Origin: Verrucomicrobiia bacterium
GTDB lineage: Bacteria; Verrucomicrobiota; Verrucomicrobiia; JABWAM01
Length of the DNA: 64,000 bases
Direction: 5' to 3'
Assembly: GCA_020849895.1 (NCBI GenBank)
Contig: JADZFN010000067.1
Span: 1-64,000 of the forward strand
Shown here: piece after piece, positions 1-64,000 of the stretch
Layout: the number at the start of each line of letters is the position of its first letter
Numbering within the stretch: position 1 is the first letter of the stretch
Notes under the pieces: model-generated
Told to the model about the DNA's origin: nothing
The model's database searches: none
Seen by the model: only the letters and a program-made list of their open reading frames with translations
Translations under genes and position numbers: made by a program

Positions 1-85
1 AAGCGCACTCCCAACATCCGCCACTCCCCGCCCAGTTCCAGCAAACGCGAAAACGTCTTCTCGATTTCCATCCCTCACTTCTGCC

Positions 86-1267
86 TTGACCTCACCCCCC
101 ATTCCACTGAAAAACACGAGCAACCATTTTTTTGCTCATCAATATAAAGGGAAAGACATCAATCTGTATTATGCCTCTCAAGGGAGCGCTAACAACTTCT
201 CGACCAATGCCGCTGCTTTCACGGGGATCGCGTCCTTTAGCCTGCTCCCCAACCTATACTACTTTCAACCCCAAGGAACTATCGGCGATGTTTATGTGGG
301 AGATGGCACGGTGCAGTCGGGGCCAAAAATCGGGTCCTATATGGTCGTTACGCCGCTCATCACCGCCAATGGCGACACCCCATCCCCCAGTCCGGCCCGA
401 GGGCCATGGAATGCGGGCAGTCTTACCGTTGGCAACACCGCCGACGGATCTCTGACCATTGCGGGCGGGGGCAGCGTTTATTCGACTCAAACCACAGTGG
501 GGAATAACGCCGGCGTGACCGGCGCAGTCACCGTCACCGGCGCGGGCTCGGACTGGAGTATCAGCTCCGACCTCTTCGTCGGCCAGAACGGCGCCGGCAA
601 CCTGACCGTATCCGCCGGAGGCCGCGTGAGCGATGTTAACGGCCACGTCGGTGCCAATGTCGGCAGCACCGGCACCGTGCTCATCACTGGCACCAACTCA
701 ACTTGGAGCAACACCGGCGATCTCCACATCGGCCAGAATGGCACCGGCAGCTTGACCGTCTCCAATGGGGGCGCGGTCTCGGTGGCCGGCGCACTCACCG
801 TTCATGGCGCGGGCGACAGCCTCACCTTGGCCAATGGCGGCACCCTCTCGGCTGATGGAGGAGTCTTCATTCTCGCCGACGCCGCTCTCGGTGGCGCCGG
901 CACGATCGCTGGCGACTTGACTCTGGCCTCCGGAGCGCGGCTCCAGTTCGATCCACAGCTTTCTCTGGAGGTCAACGGCGCGGTGGCGCTGGATCCGAGC
1001 TTCGGCGTCGCTTCGATTCTCGGGTTGAACAGCAACACGGCTGCGGGCAGCTACACGCTCCTCTACGGCACCAGCACCGATTTCTCGGCCTTGGGCATCC
1101 AGAATTGGGGCCTCAACAACGCCTATGCGCTAGGCGTGAACAAGTGGGCTTACTTCAGCCAGGGGAGCCTGGTGCTCAACGTCGTCCCCGAGCCGGGCAC
1201 CTACGCGCTGCTGGCGCTGGGGCTGGGGGCCGCGCTCTTCGCGCGGGCGCGGCGGGCAAGGAGATAA
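86..1267 (+). CDS. PEP-CTERM surface protein with autotransporter-like repeats (5' partial or degenerate)
   Basis: Probable exosortase-sorted extracellular protein. From about residue 105 the protein consists of Gly/Thr/Ser-rich beta-repeat units of the kind 'GNTADGSLTIAGGGSV' and 'GQNGTGSLTVSNGGAV', about three copies alternating with 'VTGAGSDW'-like strands, as in autotransporter-associated beta-helices. The C-terminus is a clear PEP-CTERM signal: VPEPGTYALLALG, a hydrophobic segment, then the basic tail RARRARR. The first possible start here is TTG at 86, but the frame is open to base 2, so the gene may begin outside the window. No signal peptide is visible in the first ~100 residues, whose composition differs from the repeats; the 5' part is therefore missing, off-window or replaced. 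The family is confident; the start is not. Confidence 0.75.
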   Translation: MTSPPIPLKNTSNHFFAHQYKGKDINLYYASQGSANNFSTNAAAFTGIASFSLLPNLYYFQPQGTIGDVYVGDGTVQSGPKIGSYMVVTPLITANGDTPSPSPARGPWNAGSLTVGNTADGSLTIAGGGSVYSTQTTVGNNAGVTGAVTVTGAGSDWSISSDLFVGQNGAGNLTVSAGGRVSDVNGHVGANVGSTGTVLITGTNSTWSNTGDLHIGQNGTGSLTVSNGGAVSVAGALTVHGAGDSLTLANGGTLSADGGVFILADAALGGAGTIAGDLTLASGARLQFDPQLSLEVNGAVALDPSFGVASILGLNSNTAAGSYTLLYGTSTDFSALGIQNWGLNNAYALGVNKWAYFSQGSLVLNVVPEPGTYALLALGLGAALFARARRARR

Positions 1268-1600
1268 AGCCGAGGGGAGATCGAAGATTTCCAGGAAATT
1301 CCTCTATAGAGGGTGTTTGAAAATTCGACAACAGAGGGCAGGCCAATTTTCAAACACCCTCTTATTTCCCGCAGATCTACCATCTGTCATCTGGCGTTGG
1401 GCAGAAAAGAGGTCCGTCCTTCGCATCAGCAGCCGTCAAGGCCGAGCACTTTGAGGTAGGGATTCCCGAGTTTTCTGGGAGGATTTTGGGATGGCGAACC
1501 ACTCCAAGATGTACGTCCAGAACTCGATTGGAACACTTTGCGCCCTCCACGACGCGCCTTGCGGTTCAGAGGGGCGGCACGGCTGCGCCGAGTTTCGTCC
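1268..1600. other. Intergenic region between convergent genes
   Basis: No credible gene here: the short frames have no family resemblance and overlap one another. The only structure is the inverted repeat at 1308-1362. The PEP-CTERM gene and the minus-strand glycosyltransferase converge on this stretch. Confidence 0.6.
1308..1362. terminator. Perfect 18-bp inverted repeat, probable bidirectional terminator
   Basis: AGAGGGTGTTTGAAAATT (1308-1325) is exactly complementary to AATTTTCAAACACCCTCT (1345-1362), with a 19-base loop. It sits 41 bases past the PEP-CTERM stop codon, between convergent genes, and is followed by a T-rich stretch, which suits termination in both directions. The left arm plus four further bases recurs at 11733-11754, so the arm is also a dispersed repeat and the hairpin may be two opposed copies of it. 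Confidence 0.6.
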
Positions 1601-3301
1601 TCACCGGAGGAGTCCCTCCTTTCCTCCGTCGGACACGACGGCTGGCGGCTTCTCGCCCGTCTTCATCACGAACAGGCTGACGTAAAAGCCCTCGCGAACG
1701 CGGGTCTCCTCCATCGGTCGGAACGCCGCCACTTTCTTTCCGTTCGCGGAACACCATCGTTCGATTTCAACCGTCCGAAGCACTTCCGCGTAGTTGAACC
1801 GGCGTCTTCCCACGGGACGCTGGATCCATCCGCTCGCCACTCCATAACCCATCGCCGTGGCCTTGAACGGATCAACCAGCCAGAGCCGCGAGGAGGGACG
1901 CAGCCGCGCGTCCACCGAAGAAGTGAATGCCGCAACCGACGAATCGTCCAGGATCTTCGCCGCAATCCCCGCCCAACGCGTGATGACTCCCCGGTCCCCG
2001 TAGGGATAAGCCATGATGGGGTATTCGGGCGGCAGGTAGTGGGCGATGGAAGGCGCATAGGCGAAGCTGGACACCACGACAAGATCGCCCGGTTGCCAGC
2101 AGACCTTGATGGCGTCGGCCATCTCCCTCGCATTCGTCTTTTGGAAGTAGCCATCCCCCATCCCGACAAGGGTCCAGCGTAGCGCCCCCACAAAGCCAAA
2201 CACCAAGAGCCCTCTCGCCATGCGGCGTCGGCATCTCCCGCGTCCCTCCCACATTCTCCCGGCCCAAATCCCGAGGATAAAGAACGCTCCGGGCGTGGCG
2301 ATCACCGCATAACGCCCCGCCCAGCACGTCGTCACGAAAGAGGCGGCCACAGCAAGCGCAAGAAACCCCAGAAGCCACAGCAGCACCAACACCACCGGAC
2401 GAGCCCGACGACGCATCTCTTGAGTCCCCGGCAGCAACCTCGGTGCGCGCGTCCAGAAAAGGACGGCGTCCACAAGCACCATAACCGCCAAGAGCTGCAG
2501 TGACAGAAGATTGTTCTGCACCAACAGGAGGAGAGATTCCCACGAGGCCGGTCCTGACCATGGCGCGAGATTCTGCCCCGCCTGTTTCAGTTGGAGCAAC
2601 AGCAGGGGGCTCCATGCCGCGCCGGCGGCAAGCAGCGTGCCGCAGACCCATCCCCAGCGCACCCTGGACTCTCTTTCCCCGAACACGAGAGCGAACCCAC
2701 TGATCGCTCCCATGGAACCAAAAGCGAAAACCGCCCACGGATGCGTGTAGAGGGCTCCGGTCATCGCCAGCCCCAGGACTCCCGCATGCCGCAAGGGTCT
2801 TCCCCGCCCTTCACCGAGACTGATCCATGCCTGAAGGGCCAGAGTGGCGCACAGCACCACCAGCGCATACGGCCGCACCTGGAGGGCCACATCCAGCCAG
2901 ATCCCGCCAAGAACCGCGCTGGCCAACGCACAGAGCCCGGCGGTGCGGCCGGCCGTTCGAGCCGTCCAGCGAAAGAGCACCCCGCACGCCGCCAGGAAGC
3001 ACCCCACACTGAACGACTGGGCCACCACGTCCCGGGAGCCGAAGACGCGGAACAAGGCCCGGAGCAGGAGGGGATACAGAGGGGTGTTTCCGTCGCGGAT
3101 GAGGTCGTCGAGCATGGCCCGTACGCTCGGCGCCTGCGCCGTCGCGAACGTGTTGGCCTCGTCGCGAAACAACTGGGTCTGGGACAGCGCCACCCCCGAG
3201 AGGAGGGCGCCGGCGAGGAGCAGGCCCCATCCAGCTCTCCCTAGAGAGACACCGCTCGGCGCCGACGCCTCTTCGAGGGAGCGATCGCTGGGGACGTTCA
3301 T
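1601..3301 (-). CDS. GT-C family membrane glycosyltransferase (GT39/ArnT-like)
   Basis: Integral membrane protein of 566 aa. A first membrane segment (LLLAGALLSGVAL) is followed by the short acidic motif FRDEANTFA, the position where GT-C enzymes (dolichyl-phosphate mannosyltransferase, ArnT) carry catalytic Asp/Glu. About nine more hydrophobic segments follow, then a soluble C-terminal part of about 180 aa. Family members transfer sugars from polyprenyl-phosphate donors outside the membrane; donor and acceptor cannot be told. I chose the ATG at 3301; a GTG 15 bases upstream (3316) is also in frame and lies inside a 7-bp hairpin. The upstream 180 bases can fold into nested helices. It follows the TSUP permease gene on the same strand but need not be co-transcribed with it. 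Confidence 0.75.
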   Translation of the reverse strand: MNVPSDRSLEEASAPSGVSLGRAGWGLLLAGALLSGVALSQTQLFRDEANTFATAQAPSVRAMLDDLIRDGNTPLYPLLLRALFRVFGSRDVVAQSFSVGCFLAACGVLFRWTARTAGRTAGLCALASAVLGGIWLDVALQVRPYALVVLCATLALQAWISLGEGRGRPLRHAGVLGLAMTGALYTHPWAVFAFGSMGAISGFALVFGERESRVRWGWVCGTLLAAGAAWSPLLLLQLKQAGQNLAPWSGPASWESLLLLVQNNLLSLQLLAVMVLVDAVLFWTRAPRLLPGTQEMRRRARPVVLVLLWLLGFLALAVAASFVTTCWAGRYAVIATPGAFFILGIWAGRMWEGRGRCRRRMARGLLVFGFVGALRWTLVGMGDGYFQKTNAREMADAIKVCWQPGDLVVVSSFAYAPSIAHYLPPEYPIMAYPYGDRGVITRWAGIAAKILDDSSVAAFTSSVDARLRPSSRLWLVDPFKATAMGYGVASGWIQRPVGRRRFNYAEVLRTVEIERWCSANGKKVAAFRPMEETRVREGFYVSLFVMKTGEKPPAVVSDGGKEGLLR

Positions 3302-3308
3302 GGCAAAG

Positions 3309-3437
3309 GGCCGCACGTCTGCGGCCGATCAGGCTTCGAGCAGTCTTTCCGGGACGCCCGGCCCTCGCCGCGGCGCTCCTTCCCGGCTTCGGTGAGGTTC
3401 ACCGGCGCCAGGCCTCCTCCGAAGACGATCGGTCGGC
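3309..3437 (-). ncRNA. Candidate structured RNA leader of the glycosyltransferase gene
   Basis: Nested complementary segments lie in the gap between the TSUP and glycosyltransferase genes. The outer stem is CCGATC (3325-3330) with GATCGG (3427-3432), then CTTCG (3334-3338) with CGAAG (3420-3424). Inside are a hairpin CCGGG/CCCGG (3349-3361), a stem GGCGC (3372-3376) with GCGCC (3405-3409), and within that a hairpin CGGTGA/TCACCG (3390-3404). Next to it on the gene side is a perfect hairpin GGCCGCA/TGCGGCC (3309-3326), eight bases upstream of the ATG. An aptamer-like fold followed by a start-site hairpin would look like this, but GC-rich DNA yields chance helices and I could not match a known riboswitch or the SRP RNA. 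Confidence 0.25.
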
Positions 3438-3500
3438 TCACTCGTGGGGGAGGCGGATGGCGGACAGACATCTTGAGGCGTCTTTCGGTGGCGAGGTTTT

Positions 3501-4250
3501 TCACACGAGTAGCCGTAGCGCCGCGATCGCGGTGAGCACGAGCGCCAGACGCTCGAAGATCTTTTGCGGAATGCGCGGCAGGAGCGCGCGCCCTCCGAAC
3601 GCCCCGAGGAGGATGACCGGAGCGAGATAAAGATTGATCTTCAGCGTCATCGGATTAATGAGCCCGAGGTTCCAACTAAACGGCACTTTGAACAGATTGA
3701 GAATGCAGAAATACCACGCGCCCGTGCCCATGAACTCCAGCTTCGGCAGGCGCATCGCCAGCAGGTAGAGGACCATGATCGGCCCTGCAGCGTTCGCAAG
3801 CATCGTCGTGAAACCCGCGAGCAACCCCATCCCCGCCGCATCCCGCAACGAATGCGCGGGCGACGGGCGTTCCGCCGCCTCCTTCTCGCGGCGTTGGCGC
3901 CGGAGGTGGAGGGCCACCATCGCGAGGAGCACTCCTCCGATTCCCACGCGGATCTCGGCGGCGTCGAGATGTTTCATCGCCAGCCAGCCCGCGACGATCC
4001 CGAGCGCGGCGAACGGGAACAGGCGCCAAAGGTGCGTCCACACGGCGTGGCGATGAAGCGTGCCGACGGCGACGAAGTCCGCGAGGATCAGCATCGGCAA
4101 AACCACTCCGGTGGACTCGCGCGCAGGGAGGACGTTCGCGAACACGGCCACCGCGAGCGCTCCGATCCCGGCGATTCCCGTCTTCGAGAAGCCGACGATG
4201 AGCGCCCCGAGCGCAAGCAGCGTCCAGTCGAGCGGGCTGAGATCGGTCAT
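3501..4250 (-). CDS. TSUP (TauE/SafE) family membrane permease
   Basis: A 249-aa polytopic membrane protein of the sulfite exporter TauE/SafE family, which moves small anions such as sulfite, sulfoacetate or other organosulfur compounds across the inner membrane. The N-terminal 'GALIVGFSKTGIAGIGALAV' and the mid-protein 'GFTTMLANAAGPIMVLYLL' are the two pseudo-symmetric family signatures (each has a G-x-T/S-K or N-x-x-G-P turn between helices). A charged cytoplasmic loop (LRRQRREKEAAERP) separates the halves. The ATG at 4250 lies 89 bases downstream of the valS stop on the same strand. The substrate cannot be read from sequence, and no sulfur genes are nearby. Confidence 0.85.
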   Translation of the reverse strand: MTDLSPLDWTLLALGALIVGFSKTGIAGIGALAVAVFANVLPARESTGVVLPMLILADFVAVGTLHRHAVWTHLWRLFPFAALGIVAGWLAMKHLDAAEIRVGIGGVLLAMVALHLRRQRREKEAAERPSPAHSLRDAAGMGLLAGFTTMLANAAGPIMVLYLLAMRLPKLEFMGTGAWYFCILNLFKVPFSWNLGLINPMTLKINLYLAPVILLGAFGGRALLPRIPQKIFERLALVLTAIAALRLLV

Positions 4251-4339
4251 GACGCGATCCGTTTCATGTCGTGGCGCTTCCTCTGAGGCTGCGGCGATTT
4301 TCTCCTACCCTTGGACCTCCGAGCCCGATTCCCCGCGCC

Positions 4340-7129
4340 TCATGACGCTCCCAGCGTCGCGATCTGTTCACGGATCGCAGCGATGGACGTCGCGATCTCG
4401 CGGCCGCGCGCTTCATGGGCGGCGACGGTCTCCGCCGGCGCGCGCGCGCGAAACCCCTCGTCCGCGAGGCGGACCTTCAGGCCATGAAGCTCCTTTTCCA
4501 GCTTCGCGATCTGGGTCGTCAGACGCTTCGCTTCGGCGGCGGCATCCACGAGCCCCTCGAGCGGCAGGAAAAGCTTCCCCAGCGGCGTCACCGCCGCCGC
4601 CGATTTCGGGAGCGGCTGCGCGACGAGCTCCAACGGCTCCGCGCCGAGCAGGACCTGCAGCGCCGCAAGCTCGCGCGGGTCGTCCGGCCAATCCGCGGAA
4701 GGCATGAGGCCGTAGCGGACGCGCTTCCCTGAAGGAATGCGGTAGGCGGCCTTGAGATGGCGGCCCGCGCTGACGGTCTCCCGCTTGAGCTCCGCGAAAC
4801 GCAGGACGTCCTCGTCAAGACCAAGGCGTGCGCGCTCGCCGGCGGCCATCGGCGCCGGCCAGGGCGCGAACTGGATGCTCCCCTCCCTGCCTTCGCCGCC
4901 GAAGCCCAGCCCGTGCCAGAGTTCTTCCGTGATGAAAGGCGTGTAAGGGTGGAGCAGGCGCAGGATGATGTGGAGCACGTGATCCATCACCGCCAGCGTC
5001 GCCCGCTTGCGCGCCGGATCCGTTCCGTAAAGCGCCGCCTTGGAGGCCTCGAGATACCAGTCGCAGTAGTCCGTCCAGAAGAGCTCGTAGAGCCGGGCGG
5101 CGATCTGATTGAACTCGTAGCTGTCGTAAAGGGCCCCGAGGTCCCGCACCGCCTGATCCGTACGCATCAGGATCGCGCGGTCGTCCGAGGCAAGGTCGGC
5201 GGCGGAGACGCCGGCCAGCGTAGGCCCCGCGCCGCCTTCGGCCGCCTGCGACAACCGCAGCCGCGCGGCGTTCCAAAGCTTGTTGCAGAAGTTGCGCCCG
5301 AGGACCACCTGCTGCTCGTCGAAGCGGACGTCGAGCCCCAGCGGCGCGCAGCGCATCAAGCCGAACCGCAAGGCGTCGGCCCCATGTTTCGCGATGAGAT
5401 CGAGCGGGTCGGGCGAATTGCCCAGGGACTTGGACATCTTCCGCCCCTGCTTGTCGCGCACGGTGCCCGTAAAATAGACGTTGTGAAACGGAAGGTCTTC
5501 CATGAAGGCGTTGCCCGCCATCGCCATCCGCGCCACCCAAAGGAAAAGGATCTCGGGCGCCGTCACGAGGTCGGAAGTCGGATAAAAAACCGCGAGCGTT
5601 GAGCACGGGTCCTTCCGGGCGGCGGCGAGATTTTCCGGGGCGTCCACCATCGTGGCGAACGGCCAGAGCCACGAGGAAAACCAGGTGTCGAGCACGTCGG
5701 GATCCTGGTCCCATCCTTCGCCCGATGGCGGCGTCACGCCCACGTAGACTTCGGGGTTTCCTCCCCTTTGGGAGGGGCGCGTCCACACGGGGATGCGATG
5801 CCCCCACCAGAGCTGGCGGGAGAGACACCAGTCCTGCAGATTCGCGATCCAGTGTTCATAGACCTTGATCCAGTGTTCGGGACGGAAAGCGATGCGCCGG
5901 CTCAAGACCTGATCGAGCGCCTCTTTCACGGCCGGGTAGCGCAGAAACCACTGGTCGCTGACCATCGGTTCCACGGGCACATCGGCGCGCTCGCTGTAGC
6001 CCACGTGGTGGACGTAATCCTCGATCTTCTCGATCAGGCCGAGCTCCTGGAGGTCGGCGACCACCTTCTCCCGGCACTCGTCACGATCGAGACCCGCGTA
6101 GTCTTCACCCGCCGCGGCGGTCATCGCGCCATCGAAACCGATCACCTGAATCTGTTCCATTCCGTGGCGCCCGCCGATCGCGAAGTCCGTGGAGTCGTGC
6201 GCGGGAGTCACCTTCACGCAGCCGGTCCCGAACTCCGGATCCACCGCCGCGTCGGCGACGATCGGAATCTCGCGCCCCGTCAACGGGAGCTTCACCTTCT
6301 TCCCGACCAGCGCCCGGTAGCGCGCGTCCTCGGGATGCACTGCCACCGCGGTGTCGCCGAGCATCGTCTCGGGGCGTGTCGTCGCCACGACGAGATGCGG
6401 GACGCCGTTGGCCGATTCCGCGAGAGGATAGCGGAGATGCCAGAGATGCCCACGCGTTTCCTTCATGATCACTTCTTCGTCGGAGAGCGCGCTGCGGGCC
6501 ACCACGCACCAGTTCACCATGCGCCGCCCCCGATAGATGAGGCCTTGCCGATGAAGCTCCGTGAAGACGTGGGCGACCCAGCGGGAATAATTGATCCGCG
6601 CCACGGGCGCGCGCAGATCCAAACCGTCCATCGTGAACACCGTCCGCGACCAGTCGCAGGAGCACCCGAGCTTCTTGAGCTGCTGGAGGATGATGTCGCC
6701 ATGCCTGTCCTTCCACGTCCAGATGCGGCGGAGGAGTTCCTCCCGCCCGATCTCGTGGCGGGTCTTCCTCTCCTCCTTGCGGAGCTGGCGTTCCACGACT
6801 GTCTGCGTGGCGATGCCGGCGTGATCCGTGCCCGGCAGCCAGAGCACCTCGAAGCCCTGCATCCGTTTCCGCCGCGCGAGGAGGTCCTGGATCGTGTTGT
6901 TGAGCACGTGCCCCATGTGTAGGATGCCGGTGATGTTCGGAGGCGGAATGACGATCGAATACGCCTCCCGCCGCCCTGCTGCGCGATGCCGCGCCTTCTC
7001 CGCGTCGCTCGAGCGGGCGCCGTTGAAGGCGCGCGCCGGGTCGGCGCGGAAGGCGTCCTGCTTCAGCCAGGCGGCATACCAGCGGTCTTCGACCTGGGAA
7101 GGGTCATAGGCTTTCGGGATTTCAGACAT
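4340..7129 (-). CDS. valS: Valyl-tRNA synthetase
   Basis: Class Ia aminoacyl-tRNA synthetase of 929 aa charging tRNA-Val. Seen: the HIGH-type motif PPPNITGILHMGH (HMGH at residues 71-74), a large CP1 editing domain in the middle, the KMSKS loop (GRKMSKSLGN, near residue 562), an anticodon-binding domain and the C-terminal coiled coil (AKRLTTQIAKLEKELHGLK) typical of bacterial ValRS. Translation is open well upstream, but the ATG at 7129 (MSEIPKAYDP) matches where ValRS proteins begin; upstream residues do not resemble the family. The TolC-RND efflux genes are divergent, leaving 229 bases that hold a palindromic operator. An unusual insertion rich in Arg/Ala occupies residues ~33-56. Confidence 0.96.
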   Translation of the reverse strand: MSEIPKAYDPSQVEDRWYAAWLKQDAFRADPARAFNGARSSDAEKARHRAAGRREAYSIVIPPPNITGILHMGHVLNNTIQDLLARRKRMQGFEVLWLPGTDHAGIATQTVVERQLRKEERKTRHEIGREELLRRIWTWKDRHGDIILQQLKKLGCSCDWSRTVFTMDGLDLRAPVARINYSRWVAHVFTELHRQGLIYRGRRMVNWCVVARSALSDEEVIMKETRGHLWHLRYPLAESANGVPHLVVATTRPETMLGDTAVAVHPEDARYRALVGKKVKLPLTGREIPIVADAAVDPEFGTGCVKVTPAHDSTDFAIGGRHGMEQIQVIGFDGAMTAAAGEDYAGLDRDECREKVVADLQELGLIEKIEDYVHHVGYSERADVPVEPMVSDQWFLRYPAVKEALDQVLSRRIAFRPEHWIKVYEHWIANLQDWCLSRQLWWGHRIPVWTRPSQRGGNPEVYVGVTPPSGEGWDQDPDVLDTWFSSWLWPFATMVDAPENLAAARKDPCSTLAVFYPTSDLVTAPEILFLWVARMAMAGNAFMEDLPFHNVYFTGTVRDKQGRKMSKSLGNSPDPLDLIAKHGADALRFGLMRCAPLGLDVRFDEQQVVLGRNFCNKLWNAARLRLSQAAEGGAGPTLAGVSAADLASDDRAILMRTDQAVRDLGALYDSYEFNQIAARLYELFWTDYCDWYLEASKAALYGTDPARKRATLAVMDHVLHIILRLLHPYTPFITEELWHGLGFGGEGREGSIQFAPWPAPMAAGERARLGLDEDVLRFAELKRETVSAGRHLKAAYRIPSGKRVRYGLMPSADWPDDPRELAALQVLLGAEPLELVAQPLPKSAAAVTPLGKLFLPLEGLVDAAAEAKRLTTQIAKLEKELHGLKVRLADEGFRARAPAETVAAHEARGREIATSIAAIREQIATLGAS

Positions 7130-7298
7130 GGATGCGCGAGTGTGCCGTCCGCCGTCCCAAGGCTCAAGAGGCGAAACGTCCTCAACGCACGTGACGCCCC
7201 CCTCCAGAGAGACGCCGGGCTTGAGCTCTGACGCTGTTGATTGCGGAGAACGATGGAGGCCTTTCATCCTTCCGGACGAAGGGAAGGAACGACCCGAC

Positions 7299-7320
7299 AA
7301 ACCTACCGTTCGGTAGGTTT
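7299..7320. promoter_or_regulatory. TetR-type palindromic operator upstream of efflux genes
   Basis: AAACCTACCG and CGGTAGGTTT form perfect 10-bp arms separated by TT. The half-site ACCTACCG/CGGTAGGT is the kind bound by TetR/AcrR-family repressors of RND pumps. It ends 38 bases before the tolC-like start codon, where it would overlap the promoter, and lies 170 bases from the valS start. No tetR-like gene is in the window, so the regulator must be encoded elsewhere. Confidence 0.65.
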
Positions 7321-7358
7321 GAATTGACGCCCTTGCGGCCTTCGGCGAGATTGGGGGG

Positions 7359-8672
7359 ATGCGCCGTTTTCCTCCGATCCTCCTCCTGTCCGCCATCCTG
7401 GCGGGAGGCGTATTGGGCGAAGAGACCCCCGCGGCGGTGCCTCCGCTTCCGGGACCGCTCGACCTCGCCACCTGCTACGAACTGGCCGTGCTCCGCAGCG
7501 AGACCCTTGGCATGAGGGAGGAGGACGTGCGCGTCGCCGAGGCCCGATACTGGCAGGCCCTCGGAGGCATCCTCCCTCAGGTCCACTCCGTCACGACGGA
7601 AGACCTCCAGAACGCGGGCGGCTCGCAGGGCGCGGGCGGCGCCACACGGAGCGGCGGCTATGGGAAAGACCGGTTCTCGACACGCCTCAGGGTGAGCCAG
7701 CCGCTGTTCCAGGGATTTCGCGAGTTCAACGCCGCGGCGGCGGCGCGCGCGGACGCGGAGTCGCAGCGGCAGATCGCGCGGCGTTTCCGCCAGACCCTCT
7801 ATCGCGATGTCGCCGAGGTCTTCTATCAGACGCTCACTTATGAGGGCGATCTCCGCATCCTCGGCGACGTGGAGGACGCCCTTGAGGAACGAATCGGCGA
7901 GCTCGAAAAACGCGTGCAACTCGGAAAATCGCGCTCCAGCGAGCTGCTCACGGCGCAGACCGACCTCGCGAATGCCCGTGTCCTTTCCGAACAGGCGCGG
8001 GGACTGCTCGGCGCCACGCGCGAGCTGCTCGCCTTTTTCACCGGCCTCAAGGCGGAAGTGCTCGCGCTCAAGGACACGCAGAAGATGCCCGCCGCCGAAG
8101 CCCTGGAGGCCTGGCTCGTCCGAACCGGCGAACGCGCCGACATCATGGCGGCGATCGCCGCGGAGAGGTCGGCCGCGCGACAGCTCTCCGCCGCGAAAGG
8201 CGAGCTCTGGCCCTCGATCTCCGTCTCGGGCAACTATTACCTCAACCAGCACCCCGACAGTCCGCTCAATTGGGATGTCACCCTGACGTGCGATCTGCCG
8301 CTTTTCGACGGAGGGATCCTCGCCGCGAAGGTGCGCGCGCAGAAGGCCCGCCTCCGGTCGAGCACCCTGAGCCTCAGCCAGGTCCGCCGCGACGCGGAGC
8401 GCGAGACGCGCACCGCCTACAACAACTTCGTTTCCGCCTCCGCCCGATGGCTGCGCCTCGACGAGACGTGCCGGATTTCCACGCAGGCCTGGGAAACACA
8501 GAAACGGGACTATCACCTCGGGGTGAGCAGCAACCTCGATGTGCTCAACGCCCTGCGCCAGATGCATGAGGCCCGCCGCCAGCGGCACGACGCCGAGATG
8601 GAGATGCGCGCCGATCTCGTGGCGCTTCACGTCGCCGCCGGCGATCCTTCCTCCGCGCCTGCGAAGCCATGA
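7359..8672 (+). CDS. TolC family outer membrane efflux protein
   Basis: A 437-aa outer membrane channel component. An N-terminal signal peptide (MRRFPPILLLSAILAGGVLG) is followed by two outer-membrane efflux repeats: 'LDLATCYELAVLRSETLGMREEDVRVAEARYWQ' opens the first and a second long-helix half (about residues 230-430, with 'AERSAARQLSAAKGELWPSISVSG') repeats the TolC pattern. These form the trimeric barrel and periplasmic helical tunnel through which RND pumps expel drugs. The stop overlaps the start of the RND gene by 4 bases (ATGA), so the two are translationally coupled. The start has G-rich sequence directly before it but no well-spaced ribosome site. A TetR-type palindrome lies just upstream and probably governs both genes. 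Confidence 0.9.
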   Translation: MRRFPPILLLSAILAGGVLGEETPAAVPPLPGPLDLATCYELAVLRSETLGMREEDVRVAEARYWQALGGILPQVHSVTTEDLQNAGGSQGAGGATRSGGYGKDRFSTRLRVSQPLFQGFREFNAAAAARADAESQRQIARRFRQTLYRDVAEVFYQTLTYEGDLRILGDVEDALEERIGELEKRVQLGKSRSSELLTAQTDLANARVLSEQARGLLGATRELLAFFTGLKAEVLALKDTQKMPAAEALEAWLVRTGERADIMAAIAAERSAARQLSAAKGELWPSISVSGNYYLNQHPDSPLNWDVTLTCDLPLFDGGILAAKVRAQKARLRSSTLSLSQVRRDAERETRTAYNNFVSASARWLRLDETCRISTQAWETQKRDYHLGVSSNLDVLNALRQMHEARRQRHDAEMEMRADLVALHVAAGDPSSAPAKP

Positions 8673-11600
8673 CTCTCTCCGATCTCTCCATTCGGCGGCC
8701 GGTCTTCGCGTGGATGATCATGTTCGGCCTGATCGTCTTCGGCGCGATCAGCCTGGGCCGCCTCGGCGTCAGCGAGAAGCCGGATGTGGATTTTCCCGTC
8801 CTCACCATCACCGCCGACTGGCCCGGCGCGGCGCCGGAGGTGATGGAGGCCGAGATCACCGATCGCCTCGAACAATCCGTGGTCTCCATCCAGGGCATCC
8901 GCGACATCCTCTCCACGATCCGCCAGGGCACGACGACGATCACGCTCGAGTTCGAGCTCAACCGCAACATTGACGCGGCGCTGCAGGAGGTTCAGGCCAA
9001 CATCAGCCGCGTGCGCCTCCCGGAGGACGTGGACCCGCCGACGATCCGGAAGACCAACCCCGACGATCAGCCGATCATGTGGCTGGGCGTGTCAGGCAAG
9101 CGGCCGCTGCACGATCTCATCGTCTACATTGATCTCCACCTCCGCGACCAGTTCCAGATCCTGCCCGGCGTCGGCGAGGTGCTGCTCAGCGGTTTCGCGG
9201 AGCGCAATCTGCGCCTCTGGGTGGACAACGAAAAACTCAGGCGCTACGAGCTGACCATCCTCGACCTGCAGAAGGCGATCGAGCTCAACCACACCGAGAT
9301 CGCCGCAGGCTACATGGAAAATTCGCGGCAGGAGCTCAACGTCCGCATGATGGGCGAGGGCATGACCGCCGAGGAGGTGGGCGCCATCCTCATCACCCAG
9401 CGCGGAGGGCAGCCCATCTACAACACGACCATCCGCGTCCGCGACGTGGCGCGCGTCGAGGATTCGCTCAACGACATCCGGAGGATCTCAAGGATCAACG
9501 GCATCCCGGGCGTTGGCCTCGGCATCAAGAAACAGCGCGGCGCCAACGCCGTCGAGGTCGCCAAAGCCGTGCGCGCCCGCCTCGTGGAGATCAACCGCAC
9601 CCTGCCGAAGGACATGGAAGTCACCATCCGCTTCGACACCACCAAGTTCATCGAGGATTCCGTGCGGGAAACGGAGTTCACCCTCGTGCTCTCGGCGCTG
9701 ATCACCGGCGCCGTTTGCTGGCTCTTTCTCGGCTCGTGGCGGACCACCTTCAACGTCCTGCTCTCGATCCCCACCTCGATCGTCGGGACGTTCATTGTCC
9801 TCTACTTCATGGGATTCACCCTCAACTTCTTCACCTTGCTCGGCCTCGCGCTGGCCGTCGGCGTCGTGGTGGACGACGCGATCATGGTGCTTGAAAACAT
9901 CGTGCGTCACCAGCAGCTCGGGAAAGGGCGCGTGGCCGCCGCGGGCGACGGCACGCGCGAGATCACCTTTGCGGCCATCTCCGCCTCGATCGCCGTCGTC
10001 GCGATCTTTCTCCCCGTCGCGTTCATGAAGGGAATCATCGGCAAGTTCTTCTTCCAGTTCGGGGTCACCATCTCCGCCGCCGTGCTGCTCTCGCTGTTGG
10101 AGGCCGTCACCCTCATGCCGATGCGCTGCTCCCAATTCCTCGGAGACCCGAACAAGGAGGGGGTCCTCGTGAATTTCGTGGACCGCCGCTTCCGATCCCT
10201 CTCTCGCTTCTACCGCACCACCCTGGAGTTCTGCCTCGACCGGCGCTGGGCGGTGATCGCCGCCAGCTTCGCCGTTTTCTTCGCGTCGCTCCTGGTGGCC
10301 CGCTTCCTGCGCAAGGAGTTCATCCCGCCTCAGGACATGGACGCGTTCACCATCAGCTTCCAGACGCCCGTCGGTTCCTCGCTCCAGTATACGAGCGATC
10401 GCATCAAGGAGGCCGAGGAGATCCTCATGCGGCGCCCCGAACTCGACGGTTACTTCGCGGCAATCGGGGGATTCGCCGGCGGCGAGTCCAATCGCGGCAT
10501 CCTTTTCGTCACCCTGAAACCCAAGGCGAAGCGCAAGGCCGGACAGTTCGAGATCATGGACTGGTGCCGCCAAGAGATGTCGAAGATCCCCACCGTCCGC
10601 GTCTTCCCGCAGGACCTCTCGATGCGCGGCTTCACCGCCCAACGCGGATTCCCCATCGAATTCAACATCCGCGGCGGCGACTACCAGGTCCTCAAGGAGA
10701 AGGCGGCCGTCATCCTCAAGCGCCTCGGCGAGACCGGCCTGGTGAAGGACCTCGACACCGACTACCGCGAAGGCATGCCCGAGGTCCGCATCTGGCCCGA
10801 CCGCGCGCGCGCCGCCGCCAGCAGCGTGAGCATGGAAACCCTTGGCAACACGGTGAACGCCGCCATCGGCGGCGTCCGCCAGGGAAACTTCACCAGCGAC
10901 GGGCGCCGCTACGATGTGCGCCTGCGCCTCGACGCCGACGAACGCATCAAGGCTGAGGACATCAATGCCCTGCAGGTGCGCACCGCCTACGGCGAACTCA
11001 TCCCGATCACCGAGGTCACCCACGTCGAAACCGTGAAGACGCTCCAAACCATCACCCGCCGCATGCGCGAGCGTTCGATCTCCGTCTTCGCCAACGTCGC
11101 CACCGGCAAGTCCCAGAGCGACGCCCTCGCCGCGGCGCAGAAAATCTCCCGCGAGACGCTTCCGGAAGGCTACCGCTTCTTCCTCTCGGGCAGCGCACAG
11201 ACGTTCAAGGAGTCCTTCGACAGCCTCATCTTCGCCCTCATCCTCGGCGTCGTTGTCGCCTACATGGTGCTCGCCTCCCAGTTCAACAGCTTCCTCCATC
11301 CCTTCACGGTCCTGCTTGCCCTCCCCTTCAGCATCACCGGTGCGTTCGTGGCCCTGTTCCTCACCCATCAGTCGCTCAACCTCTACAGCATGATCGGCAT
11401 GGTGCTCCTGATGGGGATCGTGAAGAAAAACTCCATCCTCCTTGTCGAGTTCACCAACAAGAAGCGCCACGAGGACCGGATGCCGCTGCGCGACGCGATC
11501 CTCGCCGCCGGCCCGATCCGCCTCCGCCCCATCCTGATGACCTCCTTCGCGACCATCGCCGCCGCCGTGCCTCCGGCGCTCGCGCTCGGCCCTGGCGCCG

Positions 11601-11728
11601 AGAGCCGCATCCCCATGGCGATCACCGTCATCGGCGGGGTCCTCGTCTCCACCTTCCTCACCCTGATCGTCGTCCCCTGCGCCTACAGCCTCCTCGCTCG
11701 ACTCGAACGCAAATCCGCCTCTCCTTGA
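8669..11728 (+). CDS. HAE1-type RND efflux pump (AcrB-like)
   Basis: A 1019-aa inner-membrane proton-driven drug exporter. It begins with the family's 'LSDLSIRRPVFAWMIM' first membrane segment, followed by the porter domain, helices with the proton-relay pair 'VGVVVDDAIMVLEN' (Asp402, Asp403), a second periplasmic domain and a C-terminal helix bundle ending 'GGVLVSTFLTLIVVPCAY'. Length and motifs fit hydrophobe/amphiphile (HAE1) pumps, not heavy-metal pumps. It overlaps the tolC-like gene by 4 bases. The odd point is that no periplasmic adaptor (HlyD/AcrA family) gene lies in this operon or beside it, although AcrB-type pumps need one; it may be encoded elsewhere. Confidence 0.93.
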   Translation: MTLSDLSIRRPVFAWMIMFGLIVFGAISLGRLGVSEKPDVDFPVLTITADWPGAAPEVMEAEITDRLEQSVVSIQGIRDILSTIRQGTTTITLEFELNRNIDAALQEVQANISRVRLPEDVDPPTIRKTNPDDQPIMWLGVSGKRPLHDLIVYIDLHLRDQFQILPGVGEVLLSGFAERNLRLWVDNEKLRRYELTILDLQKAIELNHTEIAAGYMENSRQELNVRMMGEGMTAEEVGAILITQRGGQPIYNTTIRVRDVARVEDSLNDIRRISRINGIPGVGLGIKKQRGANAVEVAKAVRARLVEINRTLPKDMEVTIRFDTTKFIEDSVRETEFTLVLSALITGAVCWLFLGSWRTTFNVLLSIPTSIVGTFIVLYFMGFTLNFFTLLGLALAVGVVVDDAIMVLENIVRHQQLGKGRVAAAGDGTREITFAAISASIAVVAIFLPVAFMKGIIGKFFFQFGVTISAAVLLSLLEAVTLMPMRCSQFLGDPNKEGVLVNFVDRRFRSLSRFYRTTLEFCLDRRWAVIAASFAVFFASLLVARFLRKEFIPPQDMDAFTISFQTPVGSSLQYTSDRIKEAEEILMRRPELDGYFAAIGGFAGGESNRGILFVTLKPKAKRKAGQFEIMDWCRQEMSKIPTVRVFPQDLSMRGFTAQRGFPIEFNIRGGDYQVLKEKAAVILKRLGETGLVKDLDTDYREGMPEVRIWPDRARAAASSVSMETLGNTVNAAIGGVRQGNFTSDGRRYDVRLRLDADERIKAEDINALQVRTAYGELIPITEVTHVETVKTLQTITRRMRERSISVFANVATGKSQSDALAAAQKISRETLPEGYRFFLSGSAQTFKESFDSLIFALILGVVVAYMVLASQFNSFLHPFTVLLALPFSITGAFVALFLTHQSLNLYSMIGMVLLMGIVKKNSILLVEFTNKKRHEDRMPLRDAILAAGPIRLRPILMTSFATIAAAVPPALALGPGAESRIPMAITVIGGVLVSTFLTLIVVPCAYSLLARLERKSASP

Positions 11729-11732
11729 GATC

Positions 11733-11754
11733 AGAGGGTGTTTGAAAATTCGAC
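11733..11754 (+). repeat. Second copy of a 22-bp intergenic repeat
   Basis: Begins AGAGGGTGTTTGAAAATTCG and is identical over 22 bases to 1308-1329. Both copies have the same orientation, lie just after the stop of a plus-strand gene (4 bases here), and occupy a gap between convergent genes. The opposed copy that makes a hairpin at 1345-1362 is absent here. Confidence 0.7.
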
Positions 11755-11884
11755 GGCCTTCTGCGAGAGGCTATTTTGGCCAAAGCCAAGGTGCCGAAGT
11801 CGCCGGCTTGAGTTTCGGCGGGGCGCGCCGCGCCTCCGGTTTAAAGAGGCTTTCGACGCCTCGCGCGGCAGCCGGAAGACTCGT

Positions 11885-13984
11885 TTACTGTCGGTTTCCC
11901 GGAACGCGACGGCGGGCGGGTGGAGGCGGCGCGTTGCGCCCCTTCTTCGGGCGGGAGGATTTCCCAGCGGAGCGATAGACGGTTGTTTTCGCGTCGTCGC
12001 CCTTCGCGCCGACGCCGGCGGCGCCGCGCTTCTTGAGTTCGGCGATCTGGTCGCGGAGGATCGCCGCACGCTCGAACTCCAGTTTCTCCGCCGCGCGCTC
12101 CATCTCGTCTTCGAGCTCATGGATGAGCTCGCTGATCGTGAAGTCGCCGCCCGCCCCGACAATCACGCCCGCCTCGATCTCCTTCGCCTCCTCATACACG
12201 GCGAGGCTTTCCTCAAGCGCCCGGTTCACGCTCCGTGGAGTGATCTTGTGCACACGGTTGAACTCGAGCTGCTTCTCGCGCCGACGCCGCGTCTCGCGGA
12301 GAAACCCCCGGATCGCGTCGGTTTCCACGTCGGCGTAGAGGACGACCTCGCCGTTCACGTGGCGCGCGGCGCGCCCCGCCGTCTGGATGAGCGACCGCTC
12401 GGAACGGAGGAAGCCGGTCTTGTCGGCGTCGAGGATGGCGACGAGGGAGACCTCAGGGAGGTCGAGTCCTTCGCGGAGGAGGTTGATCCCGACGAGGACG
12501 TCGAACTCCGCCTTGCGCAGCCCGCGGAGGATCTCGACGCGCTCGATCGCGCCGATTTCCGAATGGAGGTAGCGGACGCGCACGCCGAGCTCGCGGAGAT
12601 AATCGGTGAGGTCTTCGGCGGTGCGTTTGGTCAAGGTGGTCACAAGCACGCGCTCCTTGCGGGCGGCGCGCTCGCGGACGCGTCCCAGCAGGTCGTCGAT
12701 CTGCCCCTTGAGCGGGCGGACGGTGACTTCGGGGTCGGTCAGTCCCGTTGGACGGATGATCTGCTCGACGACGTTCGGGTTCTGGCGAAGCTCCCATTCG
12801 GCGGGCGTGGCGGAGACGCAGACGACCTGCTTCTGTCGCGCGAGGAACTCTTCGAAACTCAGGGGACGATTGTCGAGCGCGGAAGGGAGACGGAAGCCGT
12901 GCTCGACGAGCACGAGCTTGCGGGAGCGGTCGCCGGCATACATCCCTCCGAGCTGGGGGATCGTGGCGTGCGATTCGTCGAGAAGGGTGAGGAAATCGTC
13001 GGGAAAAAAGTCGAGGAGGGTGTAGGGCGGAGCGCCGGGGGCGCGCCCCGTGAGGTGGCGGGAGTAGTTTTCGATCCCGTTGCAGAACCCCATCTCCTGA
13101 AGCATTTCGAGATCGTAGGTGGTCCGCATCTTGAGGCGCTGGGCCTCGAGAAGCTTCTTCTGCGACTCGAATTCCTGGAGGCGCTGGGTGAGTTCCTCGC
13201 GGATGGTGCCGATCGCGCGCCGGACGGTGTCGTAGGGGGTGACGTAGTGCTTGGCGGGAAAGAGCGCGATGCGTTCGAGCGCGCCGCAGGCGTCACCGGT
13301 CAGCGGATCGAAGCGGGTGATCCGTTCGAGGGTGTCGCCGAAAAGCTCGAGGCGCACGCCCTCCTCGGAATCGGCGGGGTGAAGTTCGACGACGTCGCCC
13401 CGCACGCGGAAGTGGCCGCGGGAGAACTCGGCGTCGTTGCGGTTATACTGCATGTCCACGAGACGCCCGAGGAGGGTGCGGCGGTCCATTTCCTGGCCGA
13501 CCCAGAGGTGGAGGACCATCTTCCCGTAGTCCTCGGGGGAACCGAGGCCGTAGATGCAGGAGACGCTGGCGACGATGATCACGTCGCGCCGCTGGAGAAG
13601 CGAGCTGGTGGCCGAAAGGCGGAGGCGCTCGATCTCCTCGTTGATGGCGGAATCCTTCTCGATGTAGGTGTCGGTCTGGGGGATGTAGGCCTCGGGCTGG
13701 TAGTAGTCGAAATAGCTGATGAAATACTCGACGGCGTTTTTCGGAAAGAACCCCTTGAACTCGGCGTAGAGCTGCGCGGCGAGCGTCTTGTTGTGGGTGA
13801 CGACGAGGACGGGGCGCTGGAGGCGTGCGATGACGTTCGCCATCGTGAACGTCTTGCCCGAGCCGGTGACGCCGAGAAGGGTCTGAAACTTCGCGCCGCC
13901 GTTGAGCGAAGCGATCAGCTTCTCGATGGCTTTCGGCTGGTCGCCGCAAGGCGAGTAAGGGGCGACGAGTTCGAAATGCGACAT
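11885..13984 (-). CDS. uvrB: Excinuclease ABC subunit B
   Basis: DNA-damage recognition helicase-like subunit of nucleotide excision repair, 699 aa. Seen in order: N-terminal '[20 protein letters not shown]', Walker A GVTGSGKT (residues 38-45), the beta-hairpin [18 protein letters not shown] that clamps damaged DNA, the DEAD-type '[11 protein letters not shown]', helicase motifs including '[12 protein letters not shown]', and the C-terminal UVR motif ([18 protein letters not shown]) that contacts UvrC. A basic proline-rich tail ([15 protein letters not shown]) follows and is probably lineage-specific. It ends facing the RND gene and starts 80 bases after the hsdMS stop on the same strand. uvrA is also in this window but 45 kb away. 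Confidence 0.97.
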
Positions 13985-14064
13985 AAGCTCAATCTGCGCC
14001 TTTCCTCTCGGCCAGTAAAGCGGGCGTGGGGTCGCTCCATCGAAATCGAGGAGGAAGCGTTTTT

Positions 14065-16632
14065 TTATTTGCGGGAGTCGGACGGGGCGGACGATTCGGA
14101 CGACGGGGAGGAGGGGGCGCCCCAGACCGCGGCGACGCGAGCCTGCAACTTCCGCTCGAACCGCGCGATCAATTGCCGGTTGGCCTCCACCAGCGCCCGC
14201 TCCGCTTCCAGCTCGGCGACGAGCGCGCGCTGAACGGGGAGAGGGGGAAGGGGGATTACGGCCTTTTTGAGACTTGAAGCACTGATGTTCGCCTGACCTA
14301 TGGCGCGGCTCGCGTACATCTTGATTTCCTTCTGAAACGAAGACGTGTTCATGACCGCGTTCACAAAGTCTGGATCAACGCGCTTTCTATCTACAATTAG
14401 GCGAATCAGGTAGGAGGCGAATGTGTACTCACCGTCCAGGGAGAATATTCCAGTCCTTCCCACATGCTCGAAGCTGTTTGTGCGATTGAAGAGAATATCG
14501 CCCTTCGCAAGCTGGTACTTCTTGAACTCCGCTTCTGACACTACGATGCGCTTCATCTCGCCATTATCCACGGCACGACCTTCGACCAGTTCGTTCATGC
14601 GAAACGTCCGGTAACCCTTACCATCGGTGTTGAGCTTCTCGCTCAAACCGTACTGAATGCGTTCGCAAAGATCTTCCAGCGTTGCCATCTGCCAGTTAGG
14701 ATCGATGCGGAGGATGGGTTTGTAGTGGGCGACGATTTGGCGGGCGGCTTCGATGAGCTTGCGGTAGCCCTCCCACTCCGCCACCAGCCGCTCCTGCTCC
14801 GCCAGCGGGGGAAGCGGGATTTCGAGTCGCAGGAAATTTGACTTGGACAGTTCTTTGAAAGTTCCGCCAGAAGCCATTCGTTCCATTTCGGGAACAAGCC
14901 GTGTAATCGCGTATGCAAGGAAACGCTCGTTGACGCGCCCAAAATCTTTGATGACAAGATTCTTGAATCCCTGATTGGTTGCGACCTCGACATGTGCGAT
15001 CGCGATTCTTCCGATGGTCGCTCGCGTGGAAACAAGAACAGAACGCTTCGGCAACAAAACCGCAGCAGATTCTTCCAATCCCTTCTTCGTGATTCGTCGG
15101 ACAGTTCCCCGCAAATCGCTCACCAATTCGTCAGCGGGCAAATCAACCAGCGTGGCCCAATTCACGTCACCGTCCCAATAGGTCGCGTTGCTGGAGGAAG
15201 GTGTCCCACCAGAAAACACTTCAAACAGAGATTCTTCACCAAGCGTCACTTTCGGATACTTGCCGTTGCCGCGAACTGCGACTTGCCGGTATCTGTCGCC
15301 GGACAAGCTGATGTCCGGCGCTTCGAGCAGACGTTTTCGCGGGACTGCGTGGTGAGTCTGACCAGCAGGACCGTTCGGACGGGAGTTTTTCCAATCTTGG
15401 AGGGCGCGGAGCGCTGCCGGCAACTCGCTGCCTTCGATCGGCCGGCGTTGCGCGCCGAGGTCGAAGCCGTCGTTTTCGATTTTCACGAACAGGACGGAGT
15501 CGGCGCGCTTGGCGAGGGCGCTGTCGAGCAAGAGAATGCTGGTCTTCACGCCCGAATACGGATTGAACACGCCGGCCGGCAGGGAGACGACGGCCCAGAG
15601 ATAATTTTCGACGAGCATTTTCCGCAAGGCTTTGTAGGCGTTCTGGCTCTGGAAGATGATGCCTTCGGGGACGATGATGCCGGCGCGTCCGCCGGGGTTG
15701 AGATGTTCGGCGATGTAGTCCACGAAGAGCACTTCGCTGCGGTTGGCTTTGATGGAAAACCGGTTGTGCGGGCGGATGCCGCCTTTGGGGGTCATGAAGG
15801 GCGGGTTGGCCATGATCACGTCGTAGCGTTCGTCCCAACGTTCCTCGCTGGTGAGCGCGTCGTACTCGTGGATGACCGGGTTGGGGAAACCGTGCAGGTA
15901 GAGGTTCACGCGGGAGAGCCGCACCATGTCCGGCGCGATGTCGTAGCCGCAGAAGTTGGTCATCAGCCGGGCGCGTTCGTCGGGGGTGAGCGGGCGGTGG
16001 CTGTCGGACGAGCCGGACGGGTCTGACCTCTCGGACGATTCGGACAGGATGTGTTTGTAGGCGGAGATGAGGAAGCCGGCTGTGCCGCAGGCGGGATCGA
16101 GGACGGTCTCGTGTTTCTGGGGAGCGACCACGGCGACGATGAAATCAATGATGTGGCGCGGGGTGCGGAACTGGCCGGCATCGCCTTGCGTGCCGAGGAT
16201 GTTGAGCAGGTATTCGTAGGCGTCGCCGAGGCGTTCGGAGTGGTCGTAGGTGAAGCCGTCAATTTCCTTGAGGAAGAGATTGAGGGTTTCGGGGTCGCGA
16301 TAGGGGAGGAAGACGCCTCTGAAGATGTCGCGGAAGAGCTGGGGGATGTTCTTGTTTTCGTTCATCCGCTCGATGCCTTCGGCGTAGAGCAGGAGGCGTT
16401 CGTGGCCGCCGAGCCGTTTGTCGAGCAGGTCGGGCCAGCGGTATTTCCTGAACTCGCCCTTGAAGAAGGAGGGTTTGCCGCCGAGTTCCTCGGCCTGGCG
16501 GTCCATGTCGGCCATGAACTTGTAGATCAGGGCGATGGTGATCTGCTCGACCTGGGATTTCGGGTCGGGCACTTTGCCGACGAGGATGTCGCGGGCGGAA
16601 TCAATGCGGGCTTTGGTCGTGGCGTCTAGCAT
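14065..16632 (-). CDS. hsdMS: Type I restriction-modification methyltransferase-specificity fusion (HsdM-HsdS)
   Basis: An 855-aa single chain. Residues 1 to ~400 are an N6-adenine methyltransferase: an N-terminal HsdM helical domain, SAM-binding motif [11 protein letters not shown] (~179-188) and catalytic motif IV NPPF (~275). From ~460 to the end lies an HsdS module with two target recognition domains, each followed by the usual conserved helix lead-in ('[16 protein letters not shown]' and '[16 protein letters not shown]'). Two domains imply a bipartite DNA target. M and S are normally separate genes. The ATG at 16632 overlaps the preceding gene's stop by 7 bases (ATGCTAG). Two blocks of TCGGACNNN repeats lie inside, one between motifs I and IV and one at the C-terminus. 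Confidence 0.9.
14078..14104. repeat. TCGGACNNN 9-mer block, 3 copies (hsdMS 3' end)
   Basis: Three tandem 9-base units (one degenerate, GCGGACGAT) encode the Ser/Asp/Glu-rich C-terminal tail [10 protein letters not shown] of the HsdS part. Confidence 0.75.
16004..16048. repeat. TCGGACNNN 9-mer block, 5 copies (within HsdM)
   Basis: Five tandem units: TCGGACGAG, CCGGACGGG, TCTGACCTC, TCGGACGAT, TCGGACAGG. They encode a Ser/Asp insert ([15 protein letters not shown]) about 15 residues after SAM motif I, in frame, so the methylase is not broken. Confidence 0.85.
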
Positions 16633-17372
16633 GGGCGTGTGCCTTTGCAGTCGGGGTAGCCGGTGCAGCCCCAGAAGGACTGGCCGGCGTGCGGGCCTTG
16701 TCGGGCGGTGCGCCGGCGCATGGGCTTGCCGCACTTGGGGCAGAGAGGGGTGTCGGACGAGTCGGACTTGTCAGACGAGTCAGACGAGTCGGACCGGTCG
16801 GACGCGCGCGCCTGGGTGCGCGCGCCGTAGAGGCGCTCGGTGAAGCCGCCTTTTTCGAGGAAGTCTTTCTCCAGGCGCTGGAGTTGCCGGTGGAGGAGGT
16901 AGCTGGCCTGGTTGATCAGGCAGAGCATGGTGTTGGCGGCGGCCTCGGGGGCGGCGGTCCGGATGTCGGACAGGTCGGACTGGTCGGACGAGTACCGCTG
17001 CCGCACCGCGAGCGCCTCTGGAGAATCTTTGTCCCATTGGCGCAGGCCGCGCTGGCGGAGGAAGTCCTGAAAATCCAACATCAGTTCTTCGAGGCTGGCG
17101 CGGGCCACATTCGTAAGCTTGATCTCGGTTTTCTTGGAGGTGCCGGAGGCCACACTGGCTTCGGCGATGTTCTGCACGCCGCTGCGCGCGGCTTGGACCA
17201 TCTGGTCGTGGGTGCGGCTGCGCTTCTCGATGAACCGGTCGCAGAAGAGGAGCGTACCGTCATAGACCAACTCGGCGACCTGAAAGCTGCGCAGTTTCCG
17301 GTAGCCGCCGTGGGGTGGGAGCAAGCTGGCAGATTGGTCGGACGATTCGGACTTTTCGGACGATGTTTTCAT
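16626..17372 (-). CDS. Four-helix-bundle protein with C-terminal zinc ribbon, in RM cassette
   Basis: A 248-aa protein. Residues ~22-110 resemble the four-helix bundle / 23S rRNA intervening-sequence protein family ('DRFIEKRSRTHDQMVQAARSG', 'NIAEA'); residues ~140-180 add another helical segment; the C-terminus (C211, C214, C236, C242: CPKC...GCTGYPDC) is a topoisomerase-I-type zinc ribbon. Ser/Asp-rich stretches at the N-terminus, near 128-136 and at 190-208 are encoded by TCGGACNNN repeats. It overlaps hsdR by 4 bases (ATGA at 17369-17372) and hsdMS by 7, so it is made together with the RM enzyme. I recall a named family for a four-helix-bundle suffix domain, but its function is unknown to me; a nucleic-acid-binding accessory role is inference. 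Confidence 0.8.
   Translation of the reverse strand: MKTSSEKSESSDQSASLLPPHGGYRKLRSFQVAELVYDGTLLFCDRFIEKRSRTHDQMVQAARSGVQNIAEASVASGTSKKTEIKLTNVARASLEELMLDFQDFLRQRGLRQWDKDSPEALAVRQRYSSDQSDLSDIRTAAPEAAANTMLCLINQASYLLHRQLQRLEKDFLEKGGFTERLYGARTQARASDRSDSSDSSDKSDSSDTPLCPKCGKPMRRRTARQGPHAGQSFWGCTGYPDCKGTRPC
16753..16806. repeat. TCGGACNNN 9-mer block, 6 copies
   Basis: Six tandem units, two with TCAGAC in place of TCGGAC. They encode the linker DRSDSSDSSDKSDSSD between the helical part and the zinc ribbon of the four-helix-bundle protein. This is the longest block in the cassette. Confidence 0.9.
16966..16992. repeat. TCGGACNNN 9-mer block, 3 copies
   Basis: TCGGACAGG, TCGGACTGG, TCGGACGAG. Encodes SSDQSDLSD, in frame, between two helical segments of the four-helix-bundle protein. 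Confidence 0.85.
17338..17364. repeat. TCGGACNNN 9-mer block, 3 copies (5' end of four-helix gene)
   Basis: TCGGACGAT, TCGGACTTT, TCGGACGAT. Encodes the Ser/Glu/Asp-rich N-terminus SSEKSESSD of the four-helix-bundle protein, starting a few codons after its ATG. Confidence 0.85.
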
Positions 17373-19906
17373 GACAAAAACTGGTTCAGCGGCACGTAGT
17401 CCTTCACGTACTCGGGGATCACGTCGCGCCACTGATCGAGAGCGCGGAATTCGCCGAGCGACACCATCGCGTTGTTCGCCAACCGGCTGTATTCCCGGCT
17501 GTCCACAATCTGCCGGACCCCGCCATCCGTGATGTACGCCTTGAAGAACTGACGGATGACCGGCATGTGGAGAGCATCAGGCTGGTGAATGGAGACAAAT
17601 TTGGCGAGTTCGTCTTCGAGCAGCTCGTCCTTCGACTTGAACCGGTCAATCTCGCCGAAGACTTTGGCGAGCAGTTCCCGGAGCGTGATGCGGCGGTCGA
17701 GGGCGACGGCTTTTCGGAGTTTGTCGAGGTTGAAGAAGTCTTCGGGCTTGTTGAACAGGTCGCGGGCGACGATTTCCTCCGCGCCTTGGAGGTCGCCCGC
17801 CTCGAACCGGGCGCGCACTTCGGGCGCGGCTTTGACCTGGTCCTCGAATCGTTCGAAGAACTTGCGATCAATCTTCATGCCGTGCACCGGCACCGACGTT
17901 TCCCGGAGGGTCCTGAGCGGGTCAGGGTCAACGTTGGTGTAGTCGGGCGGGACTGGCGGTGGTGGCTCCGGTGGTTCTGGCTTCGGACGAGTCGGTTTGA
18001 TGGGCGGCAGCTTGATGGTTTCGTCGTAGTTGAACTTTTCCTCGAAGTACTCGCAGTTGGCGAAGAAGTCGAAGAGCTTGAACTTCTGTTTCTCCTTGGT
18101 GTGTTCCTCGGTGCGCGCGCCATCTTTCTCGACATACCGGAACGTGAACTTGCGCGTGCCGCGGCCTTTGATCTGGATGAAATCGGTCGGGGAGAAGATG
18201 GGGCGGAGCAGGACGAGGTTGAGCAGGTCTTCGCAGTCGTAGCCGGTGGTCATCATGCCGACGGTGACGCAGACGCGGGTCTTGGCGCTGGGGTAGCCGT
18301 CGAGGAACCGGGTGTGGCCGTTGAGATTGTTGTTGGCGAAACGGACGGCCATCTGCTGGGCGTCGGTGATGACGGAGGTGACCTGGAGGGCAAAATCGGA
18401 GTTGTACTTGCCGGGGAACATCGCGTGGACGAGTTCGTTCAGCTTTTGGGTGATGCGGGTGGCGTGATCTTGCCGGACGCAGAAGACAATCGTCTTGCCG
18501 ATCTCGCCGCTGAGCGGATCGCGGAGGGCGTTCTTCAGGAACGTCTCGCAGAAGACGCGGTTGGTTTCGTCGGAGAAGAACTTCTTCTCGAAATCCTTGC
18601 CGAAGAACGTTTGCTCGACCATCTCGCCGTCGTCGGTCTCCTGCATCACGGAAAAGCCTTTGGCGGCGAGCAGTTCGGTGGTGATCTCGGTGCGGGCGTC
18701 CACAACGACCGGGTTGAGCAGGTAGCCTTCCTTGACGCCGTCAATCAGGCTGTAGCGGAACGTCGGGATGCCGCTGGCGCAGCCGAAGGTCTTGTAGGTA
18801 TCGAGCAGTTGGCGGCGCTCCCATTCGCGCGGGTCGCGGGCGTTGATCCGGGCGGGATCAATCTTCTTGAGATAGTCCTTCGGCGTGGCCGTGAGGCCGA
18901 GCTTGTAGCCGATGAAATACTCGAATACCGCCCGGCTGTTGCCGCCGATGGAGCGATGCGCTTCGTCGGAGATCACGAGATCGAAATCGGTCGGCGAAAA
19001 GAGGCGGCGATATTTGTCGCTGAACTGGAGGCTCTGGACGGTGGAGACGACGATCTCGGCCTTGCGCCAGTCGTCGCGGTTCTCCTTGTAGATGACGGTG
19101 CGATAGTCGTTTTTCAGGTAGCGGACGAACGCCTTCCACGCCTGGTTCTCCAACTCGATGCGATCCACAAGGAAGAGCACGCGCTTGGCGTTGCCGGTGC
19201 GCATGAACAGCTTGATGACGGCGGCGGCGGTGAGCGTCTTGCCGGTGCCGGTGGCCATCTCGAACAGGAAACGGGTTTGGTCCTTCGCCACCGCGCCTTG
19301 CAGAGCGGCGATGGCGCGAAGCTGATACGGACGCAGGAACTTCAGCTCGGCTTCTTTGACGTATCCATCGCGCTGGGCGGGATCGTTCCAGCGCGGGTCA
19401 TTCCGGTAGCTCGCGTTCTGTGTGATGGCGACGTAATCCTCGGCGACCTTCTCGCTGACGAGCTTATCGGGATTCGGCTTAAAGCTGTGAAACTGACCGA
19501 GCGAGGTCGGCGTCGGCAACTCGGTGATGATCGTCGGGTTGCCGGCCTCCAGATCCCAGAAGTAATGCAGGTTGCCGTTGGAAAGAAGGATGAAGCGGAC
19601 GTTCTGCGAGCGGGCATACTGCCGGGCCTGCTCTTTGCCGACGAGCGGATCAAGGCTTTCGCGCTTGGCCTCGAGCACGGCGACCGGGCAGCCGCGCTCA
19701 TCGAGCAGCAGGTAATCAATAAAGCCGTTGGCCGTCTTCTCGAAGTCGTCGCCGAGCGCTTCGAGAGACGGCGGCGTCCGTTCGACGCTGGCTTCGAGCG
19801 CGATGTTGGCCGAGCCGCTTTCATCGGCGAAGAACCGCCAGCCGGAGCGCAGGAGCAATTCATTGATGCGGATTCGCGCCCTGGCTTCCTTGTTCGACAT
19901 ATCCAT
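17369..19906 (-). CDS. hsdR: Type I restriction endonuclease subunit R (HsdR)
   Basis: An 845-aa motor-nuclease of the type I RM system that translocates DNA and cuts when the target is unmethylated. Residues ~1-90 hold the PD-(D/E)xK nuclease: D64 in GFIDYLLLD and E79-x-K81 in AVLEAKRE. The SF2 helicase follows: 'LRPYQLRAI' (Q-motif-like), Walker A MATGTGKT (~217-224), DEAH (~314-317), 'GLTATPKDYLKK', and a motif VI region 'GRGTRKF'. A Pro-rich linker (PEPPEPPPPVPPD) precedes a C-terminal helical domain. I prefer the ATG at 19906, which has AGG seven bases upstream; ATGs at 19927 and 19900 are alternatives. Its stop overlaps the next gene by 4 bases. Confidence 0.93.
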   Translation of the reverse strand: MDMSNKEARARIRINELLLRSGWRFFADESGSANIALEASVERTPPSLEALGDDFEKTANGFIDYLLLDERGCPVAVLEAKRESLDPLVGKEQARQYARSQNVRFILLSNGNLHYFWDLEAGNPTIITELPTPTSLGQFHSFKPNPDKLVSEKVAEDYVAITQNASYRNDPRWNDPAQRDGYVKEAELKFLRPYQLRAIAALQGAVAKDQTRFLFEMATGTGKTLTAAAVIKLFMRTGNAKRVLFLVDRIELENQAWKAFVRYLKNDYRTVIYKENRDDWRKAEIVVSTVQSLQFSDKYRRLFSPTDFDLVISDEAHRSIGGNSRAVFEYFIGYKLGLTATPKDYLKKIDPARINARDPREWERRQLLDTYKTFGCASGIPTFRYSLIDGVKEGYLLNPVVVDARTEITTELLAAKGFSVMQETDDGEMVEQTFFGKDFEKKFFSDETNRVFCETFLKNALRDPLSGEIGKTIVFCVRQDHATRITQKLNELVHAMFPGKYNSDFALQVTSVITDAQQMAVRFANNNLNGHTRFLDGYPSAKTRVCVTVGMMTTGYDCEDLLNLVLLRPIFSPTDFIQIKGRGTRKFTFRYVEKDGARTEEHTKEKQKFKLFDFFANCEYFEEKFNYDETIKLPPIKPTRPKPEPPEPPPPVPPDYTNVDPDPLRTLRETSVPVHGMKIDRKFFERFEDQVKAAPEVRARFEAGDLQGAEEIVARDLFNKPEDFFNLDKLRKAVALDRRITLRELLAKVFGEIDRFKSKDELLEDELAKFVSIHQPDALHMPVIRQFFKAYITDGGVRQIVDSREYSRLANNAMVSLGEFRALDQWRDVIPEYVKDYVPLNQFLS

Positions 19907-19927
19907 TCGTCCGCCTGGGCGATTCAT

Positions 19928-20329
19928 CCCTGTCCAAAGAGGATTTCCTTCTGTCGAAGTTCCCAGTTTCGCCCTGGACAGCAGCCGAAGCTATGCGAAA
20001 GAGGTTTTAACCTTGAGTGATATCTGCGCTTGTTCTCCCGAGCACGGGTGAGAATAACGAGGCCTTTCGTCTGCGCGCAAGTCTTGTTGCGAGCCCGAGG
20101 GCGAACGCAGCAATCCACAAAACAGCGCCCTCGGCGCAACGGCCATCGGCAGAGATTGGAAAGGCAAGCCCTCCCCGGCTCCCTCCTTTCTCGTCCTCGC
20201 GCTGGCGTTCGTCAATCCGTGGATTTCCAACGCGCTCGATGTCTTCGTTGTGCTGCTCTGGCTGATTTCCGACCGCCGTATCGAACGCATGCTCATCCAG
20301 CGAGACAAGCAACTGCGAGCGGACGGCGG
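19928..20329. other. Intergenic region upstream of hsdR
   Basis: Apart from the TMEM175 remnant at 20121-20298 I find no gene. Minus-strand frames of about 100 codons here are antisense to the remnant and have no family features. The hsdR promoter should lie in the first ~150 bases, but no clear -10/-35 pair stands out. Confidence 0.5.
20121..20298 (+). pseudogene. 3' remnant of a TMEM175-type (DUF1211) potassium channel gene
   Basis: The plus frame from 20121 reads 'GATAIGRDWKGKPSPAP', then LALAFVNPWISNALDVFVVL and LWLISDRRIERML. This is the ending typical of bacterial TMEM175 proteins: GRDW-KGK-SP, a last membrane helix containing FVNPW, then WL-x-x-DRRIER. Neither the N-terminal helices (with the family's F-SDAV filter motif) nor a start codon can be found upstream in any frame, so only about 55 codons survive. 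It lies between hsdR (divergent) and the proline iminopeptidase gene (convergent), and reads into the latter's 3' end. Likely a deletion scar beside the restriction cassette. Confidence 0.55.
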
Positions 20330-21214
20330 CTATCGCCCTTCCACGCCGTCCAGAAACTCCGCCACGGTGCGGTTGTATTGTTCCGTCTCTTCGAGGTGGG
20401 CACAGTGCGCGCTCTTTTCGAACACCACCAGGCGCGAGCCAGGGATGCCCTGCTGGATCGTTTGCGAACAGACCAGCGGCAACTCGTCATAGCCGCCGAC
20501 GGTGATCAGCGTGGGGCATCGGATGCGACCCAACAGACTCGTGCGATCCCAATCCTTCAGTGTGCCGATCACCATGAACTCGTTCGGACCGTTGAGGGTC
20601 TCATAGACCAGGTTATGATCCATGTTTTTGACGCTGCGCACGATACAGTCCGGCCAAGGGTCGAGCCGGCAGAGGTGACGTTTGTAAAATTCCATGACCA
20701 CTTTCTCGTACGCGGGATTGTGCAGGTCCATGGCGGCTTCGTATTGTTGCAGAATCTTGTACTGCTCCGCCCCCAGCGCCGCCTTCAGGCGTTCGGCCTC
20801 GGTCACAAACTGTTTGATGCTGGAGGAAGTGCTGGCCAACACCAGACTCTCAATGCCTTTCGGGTTCGCCGTGGTCATGTATTCGATGGAGAGCCACCCG
20901 CCCCACGATTGACCGAGCAGATGAATCCGCTCCAGCCCTAGCGCCTTGCGAACCGTATCCACCTCGGCAACGAAGCGTTGGACGGTGATCTTCGATTTGT
21001 CCGCGAACCGATCAGAGAGACCACATCCCAACTGATCGTAAAACACGACTTCGCGGTCCGCGCCGAGTCCTTCGAGCGGTTCGAGGTAATCGTGCCCCGC
21101 GCCGGGCCCGCCGTGCAGACACAACAGCGGCAGCCGTCCGCTCTTTGACTCTCCGACCCGGCGATACCACACCTTCTGACCGTCCACCGTGATCTTGCCT
21201 TCTTGTTTTTTCAT
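20330..21214 (-). CDS. Proline iminopeptidase (alpha/beta hydrolase, S33)
   Basis: A 294-aa cytoplasmic alpha/beta hydrolase. Seen: the oxyanion-hole motif HGGPGAG (residues 34-40), the strand-turn motif 'FYDQLGCGLSD' characteristic of prolyl iminopeptidases, the nucleophile elbow GQSWGG (Ser103), a helical cap in the middle, then 'GGYDELP' (acid) and 'SAHCAHLEE' (His). Family members remove N-terminal proline or other residues from peptides; some cleave amino-acid amides or related substrates. The ATG at 21214 is chosen because GGGAG precedes it by about 8 bases; the longer reading to 21415 adds residues unlike the family. Base composition is slightly more relaxed than in its neighbours. It stands alone, convergent with the TMEM175 remnant. 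Confidence 0.85.
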   Translation of the reverse strand: MKKQEGKITVDGQKVWYRRVGESKSGRLPLLCLHGGPGAGHDYLEPLEGLGADREVVFYDQLGCGLSDRFADKSKITVQRFVAEVDTVRKALGLERIHLLGQSWGGWLSIEYMTTANPKGIESLVLASTSSSIKQFVTEAERLKAALGAEQYKILQQYEAAMDLHNPAYEKVVMEFYKRHLCRLDPWPDCIVRSVKNMDHNLVYETLNGPNEFMVIGTLKDWDRTSLLGRIRCPTLITVGGYDELPLVCSQTIQQGIPGSRLVVFEKSAHCAHLEETEQYNRTVAEFLDGVEGR

Positions 21215-21676
21215 GATGGGTCTCCCGTCATTGAAGCCGAGACCTCGAGTATAGGATTCCACTCCGACAGTCAAGGATCGCCGCTGACATTCCGCAGGAA
21301 AAAGTGTCTGTTCAATCATATTGATTGAGGTGTTGCCGGTGCGCGGCGAAGCGAAGCATCTCGCCGCGCAAGGAGGCCGCTCATCCGCGCGACACGCGCA
21401 GGGGAACCCCTTCAAGCCAGCGCATGGGCGTTTTTCACCAGGTCAGGACGACCTTTGTCCACACGCCGTTCCGGCTCCAACAACGGGGTCCAGGTTTTGC
21501 GACACGGAATCAATTCGCGCCAAGTGATCACTTGCCGAAAACAGAACGCTTTGTCTCCATGATCTCACAATGAAATCAGATCGGCGCATTGCCATCCGCG
21601 GCGAGAAGGGTAAAGTGCCCTGGACGCCGCCGCCGGGTGCCTCCGGTCGGCTCCCGCACCGAAAGGAATCCACGCC
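21215..21676. other. Divergent intergenic region before sugar-utilisation operon
   Basis: No gene is supported in these 462 bases; the frames on both strands are short and without family features. The region should carry the promoters of the iminopeptidase (minus) and the glycosidase operon (plus). One perfect palindrome lies at 21521-21534. AAGGAA just before the ATG at 21677 is a good ribosome binding site. Confidence 0.5.
21521..21534. promoter_or_regulatory. 14-bp perfect palindrome, possible operator
   Basis: CAAGTGATCACTTG is self-complementary over all 14 bases and lies 142 bases upstream of the glycosidase-kinase-isomerase operon. A transcription factor dimer site is possible, but there is no regulator gene next to it and no second copy seen. 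Confidence 0.35.
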
Positions 21677-23686
21677 ATGCCGACATCCAACCGACGCTCG
21701 ATTTCCTACACCCTGCCCTGGGACGATGCCCCGCTGGACCTCTCCTTCATCTTCGAAGGAGAGAAGCCCGCGGGACGGCGCGGCTTCCTGCGCGCCAAGG
21801 ACGCCCGTCTGATGTTCGAGGACGGCTCGATCGCGCGCTTCTGGGGGACCAACTTCAACAGTGCCGCCAATTTTCCGCCGCACGCATACAGCGAGAAAGT
21901 CGCGCGGCGACTGGCCAAGTTCGGCGTCAACCTCGTTCGCTTCCACCAAATGGACGCGGACTATTCCACCCCCAACATCTTCCAGTTCACCAAGGGTCGT
22001 CGGCTGAACGACACCCAGAGCCTGGACCCGACCAGTCTGGATCGTCTGGATTACCTGATCCATTGTCTCAAGCAGGAAGGCATTTATGTCTACATGGATC
22101 TGCTGACCTACCGCACCTTCCGAAGCGGGGACGGAGTGGCCGAAGCCGGAAAGATCGGGCATTCGGCGCGGCCTTATTCGACGTTCGACCCTCGCCTGAT
22201 CGAGCTCCAGAAGAAATTCAACAAACAGCTCTGGACGCATATCAATCCCTACACGAAACTGGCCTACAAGGACGAGCCGGCCATCGCGCTCACGGAAATC
22301 ACCAACGAGAACGACGTGTTCTGTTGTTCCCGCGGCAAGTGGATCGAGCCTTATCTCGGCCAGCTCCAAGCCCGCTTCGTCGAATGGGCCGGGCGCAAGG
22401 GTCTGGAAGTTGGCGCGGGGGCCGGCGACTTTTCCGACAACCGCCCCGAGATCGTGGACTTCCTGGTGGACACGCAGAAATCCTACTACGCGGAAATGAT
22501 CGCGCACCTTCGAAAGATCGGCGTCCGCATCCCGATCACCGGCACCAACTGGTCCCGCGGCGCCGCGCTGTTGGAGGCCCAGATGGCGACAGACTTCACC
22601 GACAGCCATACCTACTGGTATGAGTTCGGGATTTGGAAGCCTGAGGAGAAGCGGCTCATGAACAAGTCTCTCCTCGGGGAGCGCGCCACCTGGCTCGAGG
22701 ACCTCTCCACGTTCCGAGTGCTCCACAAACCTTTCTTCGTCTCGGAGTGGGATCATCCGTGGCCCAACGAGTATCGGGCCGAAGGGGCCATCCAGTTGGC
22801 GGCCGTGGCCGCCTTCCAGGGGTGGAGCGGGGCCGCGATCCACACCTATCGCTACGACTGCCGCGAGCACACGGACCAGATCGGAGCGCCCATCACCTCG
22901 GACGCCATCGGCGGCGTGCCTTACCGGGGCGGCGTGTTCGACACGTTCAACGATCCCGCCAAGTTCGGACTTTTCTATCACGCCGCGCTGATGCTTCGCC
23001 GCGCCGACGTGCGCGAACCGTCGGAGGCCACCGAGATCGTCCTGCCGTGTCTTACTCGGGAGGGAACATTGATCCGCCCACCCCATCAAGGCATGGAGGG
23101 CGCCGCCGAGTTCCGCAAGGTCGGGGTTCGATTGCCCGGTGCGCCCGCCCGAGGCCATCATCAGGCGCCCACGAATCCACCCCTGGTTCCCCTCGAAGTC
23201 ACGGAAATCCGCTCGGAAACCGGAGAACTCTACCGCAACCTGTCGAAACGCTACGCCACCATTGACACCCCTCGCACCCAGGCCGCCTACGGTTTTCTGG
23301 CGGAAGCCGGCGAGATCGTCCTGAGCGGACTGAAAATCAAGGCCGAGACGGACTTTGCCGTGATCGCCATCAGCTCGCTGACGGAGGAGCCGCTCCCGCG
23401 CTCCAACAACCTGCTCCTCACCGCCGTGGGTCGTGCGGACAACACCGGCGCGAAATACAATGCCGACCACACGATCCAGCTCGACGTCGGACACGGCCCG
23501 ATCCAGGTGGAGGTGATCGAGGCCGACTTGGAGCTGACCACGGAGATGACGGACCTCAAGATCTGGGCCATCAACCCGGCCGGCTTTCCCATCGGCCAGA
23601 CGCCGGTGATCCATGAAGGAGGACGAGCCCGGTTCAAGATCGGCGGCGCGTTCCCCTCCATCTACTACCTGATTCAACAGGCATAA
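21677..23686 (+). CDS. Glycoside hydrolase, clan GH-A-like (cellulase family fold)
   Basis: A 669-aa probable glycosidase without a signal peptide, so likely cytosolic. The first ~430 residues look like a (beta/alpha)8 barrel: 'RFWGTNFNSAANFPP' at the first strand, 'FGVNLVRFHQMD', then the likely acid/base ITNEND (Asn210-Glu211) and a likely nucleophile in VSEWDHPWPNEYR (Glu357). The Asn-Glu/Glu pair is the hallmark of clan GH-A (GH5, GH42 and others). A beta-rich C-terminal region (~450-669) follows. I cannot assign a GH family or substrate. It is followed after 15 bases by a sugar kinase and then an isomerase, so its product is probably a monosaccharide used in the cytosol. AAGGAA precedes the ATG. 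Confidence 0.75.
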   Translation: MPTSNRRSISYTLPWDDAPLDLSFIFEGEKPAGRRGFLRAKDARLMFEDGSIARFWGTNFNSAANFPPHAYSEKVARRLAKFGVNLVRFHQMDADYSTPNIFQFTKGRRLNDTQSLDPTSLDRLDYLIHCLKQEGIYVYMDLLTYRTFRSGDGVAEAGKIGHSARPYSTFDPRLIELQKKFNKQLWTHINPYTKLAYKDEPAIALTEITNENDVFCCSRGKWIEPYLGQLQARFVEWAGRKGLEVGAGAGDFSDNRPEIVDFLVDTQKSYYAEMIAHLRKIGVRIPITGTNWSRGAALLEAQMATDFTDSHTYWYEFGIWKPEEKRLMNKSLLGERATWLEDLSTFRVLHKPFFVSEWDHPWPNEYRAEGAIQLAAVAAFQGWSGAAIHTYRYDCREHTDQIGAPITSDAIGGVPYRGGVFDTFNDPAKFGLFYHAALMLRRADVREPSEATEIVLPCLTREGTLIRPPHQGMEGAAEFRKVGVRLPGAPARGHHQAPTNPPLVPLEVTEIRSETGELYRNLSKRYATIDTPRTQAAYGFLAEAGEIVLSGLKIKAETDFAVIAISSLTEEPLPRSNNLLLTAVGRADNTGAKYNADHTIQLDVGHGPIQVEVIEADLELTTEMTDLKIWAINPAGFPIGQTPVIHEGGRARFKIGGAFPSIYYLIQQA

Positions 23687-23701
23687 TCCCGGCCGGCCTC
23701 C

Positions 23702-24844
23702 ATGAATGCGCCCTCCGTCTCCCGCCCGATTGACGTCGTCGTCGCGGGGTATCTGGGAGTGGATCTCACTCCGGGATTCAGGCCCGCGCCGAGGGCGCTC
23801 CCTGTTTCCGACCTGTTCCGTCCCGGCCGGTTGATTGAAATGGAGGGACTGGAGATCTCGCTGGGTGGTGTGGTGGCCAACACCGGCCTCGCCCTGCGGC
23901 GATTCGGCCAGCGAGTCGAGTTGATGGGCTGCGTGGGCAACGACGACCTGGGCGATCTGGCCGTGGCCCGCCTGAAACCGGCGGGCGTTTCCGGAGGAAT
24001 TCGCCGAAACAGCCGGGCGAGGACCGCCTGTGGGATCGTCCTCGCCCCGCCCGGCAGGGACCGCCTCTTCCTGGAGGATCCCGGATGCAACCGCGATTTC
24101 ACCTCGAACGACATTGACTTCGAGGTCGTTGGCCGGAGCCGCATCTTCCACTTCGGCTATCCTCCCCTGATGGACGAGATGTGGAAAAACGGCGGCGCGG
24201 AATTGCGAAAACTTCTGGAGCGGGTGAAGGAACGGAGGACGATGACCTCCCTCGACATGAGCCTTCCGGATCCCCAAAGCCCCGCCGGGAAGGCGGATTG
24301 GCCGGCGATCCTGGCCAACGTCCTGCCGTTCGTGGACCTCTTCACGCCCAGCATGGAAGAACTGCTCTTCATGCTGGAGCCTGCACTTTTCACACGCCTT
24401 GCGTCGGAGGCGCCTGGGGACGACATGATGGCCGCCGCCCCTGCGGATCTCGGCAAGCGGCTTGCCGATCAAATTCTGGCAATGGGCGCCCGGGCGCTTC
24501 TCATCAAGGCCGGCTCCCGAGGGGCCTATCTTCGCACCGGCAACCCGGAGGCGCTTCAGGACGGCGGACCGTTTCCCCACTCCGATCTCGGGGGCTGCCC
24601 GGAGGGCGTCTGGATTCCTCCTCGCCCCTTCGAGGCGAGGCGCTTCCGAAATGCCTGTGGGGCGGGAGATTGTGCCGTGGCGGGATTCTTGGCCGCCCTG
24701 CTGAAGGGGGAGAACCTCGAAACCTCCGCGCGCTTCGCCATGATCGCCGGACGGGATAATCTCTATGGGTCCGACGCTGTGTCGGGTCTGAGAGACTGGA
24801 CGCAGATGGCCGACGAAATCAGGAAAACAAAAAATCAACCATGA
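23702..24844 (+). CDS. PfkB family carbohydrate kinase
   Basis: A 380-aa ribokinase-superfamily kinase that phosphorylates a sugar with ATP. Seen: the N-terminal 'VVVAGYLGVDLTPGF', the glycine motif 'SLGGVVANTGLALRRFG' with 'GCVGNDDLGD' (PfkB signature 1), 'LFTPSMEELLFM' before the active site, and the anion-hole/catalytic motif NACGAGDC (about residues 317-324, catalytic Asp in GAGD). The usual length is ~310 aa; extra segments lie near 245-300. It overlaps the isomerase gene by 4 bases (ATGA, 24841-24844), so the two are coupled. It probably phosphorylates the ketose made by the isomerase; the actual sugar is unknown. Confidence 0.88.
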   Translation: MNAPSVSRPIDVVVAGYLGVDLTPGFRPAPRALPVSDLFRPGRLIEMEGLEISLGGVVANTGLALRRFGQRVELMGCVGNDDLGDLAVARLKPAGVSGGIRRNSRARTACGIVLAPPGRDRLFLEDPGCNRDFTSNDIDFEVVGRSRIFHFGYPPLMDEMWKNGGAELRKLLERVKERRTMTSLDMSLPDPQSPAGKADWPAILANVLPFVDLFTPSMEELLFMLEPALFTRLASEAPGDDMMAAAPADLGKRLADQILAMGARALLIKAGSRGAYLRTGNPEALQDGGPFPHSDLGGCPEGVWIPPRPFEARRFRNACGAGDCAVAGFLAALLKGENLETSARFAMIAGRDNLYGSDAVSGLRDWTQMADEIRKTKNQP

Positions 24845-26202
24845 GAAAGATCACTGCGGGTTTCGTGGGATTCGGAGAAGTCAACACTCCCCGGGAGTGG
24901 ATTGAACCGCGCTGCGCCGCGGCCGCGGCCCTTCTCGAAAAAGAGGGATTCGAGTTGTTCGTAACCGCCCCCGTATGCGACGACCCGGACGGACGAGAAG
25001 CCGCGCGGGCGCGACGGGAGCTGGCCGGTCATGATTTCGACCTGCTGATCCTCTGCGTCGCCGGGTGGATCCCCTCTTGGGCGGTCTTTCGCGTGATCGA
25101 GCCGTTCCGTCACAAGCCGATGATTTTATGGGGACTCACCGGCCGACAGGAAGGCAACCGGTTTGTCACCACCGCCGACCAGGCCGGGACCACAGCCCTT
25201 CGCCAGCCGATGGCCGACATGGGATACACGTTCAAGTATGTGGTCACATCTCGCGGACAGAAGACGGACCCGGAGAGCCTCGTTCGCTACGCGGAAGCCG
25301 CCCGGGCGGCGGCGCTCCTGAAGACCGCCCGGATCGGCATGGCCGGTTACCGGGACATGCGCCTGTATGGGACGTTGTACGAGGGGGTGTCCCTAAAGGC
25401 GAAAATCGGTCCGGAGATCGAACATTTCGATCTACTCGAAATCTCGCAGGCCATGGAGACCATCCCTGAAAATCAGATCGCCGCCTTGGCGGAAACATTA
25501 AAAAAACGCTGGCGGTTCGTGAAGCCTCCCCGCCCCGGCACCGTGGAAAAATCCATCCGCCTTTTCCTGGCCTTCAAGGACAAGATCCGGTCCCGCGACT
25601 ACCAGGGATTCAGTTTCTCCGACGTGGACGGCGTGAAGAAACAGCTCCGGTTCGCGCCTGCCGGCAGTCTGACCCTGCTGCACGACGAGATGGACGTCTG
25701 CTCGATTCCTGAAAATGACAGCCTCGGCGCCGTGACGCAATTGATCGTAAAATTCCTGACCGGCCAGGCGGCCGCCTACCTGGAGTTTTACGAGTTTCTG
25801 GAAAACGGCGCGCTGATGGGCGTTCCCGATTATGTCCCTGCGGAAATCGTAGAGGGCCAAGTGACCGTGATGCCCAGCGCCTTCGGCGATTTCGGCGAGG
25901 GCCTGTTGAACGTCTCCCGGCTGAAAACCGGCCGGGTGACGCTTTGCCGCCTCGGATATGCACACGGCGCGTACACCCTGCACGTGGTGACCGGAACCGC
26001 GCGGACTCCCATCCCATGGGAGGAAGCCGGCTGGGCGCCGCCCGCGCCGCAACTGCCCAGCCTGGAAATCGTTTTTGATTCGCCCGTGGAGAAGTTCGTA
26101 CAGAACGTCATGGCCCAACACTACATCCTCGCCTACGGAGATCATCGCTCCAGGCTCGAGGACCTCGGCGCGATCCTCGGGATCGCCACGATTCTGGCGT
26201 AG
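24841..26202 (+). CDS. L-fucose/L-arabinose isomerase-like protein
   Basis: A 453-aa protein resembling the L-fucose isomerase fold, in which aldose-ketose isomerisation uses a divalent metal. Seen: an N-terminal Rossmann-like part ('LLILCVAGWIPSWAVFRVIEPFRHKPMILWGLTG' region), a middle domain ('ARIGMAGYRDMRLYGTLYEGVSLKAKIGPEIEHFD' region) and a C-terminal 'FCPEGD'-like domain whose His/Asp ligands I could not place. It is shorter than E. coli FucI (591 aa), like many homologues of unassigned substrate. Translationally coupled to the PfkB kinase upstream. Together with the glycosidase it suggests release, isomerisation and phosphorylation of one sugar inside the cell. Confidence 0.75.
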   Translation: MRKITAGFVGFGEVNTPREWIEPRCAAAAALLEKEGFELFVTAPVCDDPDGREAARARRELAGHDFDLLILCVAGWIPSWAVFRVIEPFRHKPMILWGLTGRQEGNRFVTTADQAGTTALRQPMADMGYTFKYVVTSRGQKTDPESLVRYAEAARAAALLKTARIGMAGYRDMRLYGTLYEGVSLKAKIGPEIEHFDLLEISQAMETIPENQIAALAETLKKRWRFVKPPRPGTVEKSIRLFLAFKDKIRSRDYQGFSFSDVDGVKKQLRFAPAGSLTLLHDEMDVCSIPENDSLGAVTQLIVKFLTGQAAAYLEFYEFLENGALMGVPDYVPAEIVEGQVTVMPSAFGDFGEGLLNVSRLKTGRVTLCRLGYAHGAYTLHVVTGTARTPIPWEEAGWAPPAPQLPSLEIVFDSPVEKFVQNVMAQHYILAYGDHRSRLEDLGAILGIATILA

Positions 26203-26226
26203 AAGCCGGGGGCTCGAGCTTCCTCC

Positions 26227-27684
26227 CTACTCCGCCGCGCGCATCTTCTGGATTTCCATCCAGATCCCGAGCAGCGCGGAGCGCACGATGCGACCGCTAT
26301 CATGCGGCCGTGCGAGATACTGCTGGCGGATCAGCGCATGCGAGGTGCCCACGCACCATCCAAGGAAACGCCCGTCCCAGATCTTCGTTTTCATTCCCTG
26401 CCATGCGCGCTCGACCATCGGTGGAATCCGTTCATCGCGGAGCCAGCCGCGCGCCCAGGCCCGCGCGTAGATGCGGATGAACTGGCAGGACGCCGAACCG
26501 CAGGGGCGGCTGTCGGCCGGCGAAGCATCGAGCACATTGAGCCACAGACCATCCTCCCCCTGGACGCGGAGCAACCCTTCGAGACAGTCGCGCAGCAACG
26601 CGCATAATCCCGTCCGTTGCGGATGGTTTTCCGGCATCAGGTTCAGCATCGACCGGATGCCCCAGAGGAAATGGGAGTTGCCCCGCGCCCACGGCGCCGA
26701 ACGGAGGTCGGGTCCCGTCGGCCGTCCGACGTGCCAGTAGAGGGCTTTCTGAGGCTCAAAGAGCCAGCGGTGCGCCCCCAGCGTATGTGCCAGCGCGCGG
26801 TCGAGCCAGCGTGTGTCGCCCGTGGCCCGCGTCAAGGTCGCGTAGGTCTCGCCCACCCAGAGGTTGGTCTCGGTCCAGACCCAGGCATCGTCGAGCACGG
26901 CTTGGGGCGGGCGGTCCGCGTCCGCCCCTTCCGGCACATGGAGGTCGCAGTTGAGAAAAACGCCGTCCTTCCGCCAGAGGAGCGGCCAGGGCGTCTGGGC
27001 GCGGCAAACGGCGGCGAGACGCTCCAGCGGCCGGCGATCGCCGGTCTTTTCCGCATAATCGAGAAAATGCTGCATCCCGTGGGCGTCGGGGAGACGGTCC
27101 AGTTTCGGATAATGCTCGGCGAGATGCGCCCAGACCGGCTCTGCGAGCGCGGGATCGCCAAAGAATTCCGCCGCCTCGATCGCCGTCGGCATCGTGAACA
27201 TGCCGAGTGGATCGGTGAAGGGAACTCCCATCCGCGCGTATTGGCCGAGTTCGTCAGCGGTCGCGCCCTGGCAGGCAGCGACCAGCGTCGCGTCCTCGAT
27301 TCCCTGGAGCCGGGTGATCATCGCGGGGTCGCGCATCGGGAGCCCCGCCGTGTTGACGAGGCGCGTGACGACGTGGCGGACGTTCACATCGCCCACGGCG
27401 CCACCCGCAACGGTCTTCAGGTCGGGCCAGAAGACGAACCCGCCTTCCCTCGTGAACGCGCGCAGGCGGCTCGCGAGGGGCTCGCCCAAAAACTCGTCGC
27501 GCCGCGCCGGGTCCACCATGACGCAGCGGACGCCGTCGAGGGCGGGCGGAAGATCCCTCGGCAGCGTCCAGCCCTCGCCGAAGGGAAAGTGGACGCCGAG
27601 GTCCACAAACTGGCGGATGAAGTGGGTGTAGACGGGATGCGGCGCCGCCGGCGCGAGGATGAGGAGGGGAGGAACGGGGTTCAT
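26227..27684 (-). CDS. Glycoside hydrolase GH88/GH105-like (unsaturated uronyl hydrolase)
   Basis: A 485-aa (alpha/alpha)6-barrel enzyme. The second half shows the family pattern: 'DDAWVWTETNLWVGETYATL', 'HVGRPTGPDLRSAPWARGNSHFLWGI' and 'GEDGLWLNVLDASPADSRPCGSASCQF', matching the DxxW...WxRGNGW...S-A motifs of YteR-type unsaturated rhamnogalacturonyl hydrolases. These hydrate the 4,5-unsaturated uronic acid left by polysaccharide lyases. The N-terminal ~150 residues are an extra domain ('LLILAPAAPHPVYTHFIRQF', 'VMVDPARRDEFLGEP') that resembles glutamine-amidotransferase-like or ThuA-like folds; this is a guess. ATG 27684 overlaps the GH38 stop by 4 bases. No signal peptide. Confidence 0.7.
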   Translation of the reverse strand: MNPVPPLLILAPAAPHPVYTHFIRQFVDLGVHFPFGEGWTLPRDLPPALDGVRCVMVDPARRDEFLGEPLASRLRAFTREGGFVFWPDLKTVAGGAVGDVNVRHVVTRLVNTAGLPMRDPAMITRLQGIEDATLVAACQGATADELGQYARMGVPFTDPLGMFTMPTAIEAAEFFGDPALAEPVWAHLAEHYPKLDRLPDAHGMQHFLDYAEKTGDRRPLERLAAVCRAQTPWPLLWRKDGVFLNCDLHVPEGADADRPPQAVLDDAWVWTETNLWVGETYATLTRATGDTRWLDRALAHTLGAHRWLFEPQKALYWHVGRPTGPDLRSAPWARGNSHFLWGIRSMLNLMPENHPQRTGLCALLRDCLEGLLRVQGEDGLWLNVLDASPADSRPCGSASCQFIRIYARAWARGWLRDERIPPMVERAWQGMKTKIWDGRFLGWCVGTSHALIRQQYLARPHDSGRIVRSALLGIWMEIQKMRAAE

Positions 27685-30600
27685 CGCATGATTCCAAGTT
27701 TCAGGGTGACGATCTGGAACGGTCCCATCTCGAGCGTCACGCCACCGCTCTCCCATTTCAATTCGGCTTCCTCGTCTTCGAGGAGGTTGCAGCGCACCGC
27801 GCGTGTCACGGAAAGCGGGCTCGTCATCCGGACGAGGCCGCGCGCGCCATGCGATTCGACGAGGCGGAGGACGAGGTCGTCCGAATCCTCCGCACGCTTC
27901 ACGGTATCCACGACCACCGAGGCGCGGTCCACGGAGAAAAAGGACTGCTCCTTCGGTGCGACGCTCGTCGGGACGACGAGGAGCGGCGCGTTGAAGGCGG
28001 CGGCCTCCTGAACGACGCCCGCGGCGCGGAAGTCGCCCCCGTGCGTAAGGAGGGCGTAGCGAAAGCGGTGCGCCCCCTGGTCGGCCTCGGGATCGGGCTG
28101 CATCGGCCCGCGCAGCAGCGAAAGCCGCATCACATGGCCGTGCACGGCGTGGCCGTATTTGCTATCGTTGAGCAGCGCGACGCCGAACCCCGGTTCGGAG
28201 AAGTCCGCCCAGCGATGGGCGCACACCTCGAAGCGCGCGAGGTCCCATGTGGTGTTGAAGTGCGTCGGACGCTGGAGATGGCCGAACTGAATTTCGTAAG
28301 TGGCGTTCGGCGCGCGCGCCTCCACGGGGAACTCGACCTTCAAGAACTCGTGTCGCTCCCGCCAATCCGCCTCGCAGGCGAACTCGAGGCGACGCGATAC
28401 GGCGTCGAGCGAGGCGACCACCGTCAGGCGGCTCTTCGCCCCGACGGCGTAATCGAAGCGAAGCGCCGCGCGCAACGGCCCTTTCTCGACCACGCGCCAT
28501 TCCCTCGCAGGCGCGACCGGACGCGGTTTCTCCAGGTGATAGGCGTCCACTTCCCAGGCATCCCAGTTGTGAGGTTCGTCTTCGAACAGGACGAAGCGGT
28601 TGGCCTCGGCGCCCTTGGCGATCGCCTCGCGTCCGAGCACCCGGTCGCGCAGGCTGACGAGCGCGCCGCCGCGCGTGAAGCGGGCGGTCGTCCAGGCGTT
28701 TTCGAGCACGAGATGGTCCCCCTCGTCGCGGACCGTCGTCGCCGTGGCCGGCGTCCGCGAGGCGTCGAGCGCGGCCCAGCCCATGGAAGGCGCGCACGCG
28801 ATCCCCAGGGGACGCCCATCGCGGCCGATCTGCGTCGAGGGGCATCCCTCGGGCAGCTCGACCACCTCTTCGCGCGCATGCGAAAGCGTGTTCACCGTCG
28901 CGAGACCCGCGGGGCGTCCGTCTGCGGGCGGCAGGAGCGCATTCAGACCCGCGGCGCGCGCCGCATCCGTCGCGGCGAACACCTGGAGGAACTGTTCCTC
29001 GGAATCGCGATACACCTCCCGGATCGAGCTGCCGGGAAGGATATCGTGAAACTGGTTGAGCAAGACGAGCTTCCACGCGCGATCGAGCGCCTCGGAGGGA
29101 TACGGCGCCCCGGCGCGCGCGAGCGCGAGCGCGGCGAGACACTCCGCGTCGTGGAGCGCGCCCTCGGCGCGGCGGTTGTTCCGCTTGATCCCGGCTTGCG
29201 ACGTGTAGGTGCCCCGATGCAACTCGAAGTAGAGCTCACCGACCCAGACCCTCGGATCGCGCAGGTCGGCTTCGCAGCGGCGGAAAAACTCCGCGGGCGT
29301 CCGATGCTCGACGCGCGGCAGGCCCTCGAGGTCCTTCATCCTCCGGAGCGAGGCGAGCATCCCGCGGGTCGGCCCGCCGCCGCCGTCGCCGTGGCCGTAG
29401 AGATAGCAGCTCTCGCGCCCGCGCTCGTGGTCCTTGAAGTTGCTCACGTTGAAGACGAGGTCCTTCACGGAGGCGACTCCGTTGTAGGTGTCGGCGGGCG
29501 GAAAATGGGTAAGCACGCGGCTGCCGTCAATCCCCTCCCAGAGGAAGGTGTGGTTCGCCGGCTTGTTGAACTGATTCCACGAAAGCTTCTGGGTAAGGAA
29601 GAAACGGATGCCGCCTGCGCGCAGAATCTGCGGCAGCGCGCCCGAGTAGCCGAAGACGTCCGGGTTCCAGAACTCGCCGCAGGTGATCCCGAACTCCCGG
29701 CGGAAGAACCGCTGGCCATGGAGGAACTGGCGCACGAGCGATTCGCCCGAAGGGAGGTTGCAGTCGGGCTCGATCCACGTGCCGCCCGCCGGCATGAAAC
29801 GACCTTCGGCAACGCGCCGCTTGAGCCGTTCCCACAGCTTGGGATGACCCTCCTTGATCCACGCGAACTGCTGCGCCTGCGAACAGACGAAACGATAGTC
29901 CGGGTCTTCGTCCATGAAACGGAGCGCCGTGGAGAAGGTGCGCACGCACTTGCGCCGCGTCTCCGCGAGCGGCCAGAGCCACGCGGTGTCTATGTGCGCG
30001 TGGCCCATCGCCGTGACGTTGTGCTGGCCGGAGGCGTTGCGCGCGGCGAGGAACTCTGCCGCGATCTCCCGCACACGCGCCCACGTGGCGCGGTCGTCCG
30101 CCTCGAAGGCGTTCGCCATCGCATTCGCCACCCGCAGCGCCTCGCCCGCGCGCGGGCTGGCTTCGGGCAGATGCTGCGCCATGTCGGCGACGGTCATGAA
30201 GTCCCAGTAGAGCTCCCAAAGGTCCCGGTCGAAGCAGGCGATCTCGGCCTGGGCGAGCAATCCGACCTGGCTGTGGACCGGTTCGCCTTCCCAGCCGAAC
30301 AGCGTGTTGCAGGCGACCTCGATGTAGAGCGTGCGCCGCTCTCCACCTGCGGCGCGCGCCGTCAGCGGAAATTCCGGGCGCAACGCCTCCTTGGTCTCCA
30401 TCCATGCCGGCCCGCAGGCGCCCGTCAGCCCCTGGAGCGCTTCCCCCTCCTCCCAGACACACCCTTCCGAGCGCGTGTCCCAGAGGAGGTGCACCTCGCG
30501 CCCCTTCCACTCGCGCGGCACCTGGAGGTCCACACGGAACCAGTGCGTGGACCACCGCGGCCCGAGCGTCTCCCCGAGCTTCGCTGGGCGATAGGCGCCG

Positions 30601-30776
30601 CGCCTCGCCTCGTCGAACGAGATCCGGCCCGGCGCGGCAAAAACAGCAAGCTCCACCGGCGCGCGATCGGGATAGAGTCTCCCGCGCAGACGGGCGGCGA
30701 GTTCGTGGAATCGAAAGAGGGTGAGCTTACGATGGTTCTGCACGATGGGGCGCGGAGTTTTGAAGCAAACCCGCAC
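27681..30776 (-). CDS. GH38 alpha-mannosidase
   Basis: A family 38 retaining alpha-mannosidase of up to 1031 aa. Seen: the N-terminal catalytic domain with zinc ligands in GHAHIDTAWLWP (His, Asp), the 'DEDPDYRFVCSQAQQFAW' region, 'GGTWIEPDCNLPSGESL' and the nucleophile WNPDVFGYSG; a middle three-helix bundle with the histidine of 'NQFHDILPGSS'; then the large beta-sandwich C-terminal part. It hydrolyses alpha-mannosides, probably in the cytosol as there is no signal peptide. The start is uncertain: GTG at 30776 gives the longest reading, GTG at 30743 (VQNHRKLTLFRFHEL) better matches the family. Coupled to the GH88/105 gene (ATGA) and preceded by an araC gene on the same strand. Confidence 0.9.
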   Translation of the reverse strand: MRVCFKTPRPIVQNHRKLTLFRFHELAARLRGRLYPDRAPVELAVFAAPGRISFDEARRGAYRPAKLGETLGPRWSTHWFRVDLQVPREWKGREVHLLWDTRSEGCVWEEGEALQGLTGACGPAWMETKEALRPEFPLTARAAGGERRTLYIEVACNTLFGWEGEPVHSQVGLLAQAEIACFDRDLWELYWDFMTVADMAQHLPEASPRAGEALRVANAMANAFEADDRATWARVREIAAEFLAARNASGQHNVTAMGHAHIDTAWLWPLAETRRKCVRTFSTALRFMDEDPDYRFVCSQAQQFAWIKEGHPKLWERLKRRVAEGRFMPAGGTWIEPDCNLPSGESLVRQFLHGQRFFRREFGITCGEFWNPDVFGYSGALPQILRAGGIRFFLTQKLSWNQFNKPANHTFLWEGIDGSRVLTHFPPADTYNGVASVKDLVFNVSNFKDHERGRESCYLYGHGDGGGGPTRGMLASLRRMKDLEGLPRVEHRTPAEFFRRCEADLRDPRVWVGELYFELHRGTYTSQAGIKRNNRRAEGALHDAECLAALALARAGAPYPSEALDRAWKLVLLNQFHDILPGSSIREVYRDSEEQFLQVFAATDAARAAGLNALLPPADGRPAGLATVNTLSHAREEVVELPEGCPSTQIGRDGRPLGIACAPSMGWAALDASRTPATATTVRDEGDHLVLENAWTTARFTRGGALVSLRDRVLGREAIAKGAEANRFVLFEDEPHNWDAWEVDAYHLEKPRPVAPAREWRVVEKGPLRAALRFDYAVGAKSRLTVVASLDAVSRRLEFACEADWRERHEFLKVEFPVEARAPNATYEIQFGHLQRPTHFNTTWDLARFEVCAHRWADFSEPGFGVALLNDSKYGHAVHGHVMRLSLLRGPMQPDPEADQGAHRFRYALLTHGGDFRAAGVVQEAAAFNAPLLVVPTSVAPKEQSFFSVDRASVVVDTVKRAEDSDDLVLRLVESHGARGLVRMTSPLSVTRAVRCNLLEDEEAELKWESGGVTLEMGPFQIVTLKLGIMR

Positions 30777-31026
30777 GCGGTCAATTCAAAAACCGGCGAA
30801 AGCACCTCGCTTTTCTCCATATTTCGAGAAGCGGACGAGGGGGAACACGGATTCCCGGGCACAACGCGCCTGACGCCTTCCCCTCCTCAAAAAAACCTCG
30901 TGCGACCCCGGACTCGGCGCGCCTTCCCAAGGGGCGTTTGCGCGGCGCGACGCGGATCCGAGCCGCCGGCCTGGCGCTCCTTTGCCGGAGGAAATCCAGC
31001 GGGCGGCAAGCGAGACTCCCGAAACC

Positions 31027-31052
31027 CGCCGGGAGGATTTCATCTCCCGGCG
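31027..31052. terminator. Hairpin spanning the araC stop codon
   Basis: CGCCGGGAG (31027-31035) and CTCCCGGCG (31044-31052) form perfect 9-bp arms; the araC stop codon lies in the 8-base loop. There is no T-run after it on the minus strand, so it may be an attenuator or RNA-stability element between araC and the GH38 gene rather than a full terminator. Confidence 0.35.
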
Positions 31053-31906
31053 CGGGCGTGCTTCTTTCGGAAACGGACGGGCGAAAAACCGAAGTGCATG
31101 CGGAAATCGCGCGAGAAAAAGAGCGGGTCGCGGTAGCCGGCCGCCAGGCCCACGCTCTTGACGGGAAGCGAGGTGGCCAGGAGCTGTTGCCGGGCGAGGC
31201 GCATCCGTTGTTCCTTCACCCATTTTTTCGGAGGCATCCCCACGAGGCTGCAAAAGGTGTGCTCGAAAAAGGAGGAGGGCGTTCCGACGGCCGCCGCCCA
31301 TTCAGCGAGGCGGAACGGGCGCGCGAGGTTCGCGAGCGCCCACGCCTGGGCGGAGCGCGTGAGCGTCGTCGCGCGGTCCCGAAGTTCCGGCGCGCGACGC
31401 ACCGGCGAGCGCGTCTCCCGCAGGATGCGTTCGGTCAGCTCAAGCAGCGCCGCCGCGACCGCGAGGTCGCGGAGCGCCGAAGACTCCGCCAGCGCGCCCA
31501 GTACGCGGCGAAAAGCCTGCCTTATCTCGGCGGGATGCCGCAGCACGTGATGGTGGCGGAATTCACGGTGGAGAAGGATGTTGTCCTCCTCCCCCTGGGA
31601 GACGGCGAATCCCAGGCCGATCGCCGTATGCGGCCGCCCAAAGGCGGACCACAAAGAACAGACTTCGCCGGGACGGAGAATCATGAGGTCGCCTTGACGA
31701 AAGAGGTTTTTTCTCCCCTCGATCTCCGCCCAGAACCCCCCGCGCTCCGCGAAGCGGAAGCTGAGCTTCCCGGGATGCAGCGGCGCGGGACCGAACCGCC
31801 AGCCGGCCGGCTTGGTTTCCTCCATGCCAGAGTAGATGTGGACTCCGAAGCGCGCCTCGAAGAGGGGCGAATACAGGCGGGCGCGAGCGGAAAAGGATGA
31901 AGACAC
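31040..31906 (-). CDS. AraC family transcriptional regulator
   Basis: A 288-aa regulator. Residues ~25-110 form a cupin-like sensor ('GKLSFRFAERGGFWAEIEGRKNLFRQGDLMILRPGEVCSLW' region, typical of sugar-binding AraC N-domains), and ~185-280 hold the two helix-turn-helices ('FRLAEWAAAVGTPSSFFEHTF', then 'SVGLAAGYRDPLFFSRDFRMHFGFSPVRFRK' region). The start is GTG at 31906, with GGAG ten bases before it; no ATG in the same frame precedes the sensor. It lies upstream of the GH38 and GH88/105 genes on the same strand and is divergent from a PEP-CTERM gene, so it may control either side. Confidence 0.88.
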   Translation of the reverse strand: MSSSFSARARLYSPLFEARFGVHIYSGMEETKPAGWRFGPAPLHPGKLSFRFAERGGFWAEIEGRKNLFRQGDLMILRPGEVCSLWSAFGRPHTAIGLGFAVSQGEEDNILLHREFRHHHVLRHPAEIRQAFRRVLGALAESSALRDLAVAAALLELTERILRETRSPVRRAPELRDRATTLTRSAQAWALANLARPFRLAEWAAAVGTPSSFFEHTFCSLVGMPPKKWVKEQRMRLARQQLLATSLPVKSVGLAAGYRDPLFFSRDFRMHFGFSPVRFRKKHARAGR

Positions 31907-31952
31907 GATCGTTTTTCTCCATGTTTTTTTTGAAAATGTCCATTCTAAAAGA

Positions 31953-31981
31953 TTGGCGTTTTTCCGCCGGCACGCTATAAA
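31953..31981 (+). promoter_or_regulatory. Sigma-70-type promoter of the PEP-CTERM gene
   Basis: TTGGCG (31953-31958) and TATAAA (31976-31981) are separated by exactly 17 bases. A start site near 31988 would leave a leader of about 45 bases containing AAGGA 9 bases before the ATG at 32032. Position and spacing are good; the -35 matches four of six consensus bases. Confidence 0.6.
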
Positions 31982-32031
31982 TCTCCGCTGATTCGCAACG
32001 TTTTCTCGAATTCTTCAGCCAAGGAATCCTC

Positions 32032-33615
32032 ATGAAACCTCGCTTCCTTTCAGCGGCTTTTCTCGCAGGGCTTCTGGCGGCCGGCGCGCCCCTCGTGCTC
32101 TCTGCGGACAATCAAACCTTCTGGATCACCACTGCCGTGGATCATGCCGGCGCGGACTATGCCGTCGGAAACGGCACCAACAACGCGCTGATCATCTCCA
32201 ACGGCGGCCAGCTCACGAACGTCGGTCAAGGGGATGTTGGAACGGCGGGAGGAGGCGATGGGAATTCCGCGCTCGTGGCCGGTTCGAACTCGCTCTGGCA
32301 GTTGAACGGCGCGTTGAACATCGGAGCATTCTCCAAAAACAACACGCTCGTGATCAGCAACGGCGGAAGGGTGCAAGACACCATAAGTCGGGTCGGCTAC
32401 GTTCTGGGTTCGATAAGCAACCGCGTGATCGTCACCGGCGTCGGCTCCGTGTGGACCAATTCAGGCATTCTCTACGTCGGCTATCAGAGTTCGGTACACA
32501 ACGAACTGCAGATCCTGAATGGCGGCACGGTGTACAGCAGCGAGGGTTGGATCGGCGCCTACGGCGGCCTCGGCACCGAAACCACCAACAATACCGTGAT
32601 CATCTCGGGCGCGGGTTCATTGTGGAGAAGCGCAAGCGATTTTAACATCGGCCTCGCCGGCAGCGGCAACAATTCGGGCAATCGTCTCGTCATTTCCAAT
32701 TCGGGCATGCTTGTTGTGGGCGGCGGGCTGTATGCCTCCTATGACGCCTCCGCGACCGGCAACTCTGTTTGGCTTGCCGACGGCGGTCTCCTCGAAGCCA
32801 ACACGATCACCGTGAGGTCCGGCAACGCGATCACCAACGCCGGCGGCGTCTTCCAGTTCAGCACGGCGGCGCCCAACCTGAACGATGTGACTGCCGGCAC
32901 AATGGTGATGACGAATGGCGTCCTGAGCTTCCGCGGGATCGCCAATGCCACGCCGATTCTCGGAGTCGGACTCAAGAAGATCGTATTTCAGGGCGACACC
33001 GGCTTTCAGCTCAACTCGGCGACGAACGCGGCGGGATTGGAAGACTACACGTTTGATTCGGTGGCGAACACCGGCACGGCAACGAATTTCCAGCGTCTCA
33101 TCCTGGCGGGAAGCGGGTCGCTGTGGCGCAGCGACAACCTCACGATCGGCGCGGGCGGCGCGCTCAGCGGCAACGGGATCATTCAGGCCAATACGGTCAC
33201 AAACCGGGGCGCGCTGGCGCCAGGCCACTCGGCCGGCCTGCTCACCTTCACGAGCAACCTGACGCTGCTCGCCTCCTCGGTGGTGAACATGGAGCTGGGC
33301 GGGACCAACGCGGCGCTCTACGACCGCATGGTCGTGGGAGGCGCACTCGCGCTCGATGGGGCGCTCAATGTCACTTTGATCAACGGGTTCACGCCGCAGG
33401 AGGACATCACCAACAGCTTCAATTTGCTGGACTGGACCTCGGTCTCCGGCACGTTCTTAACGCTGAACCTCCCTTCAGGCTACAACTGGGATACGAGCCA
33501 GCTCTATACCACCGGCACCCTGCTCCTAATTCCGGTTCCCGAGCCGGGTGCGGCGACGCTCCTGGGCATCGCCGGCGTTTCCGCCTTGTGGCTGCGCTTC
33601 CGCCGCCGCTCCTAA
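32032..33615 (+). CDS. PEP-CTERM autotransporter-like surface protein
   Basis: A 527-aa exported protein. A clear signal peptide (MKPRFLSAAFLAGLLAAGAPLVLSA) is followed by repeated strand units of about 45-60 aa built on 'NNALIISNGGQLTNVG', 'NTLVISNGGRVQD', 'NRLVISNSGMLVVGG', each ended by 'SLW' motifs, a beta-helix pattern like that of the window's first gene. Residues ~350-500 look like an autotransporter passenger end ('LTIGAGGALSGNGIIQANTV', 'LAPGHSAGLLTF'). The C-terminus VPEPGAATLLGIAGVSALWLRFRRRS is a complete PEP-CTERM sorting signal for an exosortase, which is encoded at 54802-55980. It is divergent from araC and has its own promoter. Confidence 0.9.
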   Translation: MKPRFLSAAFLAGLLAAGAPLVLSADNQTFWITTAVDHAGADYAVGNGTNNALIISNGGQLTNVGQGDVGTAGGGDGNSALVAGSNSLWQLNGALNIGAFSKNNTLVISNGGRVQDTISRVGYVLGSISNRVIVTGVGSVWTNSGILYVGYQSSVHNELQILNGGTVYSSEGWIGAYGGLGTETTNNTVIISGAGSLWRSASDFNIGLAGSGNNSGNRLVISNSGMLVVGGGLYASYDASATGNSVWLADGGLLEANTITVRSGNAITNAGGVFQFSTAAPNLNDVTAGTMVMTNGVLSFRGIANATPILGVGLKKIVFQGDTGFQLNSATNAAGLEDYTFDSVANTGTATNFQRLILAGSGSLWRSDNLTIGAGGALSGNGIIQANTVTNRGALAPGHSAGLLTFTSNLTLLASSVVNMELGGTNAALYDRMVVGGALALDGALNVTLINGFTPQEDITNSFNLLDWTSVSGTFLTLNLPSGYNWDTSQLYTTGTLLLIPVPEPGAATLLGIAGVSALWLRFRRRS

Positions 33616-33740
33616 TTGGGCGTCGGATCTCTATTTTCCCGAAGTCCTTTGGTGGCGCGTCGTCGCGCAGAGGAGGTCCGCTTTCGGACGACGGACCGGG
33701 CCTTCCCTTCGTTCAGGGCACGGCCTAGTCTGACCTCGAA

Positions 33741-34142
33741 ATGCACGAGTTTTCCCTGATCGAAGCGCTGGTCGAGGCGGTGGAAACCGAACGGAAATCT
33801 TGTCCCGGAACGCGCGTCCGCTCCGTCCGGATCCGCGTGGGCGAACTCCGCCAGGTCGAGCCTTCCACCCTGGAGTTCTGCTGGGACGCCGCCACACAGG
33901 ACACCCCACTCGATGGCACGACGCTCAGGATCGAGCGCGTGGACGCCCGGGCGCGCTGTCCGGAATGCCGCGCCGAGTTCGCCGTGCGCGAAAACTGGTT
34001 TGAGTGCCCTGCCTGCCATGCCCTCGGCGGCGAAATCCTCGCGGGACGGGAGCTGAGCCTGGTGTCGTTGGAGCTCGAGACACCGGGCTTCGTCAACAAA
34101 ACAGACGCAGGCGATCCACCGCCCTCCTTCCCGCATCCTTGA
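33741..34142 (+). CDS. hypA: HypA/HybF-type nickel metallochaperone-like protein
   Basis: A 133-aa protein that matches HypA, which delivers nickel to [NiFe] hydrogenase or urease. Seen: the nickel-binding N-terminus MHE (His2), 'FSLIEALVEAVE', the conserved 'VRIRVGELRQVEPSTLEFCWDA' region, and the zinc site C73-x2-C76...C89-x2-C92 (CPEC, CPAC). HypA is usually ~115 aa; here a C-terminal tail of ~20 residues is added. No hydrogenase, urease or other hyp gene is in the window, which is unusual. The neighbours are a PEP-CTERM gene and an AsmA-like gene. No good ribosome binding site precedes the ATG. Confidence 0.85.
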   Translation: MHEFSLIEALVEAVETERKSCPGTRVRSVRIRVGELRQVEPSTLEFCWDAATQDTPLDGTTLRIERVDARARCPECRAEFAVRENWFECPACHALGGEILAGRELSLVSLELETPGFVNKTDAGDPPPSFPHP

Positions 34143-34238
34143 CGCCCTTCCAAGGCGGCGGAAATCCTTCGAGGCGGCCAATTTCGCTTGGCTTCCCAGG
34201 GCGCACATCAAATCATTCAAAGGCGTTTTCGCCCCTCC

Positions 34239-34904
34239 ATGTTCCGCTGGCTTTTTCGTTGGATTCTTCTGACTGTGCTCCTCGTCGGAGGTCTGGCGCT
34301 GACGCGGAATTGGATCGCCCGTCATCTCCTGATCTCCGAGTTGGAGCGGACGACCCGCCTCCCCTGCTCCGTGGAGGCGATGAACGTCCATCTTTCCTCG
34401 CCGGTGATCGAGGCGCGCGCCGTGTCTCTCTACAATCCTCCCTACAGCTCCCGCACGCCGTTGGCTCTCGAGATTCGCGCGATCACGGCGCGTTACGACT
34501 TGGGCGCCCTTCTCCGTGGCCGATGGGTTTTCTCGAAGCTCGACGTGGAGATTGCGGTGGCCAACGTCGTCCGATCCCCGGAAGGCCCCACGAACCTGCG
34601 CGGTCTGCAACAGCGCCTGGACGCCGGCGGCGGAAGAAACGCGTCGTTCGTTGCGTCTGAATTTTCGATTCGCGCCGAAAAAATCTGTTACGTGGACGAA
34701 AGCCGCGGGCGGCCGCGCATCCAGACCGCCTCGCATGGGGAGGTGCAGACCTGGCGCGACCTGCGCGGGGAGGGCGCCGTGCGAAAATGCGCCGCCGCCT
34801 TTCTTGCGCGCCTCCAGGCCAACGATCCGTTCGAGGCGCCGCTGCCGCCTCTGCCGAAGCCCGCGTCTCCCTCCTCCAAAGGCAAGCCTCCCCGCAAATC
34901 TTGA
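34239..34904 (+). CDS. Membrane-anchored hypothetical protein, AsmA-like N-terminus
   Basis: A 221-aa protein with one N-terminal membrane helix (MFRWLFRWILLTVLLVGG) and a periplasmic part. The pattern after the helix ('SELERTTRLPCSVEAMNVHLSSPVIEARAVSLYNPP' region, then 'LEIRAITARYDLGALLRGRWVFSKLDVE') is that of AsmA/DUF748-type proteins, where a short beta-grasp strand repeat describes a lipid-transfer-like scaffold. A Pro/Ser/Lys-rich tail (PLPPLPKPASPSSKGKPP) ends it. Function not known. I start at the ATG before the helix (34239), not at an earlier possible start, because the added residues have no family character. It could be co-transcribed with hypA 96 bases upstream. Confidence 0.6.
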   Translation: MFRWLFRWILLTVLLVGGLALTRNWIARHLLISELERTTRLPCSVEAMNVHLSSPVIEARAVSLYNPPYSSRTPLALEIRAITARYDLGALLRGRWVFSKLDVEIAVANVVRSPEGPTNLRGLQQRLDAGGGRNASFVASEFSIRAEKICYVDESRGRPRIQTASHGEVQTWRDLRGEGAVRKCAAAFLARLQANDPFEAPLPPLPKPASPSSKGKPPRKS

Positions 34905-34948
34905 CCCGTTCCACCCGCGGCCTTGCGCGCCTCGGGCCGCCTTCTCCG

Positions 34949-36055
34949 TCAGGCTTCTCGATTCGCTTCCGTGACCGCCTCGACCATGGCGCGGAAGTTG
35001 TCCGGCGGGGTGCCGGGCAGGGCGCTGCACGATCCGCCGAGGATGTGCCGTCTTCCTCTCATCCCCTGGAGGAGAGCATGGGAGGCGTCCTTGATTTCCT
35101 CCGCCTTCGAGCGAAGCAGAAGGTTGAGATCGAGGTTGCCCTTGGTGACGACGTTCTCAGGCAGTTGCCGGACCGCGCCGGCAAGATCGGTGATGTCGCC
35201 GCTCGGCGGCGGCTGAAAACCCTCGAGAATGTCTGGCGAGAGGCGTTGATAAATCCCCGTGTCCAGGAGCTTCTGCATCCGCCCGCACTCGTGCAGATAA
35301 AAGAGCCTGCCCATGCGGCGGATCCACTCGCGGCGTTCGACGAGGAAGGGGATGCTGTAACGCTCGATCATCGCCGGAGAATAGAGCGAGTTCTCGGTCC
35401 CGCAGAAAAAGACCTCGAACCCCTCCTCGGCTGCGATCTTCACCGCCGCTCGCGAAAGCTGCTCGTTGAGCTCGCAGAGTTGCAGCATGCGATCCGGCTC
35501 GTCGTGGAAGAGGAAGATGCGGTCCTGGTCGCCGATCAGCGAAAAGCATTTCATCGGATTCGCGGCCGTAAAGTAGGGCACGGCGCGGCCGCCGGTCCTC
35601 CGGATCACCTCACGCAAGCGCGGGCGGCATTGCTCGATCTTGTCGAGGCTCCGACGGATCACGTATTCGTAGGCCTTGAGGTCGTCCAGCGTCCTGAAGG
35701 CGGTCTTGGAAACGTGGCGCGAGTGAAAACGCTCGAAATGATCTACCAGGACGTATTCGCCATGAGGGGTGCGGAAGATCTTGTGAAGACGCCGGACGTG
35801 GCCTGAGATCTCCTCGAGGATCTCGGAGTAATCCATCACGCCCACTTCGAACCAGAGGACTTCGAAGAAGGGCACGAAACCGCAGTCGCGGCCGATGCCG
35901 CAGATCCCCTCGATCGTGTCCGGATCGTTGGACGTCTTGAGCCAGTCATGGCGGTGCATGCCTTGGCAGAGGACGCCGGTAAAGAGAGGGCTGACGGCGA
36001 AGGCCTCCGCGCGGCCTCCGCGCACGTAATCGAGCATTTCTCCGGCGGTGAGCAT
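34949..36055 (-). CDS. Uroporphyrinogen decarboxylase (URO-D) family protein
   Basis: A 368-aa TIM-barrel protein of the URO-D/methyltransferase family. Seen: an N-terminal 'AVSPLFTGVLCQGMHRHDW' region, a middle 'GDQDRIFLFHDEPDRMLQLCELNEQ', 'FFCGTENSLYSPAMIERYSIPFLV' and a C-terminal 'GNLDLNLLLRSKAEEIKDA' with 'HILGGSCSALPGTPPDNFRAMVEAV', which follow the URO-D pattern. True HemE has an N-terminal Arg-rich substrate motif that is not seen here, so this is more likely one of the many corrinoid methyltransferase-like or uncharacterised members common in this phylum than a heme enzyme. I use the ATG at 36055; a TTG at 36070 is possible. It stands alone. Confidence 0.7.
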   Translation of the reverse strand: MLTAGEMLDYVRGGRAEAFAVSPLFTGVLCQGMHRHDWLKTSNDPDTIEGICGIGRDCGFVPFFEVLWFEVGVMDYSEILEEISGHVRRLHKIFRTPHGEYVLVDHFERFHSRHVSKTAFRTLDDLKAYEYVIRRSLDKIEQCRPRLREVIRRTGGRAVPYFTAANPMKCFSLIGDQDRIFLFHDEPDRMLQLCELNEQLSRAAVKIAAEEGFEVFFCGTENSLYSPAMIERYSIPFLVERREWIRRMGRLFYLHECGRMQKLLDTGIYQRLSPDILEGFQPPPSGDITDLAGAVRQLPENVVTKGNLDLNLLLRSKAEEIKDASHALLQGMRGRRHILGGSCSALPGTPPDNFRAMVEAVTEANREA

Positions 36056-36198
36056 GGTGGGGAGGGACAAGTTCAGAGGAGGGCGCCCGATCCGGGTTTC
36101 TCTTCGATTTTGATGGACCGGAGGGGAGAGGAGATCCGCCAGGATTGCATTTTTTGCAGGAAAATATTTCCTCCTTGCTCAACCCGAAGACGTTTGAG

Positions 36199-36705
36199 TC
36201 AGGGGGCGTCCGGCGATTTCGCCGCGAGCTCTTCCTCCAGCAGGGCAATGACGTCGCGAAACTTCATCTCGTTCGCAGGGGCGACGGCGGCAAGCGTGCG
36301 GTGAGCCTCGAGAACCTCGCGGGTTTTCTCCGAGGGCGCGGGGGTTGCGTCCTCGAGCGGGTGAAGGCCGAGGCCGGCCGTTTCGGACCCGCTTCCGAAA
36401 TCGAAAAAACAGACGATCCCGAGGTTCTCCATCAGTTCACGGACGCGCAGGCTTGCGGCGAGCACGCGGATGCGGGATTGGCCGCCCTCGCGGCAGCGAA
36501 GGGCGAGCCCTGCGAGCATGCCCAGGAAGGTGCTGTCCATGTAGGTGCAGCCGCCGAGTTCGAAGATCAGCGCGCACTTCTGTTGGAGGGCCCGGCACGC
36601 GTAGCGCTTCAGAAGCGAACTGTTGAGATGAGTGCCTCCGCCCGTGACGCGAATGATGCGCCGAGGGCCGTCCACGCCGACTTCAATGCCTGAAGGAGTC
36701 TCCAT
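36199..36705 (-). CDS. STAS domain protein (anti-sigma factor antagonist-like)
   Basis: A 168-aa protein. Residues ~10-110 form a STAS domain: 'RIIRVTGGGTHLNSSLLKRYA', 'CALIFELGGCTYMDSTFLGMLAGLALRCREGG', with the Asp-Ser-Thr at the position where SpoIIAA-type antagonists are phosphorylated, and 'RIRVLAASLRVRELMENLG'. The C-terminal part is an Ala/Glu-rich helix. STAS antagonists release a partner sigma factor or switch protein when dephosphorylated. No anti-sigma kinase is in the window. It is divergent from the PocR-AraC gene; the 198-base spacer holds a 12-bp palindrome CCGAAGCTTCGG at 36756-36767. The ATG at 36705 is the only Met that gives a whole STAS domain. Confidence 0.75.
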   Translation of the reverse strand: METPSGIEVGVDGPRRIIRVTGGGTHLNSSLLKRYACRALQQKCALIFELGGCTYMDSTFLGMLAGLALRCREGGQSRIRVLAASLRVRELMENLGIVCFFDFGSGSETAGLGLHPLEDATPAPSEKTREVLEAHRTLAAVAPANEMKFRDVIALLEEELAAKSPDAP

Positions 36706-36903
36706 ACGAAACTGCGCGTCTGCGGCTTCCCCTCGAAGCGGGGGAAGGCGAACCCCCGAAGCTTCGGCGTCTCTCGGGGATTGCTGCAAGAGGAAAACGC
36801 TCCCTCCCCATCGGTGGAGAGGGGGCGAATCGTCGGGCCATGCCACCCTTGACGCTCGGGAGCGGGAGGCGCATCTTGAGGACTCACGAGCAGATTCTTT
36901 TTC

Positions 36904-37887
36904 ATGCATCAGGCGATCGCCAACAGTCCGATGGACGGTCCTGCGACATGTTGCGGCCGTCCCCGTCAGGAATGCCCCAATCCCGCAGCGCATTCGACCG
37001 CCGGCGAGGACCGCGACTTGGTGGACGCCCTTCTCCATTCCGAGATCTACCGCGAATTCCAACACGCCTTCGGCGAAGCGACCGGCCTGCCGGTCGCCCT
37101 TTGTTCCGCGGCGCCCGAGCGAACGCCCCGGCGGCGCAAAAGCAAAAGCCCGTTCTGCGCCATGATCTCCACGCGAAAGGATGGCTGCGCCTTCTGCCAA
37201 AAGATGAGCGAACGCCTCTCGCGCGCGGCAACCCGAAAGACGGCTACCCTCGATTGCGCGTTCGGCCTCACCGAGACGGCCGTGCCCATCCGCCTCGGCG
37301 AGCGCGTGATCGCGTTTCTCCGAGTCGGCCAGGTCTTTCGCTTCCAGCCGACTTCGACCCGGTTCGATCGCGCCGTCCGCCAGCTGACGACGTCTGCGCT
37401 CAACGGCGCGTCGCGGCGGTTTCGGTCCGCGTATTTCAAGACCCCCGTGGTTACCGAGCACAAGTATCGCTCCATCGTGAAGATGCTCGATCTCTACGCA
37501 CGGTATTTCGCCGTCCTCGCCAACCAAATCGCCACGCGTCGGACTCGGCACGAGCCGCCGATGGTTGTTCGCGCGCGGGAGTTCATCCGGCAGAACCACG
37601 GAGAAAAACTTTCGCTGACCGTTGTCGCTCGCGCGGTGGGCATGAGCCGCTTTCATTTCTGCAAGGTTTTCAAGAAGGCGACGGGGACGAACTTCACCGC
37701 CCATCTTGCGCGGGTGCGCGTCGAGAGCGCTCAATCGCTCCTCCTCGACCCACACCTGCGCGTCAGCGAAGTCGCCTTCCACGCGGGTTTTCAGTCTCTG
37801 GCGCATTTTAATCGCGTCTTTCGAAGGATCGCCGGCGAATCGCCCACCGCCTGGCGTGCGCATCTTCCGGCCTGCCCGACGCCCTAG
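36904..37887 (+). CDS. PocR-domain AraC family transcriptional regulator
   Basis: A 327-aa regulator. Residues ~45-190 match the PocR sensory domain: 'EFQHAFGEATGLPVALCSA', the Cys pattern 'FCAMISTRKDGCAFCQ', and 'DCAFGLTETAVPIRLGERVIAFLRVGQV'. The C-terminal ~100 residues are the AraC double helix-turn-helix ('SLTVVARAVGMSRFHFCKVFKKATGTNF' region and 'VSEVAFHAGFQSLAHFNRVFRRIAGESP'). PocR proteins sense small hydrocarbon derivatives such as propanediol; the ligand here is unknown. It is divergent from the STAS gene and precedes the peptidase gene, and could regulate both. No gene for propanediol or B12 use is present. Confidence 0.85.
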   Translation: MHQAIANSPMDGPATCCGRPRQECPNPAAHSTAGEDRDLVDALLHSEIYREFQHAFGEATGLPVALCSAAPERTPRRRKSKSPFCAMISTRKDGCAFCQKMSERLSRAATRKTATLDCAFGLTETAVPIRLGERVIAFLRVGQVFRFQPTSTRFDRAVRQLTTSALNGASRRFRSAYFKTPVVTEHKYRSIVKMLDLYARYFAVLANQIATRRTRHEPPMVVRAREFIRQNHGEKLSLTVVARAVGMSRFHFCKVFKKATGTNFTAHLARVRVESAQSLLLDPHLRVSEVAFHAGFQSLAHFNRVFRRIAGESPTAWRAHLPACPTP

Positions 37888-37948
37888 GGGGCACGGTGGT
37901 TCCGCCTTGGATTCCGAACCGGCGTCAGACCCGATGCGGCGAAAGGCG

Positions 37949-38878
37949 ATGAGACGCGTTCGAGAGATCCTCGGCTGCGGTCTCTTGGCCGCGACGACGC
38001 TTGCCGCTTCGTCGGAGGCGTCGTTCCCCGGAGGGACGACGCCGCTGCGCGATCGCTCATGGGATGCCGACGACGCGCGGGCCTTGACGCGCGCAGGCCG
38101 CGGCGCCTTGGAACTTGAAGGCGTCGCCTGGCAGCACGCGGAATCCGAGCATTTCATTTACCATTTTGCGAACCGGTGGATGGCCGAGCGCGCCGCCGGC
38201 GAGGCGGAGACCTTCTATGTCGCCGTCAAACGCGATCTGAAGGTCGAAGAGGACCGCTGGGAGGAGAAGGTTCACCTCTTTCTTTTCGAGGCCGGCGAAT
38301 TCTGGAACGCGTTTGTCGAAAAGTTTGGCGTGGATCGCTGGAGCGGCGGCCTCTGCAACGGGACGGAGATTTTCACGCTTGCGCCCCCGCGGGCCGCCCC
38401 CTTCACGGGAATCGTTCTGCCTCACGAGATCGCGCATCTGGCGGTGAACCGTTTCGTGCGCGGGCGTCTCCCCGTATGGCTTTCCGAAGGGTTCGCCGAG
38501 CAGCAGGCGCGGAAACACTTCGTGGCGTACACCCGGCCGAAGGGATATCGCTTTCTCCTCTCGCCGACCGTGGTGGCCGAGGAGAGCTACCTCCCGCTCG
38601 CGGAGCTCGGCGCGGCGAGCGGTTATCCGGACGACCCCGCCCGCGTGGCGGTTTTTTATGCCGAGTCCGCGCGCCTCGTCCAAATGCTCATCGAAGACCA
38701 CCCGGACGACAACTTTCTCGAGTTCCTCCAAAGGATGGCGGACGGAGCGAAGTTCGAGAACGCGTGGAATCTCGTCTACGGGAAGCGCTATCGGGACCTC
38801 GATGCGTTTGAAGAGAAATTTCGCGCGGCCGCGATTGTCAAAACCCGATTTCTGAGGCAGGAAAAGAACGGACCATGA
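37949..38878 (+). CDS. Exported peptidase MA-like (gluzincin) metallopeptidase
   Basis: A 309-aa exported protein. Signal peptide MRRVREILGCGLLAATTLAAS, then a Peptidase-MA-like domain: the zinc-binding HExxH motif HEIAH (His159, Glu160, His163) and the third ligand in WLSEGFAEQQA (Glu180 or Glu184), which makes it a gluzincin. Upstream 'HFIYHFANRWMAERAAGEAE' and the C-terminal 'DNFLEFLQRMADGAKFENAW' are typical of the DUF1570/MA-2 group. It probably hydrolyses peptides in the envelope; the substrate is unknown. Start at the ATG at 37949, preceded by GAAAGG; an ATG 15 bases upstream is possible. Its stop overlaps the following TPR gene by 4 bases. Confidence 0.75.
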   Translation: MRRVREILGCGLLAATTLAASSEASFPGGTTPLRDRSWDADDARALTRAGRGALELEGVAWQHAESEHFIYHFANRWMAERAAGEAETFYVAVKRDLKVEEDRWEEKVHLFLFEAGEFWNAFVEKFGVDRWSGGLCNGTEIFTLAPPRAAPFTGIVLPHEIAHLAVNRFVRGRLPVWLSEGFAEQQARKHFVAYTRPKGYRFLLSPTVVAEESYLPLAELGAASGYPDDPARVAVFYAESARLVQMLIEDHPDDNFLEFLQRMADGAKFENAWNLVYGKRYRDLDAFEEKFRAAAIVKTRFLRQEKNGP

Positions 38879-39237
38879 ACGTTCCCCCTGCCCGATCCAT
38901 CGCCCTTGCGCTCCTCGAGGGGGTGGCCGCCGCGATGCCGGACGATCTCGATGCGCTCCGGGCGCTCGCCGAGCAATATACCGAGGAAGGATTTTTTACT
39001 GAGGGGCTCGACGCGGACCGCAAGCTGGTGAAGCGGCTGCCGAAGGATCCGTTGGTCCTCTACAACTACGCCTGCAGCCTCACGTTGACGAACAATCTTG
39101 ACGACGCGCTGGCGGCGCTCAAGGAGTCGGTGCATCTTGGCTACTCGGATTTCGAACACCTCCTGAAAGACAAGGACCTTGCATCCCTTCGTCGGACCGC
39201 GGCCTTCCGCCAATGGCTCGACGAAATCATGGCGTGA
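38875..39237 (+). CDS. Small TPR-repeat protein coupled to peptidase
   Basis: A 120-aa cytosolic protein with no signal peptide. 'DALRALAEQYTEEGFFTEGLDADRKLVKRLPKDPLVLYNYACSLTL' and 'LDDALAALKESVHLGYSDFEHL' are two degenerate tetratricopeptide units (A/G at position 8, A at 20, P near 32), which usually mediate protein-protein contacts. The ATG is fused to the stop of the peptidase gene (ATGA at 38875), so the two proteins are made together and may act together. Family and partner are unknown. Confidence 0.75.
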   Translation: MNVPPARSIALALLEGVAAAMPDDLDALRALAEQYTEEGFFTEGLDADRKLVKRLPKDPLVLYNYACSLTLTNNLDDALAALKESVHLGYSDFEHLLKDKDLASLRRTAAFRQWLDEIMA

Positions 39238-39294
39238 GGTTGAGCAGAGAGACCGGTTGACAACCTGCGGCACCCCCTTTAGGTTCGCGGCGCT

Positions 39295-39555
39295 TTGAAG
39301 GTGTTGCGTTCAGTCCTGGCGGCCCTCGTTTTTTCCGCGGCAGCGGCTTGCGTGGTCCACGCAACCGCCCGCGCGGCGGCGGATGACTGCTGTGCGAGAG
39401 TGGAGGCATGCGCGGGCTGCGCGCTTTGCGCTGCAATCGCCTCCGCGGATTCCGTAATGGAACGAAAGGAAATCGCCCGCTTCGCCGCTCCACGCGACGA
39501 GCACGCCGGTTTTCGGGTTTTCATCGAGAGACCGTTCGAGCCGCCTCGCGTCTGA
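39295..39555 (+). CDS. Small Cys-rich exported protein at head of metal-efflux operon
   Basis: An 86-aa protein: hydrophobic N-terminus (LRSVLAALVFSAAAACVVHA) that would act as a signal peptide, then a cysteine cluster CCARVEACAGCALC which could bind soft metals, and a short basic tail. The start is TTG at 39295 or GTG at 39301; neither has a strong ribosome site. It precedes the heavy-metal RND genes by 125 bases on the same strand. I know no family for it. Its place and cysteines suggest a periplasmic metal sensor or binding protein, which is inference. Confidence 0.45.
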   Translation: MKVLRSVLAALVFSAAAACVVHATARAAADDCCARVEACAGCALCAAIASADSVMERKEIARFAAPRDEHAGFRVFIERPFEPPRV

Positions 39556-39680
39556 GGCGATCGAAGTCGTGTCGGCCGCCCCCGAGCTTCGTTGCCGAAG
39601 CCGGAGCGGAGGTTTCTGAAACAGGATGGCGCGGAAGCGCCGTCTCGGTCCGAATCCGGGCCTGAGGAACGGAAGTTTAA

Positions 39681-40955
39681 ATGAAACGCATCGTATTTTG
39701 CTGGGTGTCGCTCGCCCTCGCCCACCTGCAGGTGGCGCGAGGAGGCGACGAGATCTTTGAGGCCATCGTCCATGAGGCGTTGGCTGGCAATCCGGAGCTG
39801 CGGATGGCCGAGTCGGAGGTGGCAGCGGCGCGGGGGGAACGGCGGGCCGCCGGCCAATGGAAGAACCCGGAGCTCTCGGTCGAGTATGGCGAAAAACGGG
39901 TGCGGGACAGGCAAGGCGACCTGACTGCCAAGGGCAACTCACAGAACTACTCGATCTCCCAGACCTTCGAGTTTCCGGGAAAGGCGAGCGTGCGCAAGGC
40001 GATCGCGACCCGGAACATCGAACTCGCCCAGTTGGCGCTCGAGCAGTTGCGCCTCGAGGTGGCGGCGCACGCGCGCCTTCTGGCGGTGGAATGGATCGCG
40101 ACGAGTGAGGAAGCCCTCGCGGCCCGGGAGGTCGCCGACCGCAGTGCGACGCTGGTGGCCATGCTCGGCAAGCGCGTTCCCGCGGGCGTCCAGTCGGTCT
40201 TGGACCAGCGGATCATCGAGGCGAGCATGGTGGATATCGAGACGCGCGCCCGAGAGGTCGAGGAGCGGCGGGACGACACGGGGATCGCCCTCAACGTTCT
40301 CCGGGGCAAACCCTCCCGCGAGCCGGTTCGAGTGAAACTCGCGGTGGAGCCTCCCCCGGCAACGCTTGCGTGGGAGGCCCTCTGGGAGAGCGCCCTCCGC
40401 TCGAACTTCACGCTCCGCTCGAGAGCCCTGGAGATGGATCGCGCCGCTCGCTTGCTGGCCCAGGCGCGCCTGGAGGCGACCCCCGATCTTGCCGTCGGCC
40501 CCTTCTTCAGCAAGGAGAACGCCCCCGACCACGAGAAGGTGGTCGGTGTCGCAGCGTCCCTTCCCTTGCCATTATGGGACTCCAACCGAGGTCGCATCGA
40601 GGCCGCGCGCGCACGAGTCGGCCAATCCGAATCTGCTCGGGATCAGGCGCTCCGCGACGCGGAGCGAGAGCTGACCGGAGCGCATGCCTCCTATCTTCGC
40701 GTCCAGAAGCAACTGGAACGCTTCCCGGTGAGCCAATTGGATCGTTTGCGCGAGAGCGCCGAGCTGGCGGACCGCCAGTATCGTCTGGGCGCGATCCAGG
40801 TCCAAACCTACCTCGACATGCAGGACCATTACCTGGCAGCCATGTCGGGGACCCTCAGAACTTTGCGCGAGGGGTACGACCGTTTCCTGAGAATTCAGCT
40901 GCTGATCGGTGACTCCACCCTTCTCGGCGGCTCCAAACCTGAAAAACAGCCATGA
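39681..40955 (+). CDS. CzcC/CusC-like outer membrane efflux protein
   Basis: A 424-aa outer membrane channel for heavy-metal efflux. Signal peptide MKRIVFCWVSLALAHLQVARG, then two outer-membrane-efflux repeats: 'IFEAIVHEALAGNPELRMAESEVAAARGERRAAGQWKNPELSVEYGEK' opens the first and 'SALRSNFTLRSRALEMDRAARLLAQARLEATPDLAVGPFFSKEN' the second, as in CzcC. The 'QTFEFPGKASVRKA' segment is typical of metal-type TolC proteins. It overlaps the adaptor gene by 4 bases (ATGA at 40952). It works with the adaptor (40952) and pump (42306) to export metal ions across both membranes. Confidence 0.9.
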   Translation: MKRIVFCWVSLALAHLQVARGGDEIFEAIVHEALAGNPELRMAESEVAAARGERRAAGQWKNPELSVEYGEKRVRDRQGDLTAKGNSQNYSISQTFEFPGKASVRKAIATRNIELAQLALEQLRLEVAAHARLLAVEWIATSEEALAAREVADRSATLVAMLGKRVPAGVQSVLDQRIIEASMVDIETRAREVEERRDDTGIALNVLRGKPSREPVRVKLAVEPPPATLAWEALWESALRSNFTLRSRALEMDRAARLLAQARLEATPDLAVGPFFSKENAPDHEKVVGVAASLPLPLWDSNRGRIEAARARVGQSESARDQALRDAERELTGAHASYLRVQKQLERFPVSQLDRLRESAELADRQYRLGAIQVQTYLDMQDHYLAAMSGTLRTLREGYDRFLRIQLLIGDSTLLGGSKPEKQP

Positions 40956-41782
40956 ACTCTCCGCAACTTTCCAGCGCACCGGATGGCGCACGGATCCAAT
41001 ACGCCGCCTCAGCGGTGGGGCGCGGGCGACTTGCCCTGATGGCTGGCGCGTGCCTCTTCCTGATCCACGGCCTGACGGCCTGCCGTCGGCACACCGACTC
41101 GGCGACGGCGACCGGCCACCACGAAGAGCCGGTGCATTTTTCCCCGGGCCAAGGACTTCTGCTCTCCCGCGAGACGTGGGTCCATGTGGGGATTGAACTC
41201 GCTCCCGTCACGCAACGCCCGGTGGCCGCGAACATCAAGGCGACGGCGCAGGTGTTCCGCGAGGCGATCGAGGCGAGTTCCGCGAGTGGGACCTACCGGC
41301 GCGGCTGTGCCTATGCCTCTGCAAACGTGCCTGCAGAGACGGCGGCGGAGTGTCGTCCCGGCGGAGAGGTGACGGTCACGAAGGTGGACGATCCCTCGCT
41401 GAAGTTCGCGGGGCGCATCCTCCTGGTGGACCGGGCCCTGCAGCCGGCGACCAAGACCGTCGAGGTCGTCCTTGAACTCCCTGACGCGAAAGAGCGTCTT
41501 CCCATCGGCGCCTTTGTCGTCGCGACACTGGGCGGTTCCACGACGCGGCCCATGCTGGCGGTTCCACGCTCGGCGCTGTTCAAGGTGGGCGAAGAGGACT
41601 TCCTGTATGTCAAGAACGGCCGGTATCTGCTGCGCGTTCCCGTTGAGGTTACGGCGGCGAACGCTGAATGGGCAGGCGTCTCGGAGGGGCTTTACCCCGG
41701 GGATCGAGTTGCCGCGAAGGGAGTGGAAACGCTCTGGCTGACGGAGCTTGGCAAGACCCAGGCCGGCTCGCATGTGGATTAA
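40952..41782 (+). CDS. RND periplasmic adaptor lipoprotein, short form
   Basis: A 276-aa membrane fusion protein. The N-terminus has a membrane segment ending in a lipobox, GLTAC (Cys44), so it is a lipoprotein. A His-rich piece (ATGHHEEPVHF) follows, then 'VGIELAPVTQRPVAANIKATAQV', the beta-barrel part ('GGEVTVTKVDDPSLKFAGRILLVDRALQP', 'VVLELPDAKERLPIGAFVVATLGG') and a membrane-proximal domain ('MLAVPRSALFKVGEEDFLYVKNGRYLLRVPVEV'). The lipoyl half-motifs and the alpha-helical hairpin that CusB/CzcB use to reach the channel are not present; normal adaptors are about 100-200 residues longer. It is fused to the CzcC-like gene by a 4-base overlap. Confidence 0.75.
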   Translation: MNSPQLSSAPDGARIQYAASAVGRGRLALMAGACLFLIHGLTACRRHTDSATATGHHEEPVHFSPGQGLLLSRETWVHVGIELAPVTQRPVAANIKATAQVFREAIEASSASGTYRRGCAYASANVPAETAAECRPGGEVTVTKVDDPSLKFAGRILLVDRALQPATKTVEVVLELPDAKERLPIGAFVVATLGGSTTRPMLAVPRSALFKVGEEDFLYVKNGRYLLRVPVEVTAANAEWAGVSEGLYPGDRVAAKGVETLWLTELGKTQAGSHVD

Positions 41783-41800
41783 ACCTTCCTGAATCCTTGT

Positions 41801-42265
41801 ATGAAACCACGAACGTTGATCGGGCTGCTTGGGCTGGCGGTCGTCGTCGGGACGGCCGGCTTCATGATGTTTGACAGGGCGCCCCCTCCTGCTGTCGAAA
41901 AACCGAAGGGACCGCCGCACGGCGGCCTGCTCATCGAGTTGGACGCCGCCCATCTCGAGTTCCTGCTTGAGCCGGATTCAAAGGTGCGGATTTACACTTA
42001 CGATCCCTCCGGAAAACCTCTTGTCCCGAGCACGGAGAGCCTCCTGCTTACGATCAGAGGGAAAGATATCCGCGCGGTCGCGATTCCCTTGCAGAAGGAT
42101 GGGGACGGATTCGTTTCCGAGGAGCCCGTGCAGGTCCCCGAGGAGGCGAAGGCGGTTCTCACGTATCGCCAGGGCAGTGAGGTCGAGCACTTCCGTTTCG
42201 ATCTCACGCTGACGCTGTGTCCGGGCTGCCAGCAGCCCGAGTACCGTTGCGCGTGTTCGGAATGA
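41801..42265 (+). CDS. Membrane-anchored protein with HGG and Cys metal-binding motifs
   Basis: A 154-aa protein with an N-terminal membrane helix (LIGLLGLAVVVGTAGFMMF), a periplasmic motif PPHGGLLIELD, a beta-sandwich-like middle and a C-terminal cysteine cluster CPGCQQPEYRCAC. Its place between adaptor and pump genes, 18 bases after one and 40 before the other, makes it part of the metal efflux operon. His and Cys residues suggest it receives or hands over a metal ion; this is inference. I do not recognise a named family. Confidence 0.65.
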   Translation: MKPRTLIGLLGLAVVVGTAGFMMFDRAPPPAVEKPKGPPHGGLLIELDAAHLEFLLEPDSKVRIYTYDPSGKPLVPSTESLLLTIRGKDIRAVAIPLQKDGDGFVSEEPVQVPEEAKAVLTYRQGSEVEHFRFDLTLTLCPGCQQPEYRCACSE

Positions 42266-42305
42266 CGCGCGCTCCGCTCCAAGAACTCCCGAACCTCCAG
42301 ATTTC

Positions 42306-45300
42306 ATGATCAACCAGGTATTCTCCTTTTCACTCCGCCAACGCGCGTTTGTCTTCATCGGAACGGCCACTCTGGTCATCACGGGATGGTGGGCCTTCCG
42401 GAATCTCCCCATTGATGCCGTGCCCGACATCACCAACGTTCAGGTGCAGTTCAACGCGCGCAGCCGGTCCCTCGCCCCGGAGGAGCTCGAACGACTGATC
42501 GCCTACCCCATCGAGATGGAAATGGGCGGAATTCAGGGGCTGACCGAGCTGCGATCCATCAACAAGCTGGGCATTTCGCAGGTGACTCTGGCCTTCGAGG
42601 ACGGCATGGACATCTACCGCGCCCGCCAGCTCGCGGGCGAGCGTCTCCAGGCCATCGTCGAGGATCTGCCCTCCGGTGCGAAACCGAAGATGGCCCCTAT
42701 CTTCACCGGTCTGAGTGAGATCTATTATTACACGCTCGACTACGCGCCGGACGCCCCGAACAAGCCGGCGAACCGTTCCGAGCAATTGATGGAGCTCCGT
42801 CGCATCCAGGACTGGACGGTGAAGCCGATGCTACGGACCGTGCCCGGCGTCACGGAGGTCAACACCTCGGGAGGGTTCGAGAAGGAGATCCAGGTCCTCG
42901 CGGATCCGGAGAAAGTGAAGAACGTCGGGCTGTCCTTCGACGAGCTGGCCGGGATCATCGAGGAGAACACGCAGAACGAGGGAGGAAACACGATCAAGCG
43001 CGGAGGGCAGCAGATCGTGGTGCGCGCCGTCGGGCGGGTCCGCAGCCTCGAGGAGATCGCGCGGATCCCGCTGAAGTTCCGGCCAAGCGGGAAGACCCTC
43101 ACGGTGGGAGACGTTGCCGAGGTCGCCATCGGAGGGGCCCCGCGGACGAACGCCGCGCTCAAGAACGGGGAGGAAGTGATCCTGGGATCCGCGGTCATGC
43201 TGGCGGGAGAGAACAGCCGCTCCGTCTCCCGGGCCATCCACGCCAAGCTCGGAGACATCCAGACGAAACTGCCGCCGGGCGTGAAGATCACGACGGAGTA
43301 CAACCGCAGCGACGTCGTCGAGCAGACGATCGGAACGGTCCAACGAAACCTCTTCGAAGGCAGCATCCTGGTCGTCGCGGTGCTGCTGGCCATTCTGGGA
43401 AACTGGCGTGCGGCGCTGATCGTCTCCACGGCCATTCCGCTCTCGATGCTCTTCGCCTTCACGGGGATGCTCTACGGAGGCATTCCCGGGAGCCTGATGA
43501 GTCTCGGGGCCATCGACTTCGGCCTGATCGTGGACGGGGCGGTCATCATCACCGAGTGCGCGTTGCGAAGAATGGCCGAGCGACGACGCACCCTGGGAAA
43601 GCCCCTCGATCTCACGGAACGGTGTCGTGCCGTGTCGGCGGCGTGCAACGAAGTGGGCCGCCCGATGGTTTTCGGCGTGAGCATCATCACCATCGTCTAC
43701 TTCCCCATCCTGGCGCTCACCGGCATCGAGGGGAAGATGTTCCGCCCCATGGCGCTCACGGTGATCATGGCCCTTGTCGGGGCGCTGATTTTGGCCATGA
43801 CGCTGATTCCCGTGCTCTGCAGCCTGCTGCTGACGGACGTCTCCGAGCATGGCGACAACGCGCTGATCCGCCGTCTGAGGAAGCTTTACGAACCGTCCCT
43901 CCGCTGGTCCCTCCGCCATACCTCCGCCGTGGTGGGCGGCTCCATTCTGGCCTTCGCGGTCGCCGCGGCCATGTTCTCCCGGCTCGGAGCGGAGTTCATC
44001 CCGAAACTGGACGAAGGCTCCTTCGCCATGCAGTTGATCCGCACGCCGAGCATCAACGTGGACGCCTCGGTCGCGCTCCAGAAGCAGAGCGAACAGGTGC
44101 TGCTGAAGGAGATCCCGGAGATCCGCGACATCTTCTCGATGGTGGGGACCGCCGAGGTCGCCACATGCATCATGGGGGTGAACATCGCGGACACCTACGT
44201 GATGCTGAAGCCGAAGAGGGAATGGCCGAAGGTCAACGGACATCGGCGCACCAAAGAGGAGGTCGCCGGCGCGATCAAGGAGACGCTGGCGGCTCATGTC
44301 CCCGCGCAGTCGGTCCTGATCTCGCAGCCCATCGAGATGCGGTTCAACGAGATCCTGGAAGGCACGCGCGCCGATATCGCCGTCAAGGTTTTCGGGGACG
44401 ATTACGACGAACTGGAGCGCATCGCTTCGAAAGTGCGGGACATCCTGCAGGAGATTCGCGGGGCGGCCGACGTGGAGCTGGACGCCGTCGGCAAGACGCC
44501 GAATCTGGAGATTTCCCCGGATCGGGAGGCCATCCAGCGCTACGGCCTCCATGCCTCGGAGATCAACGATCTGGTGGGGATCGCCATGGGGGGAAAAGAG
44601 GCCGGTTTCGTCCTGGAGGGAAACCAGCGCACTCCCGTGGTGGTTCGAGCCACCGAGAAATCGCGGCAATCCATCGAGGATCTTCGCTATCTACCGGTCC
44701 GCACCCACGAAGGCGGGTTGATCGCCCTTGGACAGGTGGCCCACCTCCGCCTCACCGAGCAGGTGGAGACGGTTGCCCACGAATATGGGAGGCGGCGTGT
44801 CGCCATCCTGCTGAACCTGCGGGGGCGCGATGTGGACAGTTTCTTCAAGGAGGCGACCGAGGCCATCCGTGCGCAAGTGAAGATGCCCCCGAACACCTAC
44901 ATCGAGTGGGGCGGACAGTTCGAGAATCTGAAGCGCGCCAAGGAACGGCTCGCCATCGTGGTGCCCGTGTCGCTCGCCCTGATCTTTTTCCTCATCTTTT
45001 GCACGCTCCAGAACGTTCGTCAGACGATGGTCGTCTTCGCCTGCATCCCGTTGGCCATCACCGGCGGGATGTTCTCGATGGTGCTCCGGGGAATGCCCTT
45101 CAGCATCTCCGCGGGCATCGGGTTCATCGCGCTCAGCGGGATCGCGGCGCTCAACGGACTGGTGCTCGTCAACGGCTTCAACCGGTTGCGCAAGGAGGGG
45201 GCGCCTCTCGACGACGCCGTTTGGACGGGATCGTTCGCCCGGCTGCGCGCCATCATCATCACCTCGGCGGTGGCCAGCCTGGGATTCGTCCCCATGGCGA

Positions 45301-45485
45301 TCTCGACCGGCGCGGGGGCCGAGGTTCAGAAACCCCTGGCGACCGTCGTGATCGGCGGGATCGTCTCCTCGACGTTTCTCACCCTCGTCCTATTGCCGGT
45401 TCTGTACCGAAAGGTGGAGCGTCTCCCCTGGAGAACGCCCGTGAGGGAGGGATTGGCCTCCCCAACTCCCACGACCCCGGCTTGA
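42306..45485 (+). CDS. Heavy-metal RND efflux pump (CusA/CzcA family)
   Basis: A 1059-aa proton-driven inner-membrane pump. Seen: 'NLPIDAVPDITNVQVQFNARSRSLAPEELERLIAYPIE' region at the N-terminus, diagnostic of heavy-metal (HME) RND pumps; the proton-relay segment DFGLIVDGAVIITE (Asp404, Asp410, Glu417), where drug pumps have a DD pair; and the C-terminal 'GIGFIALSGIAALNGLVLVNGFN'. Whether it exports monovalent (Cu/Ag) or divalent (Zn/Co/Cd) ions cannot be read reliably. It is the last and largest gene of the operon starting near 39295; the M24 peptidase gene follows after 32 bases. No metal sensor gene (MerR, two-component) is seen. Confidence 0.94.
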   Translation: MINQVFSFSLRQRAFVFIGTATLVITGWWAFRNLPIDAVPDITNVQVQFNARSRSLAPEELERLIAYPIEMEMGGIQGLTELRSINKLGISQVTLAFEDGMDIYRARQLAGERLQAIVEDLPSGAKPKMAPIFTGLSEIYYYTLDYAPDAPNKPANRSEQLMELRRIQDWTVKPMLRTVPGVTEVNTSGGFEKEIQVLADPEKVKNVGLSFDELAGIIEENTQNEGGNTIKRGGQQIVVRAVGRVRSLEEIARIPLKFRPSGKTLTVGDVAEVAIGGAPRTNAALKNGEEVILGSAVMLAGENSRSVSRAIHAKLGDIQTKLPPGVKITTEYNRSDVVEQTIGTVQRNLFEGSILVVAVLLAILGNWRAALIVSTAIPLSMLFAFTGMLYGGIPGSLMSLGAIDFGLIVDGAVIITECALRRMAERRRTLGKPLDLTERCRAVSAACNEVGRPMVFGVSIITIVYFPILALTGIEGKMFRPMALTVIMALVGALILAMTLIPVLCSLLLTDVSEHGDNALIRRLRKLYEPSLRWSLRHTSAVVGGSILAFAVAAAMFSRLGAEFIPKLDEGSFAMQLIRTPSINVDASVALQKQSEQVLLKEIPEIRDIFSMVGTAEVATCIMGVNIADTYVMLKPKREWPKVNGHRRTKEEVAGAIKETLAAHVPAQSVLISQPIEMRFNEILEGTRADIAVKVFGDDYDELERIASKVRDILQEIRGAADVELDAVGKTPNLEISPDREAIQRYGLHASEINDLVGIAMGGKEAGFVLEGNQRTPVVVRATEKSRQSIEDLRYLPVRTHEGGLIALGQVAHLRLTEQVETVAHEYGRRRVAILLNLRGRDVDSFFKEATEAIRAQVKMPPNTYIEWGGQFENLKRAKERLAIVVPVSLALIFFLIFCTLQNVRQTMVVFACIPLAITGGMFSMVLRGMPFSISAGIGFIALSGIAALNGLVLVNGFNRLRKEGAPLDDAVWTGSFARLRAIIITSAVASLGFVPMAISTGAGAEVQKPLATVVIGGIVSSTFLTLVLLPVLYRKVERLPWRTPVREGLASPTPTTPA

Positions 45486-45517
45486 CGGAGCCCCGGACGA
45501 ACCCAAAGCTGGCTGCG

Positions 45518-46636
45518 ATGAACCGTTTGGCCTATGCCGCGAGCGAGCGGGACGCGGACATGCTTTACGCGACGCGCTTCCTGGCGCCCGATCCGTTCCT
45601 CTGGTTTGAGGCGAAGGGGCGCCGCGTCCTTCTCGTCAGCGAGCTCGAGTACGACCGCGCACGCCGCGAGGCCCACGCAGACGAGGTGATCGGCTTCTCT
45701 GAAGCGACGAGGGGGCTCCGCAAGCGGCTCGGGCGTGCGCCACGCGCCGCGGAACTCTGCGCGGCGGTCCTGAAGCGCCACAACGTCCGGAAAGCCCTCG
45801 TCGGACCCGACTTTCCGCTCAGCATGGCACGGGAACTGGCGAAGCTCGGCGTCCGCGTCGAGCCGCGCGAGGGCGGGCTCTTTCCCGAACGCGAGATCAA
45901 GACTGCAGCGGAGGTGCGGCAGGTGCGGGCTGCGCTTCGGGTGGCCTCGGCGCTCGTCGGGCGCGCAGCCGATCTCATCCGCCGTGCGCGTCCGCGCAAG
46001 GGGAGGCGCCTCTGGCTGGGCGGCGCACCACTCACCTCCGAGCGCGTGCAGGCCGAGGTGCGCAGAGAAGCCGCCCGGTGCGGTTACGAGGCCCCGCATC
46101 CGATCGTGGCGGGAGGCGTCCAGGGCTGCGATCCGCACGAGCGAGGACACGGCCCGCTCCGCGCCGGCGAGCTCATCGTCCTCGATATCTTTCCCCGGGA
46201 CCTCGCCAGCGGCTACCACGGCGATATGACACGGACGGTGGTGCGGGGCCGCGCTTCCGAGGCGCAGCGAAAACTCCACGACGCTGTGAGGCGCGCGCAG
46301 TCGCTCGCCTTCGGCTTGATCCGCGCGGGCGCCGATGGAATGAAAATCCACGCGCGCGTCCAAGATTTCTTCGAAACGCTTGGCTACCGCACGGGGGTGG
46401 CAAACGGCAGGCACGAGGGTTTCTTCCACGGTACGGGACACGGCCTCGGACTCGAGGTCCACGAAGCGCCGCGCATCAGCCGCGTCTCCTGCCGGCTGCG
46501 CGCCGGCCACGTGGTCACGGTCGAACCGGGGCTATACTACGCCTCGGTGGGCGGGGTGCGCCTCGAAGACGTCGTCCTCGTGCGCCACAGCGGCGCGGAA
46601 CGGCTGAGCCGCTGTCCGGTCCCGCTCGAACTCTAA
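45518..46636 (+). CDS. M24 family metallopeptidase (Xaa-Pro aminopeptidase-like)
   Basis: A 372-aa pita-bread fold peptidase that removes residues before proline. The N-terminal creatinase-like domain (residues ~1-140) is followed by the catalytic domain with the five metal ligands: Asp in 'VLDIFPRD', Asp in 'YHGDMTRT', His in 'GTGHGLGLEVHE', Glu in 'TVEPGLYY' and Glu in 'RLEDVVLV'. All are intact. The frame is open far upstream inside the pump gene, but that part is only a shadow; the ATG at 45518 begins the family's N-terminus (NRLAYAASERDADMLYAT). It follows the pump gene by 32 bases but is probably unrelated to metal efflux. Confidence 0.9.
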   Translation: MNRLAYAASERDADMLYATRFLAPDPFLWFEAKGRRVLLVSELEYDRARREAHADEVIGFSEATRGLRKRLGRAPRAAELCAAVLKRHNVRKALVGPDFPLSMARELAKLGVRVEPREGGLFPEREIKTAAEVRQVRAALRVASALVGRAADLIRRARPRKGRRLWLGGAPLTSERVQAEVRREAARCGYEAPHPIVAGGVQGCDPHERGHGPLRAGELIVLDIFPRDLASGYHGDMTRTVVRGRASEAQRKLHDAVRRAQSLAFGLIRAGADGMKIHARVQDFFETLGYRTGVANGRHEGFFHGTGHGLGLEVHEAPRISRVSCRLRAGHVVTVEPGLYYASVGGVRLEDVVLVRHSGAERLSRCPVPLEL

Positions 46637-46665
46637 TCAGGACCTTCCCGGATTTCAGGGGCGGA

Positions 46666-46693
46666 CGCGACGCTGCGCGGCCGGAGCGTCGCG
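46666..46693. terminator. 9-bp hairpin downstream of M24 peptidase
   Basis: CGCGACGCT (46666-46674) and AGCGTCGCG (46685-46693) form perfect arms with a 10-base loop, 29 bases after the M24 stop, between convergent genes. It lacks a T-run. Confidence 0.4.
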
Positions 46694-46717
46694 ATCCCCT
46701 CCTCCGCTCCTCCCCTT

Positions 46718-46745
46718 GGAAATTCCGAAAGTCTTCGGAGTTTCC
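46718..46745. terminator. 12-bp hairpin between convergent genes
   Basis: GGAAATTCCGAA (46718-46729) and TTCGGAGTTTCC (46734-46745) pair at 11 of 12 positions around the loop AGTC. It lies between the convergent M24 and aminotransferase genes and could end transcription in either direction, with no T-run. Confidence 0.45.
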
Positions 46746-46814
46746 GGTGAGGAAGTCATGCAGACGGCGCTTTGCGGCTCCTTCGACCGTCCCCCTTCGT
46801 CCACTCGAGGAAAA

Positions 46815-47921
46815 TCAGAAAGCGGCTCGTTCGTAGAACGCGCGGATTTTCTCGCAGACGTAGTCCACCTCGGATTCCGTCAGAGCGGGGAAGATCGGGA
46901 GCGAAAGGATCCGGTCCACAATCCGCTCCGTCACCGGCAGGTGCGGGAGGTCGGAGTAGAGCGCGGTCATCGCCGGCTGTTTGTGGTTCGGCACCGGATA
47001 ATGAACGCCGGTCCCGACCCCTTGCTCCTTGAGAAATTTCGCCAGCTCCTCGCGCTTCTCCACCTGCACGACGAACATGTGATAGACGGGGACGCAGCCG
47101 GGCCGCTCAACCGGCAGCGTCACCTGAGGCAATCCCTTGAGGCGTTCGCGGTACCAAGCCACCGCCTGGCGGCGTTTCGCGTTGAAGGCATCGAGATGCG
47201 CAAGCTGCTGGCGACCGACCGCCGCCTGGATCTCGTTGAAACGCATGTTGAAGCCCACCATCTCATGGAGATACTTGTCCTTGCGCCCGTGGTTGCGGAG
47301 CATCCGCACCTTCTCGGCGACCGCGCCGTCGTTGAGCGTGAGGCAACCGCCGTCGCCGAAGACCGTGAGGTTCTTCGAGGGATAGAAGGAGAACGCCGCG
47401 TAGGTCCCGAAGCTGCCGACGCGCCGCCCGTTCCACGCCGCCCCGTGAGCCTGCGCGCAGTCTTCGATCCAGAAGAAGCCCTTCTTGTCCGCAATCGTCT
47501 GGAGCCGCGCAAGGTCTGCGGGATGGCCGTAGAGATGGACCGGCATCAAGCCGACCGTCCGCGAGGTGATCTTCGATTCGAGATCGCCGATGTCCACCGT
47601 ATAGGTCTCATCCACATCCACGAAGACCGGCTTCGCGCCGGCGTGAACGATCGGTTCGATGCTCGGAAACGCCGTATGCGACGGCACCAGGATTTCGTCG
47701 CCCGGCTTCAGTTTCAACGCGAGGAGCAGGAGATGGACGGCGGACGTCCAATTCGACGACAGGACGCAATGCTTCGTGCCCGTATGCGCGGCCAACTCCT
47801 TCTCGAACGCCTTGCACTCGGCGCCCAGGATGAAGTTCTCCGAATCCACGGCGGCGAGGATGCGGTCCTTGATGCTCGAATCGATGTAGACGCGGGACAG
47901 AGGGATTTTCACGAAGCGCAT
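46815..47921 (-). CDS. DegT/DnrJ/EryC1/StrS family aminotransferase
   Basis: A 368-aa PLP-dependent enzyme that aminates (or, in some members, dehydrates) nucleotide-linked keto sugars for polysaccharides and antibiotics. Seen: 'FILGAECKAFEKELAAHTG', 'SSNWTSAVHLLLLALKLKPGDEILVPSHT' region, Asp154 of 'WIEDCAQAHGA' (PLP nitrogen), and the Schiff-base lysine in FYPSKNLTVFGDGG (Lys183), then 'FNMRFNEIQAAVGRQQL' and 'YPVPNHKQPA'. All are intact. I start at the ATG at 47921; a longer reading has no family residues. The gene is alone on the minus strand and may supply an amino sugar to the exopolysaccharide genes further right. Confidence 0.92.
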   Translation of the reverse strand: MRFVKIPLSRVYIDSSIKDRILAAVDSENFILGAECKAFEKELAAHTGTKHCVLSSNWTSAVHLLLLALKLKPGDEILVPSHTAFPSIEPIVHAGAKPVFVDVDETYTVDIGDLESKITSRTVGLMPVHLYGHPADLARLQTIADKKGFFWIEDCAQAHGAAWNGRRVGSFGTYAAFSFYPSKNLTVFGDGGCLTLNDGAVAEKVRMLRNHGRKDKYLHEMVGFNMRFNEIQAAVGRQQLAHLDAFNAKRRQAVAWYRERLKGLPQVTLPVERPGCVPVYHMFVVQVEKREELAKFLKEQGVGTGVHYPVPNHKQPAMTALYSDLPHLPVTERIVDRILSLPIFPALTESEVDYVCEKIRAFYERAAF

Positions 47922-47998
47922 GATATAGCCGCGCCGCGGAGCCACCCGCAAGCCCCTTCCGTCTTGCGCGATGCGGGGTGCTGCGGCACAACGGCTCC

Positions 47999-48796
47999 AT
48001 GCATTCCGCCCCTGTCGCCCTCGTGACCGGCGCCTCCCGTGGCATCGGCCGCGGGATCGCCGTCGCGCTCGCCCGCGCGGGTTACGGCGTGGCGATCAAC
48101 TACGCCGGCAACGCCGCCGCCGCTGAGGAATGCCGCCGCCTCTGCGCCGCCACCTCCCCGGAAGGCGCCTCCACGCGCTTCGCGCCTCTCCAGGCCGACA
48201 TCTCGCAGGCCGCCGACCGCCGCCGTCTCGTGGAGGAAACCCTGCGGCTTTTCGGAAGGTTGGATCTGCTCGTGAACAACGCGGGCGTCGCCCCCGCCGT
48301 GCGGGCCGACCTTCTCGATGCCAGCGAGGAAAGTTTGGATCGCCTCCTCGCCGTCAACGTGAAAGGGCCTTTCTTTCTCACGCAGCTCGTGGCCCGGCAC
48401 TGGCAGGAAACCGCGAAGACGTGGCCGGCGCACGGCAACCGCCCGAAGATCGTCACGATCTCTTCGATCTCCGCCTCCACCGCAAGCGTGAACCGCGGCG
48501 ATTACTGCATCTCGAAAGCCGCGCTCACGATGCTCACCCCCCTCTTCGCGGCCCGTCTCGCCGAGCTCGGTGTCCGTGTCTACGAAATCCGTCCCGGCAT
48601 CATCGCCACGGACATGACCGGTCCCGTGAAGGCCAAGTACGACGCGCTCATCGCCGGCGGCCTCACTCCGATCCGCCGCTGGGGCGCACCCGAAGACGTC
48701 GGCCGGGCCGTCGTCGCCTTCGCCACCGACGCCTTCCCCTTCACCACCGGCGAGGTGATCCATGTGGACGGCGGGTTCCACTTGCGCACGCTGTGA
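47999..48796 (+). CDS. Short-chain dehydrogenase/reductase (SDR)
   Basis: A 265-aa classical SDR using NAD(P)H. Seen: the dinucleotide motif TGASRGIG (residues ~10-17), NNAG, the catalytic Ser of 'TISSISAS', YCISK (Tyr and Lys, near 168-172) and 'RPGIIATDM'; the C-terminus '[15 protein letters not shown]' is the usual SDR ending. Annotated homologues are 3-ketoacyl-ACP reductases, but the next gene is a GH88 unsaturated glucuronyl hydrolase and some SDRs (KduD type) reduce keto-deoxy-uronates, so a role in uronate use is plausible. The start is the ATG at 47999, 70 bases before the GH88 gene ends its spacer and divergent from the aminotransferase. Confidence 0.88.
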
Positions 48797-48866
48797 ACCG
48801 CGGGCCCTCCGAAAATCCTTCTCCCTTCATTCTCCCGCATCTCACTCCCGCCTTTCGTAGACCTCC

Positions 48867-50243
48867 ATGATCACTCCCGATCACTCCCTCTCGCTCGCCT
48901 CGCTCAAGCCGAAGATCGCGCGCCTCTTCGGCCTCTCGGCCGTAAAGATCCGTTCCCTCGAAAAAAGCTGGCACCCCGGGCAAGGCGCTCCCGTCTTCAC
49001 CGTCAAGGGGCGCTACACCGCGCGCGGCTGGACGGAGTGGACGCAGGGGTTTCAGTTCGGCTCGGCGCTGCTCCAGTTCGATGCTGCCGGCGACAAGGGA
49101 TTCCTCGAACGCGCGCGCCAGCGAATCGTCGAGGTCATGGCGAGCCACGTCTCGCACATTGGCGTCCACGACCACGGCTTCAACAACGTGAGCACCTACG
49201 GGAACCTGCTCCGCTTGATGCGCGCCGGACGGATTCCCGAAAACGCCGGCGAACGCGCCTTCGCCGAGCTTGCCCTCAAGGTCAGCGGCGCCGTCCAGGC
49301 CGTCCGCTGGTCGCGCACGGCGGACCGTCGCGGGTATATCTATTCCTTCAACGGCCCGCATTCCCTCTTCGCCGACACGATCCGCTCCCTGCGTTCTCTC
49401 GCCCTCGCCCATCAGCTCGGACACCGCCTCATGGGCGAGATGGACCGGCAGATCTCGATCCTCGAGCGACTGATCCAGCATGCCGCCGTCACCGCGCAGT
49501 TCAACATTTGGTACGGCGAAGGGCGCGACGCCTACGACGCGCGTGGGCGCGTCGCCCACGAGTCCATCTTCAACGTGAACGACGGCCACTATCGTTGCCC
49601 GAGTTCGCAGCAGGGGTATTCACCCTTCAGCACCTGGACGCGCGGGCTCGCCTGGATCATGTGCGGTTACGCCGAACAACTCGAGTGGCTCGACACCCGT
49701 CCCGATGCCGAGCTGAAGCCCTTCGGAGGAAGAAAGGCGATCGAGGCAATGATGGTGAAGGCCGCTTCGGCAACATGCGATTTCTACGCTGAGAACACTC
49801 CTCCCGACGGTGTTCCCTATTGGGATACGGGCGCGCCCGGCCTCGCAAAGCTGGGCGACTGGGCGTCGCGCCCTTCGGATCCGTTCAACGCGTACGAACC
49901 GGTGGACAGCTCCGCCGCCGCCATCGCCGCGCAGGGTCTCTGGCGCTTCGGAGGCTGGCTCGGCCGCAAGGGCCAACGGAAGGGCGCCTACTACCAGCAC
50001 CTCGCGCTCGTTGTGGCGAACACGATCTTCGACGCGCCTTACCTCTCGACCGACGCAAAGCATCAGGGGCTTCTCCTCCACTCCGTCTACCATCGCCCCA
50101 ACGGCTGGGATCATGTCCCGCGCGGCTTCAAGATCCCCTGCGGCGAATCCTCGATGTGGGGGGATTACCACGCCCGCGAACTCGCCCTGCTCCTCCTCCG
50201 CGAGGCCGAAGGGAAACGTCCGCTCCGCTTCTTCGACATCTAA
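48867..50243 (+). CDS. GH88 unsaturated glucuronyl hydrolase
   Basis: A 458-aa (alpha/alpha)6-barrel enzyme. Seen: the catalytic aspartate region 'GVHDHGFNNVSTYGNLLRLM', 'SFNGPHSLFADTIRSLRSLALAHQLG', 'ESIFNVNDGHYRCPSSQQGYSPFSTWTRGLAW' region (second catalytic Asp) and 'YEPVDSSAAAIAAQGLW', all of which match GH88. These enzymes remove the unsaturated uronic acid from the non-reducing end of oligosaccharides made by polysaccharide lyases (glycosaminoglycan, ulvan or xanthan types). No signal peptide, so it works in the cytosol. It follows the SDR gene by 70 bases on the same strand. No lyase is in the window. Confidence 0.9.
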   Translation: MITPDHSLSLASLKPKIARLFGLSAVKIRSLEKSWHPGQGAPVFTVKGRYTARGWTEWTQGFQFGSALLQFDAAGDKGFLERARQRIVEVMASHVSHIGVHDHGFNNVSTYGNLLRLMRAGRIPENAGERAFAELALKVSGAVQAVRWSRTADRRGYIYSFNGPHSLFADTIRSLRSLALAHQLGHRLMGEMDRQISILERLIQHAAVTAQFNIWYGEGRDAYDARGRVAHESIFNVNDGHYRCPSSQQGYSPFSTWTRGLAWIMCGYAEQLEWLDTRPDAELKPFGGRKAIEAMMVKAASATCDFYAENTPPDGVPYWDTGAPGLAKLGDWASRPSDPFNAYEPVDSSAAAIAAQGLWRFGGWLGRKGQRKGAYYQHLALVVANTIFDAPYLSTDAKHQGLLLHSVYHRPNGWDHVPRGFKIPCGESSMWGDYHARELALLLLREAEGKRPLRFFDI

Positions 50244-50321
50244 CCGCGCCGCGGCGGCAACTGCCTCTTTCTCGTCAAGCAGGCCTCCCTCCTCGCCCGT
50301 CCCTTCTTCTTCTTTCTCAAC

Positions 50322-50341
50322 GCCACGAAGGCCTCCGTGGC
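50322..50341. terminator. Short hairpin between convergent GH88 and S41 genes
   Basis: GCCACG (50322-50327) pairs with CGTGGC (50336-50341) around AAGGCCTC. Six base pairs only; its position between convergent genes is the main argument. The rest of 50244-50416 holds no gene I can support. Confidence 0.25.
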
Positions 50342-50416
50342 CAAGCGCAAACTCGACTCGCCGCTCAGAAGCTGAAGGCTAAGAGCGACCCATGGGATTT
50401 CCGTCGTTTCAGCCTT

Positions 50417-51727
50417 TTACTTTTCCCGGCCGACGCGGTTTTTGAAGGCGTTGATCCCCTTGATGAGGTCCACGGCGCGGTCGAGCTGGAGATCGCGCGC
50501 GGGCAGCTTCCGGGTCCCGTCGGGAAGGAACTCCTCCGCTTTCGGCGCCTCTTTGTTCGCGGGGTCCGCAGCCTGGCTGCGCTGGATGAGGATCTGGCTC
50601 CAGTCCTCGTCGCTCATGGGGACGAGAATGTCCGGCGTGATCCCGTGCTCGTGGATGACCTTTCGGCTCGGGGTGTAGTATTTGGCCGTGGTGAGACGGA
50701 TGGCGCAGTTGCCCTTGACGGGGATGACGCTCTGGACGGAACCCTTGCCGAAGCTGGTCTCGCCGACGAGAACGGCGCGCTTCGTGTCCTGCAGGGCGCC
50801 GGCGACGATCTCGGCGCCGCTGGCGCTGCCTTCGTTGATGAGGACGACGAGCGGATAGTCCGGGTGCGGTTTCGACGAACGCACGCGGTATTCCTGCTTT
50901 GCGGCGGGGTTGCGCCCTTCGGTGAAAACGACGAGCTGATCCTTGGGGAGAAACTTGCCCGCGACGTCCACGGCGGATTCGAGGAGACCGCCGGGGTTGT
51001 TTCGCAGGTCGAGCACCAGCCCGACGAGACCGTCCTTCTCGATTTTCTGGAGGGCCTTTTCGAACTCGTCGGCGGTCGGCTCGTTGAACTGGACGATGCG
51101 GACGTAGCCGATCCCGCCGTCCATGACCTTGGCGTCCTTGACGCTCTCGACCTTGATCATGGCGCGGACGATGACGACGTCCTTCACCTCGCGGGTGCTC
51201 GGGCGGAGGATCGTGATGGTGACCTTGGTGCTCGGCATGCCGCGGAGCTGCTTGACGGCATCGCCGAGGGAGAGGCGTTCGGTGGATTTACCCTCGATGC
51301 GGATGATCTTGTCGTTGGGGAGGAGGCCGGCCTTGAAGCCCGGCGTGTCCTCCATGGGAGAGATGATGGTGAGCACGCCATCCTTCATCCCGACGACGAC
51401 GCCGATGCCGCCAAACTGGCCGCCGGTTTCCTGCTTCATCTCTTCATAGTTGGAAGGCTCCATGAACTGGCTGTGAGGGTCGAGTCCGCTGAGCATTCCC
51501 TTGAGCGCGCTGTAGGTGAGGTCCTGATAGCTCAGCTTGGAGCCGTCCACGTAATCTTTTCGGATGATCTCCATGACGCTCGTGAAGAGCTCGAAGTTGC
51601 GGTAGGCGGACTCCTTATCCTGCTCCTTGTCTTCCGCAGCGGCGGAAAGGATCTGGACGCGCCAGCCGAGCGCGAAGCTTCCGAGCAGCAGGGCGATGAA
51701 GATGAGACTGGAAGCGCGGCGGGGCAT
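50417..51727 (-). CDS. S41 family C-terminal processing protease (CtpA-like)
   Basis: A 436-aa serine protease anchored by an N-terminal membrane helix (SLIFIALLLGSFALGW). After a helical part comes a PDZ domain (~105-180, 'GGIGVVVGMKDGVLTIISPMEDTPGFKAGLLPNDKIIRIEG' region), then the protease core with 'LDLRNNPGG', the serine motif NEGSASGAEI (Ser303 the likely nucleophile) and the general base Lys328 in GETSFGKGSVQ. The dyad is intact. CtpA/Prc proteins process or degrade periplasmic proteins from their C-termini, which could bear on PEP-CTERM proteins, though none is known to do so. It is the last gene of the exosortase operon, eight bases after the decarboxylase gene. Confidence 0.92.
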   Translation of the reverse strand: MPRRASSLIFIALLLGSFALGWRVQILSAAAEDKEQDKESAYRNFELFTSVMEIIRKDYVDGSKLSYQDLTYSALKGMLSGLDPHSQFMEPSNYEEMKQETGGQFGGIGVVVGMKDGVLTIISPMEDTPGFKAGLLPNDKIIRIEGKSTERLSLGDAVKQLRGMPSTKVTITILRPSTREVKDVVIVRAMIKVESVKDAKVMDGGIGYVRIVQFNEPTADEFEKALQKIEKDGLVGLVLDLRNNPGGLLESAVDVAGKFLPKDQLVVFTEGRNPAAKQEYRVRSSKPHPDYPLVVLINEGSASGAEIVAGALQDTKRAVLVGETSFGKGSVQSVIPVKGNCAIRLTTAKYYTPSRKVIHEHGITPDILVPMSDEDWSQILIQRSQAADPANKEAPKAEEFLPDGTRKLPARDLQLDRAVDLIKGINAFKNRVGREK

Positions 51728-51735
51728 GGGCGGGA

Positions 51736-52695
<960 letters not shown>

Positions 52696-52708
52696 GGGAG
52701 GAGGGAGG

Positions 52709-54103
52709 TCAGCGGGCGCCGGCGCCCTTGAGGACGACGGGAATCGTTTTGAGGAGAATCTTGAGATCGAGCCAGAAGCTCCAATGGTCCACGTATTCGA
52801 GATCGAGACGAGCCCATTCGTCGAAGCTGCGGATTTGGTTGCGCCCGCTGATCTGCCAGAGGCAGGTGAGACCGGGCTTTACGCTGAGTCGGCGGCGGTG
52901 CTGGAGCTGGGAGATCTGGCGGGTTTCGTAGACAGGGAGCGGGCGCGGCCCCACCAGGCTCATGTCGCCCTTGAAGACGTTCCAGAGCTGGGGGAGCTCG
53001 TCGAGGCTGGTGCGGCGAAGGAGGGCGCCGACGCGGGTGACGCGCGGGTCCTTGCCGATCTTGAAGACGGGCCCGCTCATCTCGTTGAAGGCGGCGAGAT
53101 CGTCGCGGAGCATGTCGGCGTTGGAGACCATGCTGCGAAACTTGAACATCCGGAACACGCGGCCGCGGAGCCCGCTACGCTCCTGGACGAAGTAGATGAG
53201 ACCGCGCGATTCGAGGCGGATGGCGAGGGCGATCAGGGCCGCGATCGGGGCGCAGGCGACGAGGCCAATTCCCGAGACGACAAGGTCGAGCAGGCGTTTG
53301 GCGAGGAACTGCCAGAGCGGAGGCTGCCGCGCGGAAAAGAGGATCGTGGGATGACCGAGGAACGTCTCGAACCGCACGACGGACAGGCGGGGTTCGAGCG
53401 CATCACTCAGGAGCCAGGCTTCGACGCCCTGCGTTTCGCAGACGGCAACGGCCTTCTGGACCTCTTCGAAAACCGAATGCGGGACTCGAAAGATCACGGC
53501 CGAGATGGGTTCCTTTTGAAGCCAGTCGGCGACGGTAATTTCGAGGTGGTCGAAGGAGGAGACTTCGCCGGCGATGGAGAGGTTCACTTCGTCTTGCCGG
53601 GCGATCTGGGCGCGCAGTGCGGCGAGGTGACCAGGGGCGCCGACGAGGAGGACTCCCGAGGGAGGCGCCTTGCCCTGAAAGAAAAAATCGAGTGTGTCCG
53701 CGAGGAGGAAATGGCGGATGGCGACCAGCAGGAAACCGAACCCCGCGGAGAGGAGCACCACGCCGCGGGCGACCTCCTCCAGCTTGAACATGAAAACAAG
53801 CAGCGCGTTCACGAGCAGCATCAGCAGCAGGGCCTGCGCGAGACGAAATAGGAAATCCGAAGGCCGTTTCGCGAGGCTGCGGCAGTAAATGGAGCAGGAG
53901 TCCAGGATGAGCGGGCCGAGGATGACGACGAACACGAGCAGGGGCACGAATCGGTCGAACGTCCCGATGCGCGGGAGGTTCCCCCATGTCAGGTTGCCGA
54001 GCAACGTACGGACGGCGTGCGCGAGACCGAGGGCGGCTCCGAGAAGCAGGCCATCGGCCAGTTGAGCGACGAGGTTCCGTATTTCGCGTTGTTGGGAAAA
54101 CAT
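52709..54103 (-). CDS. Exopolysaccharide polyprenyl-phosphate sugar-1-phosphate transferase
   Basis: A 464-aa initiating glycosyltransferase of the WcaJ/WbaP (PHPT) type. Four to five N-terminal membrane helices are followed by a CoA-binding-like middle domain (~140-260) and the C-terminal catalytic domain from '[29 protein letters not shown]' through '[22 protein letters not shown]', '[32 protein letters not shown]' and '[14 protein letters not shown]'. It transfers a sugar phosphate from a UDP-sugar to undecaprenyl phosphate, the first step of repeat-unit assembly. Encoded between epsI (9 bases upstream) and the UXS gene. No Wzx, Wzy or Wzc protein is in the window. Confidence 0.93.
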
Positions 54104-54112
54104 GGCGCCGGA

Positions 54113-54805
54113 TCAGCCCGTCGTTTTCTGGAAGGTTGGAACAGCCTTGCGGATGAATTCTTTGAGCATGTCTTCGGTTTCTTTTTCGCGGCCGGGCGGA
54201 GGATTCACGATCAACGCCACGTAAGCCCAGCGGTGGTGCACATTGAAGAAGATGCGGTCGAAGGCCGTCCAGAGGATGCGGTTGAGGTGGCGGGGGGTGA
54301 GACGGTTTTTGCCGACGAACCAATAGCAATACCAGTTGCGGACCGTAACCGGCCTCCCGTCGGGCGCGCGTGCCGTACGGGTGATCGCGAGACGCATCAT
54401 GTCGAGGGGATAGGGTTTGGGCGAATCCATCGCGATGCGGAGGATCTGGCCGTCCTGGATCGTCCAGCCCTGACCGATCAGGCAGGCCTCGGCGGCGTGG
54501 ATGCTGGAGCGGTCGCGCCCGCTGAGCACAAGACCGAGAAAGATTTCGCGGCCGCGCGGATCGCGATAAATCTTCCGGGCGAACTTGGTGTCCGCGCCGA
54601 GATAGTCGCGTTCGATCTGGGCGACCGAGGCGTCTTCGCCCACCCATTCGCCGATGCGGGCGGGCAGTTCCATCGCGATCCCCGCGGTCGCTTCGACGTT
54701 CACGTCGGTGGTCTTGAGCGTGAGCACGAGCGTCGCGAGGACCAGCACAAGGAGGGCTGCCGACAGAAGGATCGGCGGCATCGCCCGACGGGAGGGAGGA
54801 TTCAT
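54113..54805 (-). CDS. epsI: EpsI-type exosortase-associated protein (DUF3485)
   Basis: A 230-aa protein with one N-terminal membrane helix (AMPPILLSAALLVLVLATLVL) and a periplasmic EpsI domain: 'ELPARIGEWVGEDASVAQIERDYLGADTKFARKIYRD' region, 'SGRDRSSIHAAEACLIGQGW', 'MMRLAITR' and 'RNWYCYWFVGKNRLTPRHLNRILW'. EpsI domains occur fused or next to exosortases and with exopolysaccharide genes; their biochemical role is not established. It is translationally coupled to the exosortase gene (ATGA, 54802-54805), so a working partner is likely. The ATG at 54805 gives one intact membrane helix; longer readings are shadows of the exosortase gene. Confidence 0.9.
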   Translation of the reverse strand: MNPPSRRAMPPILLSAALLVLVLATLVLTLKTTDVNVEATAGIAMELPARIGEWVGEDASVAQIERDYLGADTKFARKIYRDPRGREIFLGLVLSGRDRSSIHAAEACLIGQGWTIQDGQILRIAMDSPKPYPLDMMRLAITRTARAPDGRPVTVRNWYCYWFVGKNRLTPRHLNRILWTAFDRIFFNVHHRWAYVALIVNPPPGREKETEDMLKEFIRKAVPTFQKTTG

Positions 54806-55980
54806 GGACGGGAAGGCGTTTTCCTCGCCGTCATGGGGTGGGTCCGCACACGCGCGAGGGCCGCCGAAAAGCGTCGCGCAAGGGCGGCGTAGTCGGCGTT
54901 GATGAGGCGGCTCACACCGACGAGGAGCAGGACGACCACGAGGAAGATGAGAAAACCGAACCATTCGTGGACGACGTTGCCCGCCTCCTGGCCGAAGCAT
55001 TGGGCGGCGAGGATGATCGAGGTGATGCGGACAATGTTGCCCGCGATGGTGAGCGGAAGTCCGGAGATGCAGAGCACGGCCTTCTTCCAGAGGCGGCGCT
55101 GAGTGACATATCCGTAGATCAGCGAAAGCATGACGATCGCCGTGAGCGAGCGGATCCCGCTGCAGGCAGGCGCCACGTCGTATTGGTAGGCGCCGGTGGC
55201 ATCGAAGATCCGTGTCCCATCGCGCATCACGGCGATCCCGAGAGCCTGGCCGATGCCGGTGGACGCCTTCGTGACCATGAGGCGCATGGGGAAGGCCACA
55301 AGGGTTTCCAGAAAGTTCATCGGGATCATGAAGACGAGGAAGGCGATCGGGAACGCCATGGCGCGCGCGCGAGGCAACCCCTGGAGACACCAGACCATGG
55401 ACCAGAGCAGGAGGATGAGCGCCAGGACGCTGGCGCGCGGAATCTGGCCGCGCATCCCCATCCAGTGGACGAGGAGCGCGAAGGCGGCGGAGAACAGCCC
55501 GCGTGCATCGGGGACGGCGGGCAGTTTGAGGATTGCCTTGCGGTTCCACCAGAGGAGTCCGAGGGAGATGAGCGGCACGAGAGGGCCGTGGGAGCTGTCG
55601 TAGATCGGGTCCCGCCAGGCTATCCAAAGCCAGTTGAACAGCGAGGCGCCGAATTTGGTGTTCCAAGTACTGTTGCCCGCGTGGTGGAAGAGGAAGGCCA
55701 CGACGGCAAGGAGCGCGACCGCCATCCAGAAACTCGCGCGGCGCAGGCGGGCGGAGAGGACGGCGAGCGAGCGCGCCTCCAGGAGGAATGCGCGCACTTC
55801 GGCGCGGAAATGCCAGGCGGCACCCGCGAGGGCGGCGAGGATGACGAACGTGACCTTTGGATTCGACAGCCCCGGTTCGGCGGCGGCGGCGGCCGCCTCG
55901 CCTGCCGCAAAAAGGGGAAAGACGCTGCCGAGGAACAGCAGCGTCGCGACTGCGAAGGCGGAGCGGCAAAAGGGAGTCAT
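54802..55980 (-). CDS. xrt: Exosortase (PEP-CTERM sorting transpeptidase)
   Basis: A 392-aa polytopic membrane cysteine protease/transpeptidase that recognises and processes PEP-CTERM proteins. The three catalytic residues are intact: Cys273 in PACSGIRSL, Arg318 in GNIVRI and His338 in VVHEWFGF. About eight membrane helices surround them; the N-terminal part has an extra cleavable or anchor-like helix (FAVATLLFLGSVFPLFAA) and a periplasmic loop. Start at the ATG at 55980, which overlaps the epimerase stop (ATGA); its own stop overlaps epsI. Its substrates should include the PEP-CTERM proteins at 86-1267 and 32032-33615. The exact exosortase type (XrtA-D) cannot be called without comparison. 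Confidence 0.93.
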   Translation of the reverse strand: MTPFCRSAFAVATLLFLGSVFPLFAAGEAAAAAAEPGLSNPKVTFVILAALAGAAWHFRAEVRAFLLEARSLAVLSARLRRASFWMAVALLAVVAFLFHHAGNSTWNTKFGASLFNWLWIAWRDPIYDSSHGPLVPLISLGLLWWNRKAILKLPAVPDARGLFSAAFALLVHWMGMRGQIPRASVLALILLLWSMVWCLQGLPRARAMAFPIAFLVFMIPMNFLETLVAFPMRLMVTKASTGIGQALGIAVMRDGTRIFDATGAYQYDVAPACSGIRSLTAIVMLSLIYGYVTQRRLWKKAVLCISGLPLTIAGNIVRITSIILAAQCFGQEAGNVVHEWFGFLIFLVVVLLLVGVSRLINADYAALARRFSAALARVRTHPMTARKTPSRP

Positions 55981-56972
55981 GCCTGGGCGGGGAATGTACG
56001 GGAGTACCACTCGATCATTTCGCGTATCCCCTCGCCGAGCGGAATGGTGGGTGTGATGCCGCCCGTAACGCGGCGGAGCTTCGTAGAATCGGCGCTCTTC
56101 ACGAGGCGGCCCTCCGGCTTGGAAGGGTCAAAGCGGATCGTCAGTTTGCGCCCGGCCGCCTCGCCGATGGCGCGGGCGAGTTCCTCCATGGTGACGGTCT
56201 CCTCGTAGCCGACATTCACGGGATCGGCCTTGGCGTGGTGCTCCGTGACGGCGAGGAAGCAGCGGCTGAAGTCCACGGCGTGGAGGAAGTTGCGGCGCTG
56301 GCGGCCCGTGCCCCAGACGACGAGCGGTTCCTCGCCCTCCATCACGCGCTTCACGAGCATCGGGATGACGTGGCTGTACTCGCCCTCCCACTTGTAGCGG
56401 CCCGAGTAGGCGTTGCAGGGGCGGACGATGGCCACGCCGATCCCCGTGTCCCGGGCGAGGCGCGTGGCCTCGATCTCGAGCTCGCGCTTGGCCTGCCCGT
56501 AGCCCCGGTTCGCCTTTTCGGGTTCGCCGGTGTTCACGGGAAGCTCCGGAGTGGGGCAGGGCGCGTCGTCGGGGTAGACGCAGGAGGAGCTGACGGCGAG
56601 CACGCGTTCGACGCGGGCGGCCGCGCAGGCGGCGAGGACCTTGCGGTTGAGGTCCACGTTGAAGCGGAGCATCTCCTCGTGGTGTCCGACGCTGTAGGCG
56701 ATGCCATAGGCGCGCGACGCGAGGTGGAGGATGACCTGTTGGCCTTGAAAGAGTTGCTCCGCCGCGCCGGGCACACAGAGGTCGGCTCGTGCGAAGCGGA
56801 GGCGTCCCTCCAAATGGGCGAGGCGTTCGAAGACGCCCTTGGAAAGATCGTCTACGGCGAGCACATCGGCACCTCCCTCCACGAGCAGGTCGCAGAGATG
56901 GGAGCCGACCAACCCTGCGGCGCCGGTGACGACGACCTTGCGGTCTTTCCAATAAGGGGAGATGGGGTTCAT
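55977..56972 (-). CDS. NAD-dependent nucleotide-sugar epimerase/dehydratase
   Basis: A 331-aa extended SDR. Seen: 'KVVVTGAAGLVGSHLCDLLVEGGADVLAVDDLSKG' region with the GxxGxxG motif (GAAGLVG), 'HLASRAYGIAYSVGHHEEMLRFNVDLNRKVL', 'SSSCVYPDDAPCPTPE' and YGQAK (the Tyr/Lys pair), then 'RPCNAYSGRYKWEGEYSHVIPMLVKRVM'. The SSSCVYP motif with a Cys is like GDP-fucose synthetase and related epimerase/reductases, but the substrate remains open. Encoded 7 bases after the TPR gene and overlapping the exosortase gene by 4 bases. It should make a nucleotide sugar for the same polysaccharide. Confidence 0.87.
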   Translation of the reverse strand: MNPISPYWKDRKVVVTGAAGLVGSHLCDLLVEGGADVLAVDDLSKGVFERLAHLEGRLRFARADLCVPGAAEQLFQGQQVILHLASRAYGIAYSVGHHEEMLRFNVDLNRKVLAACAAARVERVLAVSSSCVYPDDAPCPTPELPVNTGEPEKANRGYGQAKRELEIEATRLARDTGIGVAIVRPCNAYSGRYKWEGEYSHVIPMLVKRVMEGEEPLVVWGTGRQRRNFLHAVDFSRCFLAVTEHHAKADPVNVGYEETVTMEELARAIGEAAGRKLTIRFDPSKPEGRLVKSADSTKLRRVTGGITPTIPLGEGIREMIEWYSRTFPAQA

Positions 56973-56979
56973 GGGGGGA

Positions 56980-59507
56980 TCAGTTGGCGCCGGCGTGCTC
57001 GGCTTGCAATTGGCGCAAGCGCTCTTCGGCCTCGGTTTGGCAGGGGAGTTTGGCGTCGCTCAAGCGGCGCAGCACACGCGCCGCCCCGCGCCAGTCCTTC
57101 TGGGACTCGAGGAGCCGTTCGGCTTCCAGTCCTCCGCGGCAGATCCAGAAAAACTCGCGTCCTTCCGGCGCACCGCTGGGGAGCGGCTTTTCATAGAGCG
57201 GCGCGAGGTAATTTTCCAGCGCTTTCGTGAGGTTGCCCATGGCTTCACAGGTTTTGCCGGTCTCGACGAAGGCCTGGTTGCGAAGCGCGGTGTCGGCCTT
57301 TGGGGAATCGAGGACCGCCTTAAACGCAACGAGCGCCTCCTCATGGCGCTTAAGCTGGCGGAGGCACTGGCCGCGGCGGCCCTGCGCTTCAAGCACGCGT
57401 TCGGGAAGTGGCTGGGGCTTGCCCGCCTCGACGGGCTTGACGAGGTCCTCGAAAACCTTCAGCGCCTCCTGGAATTTGCCGCGCTCGGCGAGGATGTCGC
57501 CGTAGAGGAACCAGGCCTCGGGTGCCCACGGGGAATCGGGGTAATCCTTGATGAGCGCCTCGATGAGGCGGCGGATGTCCTCCTGCCGCTGCCCCAGGCG
57601 GTATGCGGCGCGCGCGGCGAAGTAGGTGGCTTCGGGCGCCAGCGGATGCGTCGGTGCGCTTTTACGCAGCAGTTCGAATTGCTCCTGCGCCTTCGCATAG
57701 TTGCGGAGGCGATCGTAGTAGGCGCCCAGCCAGAACTGCGCTTCTGCGGCGCTGGAGGACCGGGGAAACGCCTTGACGACCGCCTCAAACTCGGCGGCGG
57801 CTTTCTCGGGGGACTCGGCTTGTTCGAGGCACGCGGCGCGCACAAACGCGGCGCGCGGCGCCAGCGCGTGCTTCGGAAATTTTTCGAGGAAGGCCGACGC
57901 GGCCTCGGCGCCTTCCTTCGCGCGGCCGCTCGTTCGGAGGGTTTCGGCGTAATCCAACCACGCGCGCGGCGCGAGGGAAGACTCGGGGAAACGGTCGAGG
58001 AGGGCGCGAAGGGCCTCGGCCGCCTTCGCGGGCTGGCCCTGGCGACGCGCCGCCTCCGCGGAGAGCAGGAGGAACTCGGCGCCGAGGCGGCCCGAGGGGA
58101 AGGCGGCGGCCTCGGCGGTCTGGAGGCGGACGACCTCGGCGGGTTTGCCGGCGCGGAGCCAAGCTTGGGCTTCCTGATAGAGCGCCGTCTCGACGGACGA
58201 CGGATCGGCGCCCTGGACCTGCGCGGCCTTCGCGTAGGCGGCAGCCGCGACTTCAAACTGCTGCCGCTCGAGATTCGCGTCGCCGAGTTTCAAGAGCGCC
58301 TCGATCCGCACCTGGGGGTCGCGGGTGCGGTCGGCCGCTTTTTGAAACTCGGCGGCAGCTGAATCGTATTTTTTATCGTCGAGGAAAACCCAGCCGAATT
58401 GGAGATGGGCGCGGTCATTCCACGCGCCGTTCGGATATTTCTCGAAGAAATCCTGGAAGGCTCGGATCGCCTGATCGCGGCGGTCGGCCCGCTTCCACAG
58501 GGCGCCGACCTGAAGCAGCAGGGCTTCGCCGAACGGTGTGCCTTTCGCGTCGTCCGCCCACTCGGCGAGGCGGTCGGCCAGCGCGCGCGGTTTGTCGAGC
58601 TTGAGGTAGGCAACGGTCAGCGCGTCCACGCAGCGGAGGCGGAACGCGGAATCAGTGCCCGTGCGGAAGGCCTGCTCGTACTGCGCGGCGGCGGCGGGCC
58701 AGTTGCCGGCGACGGCTTCGATCTCGCCGAGGCGGAGGCGGGCCGCAGGCGCAACGGCGCGCGCCTCGGGGTGGTCCGACTTCGTGATGGATTCGAAGCG
58801 CGTCTTCGCCGACTCGGTGAGCTTGCGTTCCAGTTCCACCTCACCGAGGGCGAGCATCGCCTCGAAACCGACGCTGCTTTTCGCCTCCTCTTTCGCGAGG
58901 CGGGCAAGGACCTGGGCGGCTTCGTCGTATTTTTTCTGTTGAGCGAGGCAGACGCCGAGGGAGAGCGCAGCCTTCAAGGCGATCTCCCCGCGCCCTTCCT
59001 TCTGCAGGGCGCGGAGCATCTCCTGCGCCGCATCGAATTTGCGTTCGAGGACGAGAGCGCGGGCCAGCCCGTAGCGCGCCTCGGGGAGGAAGCGGCTTTT
59101 CGGAAAGTTGCGACTGAGGACATCGAACGTTTTTCCGGCGGCGCCTCCCAGGCCGCCGCGGAGTTGAGCTTCTCCGAGGAGCAGGTAAAGGCCGTCCTGC
59201 CAGTCAGGCCGCGCCGAGGGGAGGACGGACTCGATCGCGATCTGGGCGGCCTGCCAGTCGCCGTCGTTCAGACGGGCGCGAGCGAGAAGCCATGAGGCTT
59301 CGTCGCGCGCCTCGGACTGAGGAAACTGGGTGAGGAGCTTTTCAAACTGCACGGCGGCCACCCCGTTGAGGCGGTCTTCGAGAGCCTTTTTTCCGAAGGA
59401 CAGGAGGCGTTTTTCTTCGCGCGAAAGGTCGGCGCGCGCCGTCGCCGTCAAGGCCGCCACCAGCAGCGCAACAAACACCCCGCGACCGACTTTTTTTGTC
59501 AATGTCT

Positions 59508-59511
<4 letters not shown>
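56980..59511 (-). CDS. Exported TPR-repeat protein of exosortase/EPS operon
   Basis: An 843-aa protein with a signal peptide (VFVALLVAALTATARA) and about 15-18 tetratricopeptide units from residue 35 to the end ('AVQFEKLLTQFPQSEARDEASWLLARARL', 'AQYEQAFRTG', 'RAFQDFFEKYPNGAWNDRAHLQFGWVFLDDKKYDSAAAEFQKAAD' region). It resembles YfiO/BamD-like and PrsT-like TPR proteins found with PEP-CTERM and exopolysaccharide clusters; a scaffold for envelope assembly is the likely role. The start overlaps the uvrA stop by 4 bases (59508-59511). Length is unusual: most periplasmic TPR proteins are under 600 aa. Confidence 0.85.
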
Positions 59512-62474
<2,963 letters not shown>

Positions 62475-62572
62475 GCGTGGAACCCGGGATCCTGCCACAA
62501 ACTGCTGCAAACGGAAACGCCGAAATCGCATGATTTCTCCCAGCAGGCCTTGGACCAGCAGGACGGAAGAAG

Positions 62573-64000
62573 ATGGGGGCCAATCGCCCCGATGCGGAGC
62601 GCGCCGACGCCGGGCTTGAGGCGCGCCTTCCGGAGCGGCATAGAGGCGGCGTGTTTCCGAACAACGACCAGCGGGCGGTGATCGAGGCGGTCCGCGAATC
62701 GCTGCTCGTCCTCTCGCCGATGGGTACCGGCAAGACGCGTACGGCGGCAGCCGCGGTCGCCCGCGCGATCGGCGCGGGAATCGCGCCGGAGCGGATCCTC
62801 GGTCTCACCTTCACCAATCGCGCCGCCGAGGCGATGCGCCGCGCCGTGGCAGAGGCGCTGCCGGAGGACGGCCTCCGTGTGGCGCTCTTCAATCTCCACG
62901 GCCTTTGCGCCCGCCTGCTCCGTGAGGAATGCGCCTTCGCAGGCCTCCCGCCCGATTTCGGCATCCTCGACGAGGACGAGTCCGCCGAGCTCCTCTGGCA
63001 GTTCGTCTCGCGCGAGGACCGCGCCGCCAAATACGACGACGACCGCCGCGTCGCGCGGAGCGCCTACGAGAAGTTCGTCTTCCGCTTCCTGACCGGCGAG
63101 GAGAAAGGCCCCGTCCCCGACGAGTTCCGCATGTACCGCGACGCGATGCGCCGCGACGGGACGGTGGACTTCACGGGGCTAATCGCCCGCGCGTGGCACG
63201 CGCTCCGCGCCGACCCGACGGCGCGCGCGCGTTGGAGCTCGCGTTTTGAGTGGATCCTCGTGGACGAAGTGCAGGACATCAACCTGGCCGAATACCGGAT
63301 CATCGCCCTGCTCGGGGAGGGCGGCCGCTGTGTGAAAATGTTCGGCGACACGCACCAGACCATCTTCGAATGGCGCTTCGCCCAGCCGCGCCAAGTGATC
63401 GAAGCCTTCGACAAGGAATTCGCGCCGCGTCGCCTCGCGCTGAAGACCAACTACCGCTGCGCCCCCGCCCTCGTCGAGGCGAGCAACGCCCTCCGCCGCG
63501 CCCACATCCGCAGCCGCGAGCCGTTCCCCACCCCCGGTCTTCCGGAGGCCGGCGGCGAGATCGCGATACGGACATTCGACGATTCGGAGGAGGAAACGCG
63601 CGCGCTCGTAACGAAGGTCGCCGAATGGCGGGAGGCGGGTCTCCCGCTCCGCGAGATCGCCGTGCTCGCCCGCGCGAACCGCACCCTCGCCGAGATTTCC
63701 GCGGCGCTGCGGACGGCGCGCATCCCGCATCTCGTATTCGACGAATTCGATTTCTTCCGACGGCAGGAGGTCAAGGATGTCGCCGCCGTCCTCGAACATC
63801 TCGTCGCCCCGTTTCGTCGCACTCCGGTGCTGCGCCTCCTCAAGGCCTACGGCGCTTCCGAGGGCGCGCTCGCCCGGCTCGAACGCGACCTCGCCGGCAC
63901 GGGGCTGCACATGAGCGAACTCGTCCGCGGCGCGCCGGGCGATCCGCTCCACCCGCTTCTCGAAGCCTGGAGCGCGGGGCGCGTGGTCGTCGTGGACACC
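62573..64000 (+). CDS. UvrD/Rep-like superfamily 1 helicase (3' partial)
   Basis: A plus-strand frame that runs off the right edge (476 codons seen, no stop). Seen in order: P-loop SPMGTGKTRTA (motif I, where AGPGTGKT is usual), 'LGLTFTNRAAEAMR' (motif Ia), 'WILVDEVQD' (motif II), 'FGDTHQTIFEWRFAQP' (motif III), 'KTNYRCAPALVEASNALR' (motif IV) and 'IAVLARANRTLAEISAALR'. These define SF1A 3'-5' helicases of the UvrD/PcrA family used in repair and replication restart. GGAAGAAG directly precedes the ATG at 62573. It is divergent from uvrA, with 98 bases between the starts, a fitting neighbour for repair. Confidence 0.9.
   Translation, partial: MGANRPDAERADAGLEARLPERHRGGVFPNNDQRAVIEAVRESLLVLSPMGTGKTRTAAAAVARAIGAGIAPERILGLTFTNRAAEAMRRAVAEALPEDGLRVALFNLHGLCARLLREECAFAGLPPDFGILDEDESAELLWQFVSREDRAAKYDDDRRVARSAYEKFVFRFLTGEEKGPVPDEFRMYRDAMRRDGTVDFTGLIARAWHALRADPTARARWSSRFEWILVDEVQDINLAEYRIIALLGEGGRCVKMFGDTHQTIFEWRFAQPRQVIEAFDKEFAPRRLALKTNYRCAPALVEASNALRRAHIRSREPFPTPGLPEAGGEIAIRTFDDSEEETRALVTKVAEWREAGLPLREIAVLARANRTLAEISAALRTARIPHLVFDEFDFFRRQEVKDVAAVLEHLVAPFRRTPVLRLLKAYGASEGALARLERDLAGTGLHMSELVRGAPGDPLHPLLEAWSAGRVVVVDT

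Follow-up and report, generated by a model that had tools for sequence, protein, structure and literature searches.

The question raised by this locus is whether a glycosidase, a sugar kinase and an isomerase encoded side by side act on one sugar inside the cell, and on which sugar. The three genes lie in the window, i.e., the whole stretch of 64,000 nucleotides from a Verrucomicrobiia bacterium (contig JADZFN010000067.1), and encode a GH-A/GH5-like glycosidase of 669 aa (21677..23686, +), a PfkB-family sugar kinase of 380 aa (23702..24844, +), and a ketol-isomerase of the AraA/FucI superfamily of 453 aa (24841..26202, +). The trio is as the sequence-only reading had described it: all three ORFs are intact, a gap of 15 bases separates the glycosidase gene from the PfkB gene, and an ATGA common to the PfkB stop and the isomerase start couples the PfkB gene to the isomerase gene. 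A convergent neighbour encodes a GH88-family hydrolase (26227..27756, -; 93.8 bits against a cut-off of 26.6), and next to it lies a gene for a GH38 alpha-mannosidase (27681..30776, -) with five GH38-associated domains over cut-off. Neither promoter-like matches (1 found, 0.7 expected from shuffles) nor terminator-like matches (2 found, 4.0 expected) were in excess, and no Rfam family matched at the gathering threshold within 20000-32500.

The glycosidase, which had been left without a GH family, can be brought as far as clan GH-A and a GH5-like placement, yet it misses the gathering score of the GH5 family PF00150 (16.9 against 23.5 bits). By structure and profile matches, it has a GH5-type barrel nearest to beta-mannan enzymes. 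In a structure search, the predicted model matched a GH5 mannanase with Z 25.9 (3.0 Å over 318 residues) and Op5Man5 (7bob), an exo-mannosidase from an Opitutaceae bacterium (PMC8233224), with Z 21.6 (4.2 Å over 372). Among the matches listed, at least 50 had Z above 20, and all of these were glycosidases (GH5, GH164, GH2, and others). We take the structurally matched families to belong to clan GH-A. The arrangement typical of this clan, a (beta/alpha)8 barrel with Asn-Glu after strand 4 and a Glu at strand 7, is present in the model, where N210-E211 come just after the strand at 203-207 and E357 lies inside the strand at 353-359. The Asn-Glu pair and second Glu noted earlier are conserved in 22/22 aligned glycosidases, window protein included, as are R88, H90, and Y313; W383 is found in 21/22 and H311 in 18/22, which completes what we take to be the GH5 active-site set R, H, N, E, H, Y, E, W. 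Judged by motif, Glu211 is the putative acid/base and Glu357 the putative nucleophile. The absence of a signal peptide also stands, the N-terminus having been read by eye. The enzyme is thus probably a GH5-like member of clan GH-A, with GH5 beta-mannanases and exo-mannosidases as its best matches. A C-terminal domain occupies about residues 450-669.

The window kinase scores 91.9 bits against a cut-off of 25.8 for PF00294, and the GAGD motif occurs in 13/13 aligned PfkB sequences. For the isomerase, E. coli AraA (Z 32.1, 3.1 Å over 438 residues) and FucI (Z 29.4, 3.0 Å over 434) are the top folds among the matches listed, i.e., the predicted fold is that of the superfamily, whereas the scores stay under the curated cut-offs of every model matched. 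Fucose_iso_C (PF02952, 18.8 against 29.3 bits) and AraA_central (PF24856, 16.0 against 24) fall below threshold, and the best NCBIfam match, NF048012 (SqvD/SftI), reaches 51.4 bits against 700. The suggestion that the sugar is L-fucose or L-arabinose finds no support in the corresponding models, with 11.2 bits against 850 for L-fucose isomerase (TIGR01089, fucI) and 16.9 against 622 for L-arabinose isomerase (NF002795). Glu315, Asp330, and His427 are invariant in 39/39 aligned isomerases (39 of 43 clustered sequences; four truncated or overlong ones were omitted) and are putative metal ligands in a region where the profile alignment is loose, presumably equivalent by motif to the E. coli sites.

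What the sequence-only reading lacked was the larger aminotransferase/oxidoreductase/hydrolase operon to which the trio belongs. Relatives were counted by tblastn with up to six representatives per family; isomerase matches below 40% identity were dropped, as were kinase, aminotransferase, and oxidoreductase matches below 35%, and with these identity and length filters a diverged kinase could escape detection. Across 80 isomerase loci, the recurrent operon comprises a DeoR regulator (20 loci), a class III aminotransferase (26), a Gfo/Idh/MocA oxidoreductase (26), a PF04734 ceramidase-like hydrolase (50), a sugar kinase, and the isomerase. Homologues of glycosidase, PfkB kinase, and isomerase are contiguous at two of the 80 other loci (L152 and L155), with differing gene orders, and this contiguity puts the linkage of the trio beyond chance. 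Against a shared route count the presence of the glycosidase at only these 2 of 80 loci and the eight of 25 glycosidase loci that have a PF04734-like gene nearby and no isomerase match; at one of these eight, L109, the contig ends with a fragment of an isomerase. Likewise, among six genomes of the window's order, the full-length glycosidase is found only in the window genome and an isomerase orthologue in two.

The kinase beside the isomerase belongs to either of two unrelated families: 40 of the 80 loci have only an FGGY kinase, 13 only a PfkB kinase, one has both, and 26 have neither. Where there is a kinase, it lies within 350 bases of the isomerase in 50/55 cases, window counted. The isomerase tree requires at least six switches between FGGY and PfkB (the parsimony minimum), and the isomerase that branches closest to the window's comes from a locus with an FGGY kinase (support 100/95). 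Such repeated exchange with an unrelated family suggests one ketose used by both kinases, so that one screen of candidate substrates could reveal the function of both. Counting against the route, 16 of the 26 kinase-less loci have more than 5 kb upstream.

A second contig of the window genome, C21, carries the remaining operon genes and a symporter gene next to them: an SSS symporter, DeoR, a class III aminotransferase, a Gfo/Idh/MocA oxidoreductase, and a PF04734 hydrolase, as called with a codon model trained on the window genes. The aminotransferase and oxidoreductase are 76% and 65% identical to those encoded beside a PfkB kinase and isomerase at another locus (L157). The earlier statement that no transporter is present is therefore true of 21677-26202 and untrue of the genome, where the sodium:solute symporter gene lies beside the operon's other half on this separate contig. 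The two halves are unlinked in the window genome, which counts against the route, and ungapped matches between the upstream region of the glycosidase and five C21/C41 stretches revealed no common operator (60 shuffles per stretch, of which 14 to 60 matched equally well). Among 387 sampled genomes of the phylum, 46 have the isomerase, 58 the aminotransferase, and 38 both, and 17 of the 20 with a close glycosidase have the isomerase; these genomes are related, so that co-occurrence statistics (Fisher) overstate their independence. The counts retain 46 of 59 genomes with an isomerase match (13 held paralogues of 22-27% identity), 20 of 116 with a glycosidase match (best E of at most 1e-100), and all 58 with an aminotransferase match. 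The aminotransferase without the isomerase (20 genomes) and the isomerase without the aminotransferase (8 genomes) speak against the route.

On balance, the best reading, which we hold to be somewhat probable, is a cytosolic glycoside-to-ketose-phosphate route within a larger pathway for a possibly amine-bearing sugar. A GH5-like retaining glycosidase would release the sugar from an imported glycoside, an AraA/FucI-fold metal-dependent isomerase would convert the aldose to a ketose, and the PfkB kinase would then phosphorylate this ketose. The trio would form one half of the pathway, under a DeoR-type regulator, and the C21 genes would supply the other half in the window genome. The three genes resemble one half of a pathway for salvaging a sugar, of which examples are found in several bacterial phyla, and the original proposal of one intracellular glycoside-isomerase-kinase route gains support from recurrent linkage and from co-occurrence among genomes that are not independent.

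The alternative that survives best, though we consider it unlikely, is a mannose route, in which a beta-mannosidase, an isomerase turning D-mannose into D-fructose, and a PfkB fructokinase yield fructose 6-phosphate. It would agree with the beta-mannanases and exo-mannosidases, Op5Man5 among them, that best match the glycosidase and with the adjoining GH38 gene, and its product requires no aldolase. The glycosidase is, however, a minor partner of the isomerase (2/80 loci), the scanned FGGY kinase (L136) has its closest match in xylulokinase (358.5 bits against a cut-off of 380.25), and the aminotransferase and oxidoreductase are left without explanation. The glycosidase shares the barrel fold and conserved catalytic positions with the GH5 exo-beta-mannosidases CmMan5A and Op5Man5 and with GH164, at identities of 13-14% to exo-mannosidase chains and 10-12% to GH164 chains among the matches listed; in contrast to these enzymes, it lacks a signal peptide and is linked to an isomerase and a kinase.

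A route from L-fucose, L-arabinose, or D-arabinose with a class II aldolase or an epimerase as its last step is distinctly improbable. Its isomerase would have the right fold, and FGGY kinases, found at 41/80 loci, recall FucI-FucK and AraA-AraB catabolism, as does the isomerase superfamily. Unlike in those systems, the isomerase falls far below the fucI and L-arabinose isomerase cut-offs and PfkB replaces FGGY in the window; the L136 kinase, moreover, scores highest for XylB, far over fuculokinase and ribulokinase. The window genome encodes two PF00596 proteins, one of them beside what appear by eye to be microcompartment shell-like proteins. Close orthologues of this microcompartment-like class II aldolase (E no higher than about 2e-50, retaining 77 of 137 genomes) do not accompany the isomerase: they occur in 77/387 genomes overall and in 1/46 isomerase genomes, the one being the window genome itself. 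A distant class II aldolase is present in 15 of the other 45 (E 1e-25 to 1e-31), and at one locus (L222) such a gene is encoded on the opposite strand, some 0.4 kb past PfkB. Taken together, these aldolase results make a fucose or rhamnose route less probable.

The aminotransferase and oxidoreductase could instead serve the synthesis of a precursor for an amino sugar or azasugar, with the isomerase and kinase feeding it, amino sugar and azasugar pathways being known to combine a class III aminotransferase with a dehydrogenase acting on sugars. We give biosynthesis little credence, given that the GH5-like and GH28-like glycosidases, the MFS-like or SSS transporters, and the NagA-like and NagB-like genes suit breakdown better. 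A sulfoquinovose-type route through a distant SqvD (SftI) isomerase and a sulfofructose kinase is highly improbable: NF048012 is the isomerase's best NCBIfam match, SqvD is a FucI homologue, and sulfo-EMP2 and sulfo-TAL also place such an isomerase after a glycosidase, sulfo-EMP2 with a sugar kinase to follow (PMC9594981), but the match is far under its cut-off, the kinase here is PfkB or FGGY where that of sulfo-EMP2 is PfkA-family, in clusters with a sulfoquinovosidase and mostly also SqvB (PMC9594981), neither SqvB nor a sulfoquinovosidase was recognised among clustered or scanned neighbours, nor SqiA in the scanned part, an aminotransferase is present, and the phyla tabulated for SqvD pathways in PMC12890257 include Firmicutes, Thermotogae, Chloroflexi, and Spirochaetes.

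Returning to the glycoside-to-ketose-phosphate route, the genes on C21, together with NagA-like and NagB-like genes that adjoin their counterparts in relatives, suggest a sugar that carries, or formerly carried, an amine. At aminotransferase loci of relatives, the NagA-like genes score 194 and 166 bits against a cut-off of 226 and the NagB-like genes at most 47 against 237; NagB-like genes also occur in the window genome. The likeness to GlcNAc catabolism (NagA-NagB) is thus limited by scores below cut-off in the scanned genes and by the further presence of a transaminase, an oxidoreductase, and a ketol-isomerase with a different fold. The protein folds are already known, while for the gene set narrow word searches of open-access papers found no description, which is weak evidence of absence. 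More tentatively than the route itself, we propose an undescribed catabolism of amine-bearing sugars or their glycosides across several phyla, with a new AraA/FucI-fold isomerase family, interchangeable FGGY/PfkB kinases, interchangeable glycosidases (GH5-like, GH28-like), and an aminotransferase and PF04734 hydrolases that both act on sugars. If right, this would give a testable function to the isomerase family, to the adjoining PF04734 "ceramidase-like" proteins, and to the signal-peptide-less GH5-like glycosidase. The phyla concerned are PVC bacteria, Spirochaetota, Armatimonadota, Acidobacteriota, and others, with individual labels possibly wrong since the relatives are often metagenome-assembled genomes. 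The isomerase family has orthologues in 46 of the 387 genomes sampled from the phylum; in the genome collection, 240 stretches hold them.

The gene trio described in the sequence-only reading was borne out: three intact ORFs on the + strand encode a glycosidase (21677-23686), a PfkB kinase (23702-24844) and an AraA/FucI-fold isomerase (24841-26202), with a gap of 15 bases between the first two and an ATGA overlap between the last two. A proline-iminopeptidase-family hydrolase gene lies upstream on the other strand, genes for a GH88 hydrolase, a GH38 alpha-mannosidase and an AraC regulator lie downstream on the opposite strand, and no transporter, DeoR regulator or aldolase was found among the immediate neighbours. 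The three genes seem to form part of a larger conserved pathway; the enzyme folds are known, and as far as narrow word searches of open-access papers go, their combination looks undescribed.

The kinase is assigned to PfkB by Pfam (91.9 bits), with no NCBIfam model above its cut-off. The isomerase is sub-threshold for all Pfam and NCBIfam models matched, the best being sulfoquinovose isomerase (51.4 bits vs a cut-off of 700). Its structural model (pLDDT 90.9) aligns to E. coli AraA with Z 32.1 (3.1 A, 438 residues) and to FucI with Z 29.4 (3.0 A, 434 residues). Residues E315, D330 and H427 are conserved in 39/39 aligned sequences, and from the motif and the AraA/FucI sites we take these to be putative metal ligands, the profile alignment being loose there.

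The glycosidase had earlier been left unplaced in any GH family; we do not file it in GH5 either, but we call it a clan GH-A, GH5-like enzyme. Its only Pfam match, to PF00150 (GH5), reaches 16.9 bits against a cut-off of 23.5, and a 22-sequence profile that includes the window protein retrieves GH5 mannanases in the PDB (E 1.7e-8). The AlphaFold model (pLDDT 88.8) shows a barrel and a C-terminal beta region. When it was aligned with VIA-align, GH5 mannanases ranked first (8gf3: Z 25.9, 3.0 A over 318); the exo-mannosidase 1uuq gave Z 24.5 (2.8 A over 338), GH164 (6t6g) Z 22.3 (3.9 A over 411) and the Opitutaceae exo-mannosidase 7bob Z 21.6 (4.2 A over 372). R88, H90, N210, E211, Y313 and E357 are invariant in the 22 aligned sequences, window protein included, with W383 kept in 21 and H311 in 18.

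Isomerase matches occur in 59 of 387 genomes of the phylum, 46 of them at no less than 43% identity, and these 46 entered the co-occurrence counts; the window's own order is represented by six genomes, of which two carry an isomerase orthologue and one, the window genome itself, a full-length glycosidase. Scanning 84,980 genomes yielded 240 isomerase-encoding stretches, and partner genes were counted by tblastn at the best 80 of these, all of which returned the isomerase itself. Many of the 80 come from metagenome-assembled genomes, and they carry the labels Lentisphaerota, Verrucomicrobiota, Planctomycetota, Kiritimatiellota, Spirochaetota, Armatimonadota, Acidobacteriota, Omnitrophota, Fibrobacterota and unassigned. 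Partner families take their names from Pfam and NCBIfam scans of representative proteins, except for the DeoR and MFS groups, which were named by eye. A PF04734-like hydrolase is present at 50 of the best 80 loci, an FGGY kinase at 41, PfkB at 14 (L193 bears both kinases), an aminotransferase at 26, a Gfo/Idh/MocA oxidoreductase at 26 (15 and 11 from two groups), DeoR at 20, a metallo-beta-lactamase-fold gene at eight, an MFS-like gene at seven and the glycosidase at two. Neither kinase was found at 26 of the 80, where upstream sequence is shorter than 5 kb in 10 and longer in 16; among the 55 kinase-bearing rows, window counted, 50 have the kinase no more than 350 bases from the isomerase. 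"PF04734-like" is a loose cluster name, since the member on contig C21 of the window genome scores 50.9 bits (cut-off 32.1), that of L134 falls below at 25.2, and that of L092 has no PF04734 match at 1e-3. GH28-family proteins also recur close to the isomerase.

In a maximum-likelihood phylogeny of 81 isomerases, six changes are needed to explain the FGGY and PfkB labels (other rows not counted). Some inner branches of the tree are weak (16/78 drawn open). The window isomerase, a PfkB partner, pairs with that of L143, an FGGY partner, with support 100/95. Because of these six switches and this pairing, we think that the two kinases use one ketose; their exchange on the tree also means that the sugar cannot be told from the kinase family. 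The FGGY kinase scanned, that of L136, reaches 358.5 bits against xylulokinase (cut-off 380.25).

The aminotransferase orthologue of the window genome is on contig C21, whose genes were called using a codon model derived from window genes. One strand there encodes a 495-aa protein that looks amidohydrolase-like by eye and has no Pfam family above cut-off, an SSS symporter (109 bits to PF00474), the aminotransferase, a Gfo/Idh/MocA oxidoreductase and a PF04734 hydrolase, with an intact DeoR-like frame between symporter and aminotransferase. The earlier remark that no transporter is present holds for the trio and its immediate neighbours, but a symporter gene is carried on this other contig. The aminotransferase and oxidoreductase are 76% and 65% identical to those of L157, and the hydrolase 47% to that of L158. 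In these two relatives' loci, the corresponding genes for aminotransferase, oxidoreductase and DeoR are oriented divergently from neighbouring genes for a PF04734-like hydrolase, PfkB and the isomerase, and because these counterparts of the C21 genes adjoin PfkB and isomerase there, we read the operon as probably split in the window genome. Another PF04734-like gene starts contig C41.

Uninterrupted runs of glycosidase, PfkB and isomerase genes occur at three sites, each in its own order (the window, L152 and L155), and a fourth genome, G170, has an isomerase fragment at a contig end next to the glycosidase. A PF04734-like gene is present in 10 of 25 glycosidase loci, window included; eight of the 10, L109 of G170 among them, have no isomerase match. 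A close glycosidase occurs in 20 of the 387 genomes, 17 of which also have the isomerase; the isomerase is found in 46 and the aminotransferase in 58, with 38 having both, 20 the aminotransferase alone and eight the isomerase alone. Fisher values for the isomerase-aminotransferase and isomerase-glycosidase pairs are very small, but the genomes share ancestry and the values are descriptive only. One class II aldolase of the window genome, with close orthologues in 77 of the 387, is nearly exclusive with the isomerase (together in one genome); distant class II aldolases occur in 15 of the 45 other isomerase genomes. By eye, this aldolase sits in a microcompartment-like locus (L238, contig C3, 24000-34000) with an aldehyde dehydrogenase-like protein and small shell-like proteins.

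Ten further aminotransferase regions were fetched, four from one family of the window's class. The neighbours scanned included two NagA-like proteins (194 and 166 bits, cut-off 226), three NagB-like proteins (at most 47 bits, cut-off 237), one DeoC/LacD aldolase above its cut-off (128.6 bits) and two FGGY kinases. The window genome has two NagB-like genes (L261 on C64, 8198-10034; L260 on C24, 4100-5365), of which one adjoins a DhnA-like aldolase (29% identity) and the other is some 1.7 kb away from a gene that looks ceramidase-like by eye. From this context an amine-bearing sugar is suggested as substrate, with the NagA and NagB assignments falling below curated cut-offs. An intracellular glycosidase-isomerase-kinase route, as first proposed, is plausible, but the sugars named for it (fucose, arabinose) are unsupported.

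Several other features were observed. Three genes, one triosephosphate-isomerase-like, one with a SIS domain and one for YjbQ (UPF0047), are repeatedly found together next to the operon (L195, L199, L219, L220, L197, L213), the TIM-like and YjbQ genes at six and SIS at five of the best 80 loci. Another family of AraA-like isomerases (a cluster of proteins about 463 aa long; L081, L108, L156, L170) shares L081, L156 and L170 with the studied isomerase and is accompanied by Gfo/Idh/MocA or amidohydrolase genes; its L081 member scores 77.8 bits to L-arabinose isomerase (cut-off 622). Within the window, by eye, a type I restriction-modification-like locus (14065-19927, - strand) encodes subunit-like proteins of 889 and 852 aa and, between them, a 268-aa protein that resembles a four-helix bundle and has a zinc-ribbon-like tail rich in SDSSD, and 32032-33615 (+) encodes a secreted protein, rich in repeats, whose start resembles a signal peptide and whose tail is PEP-CTERM-like.
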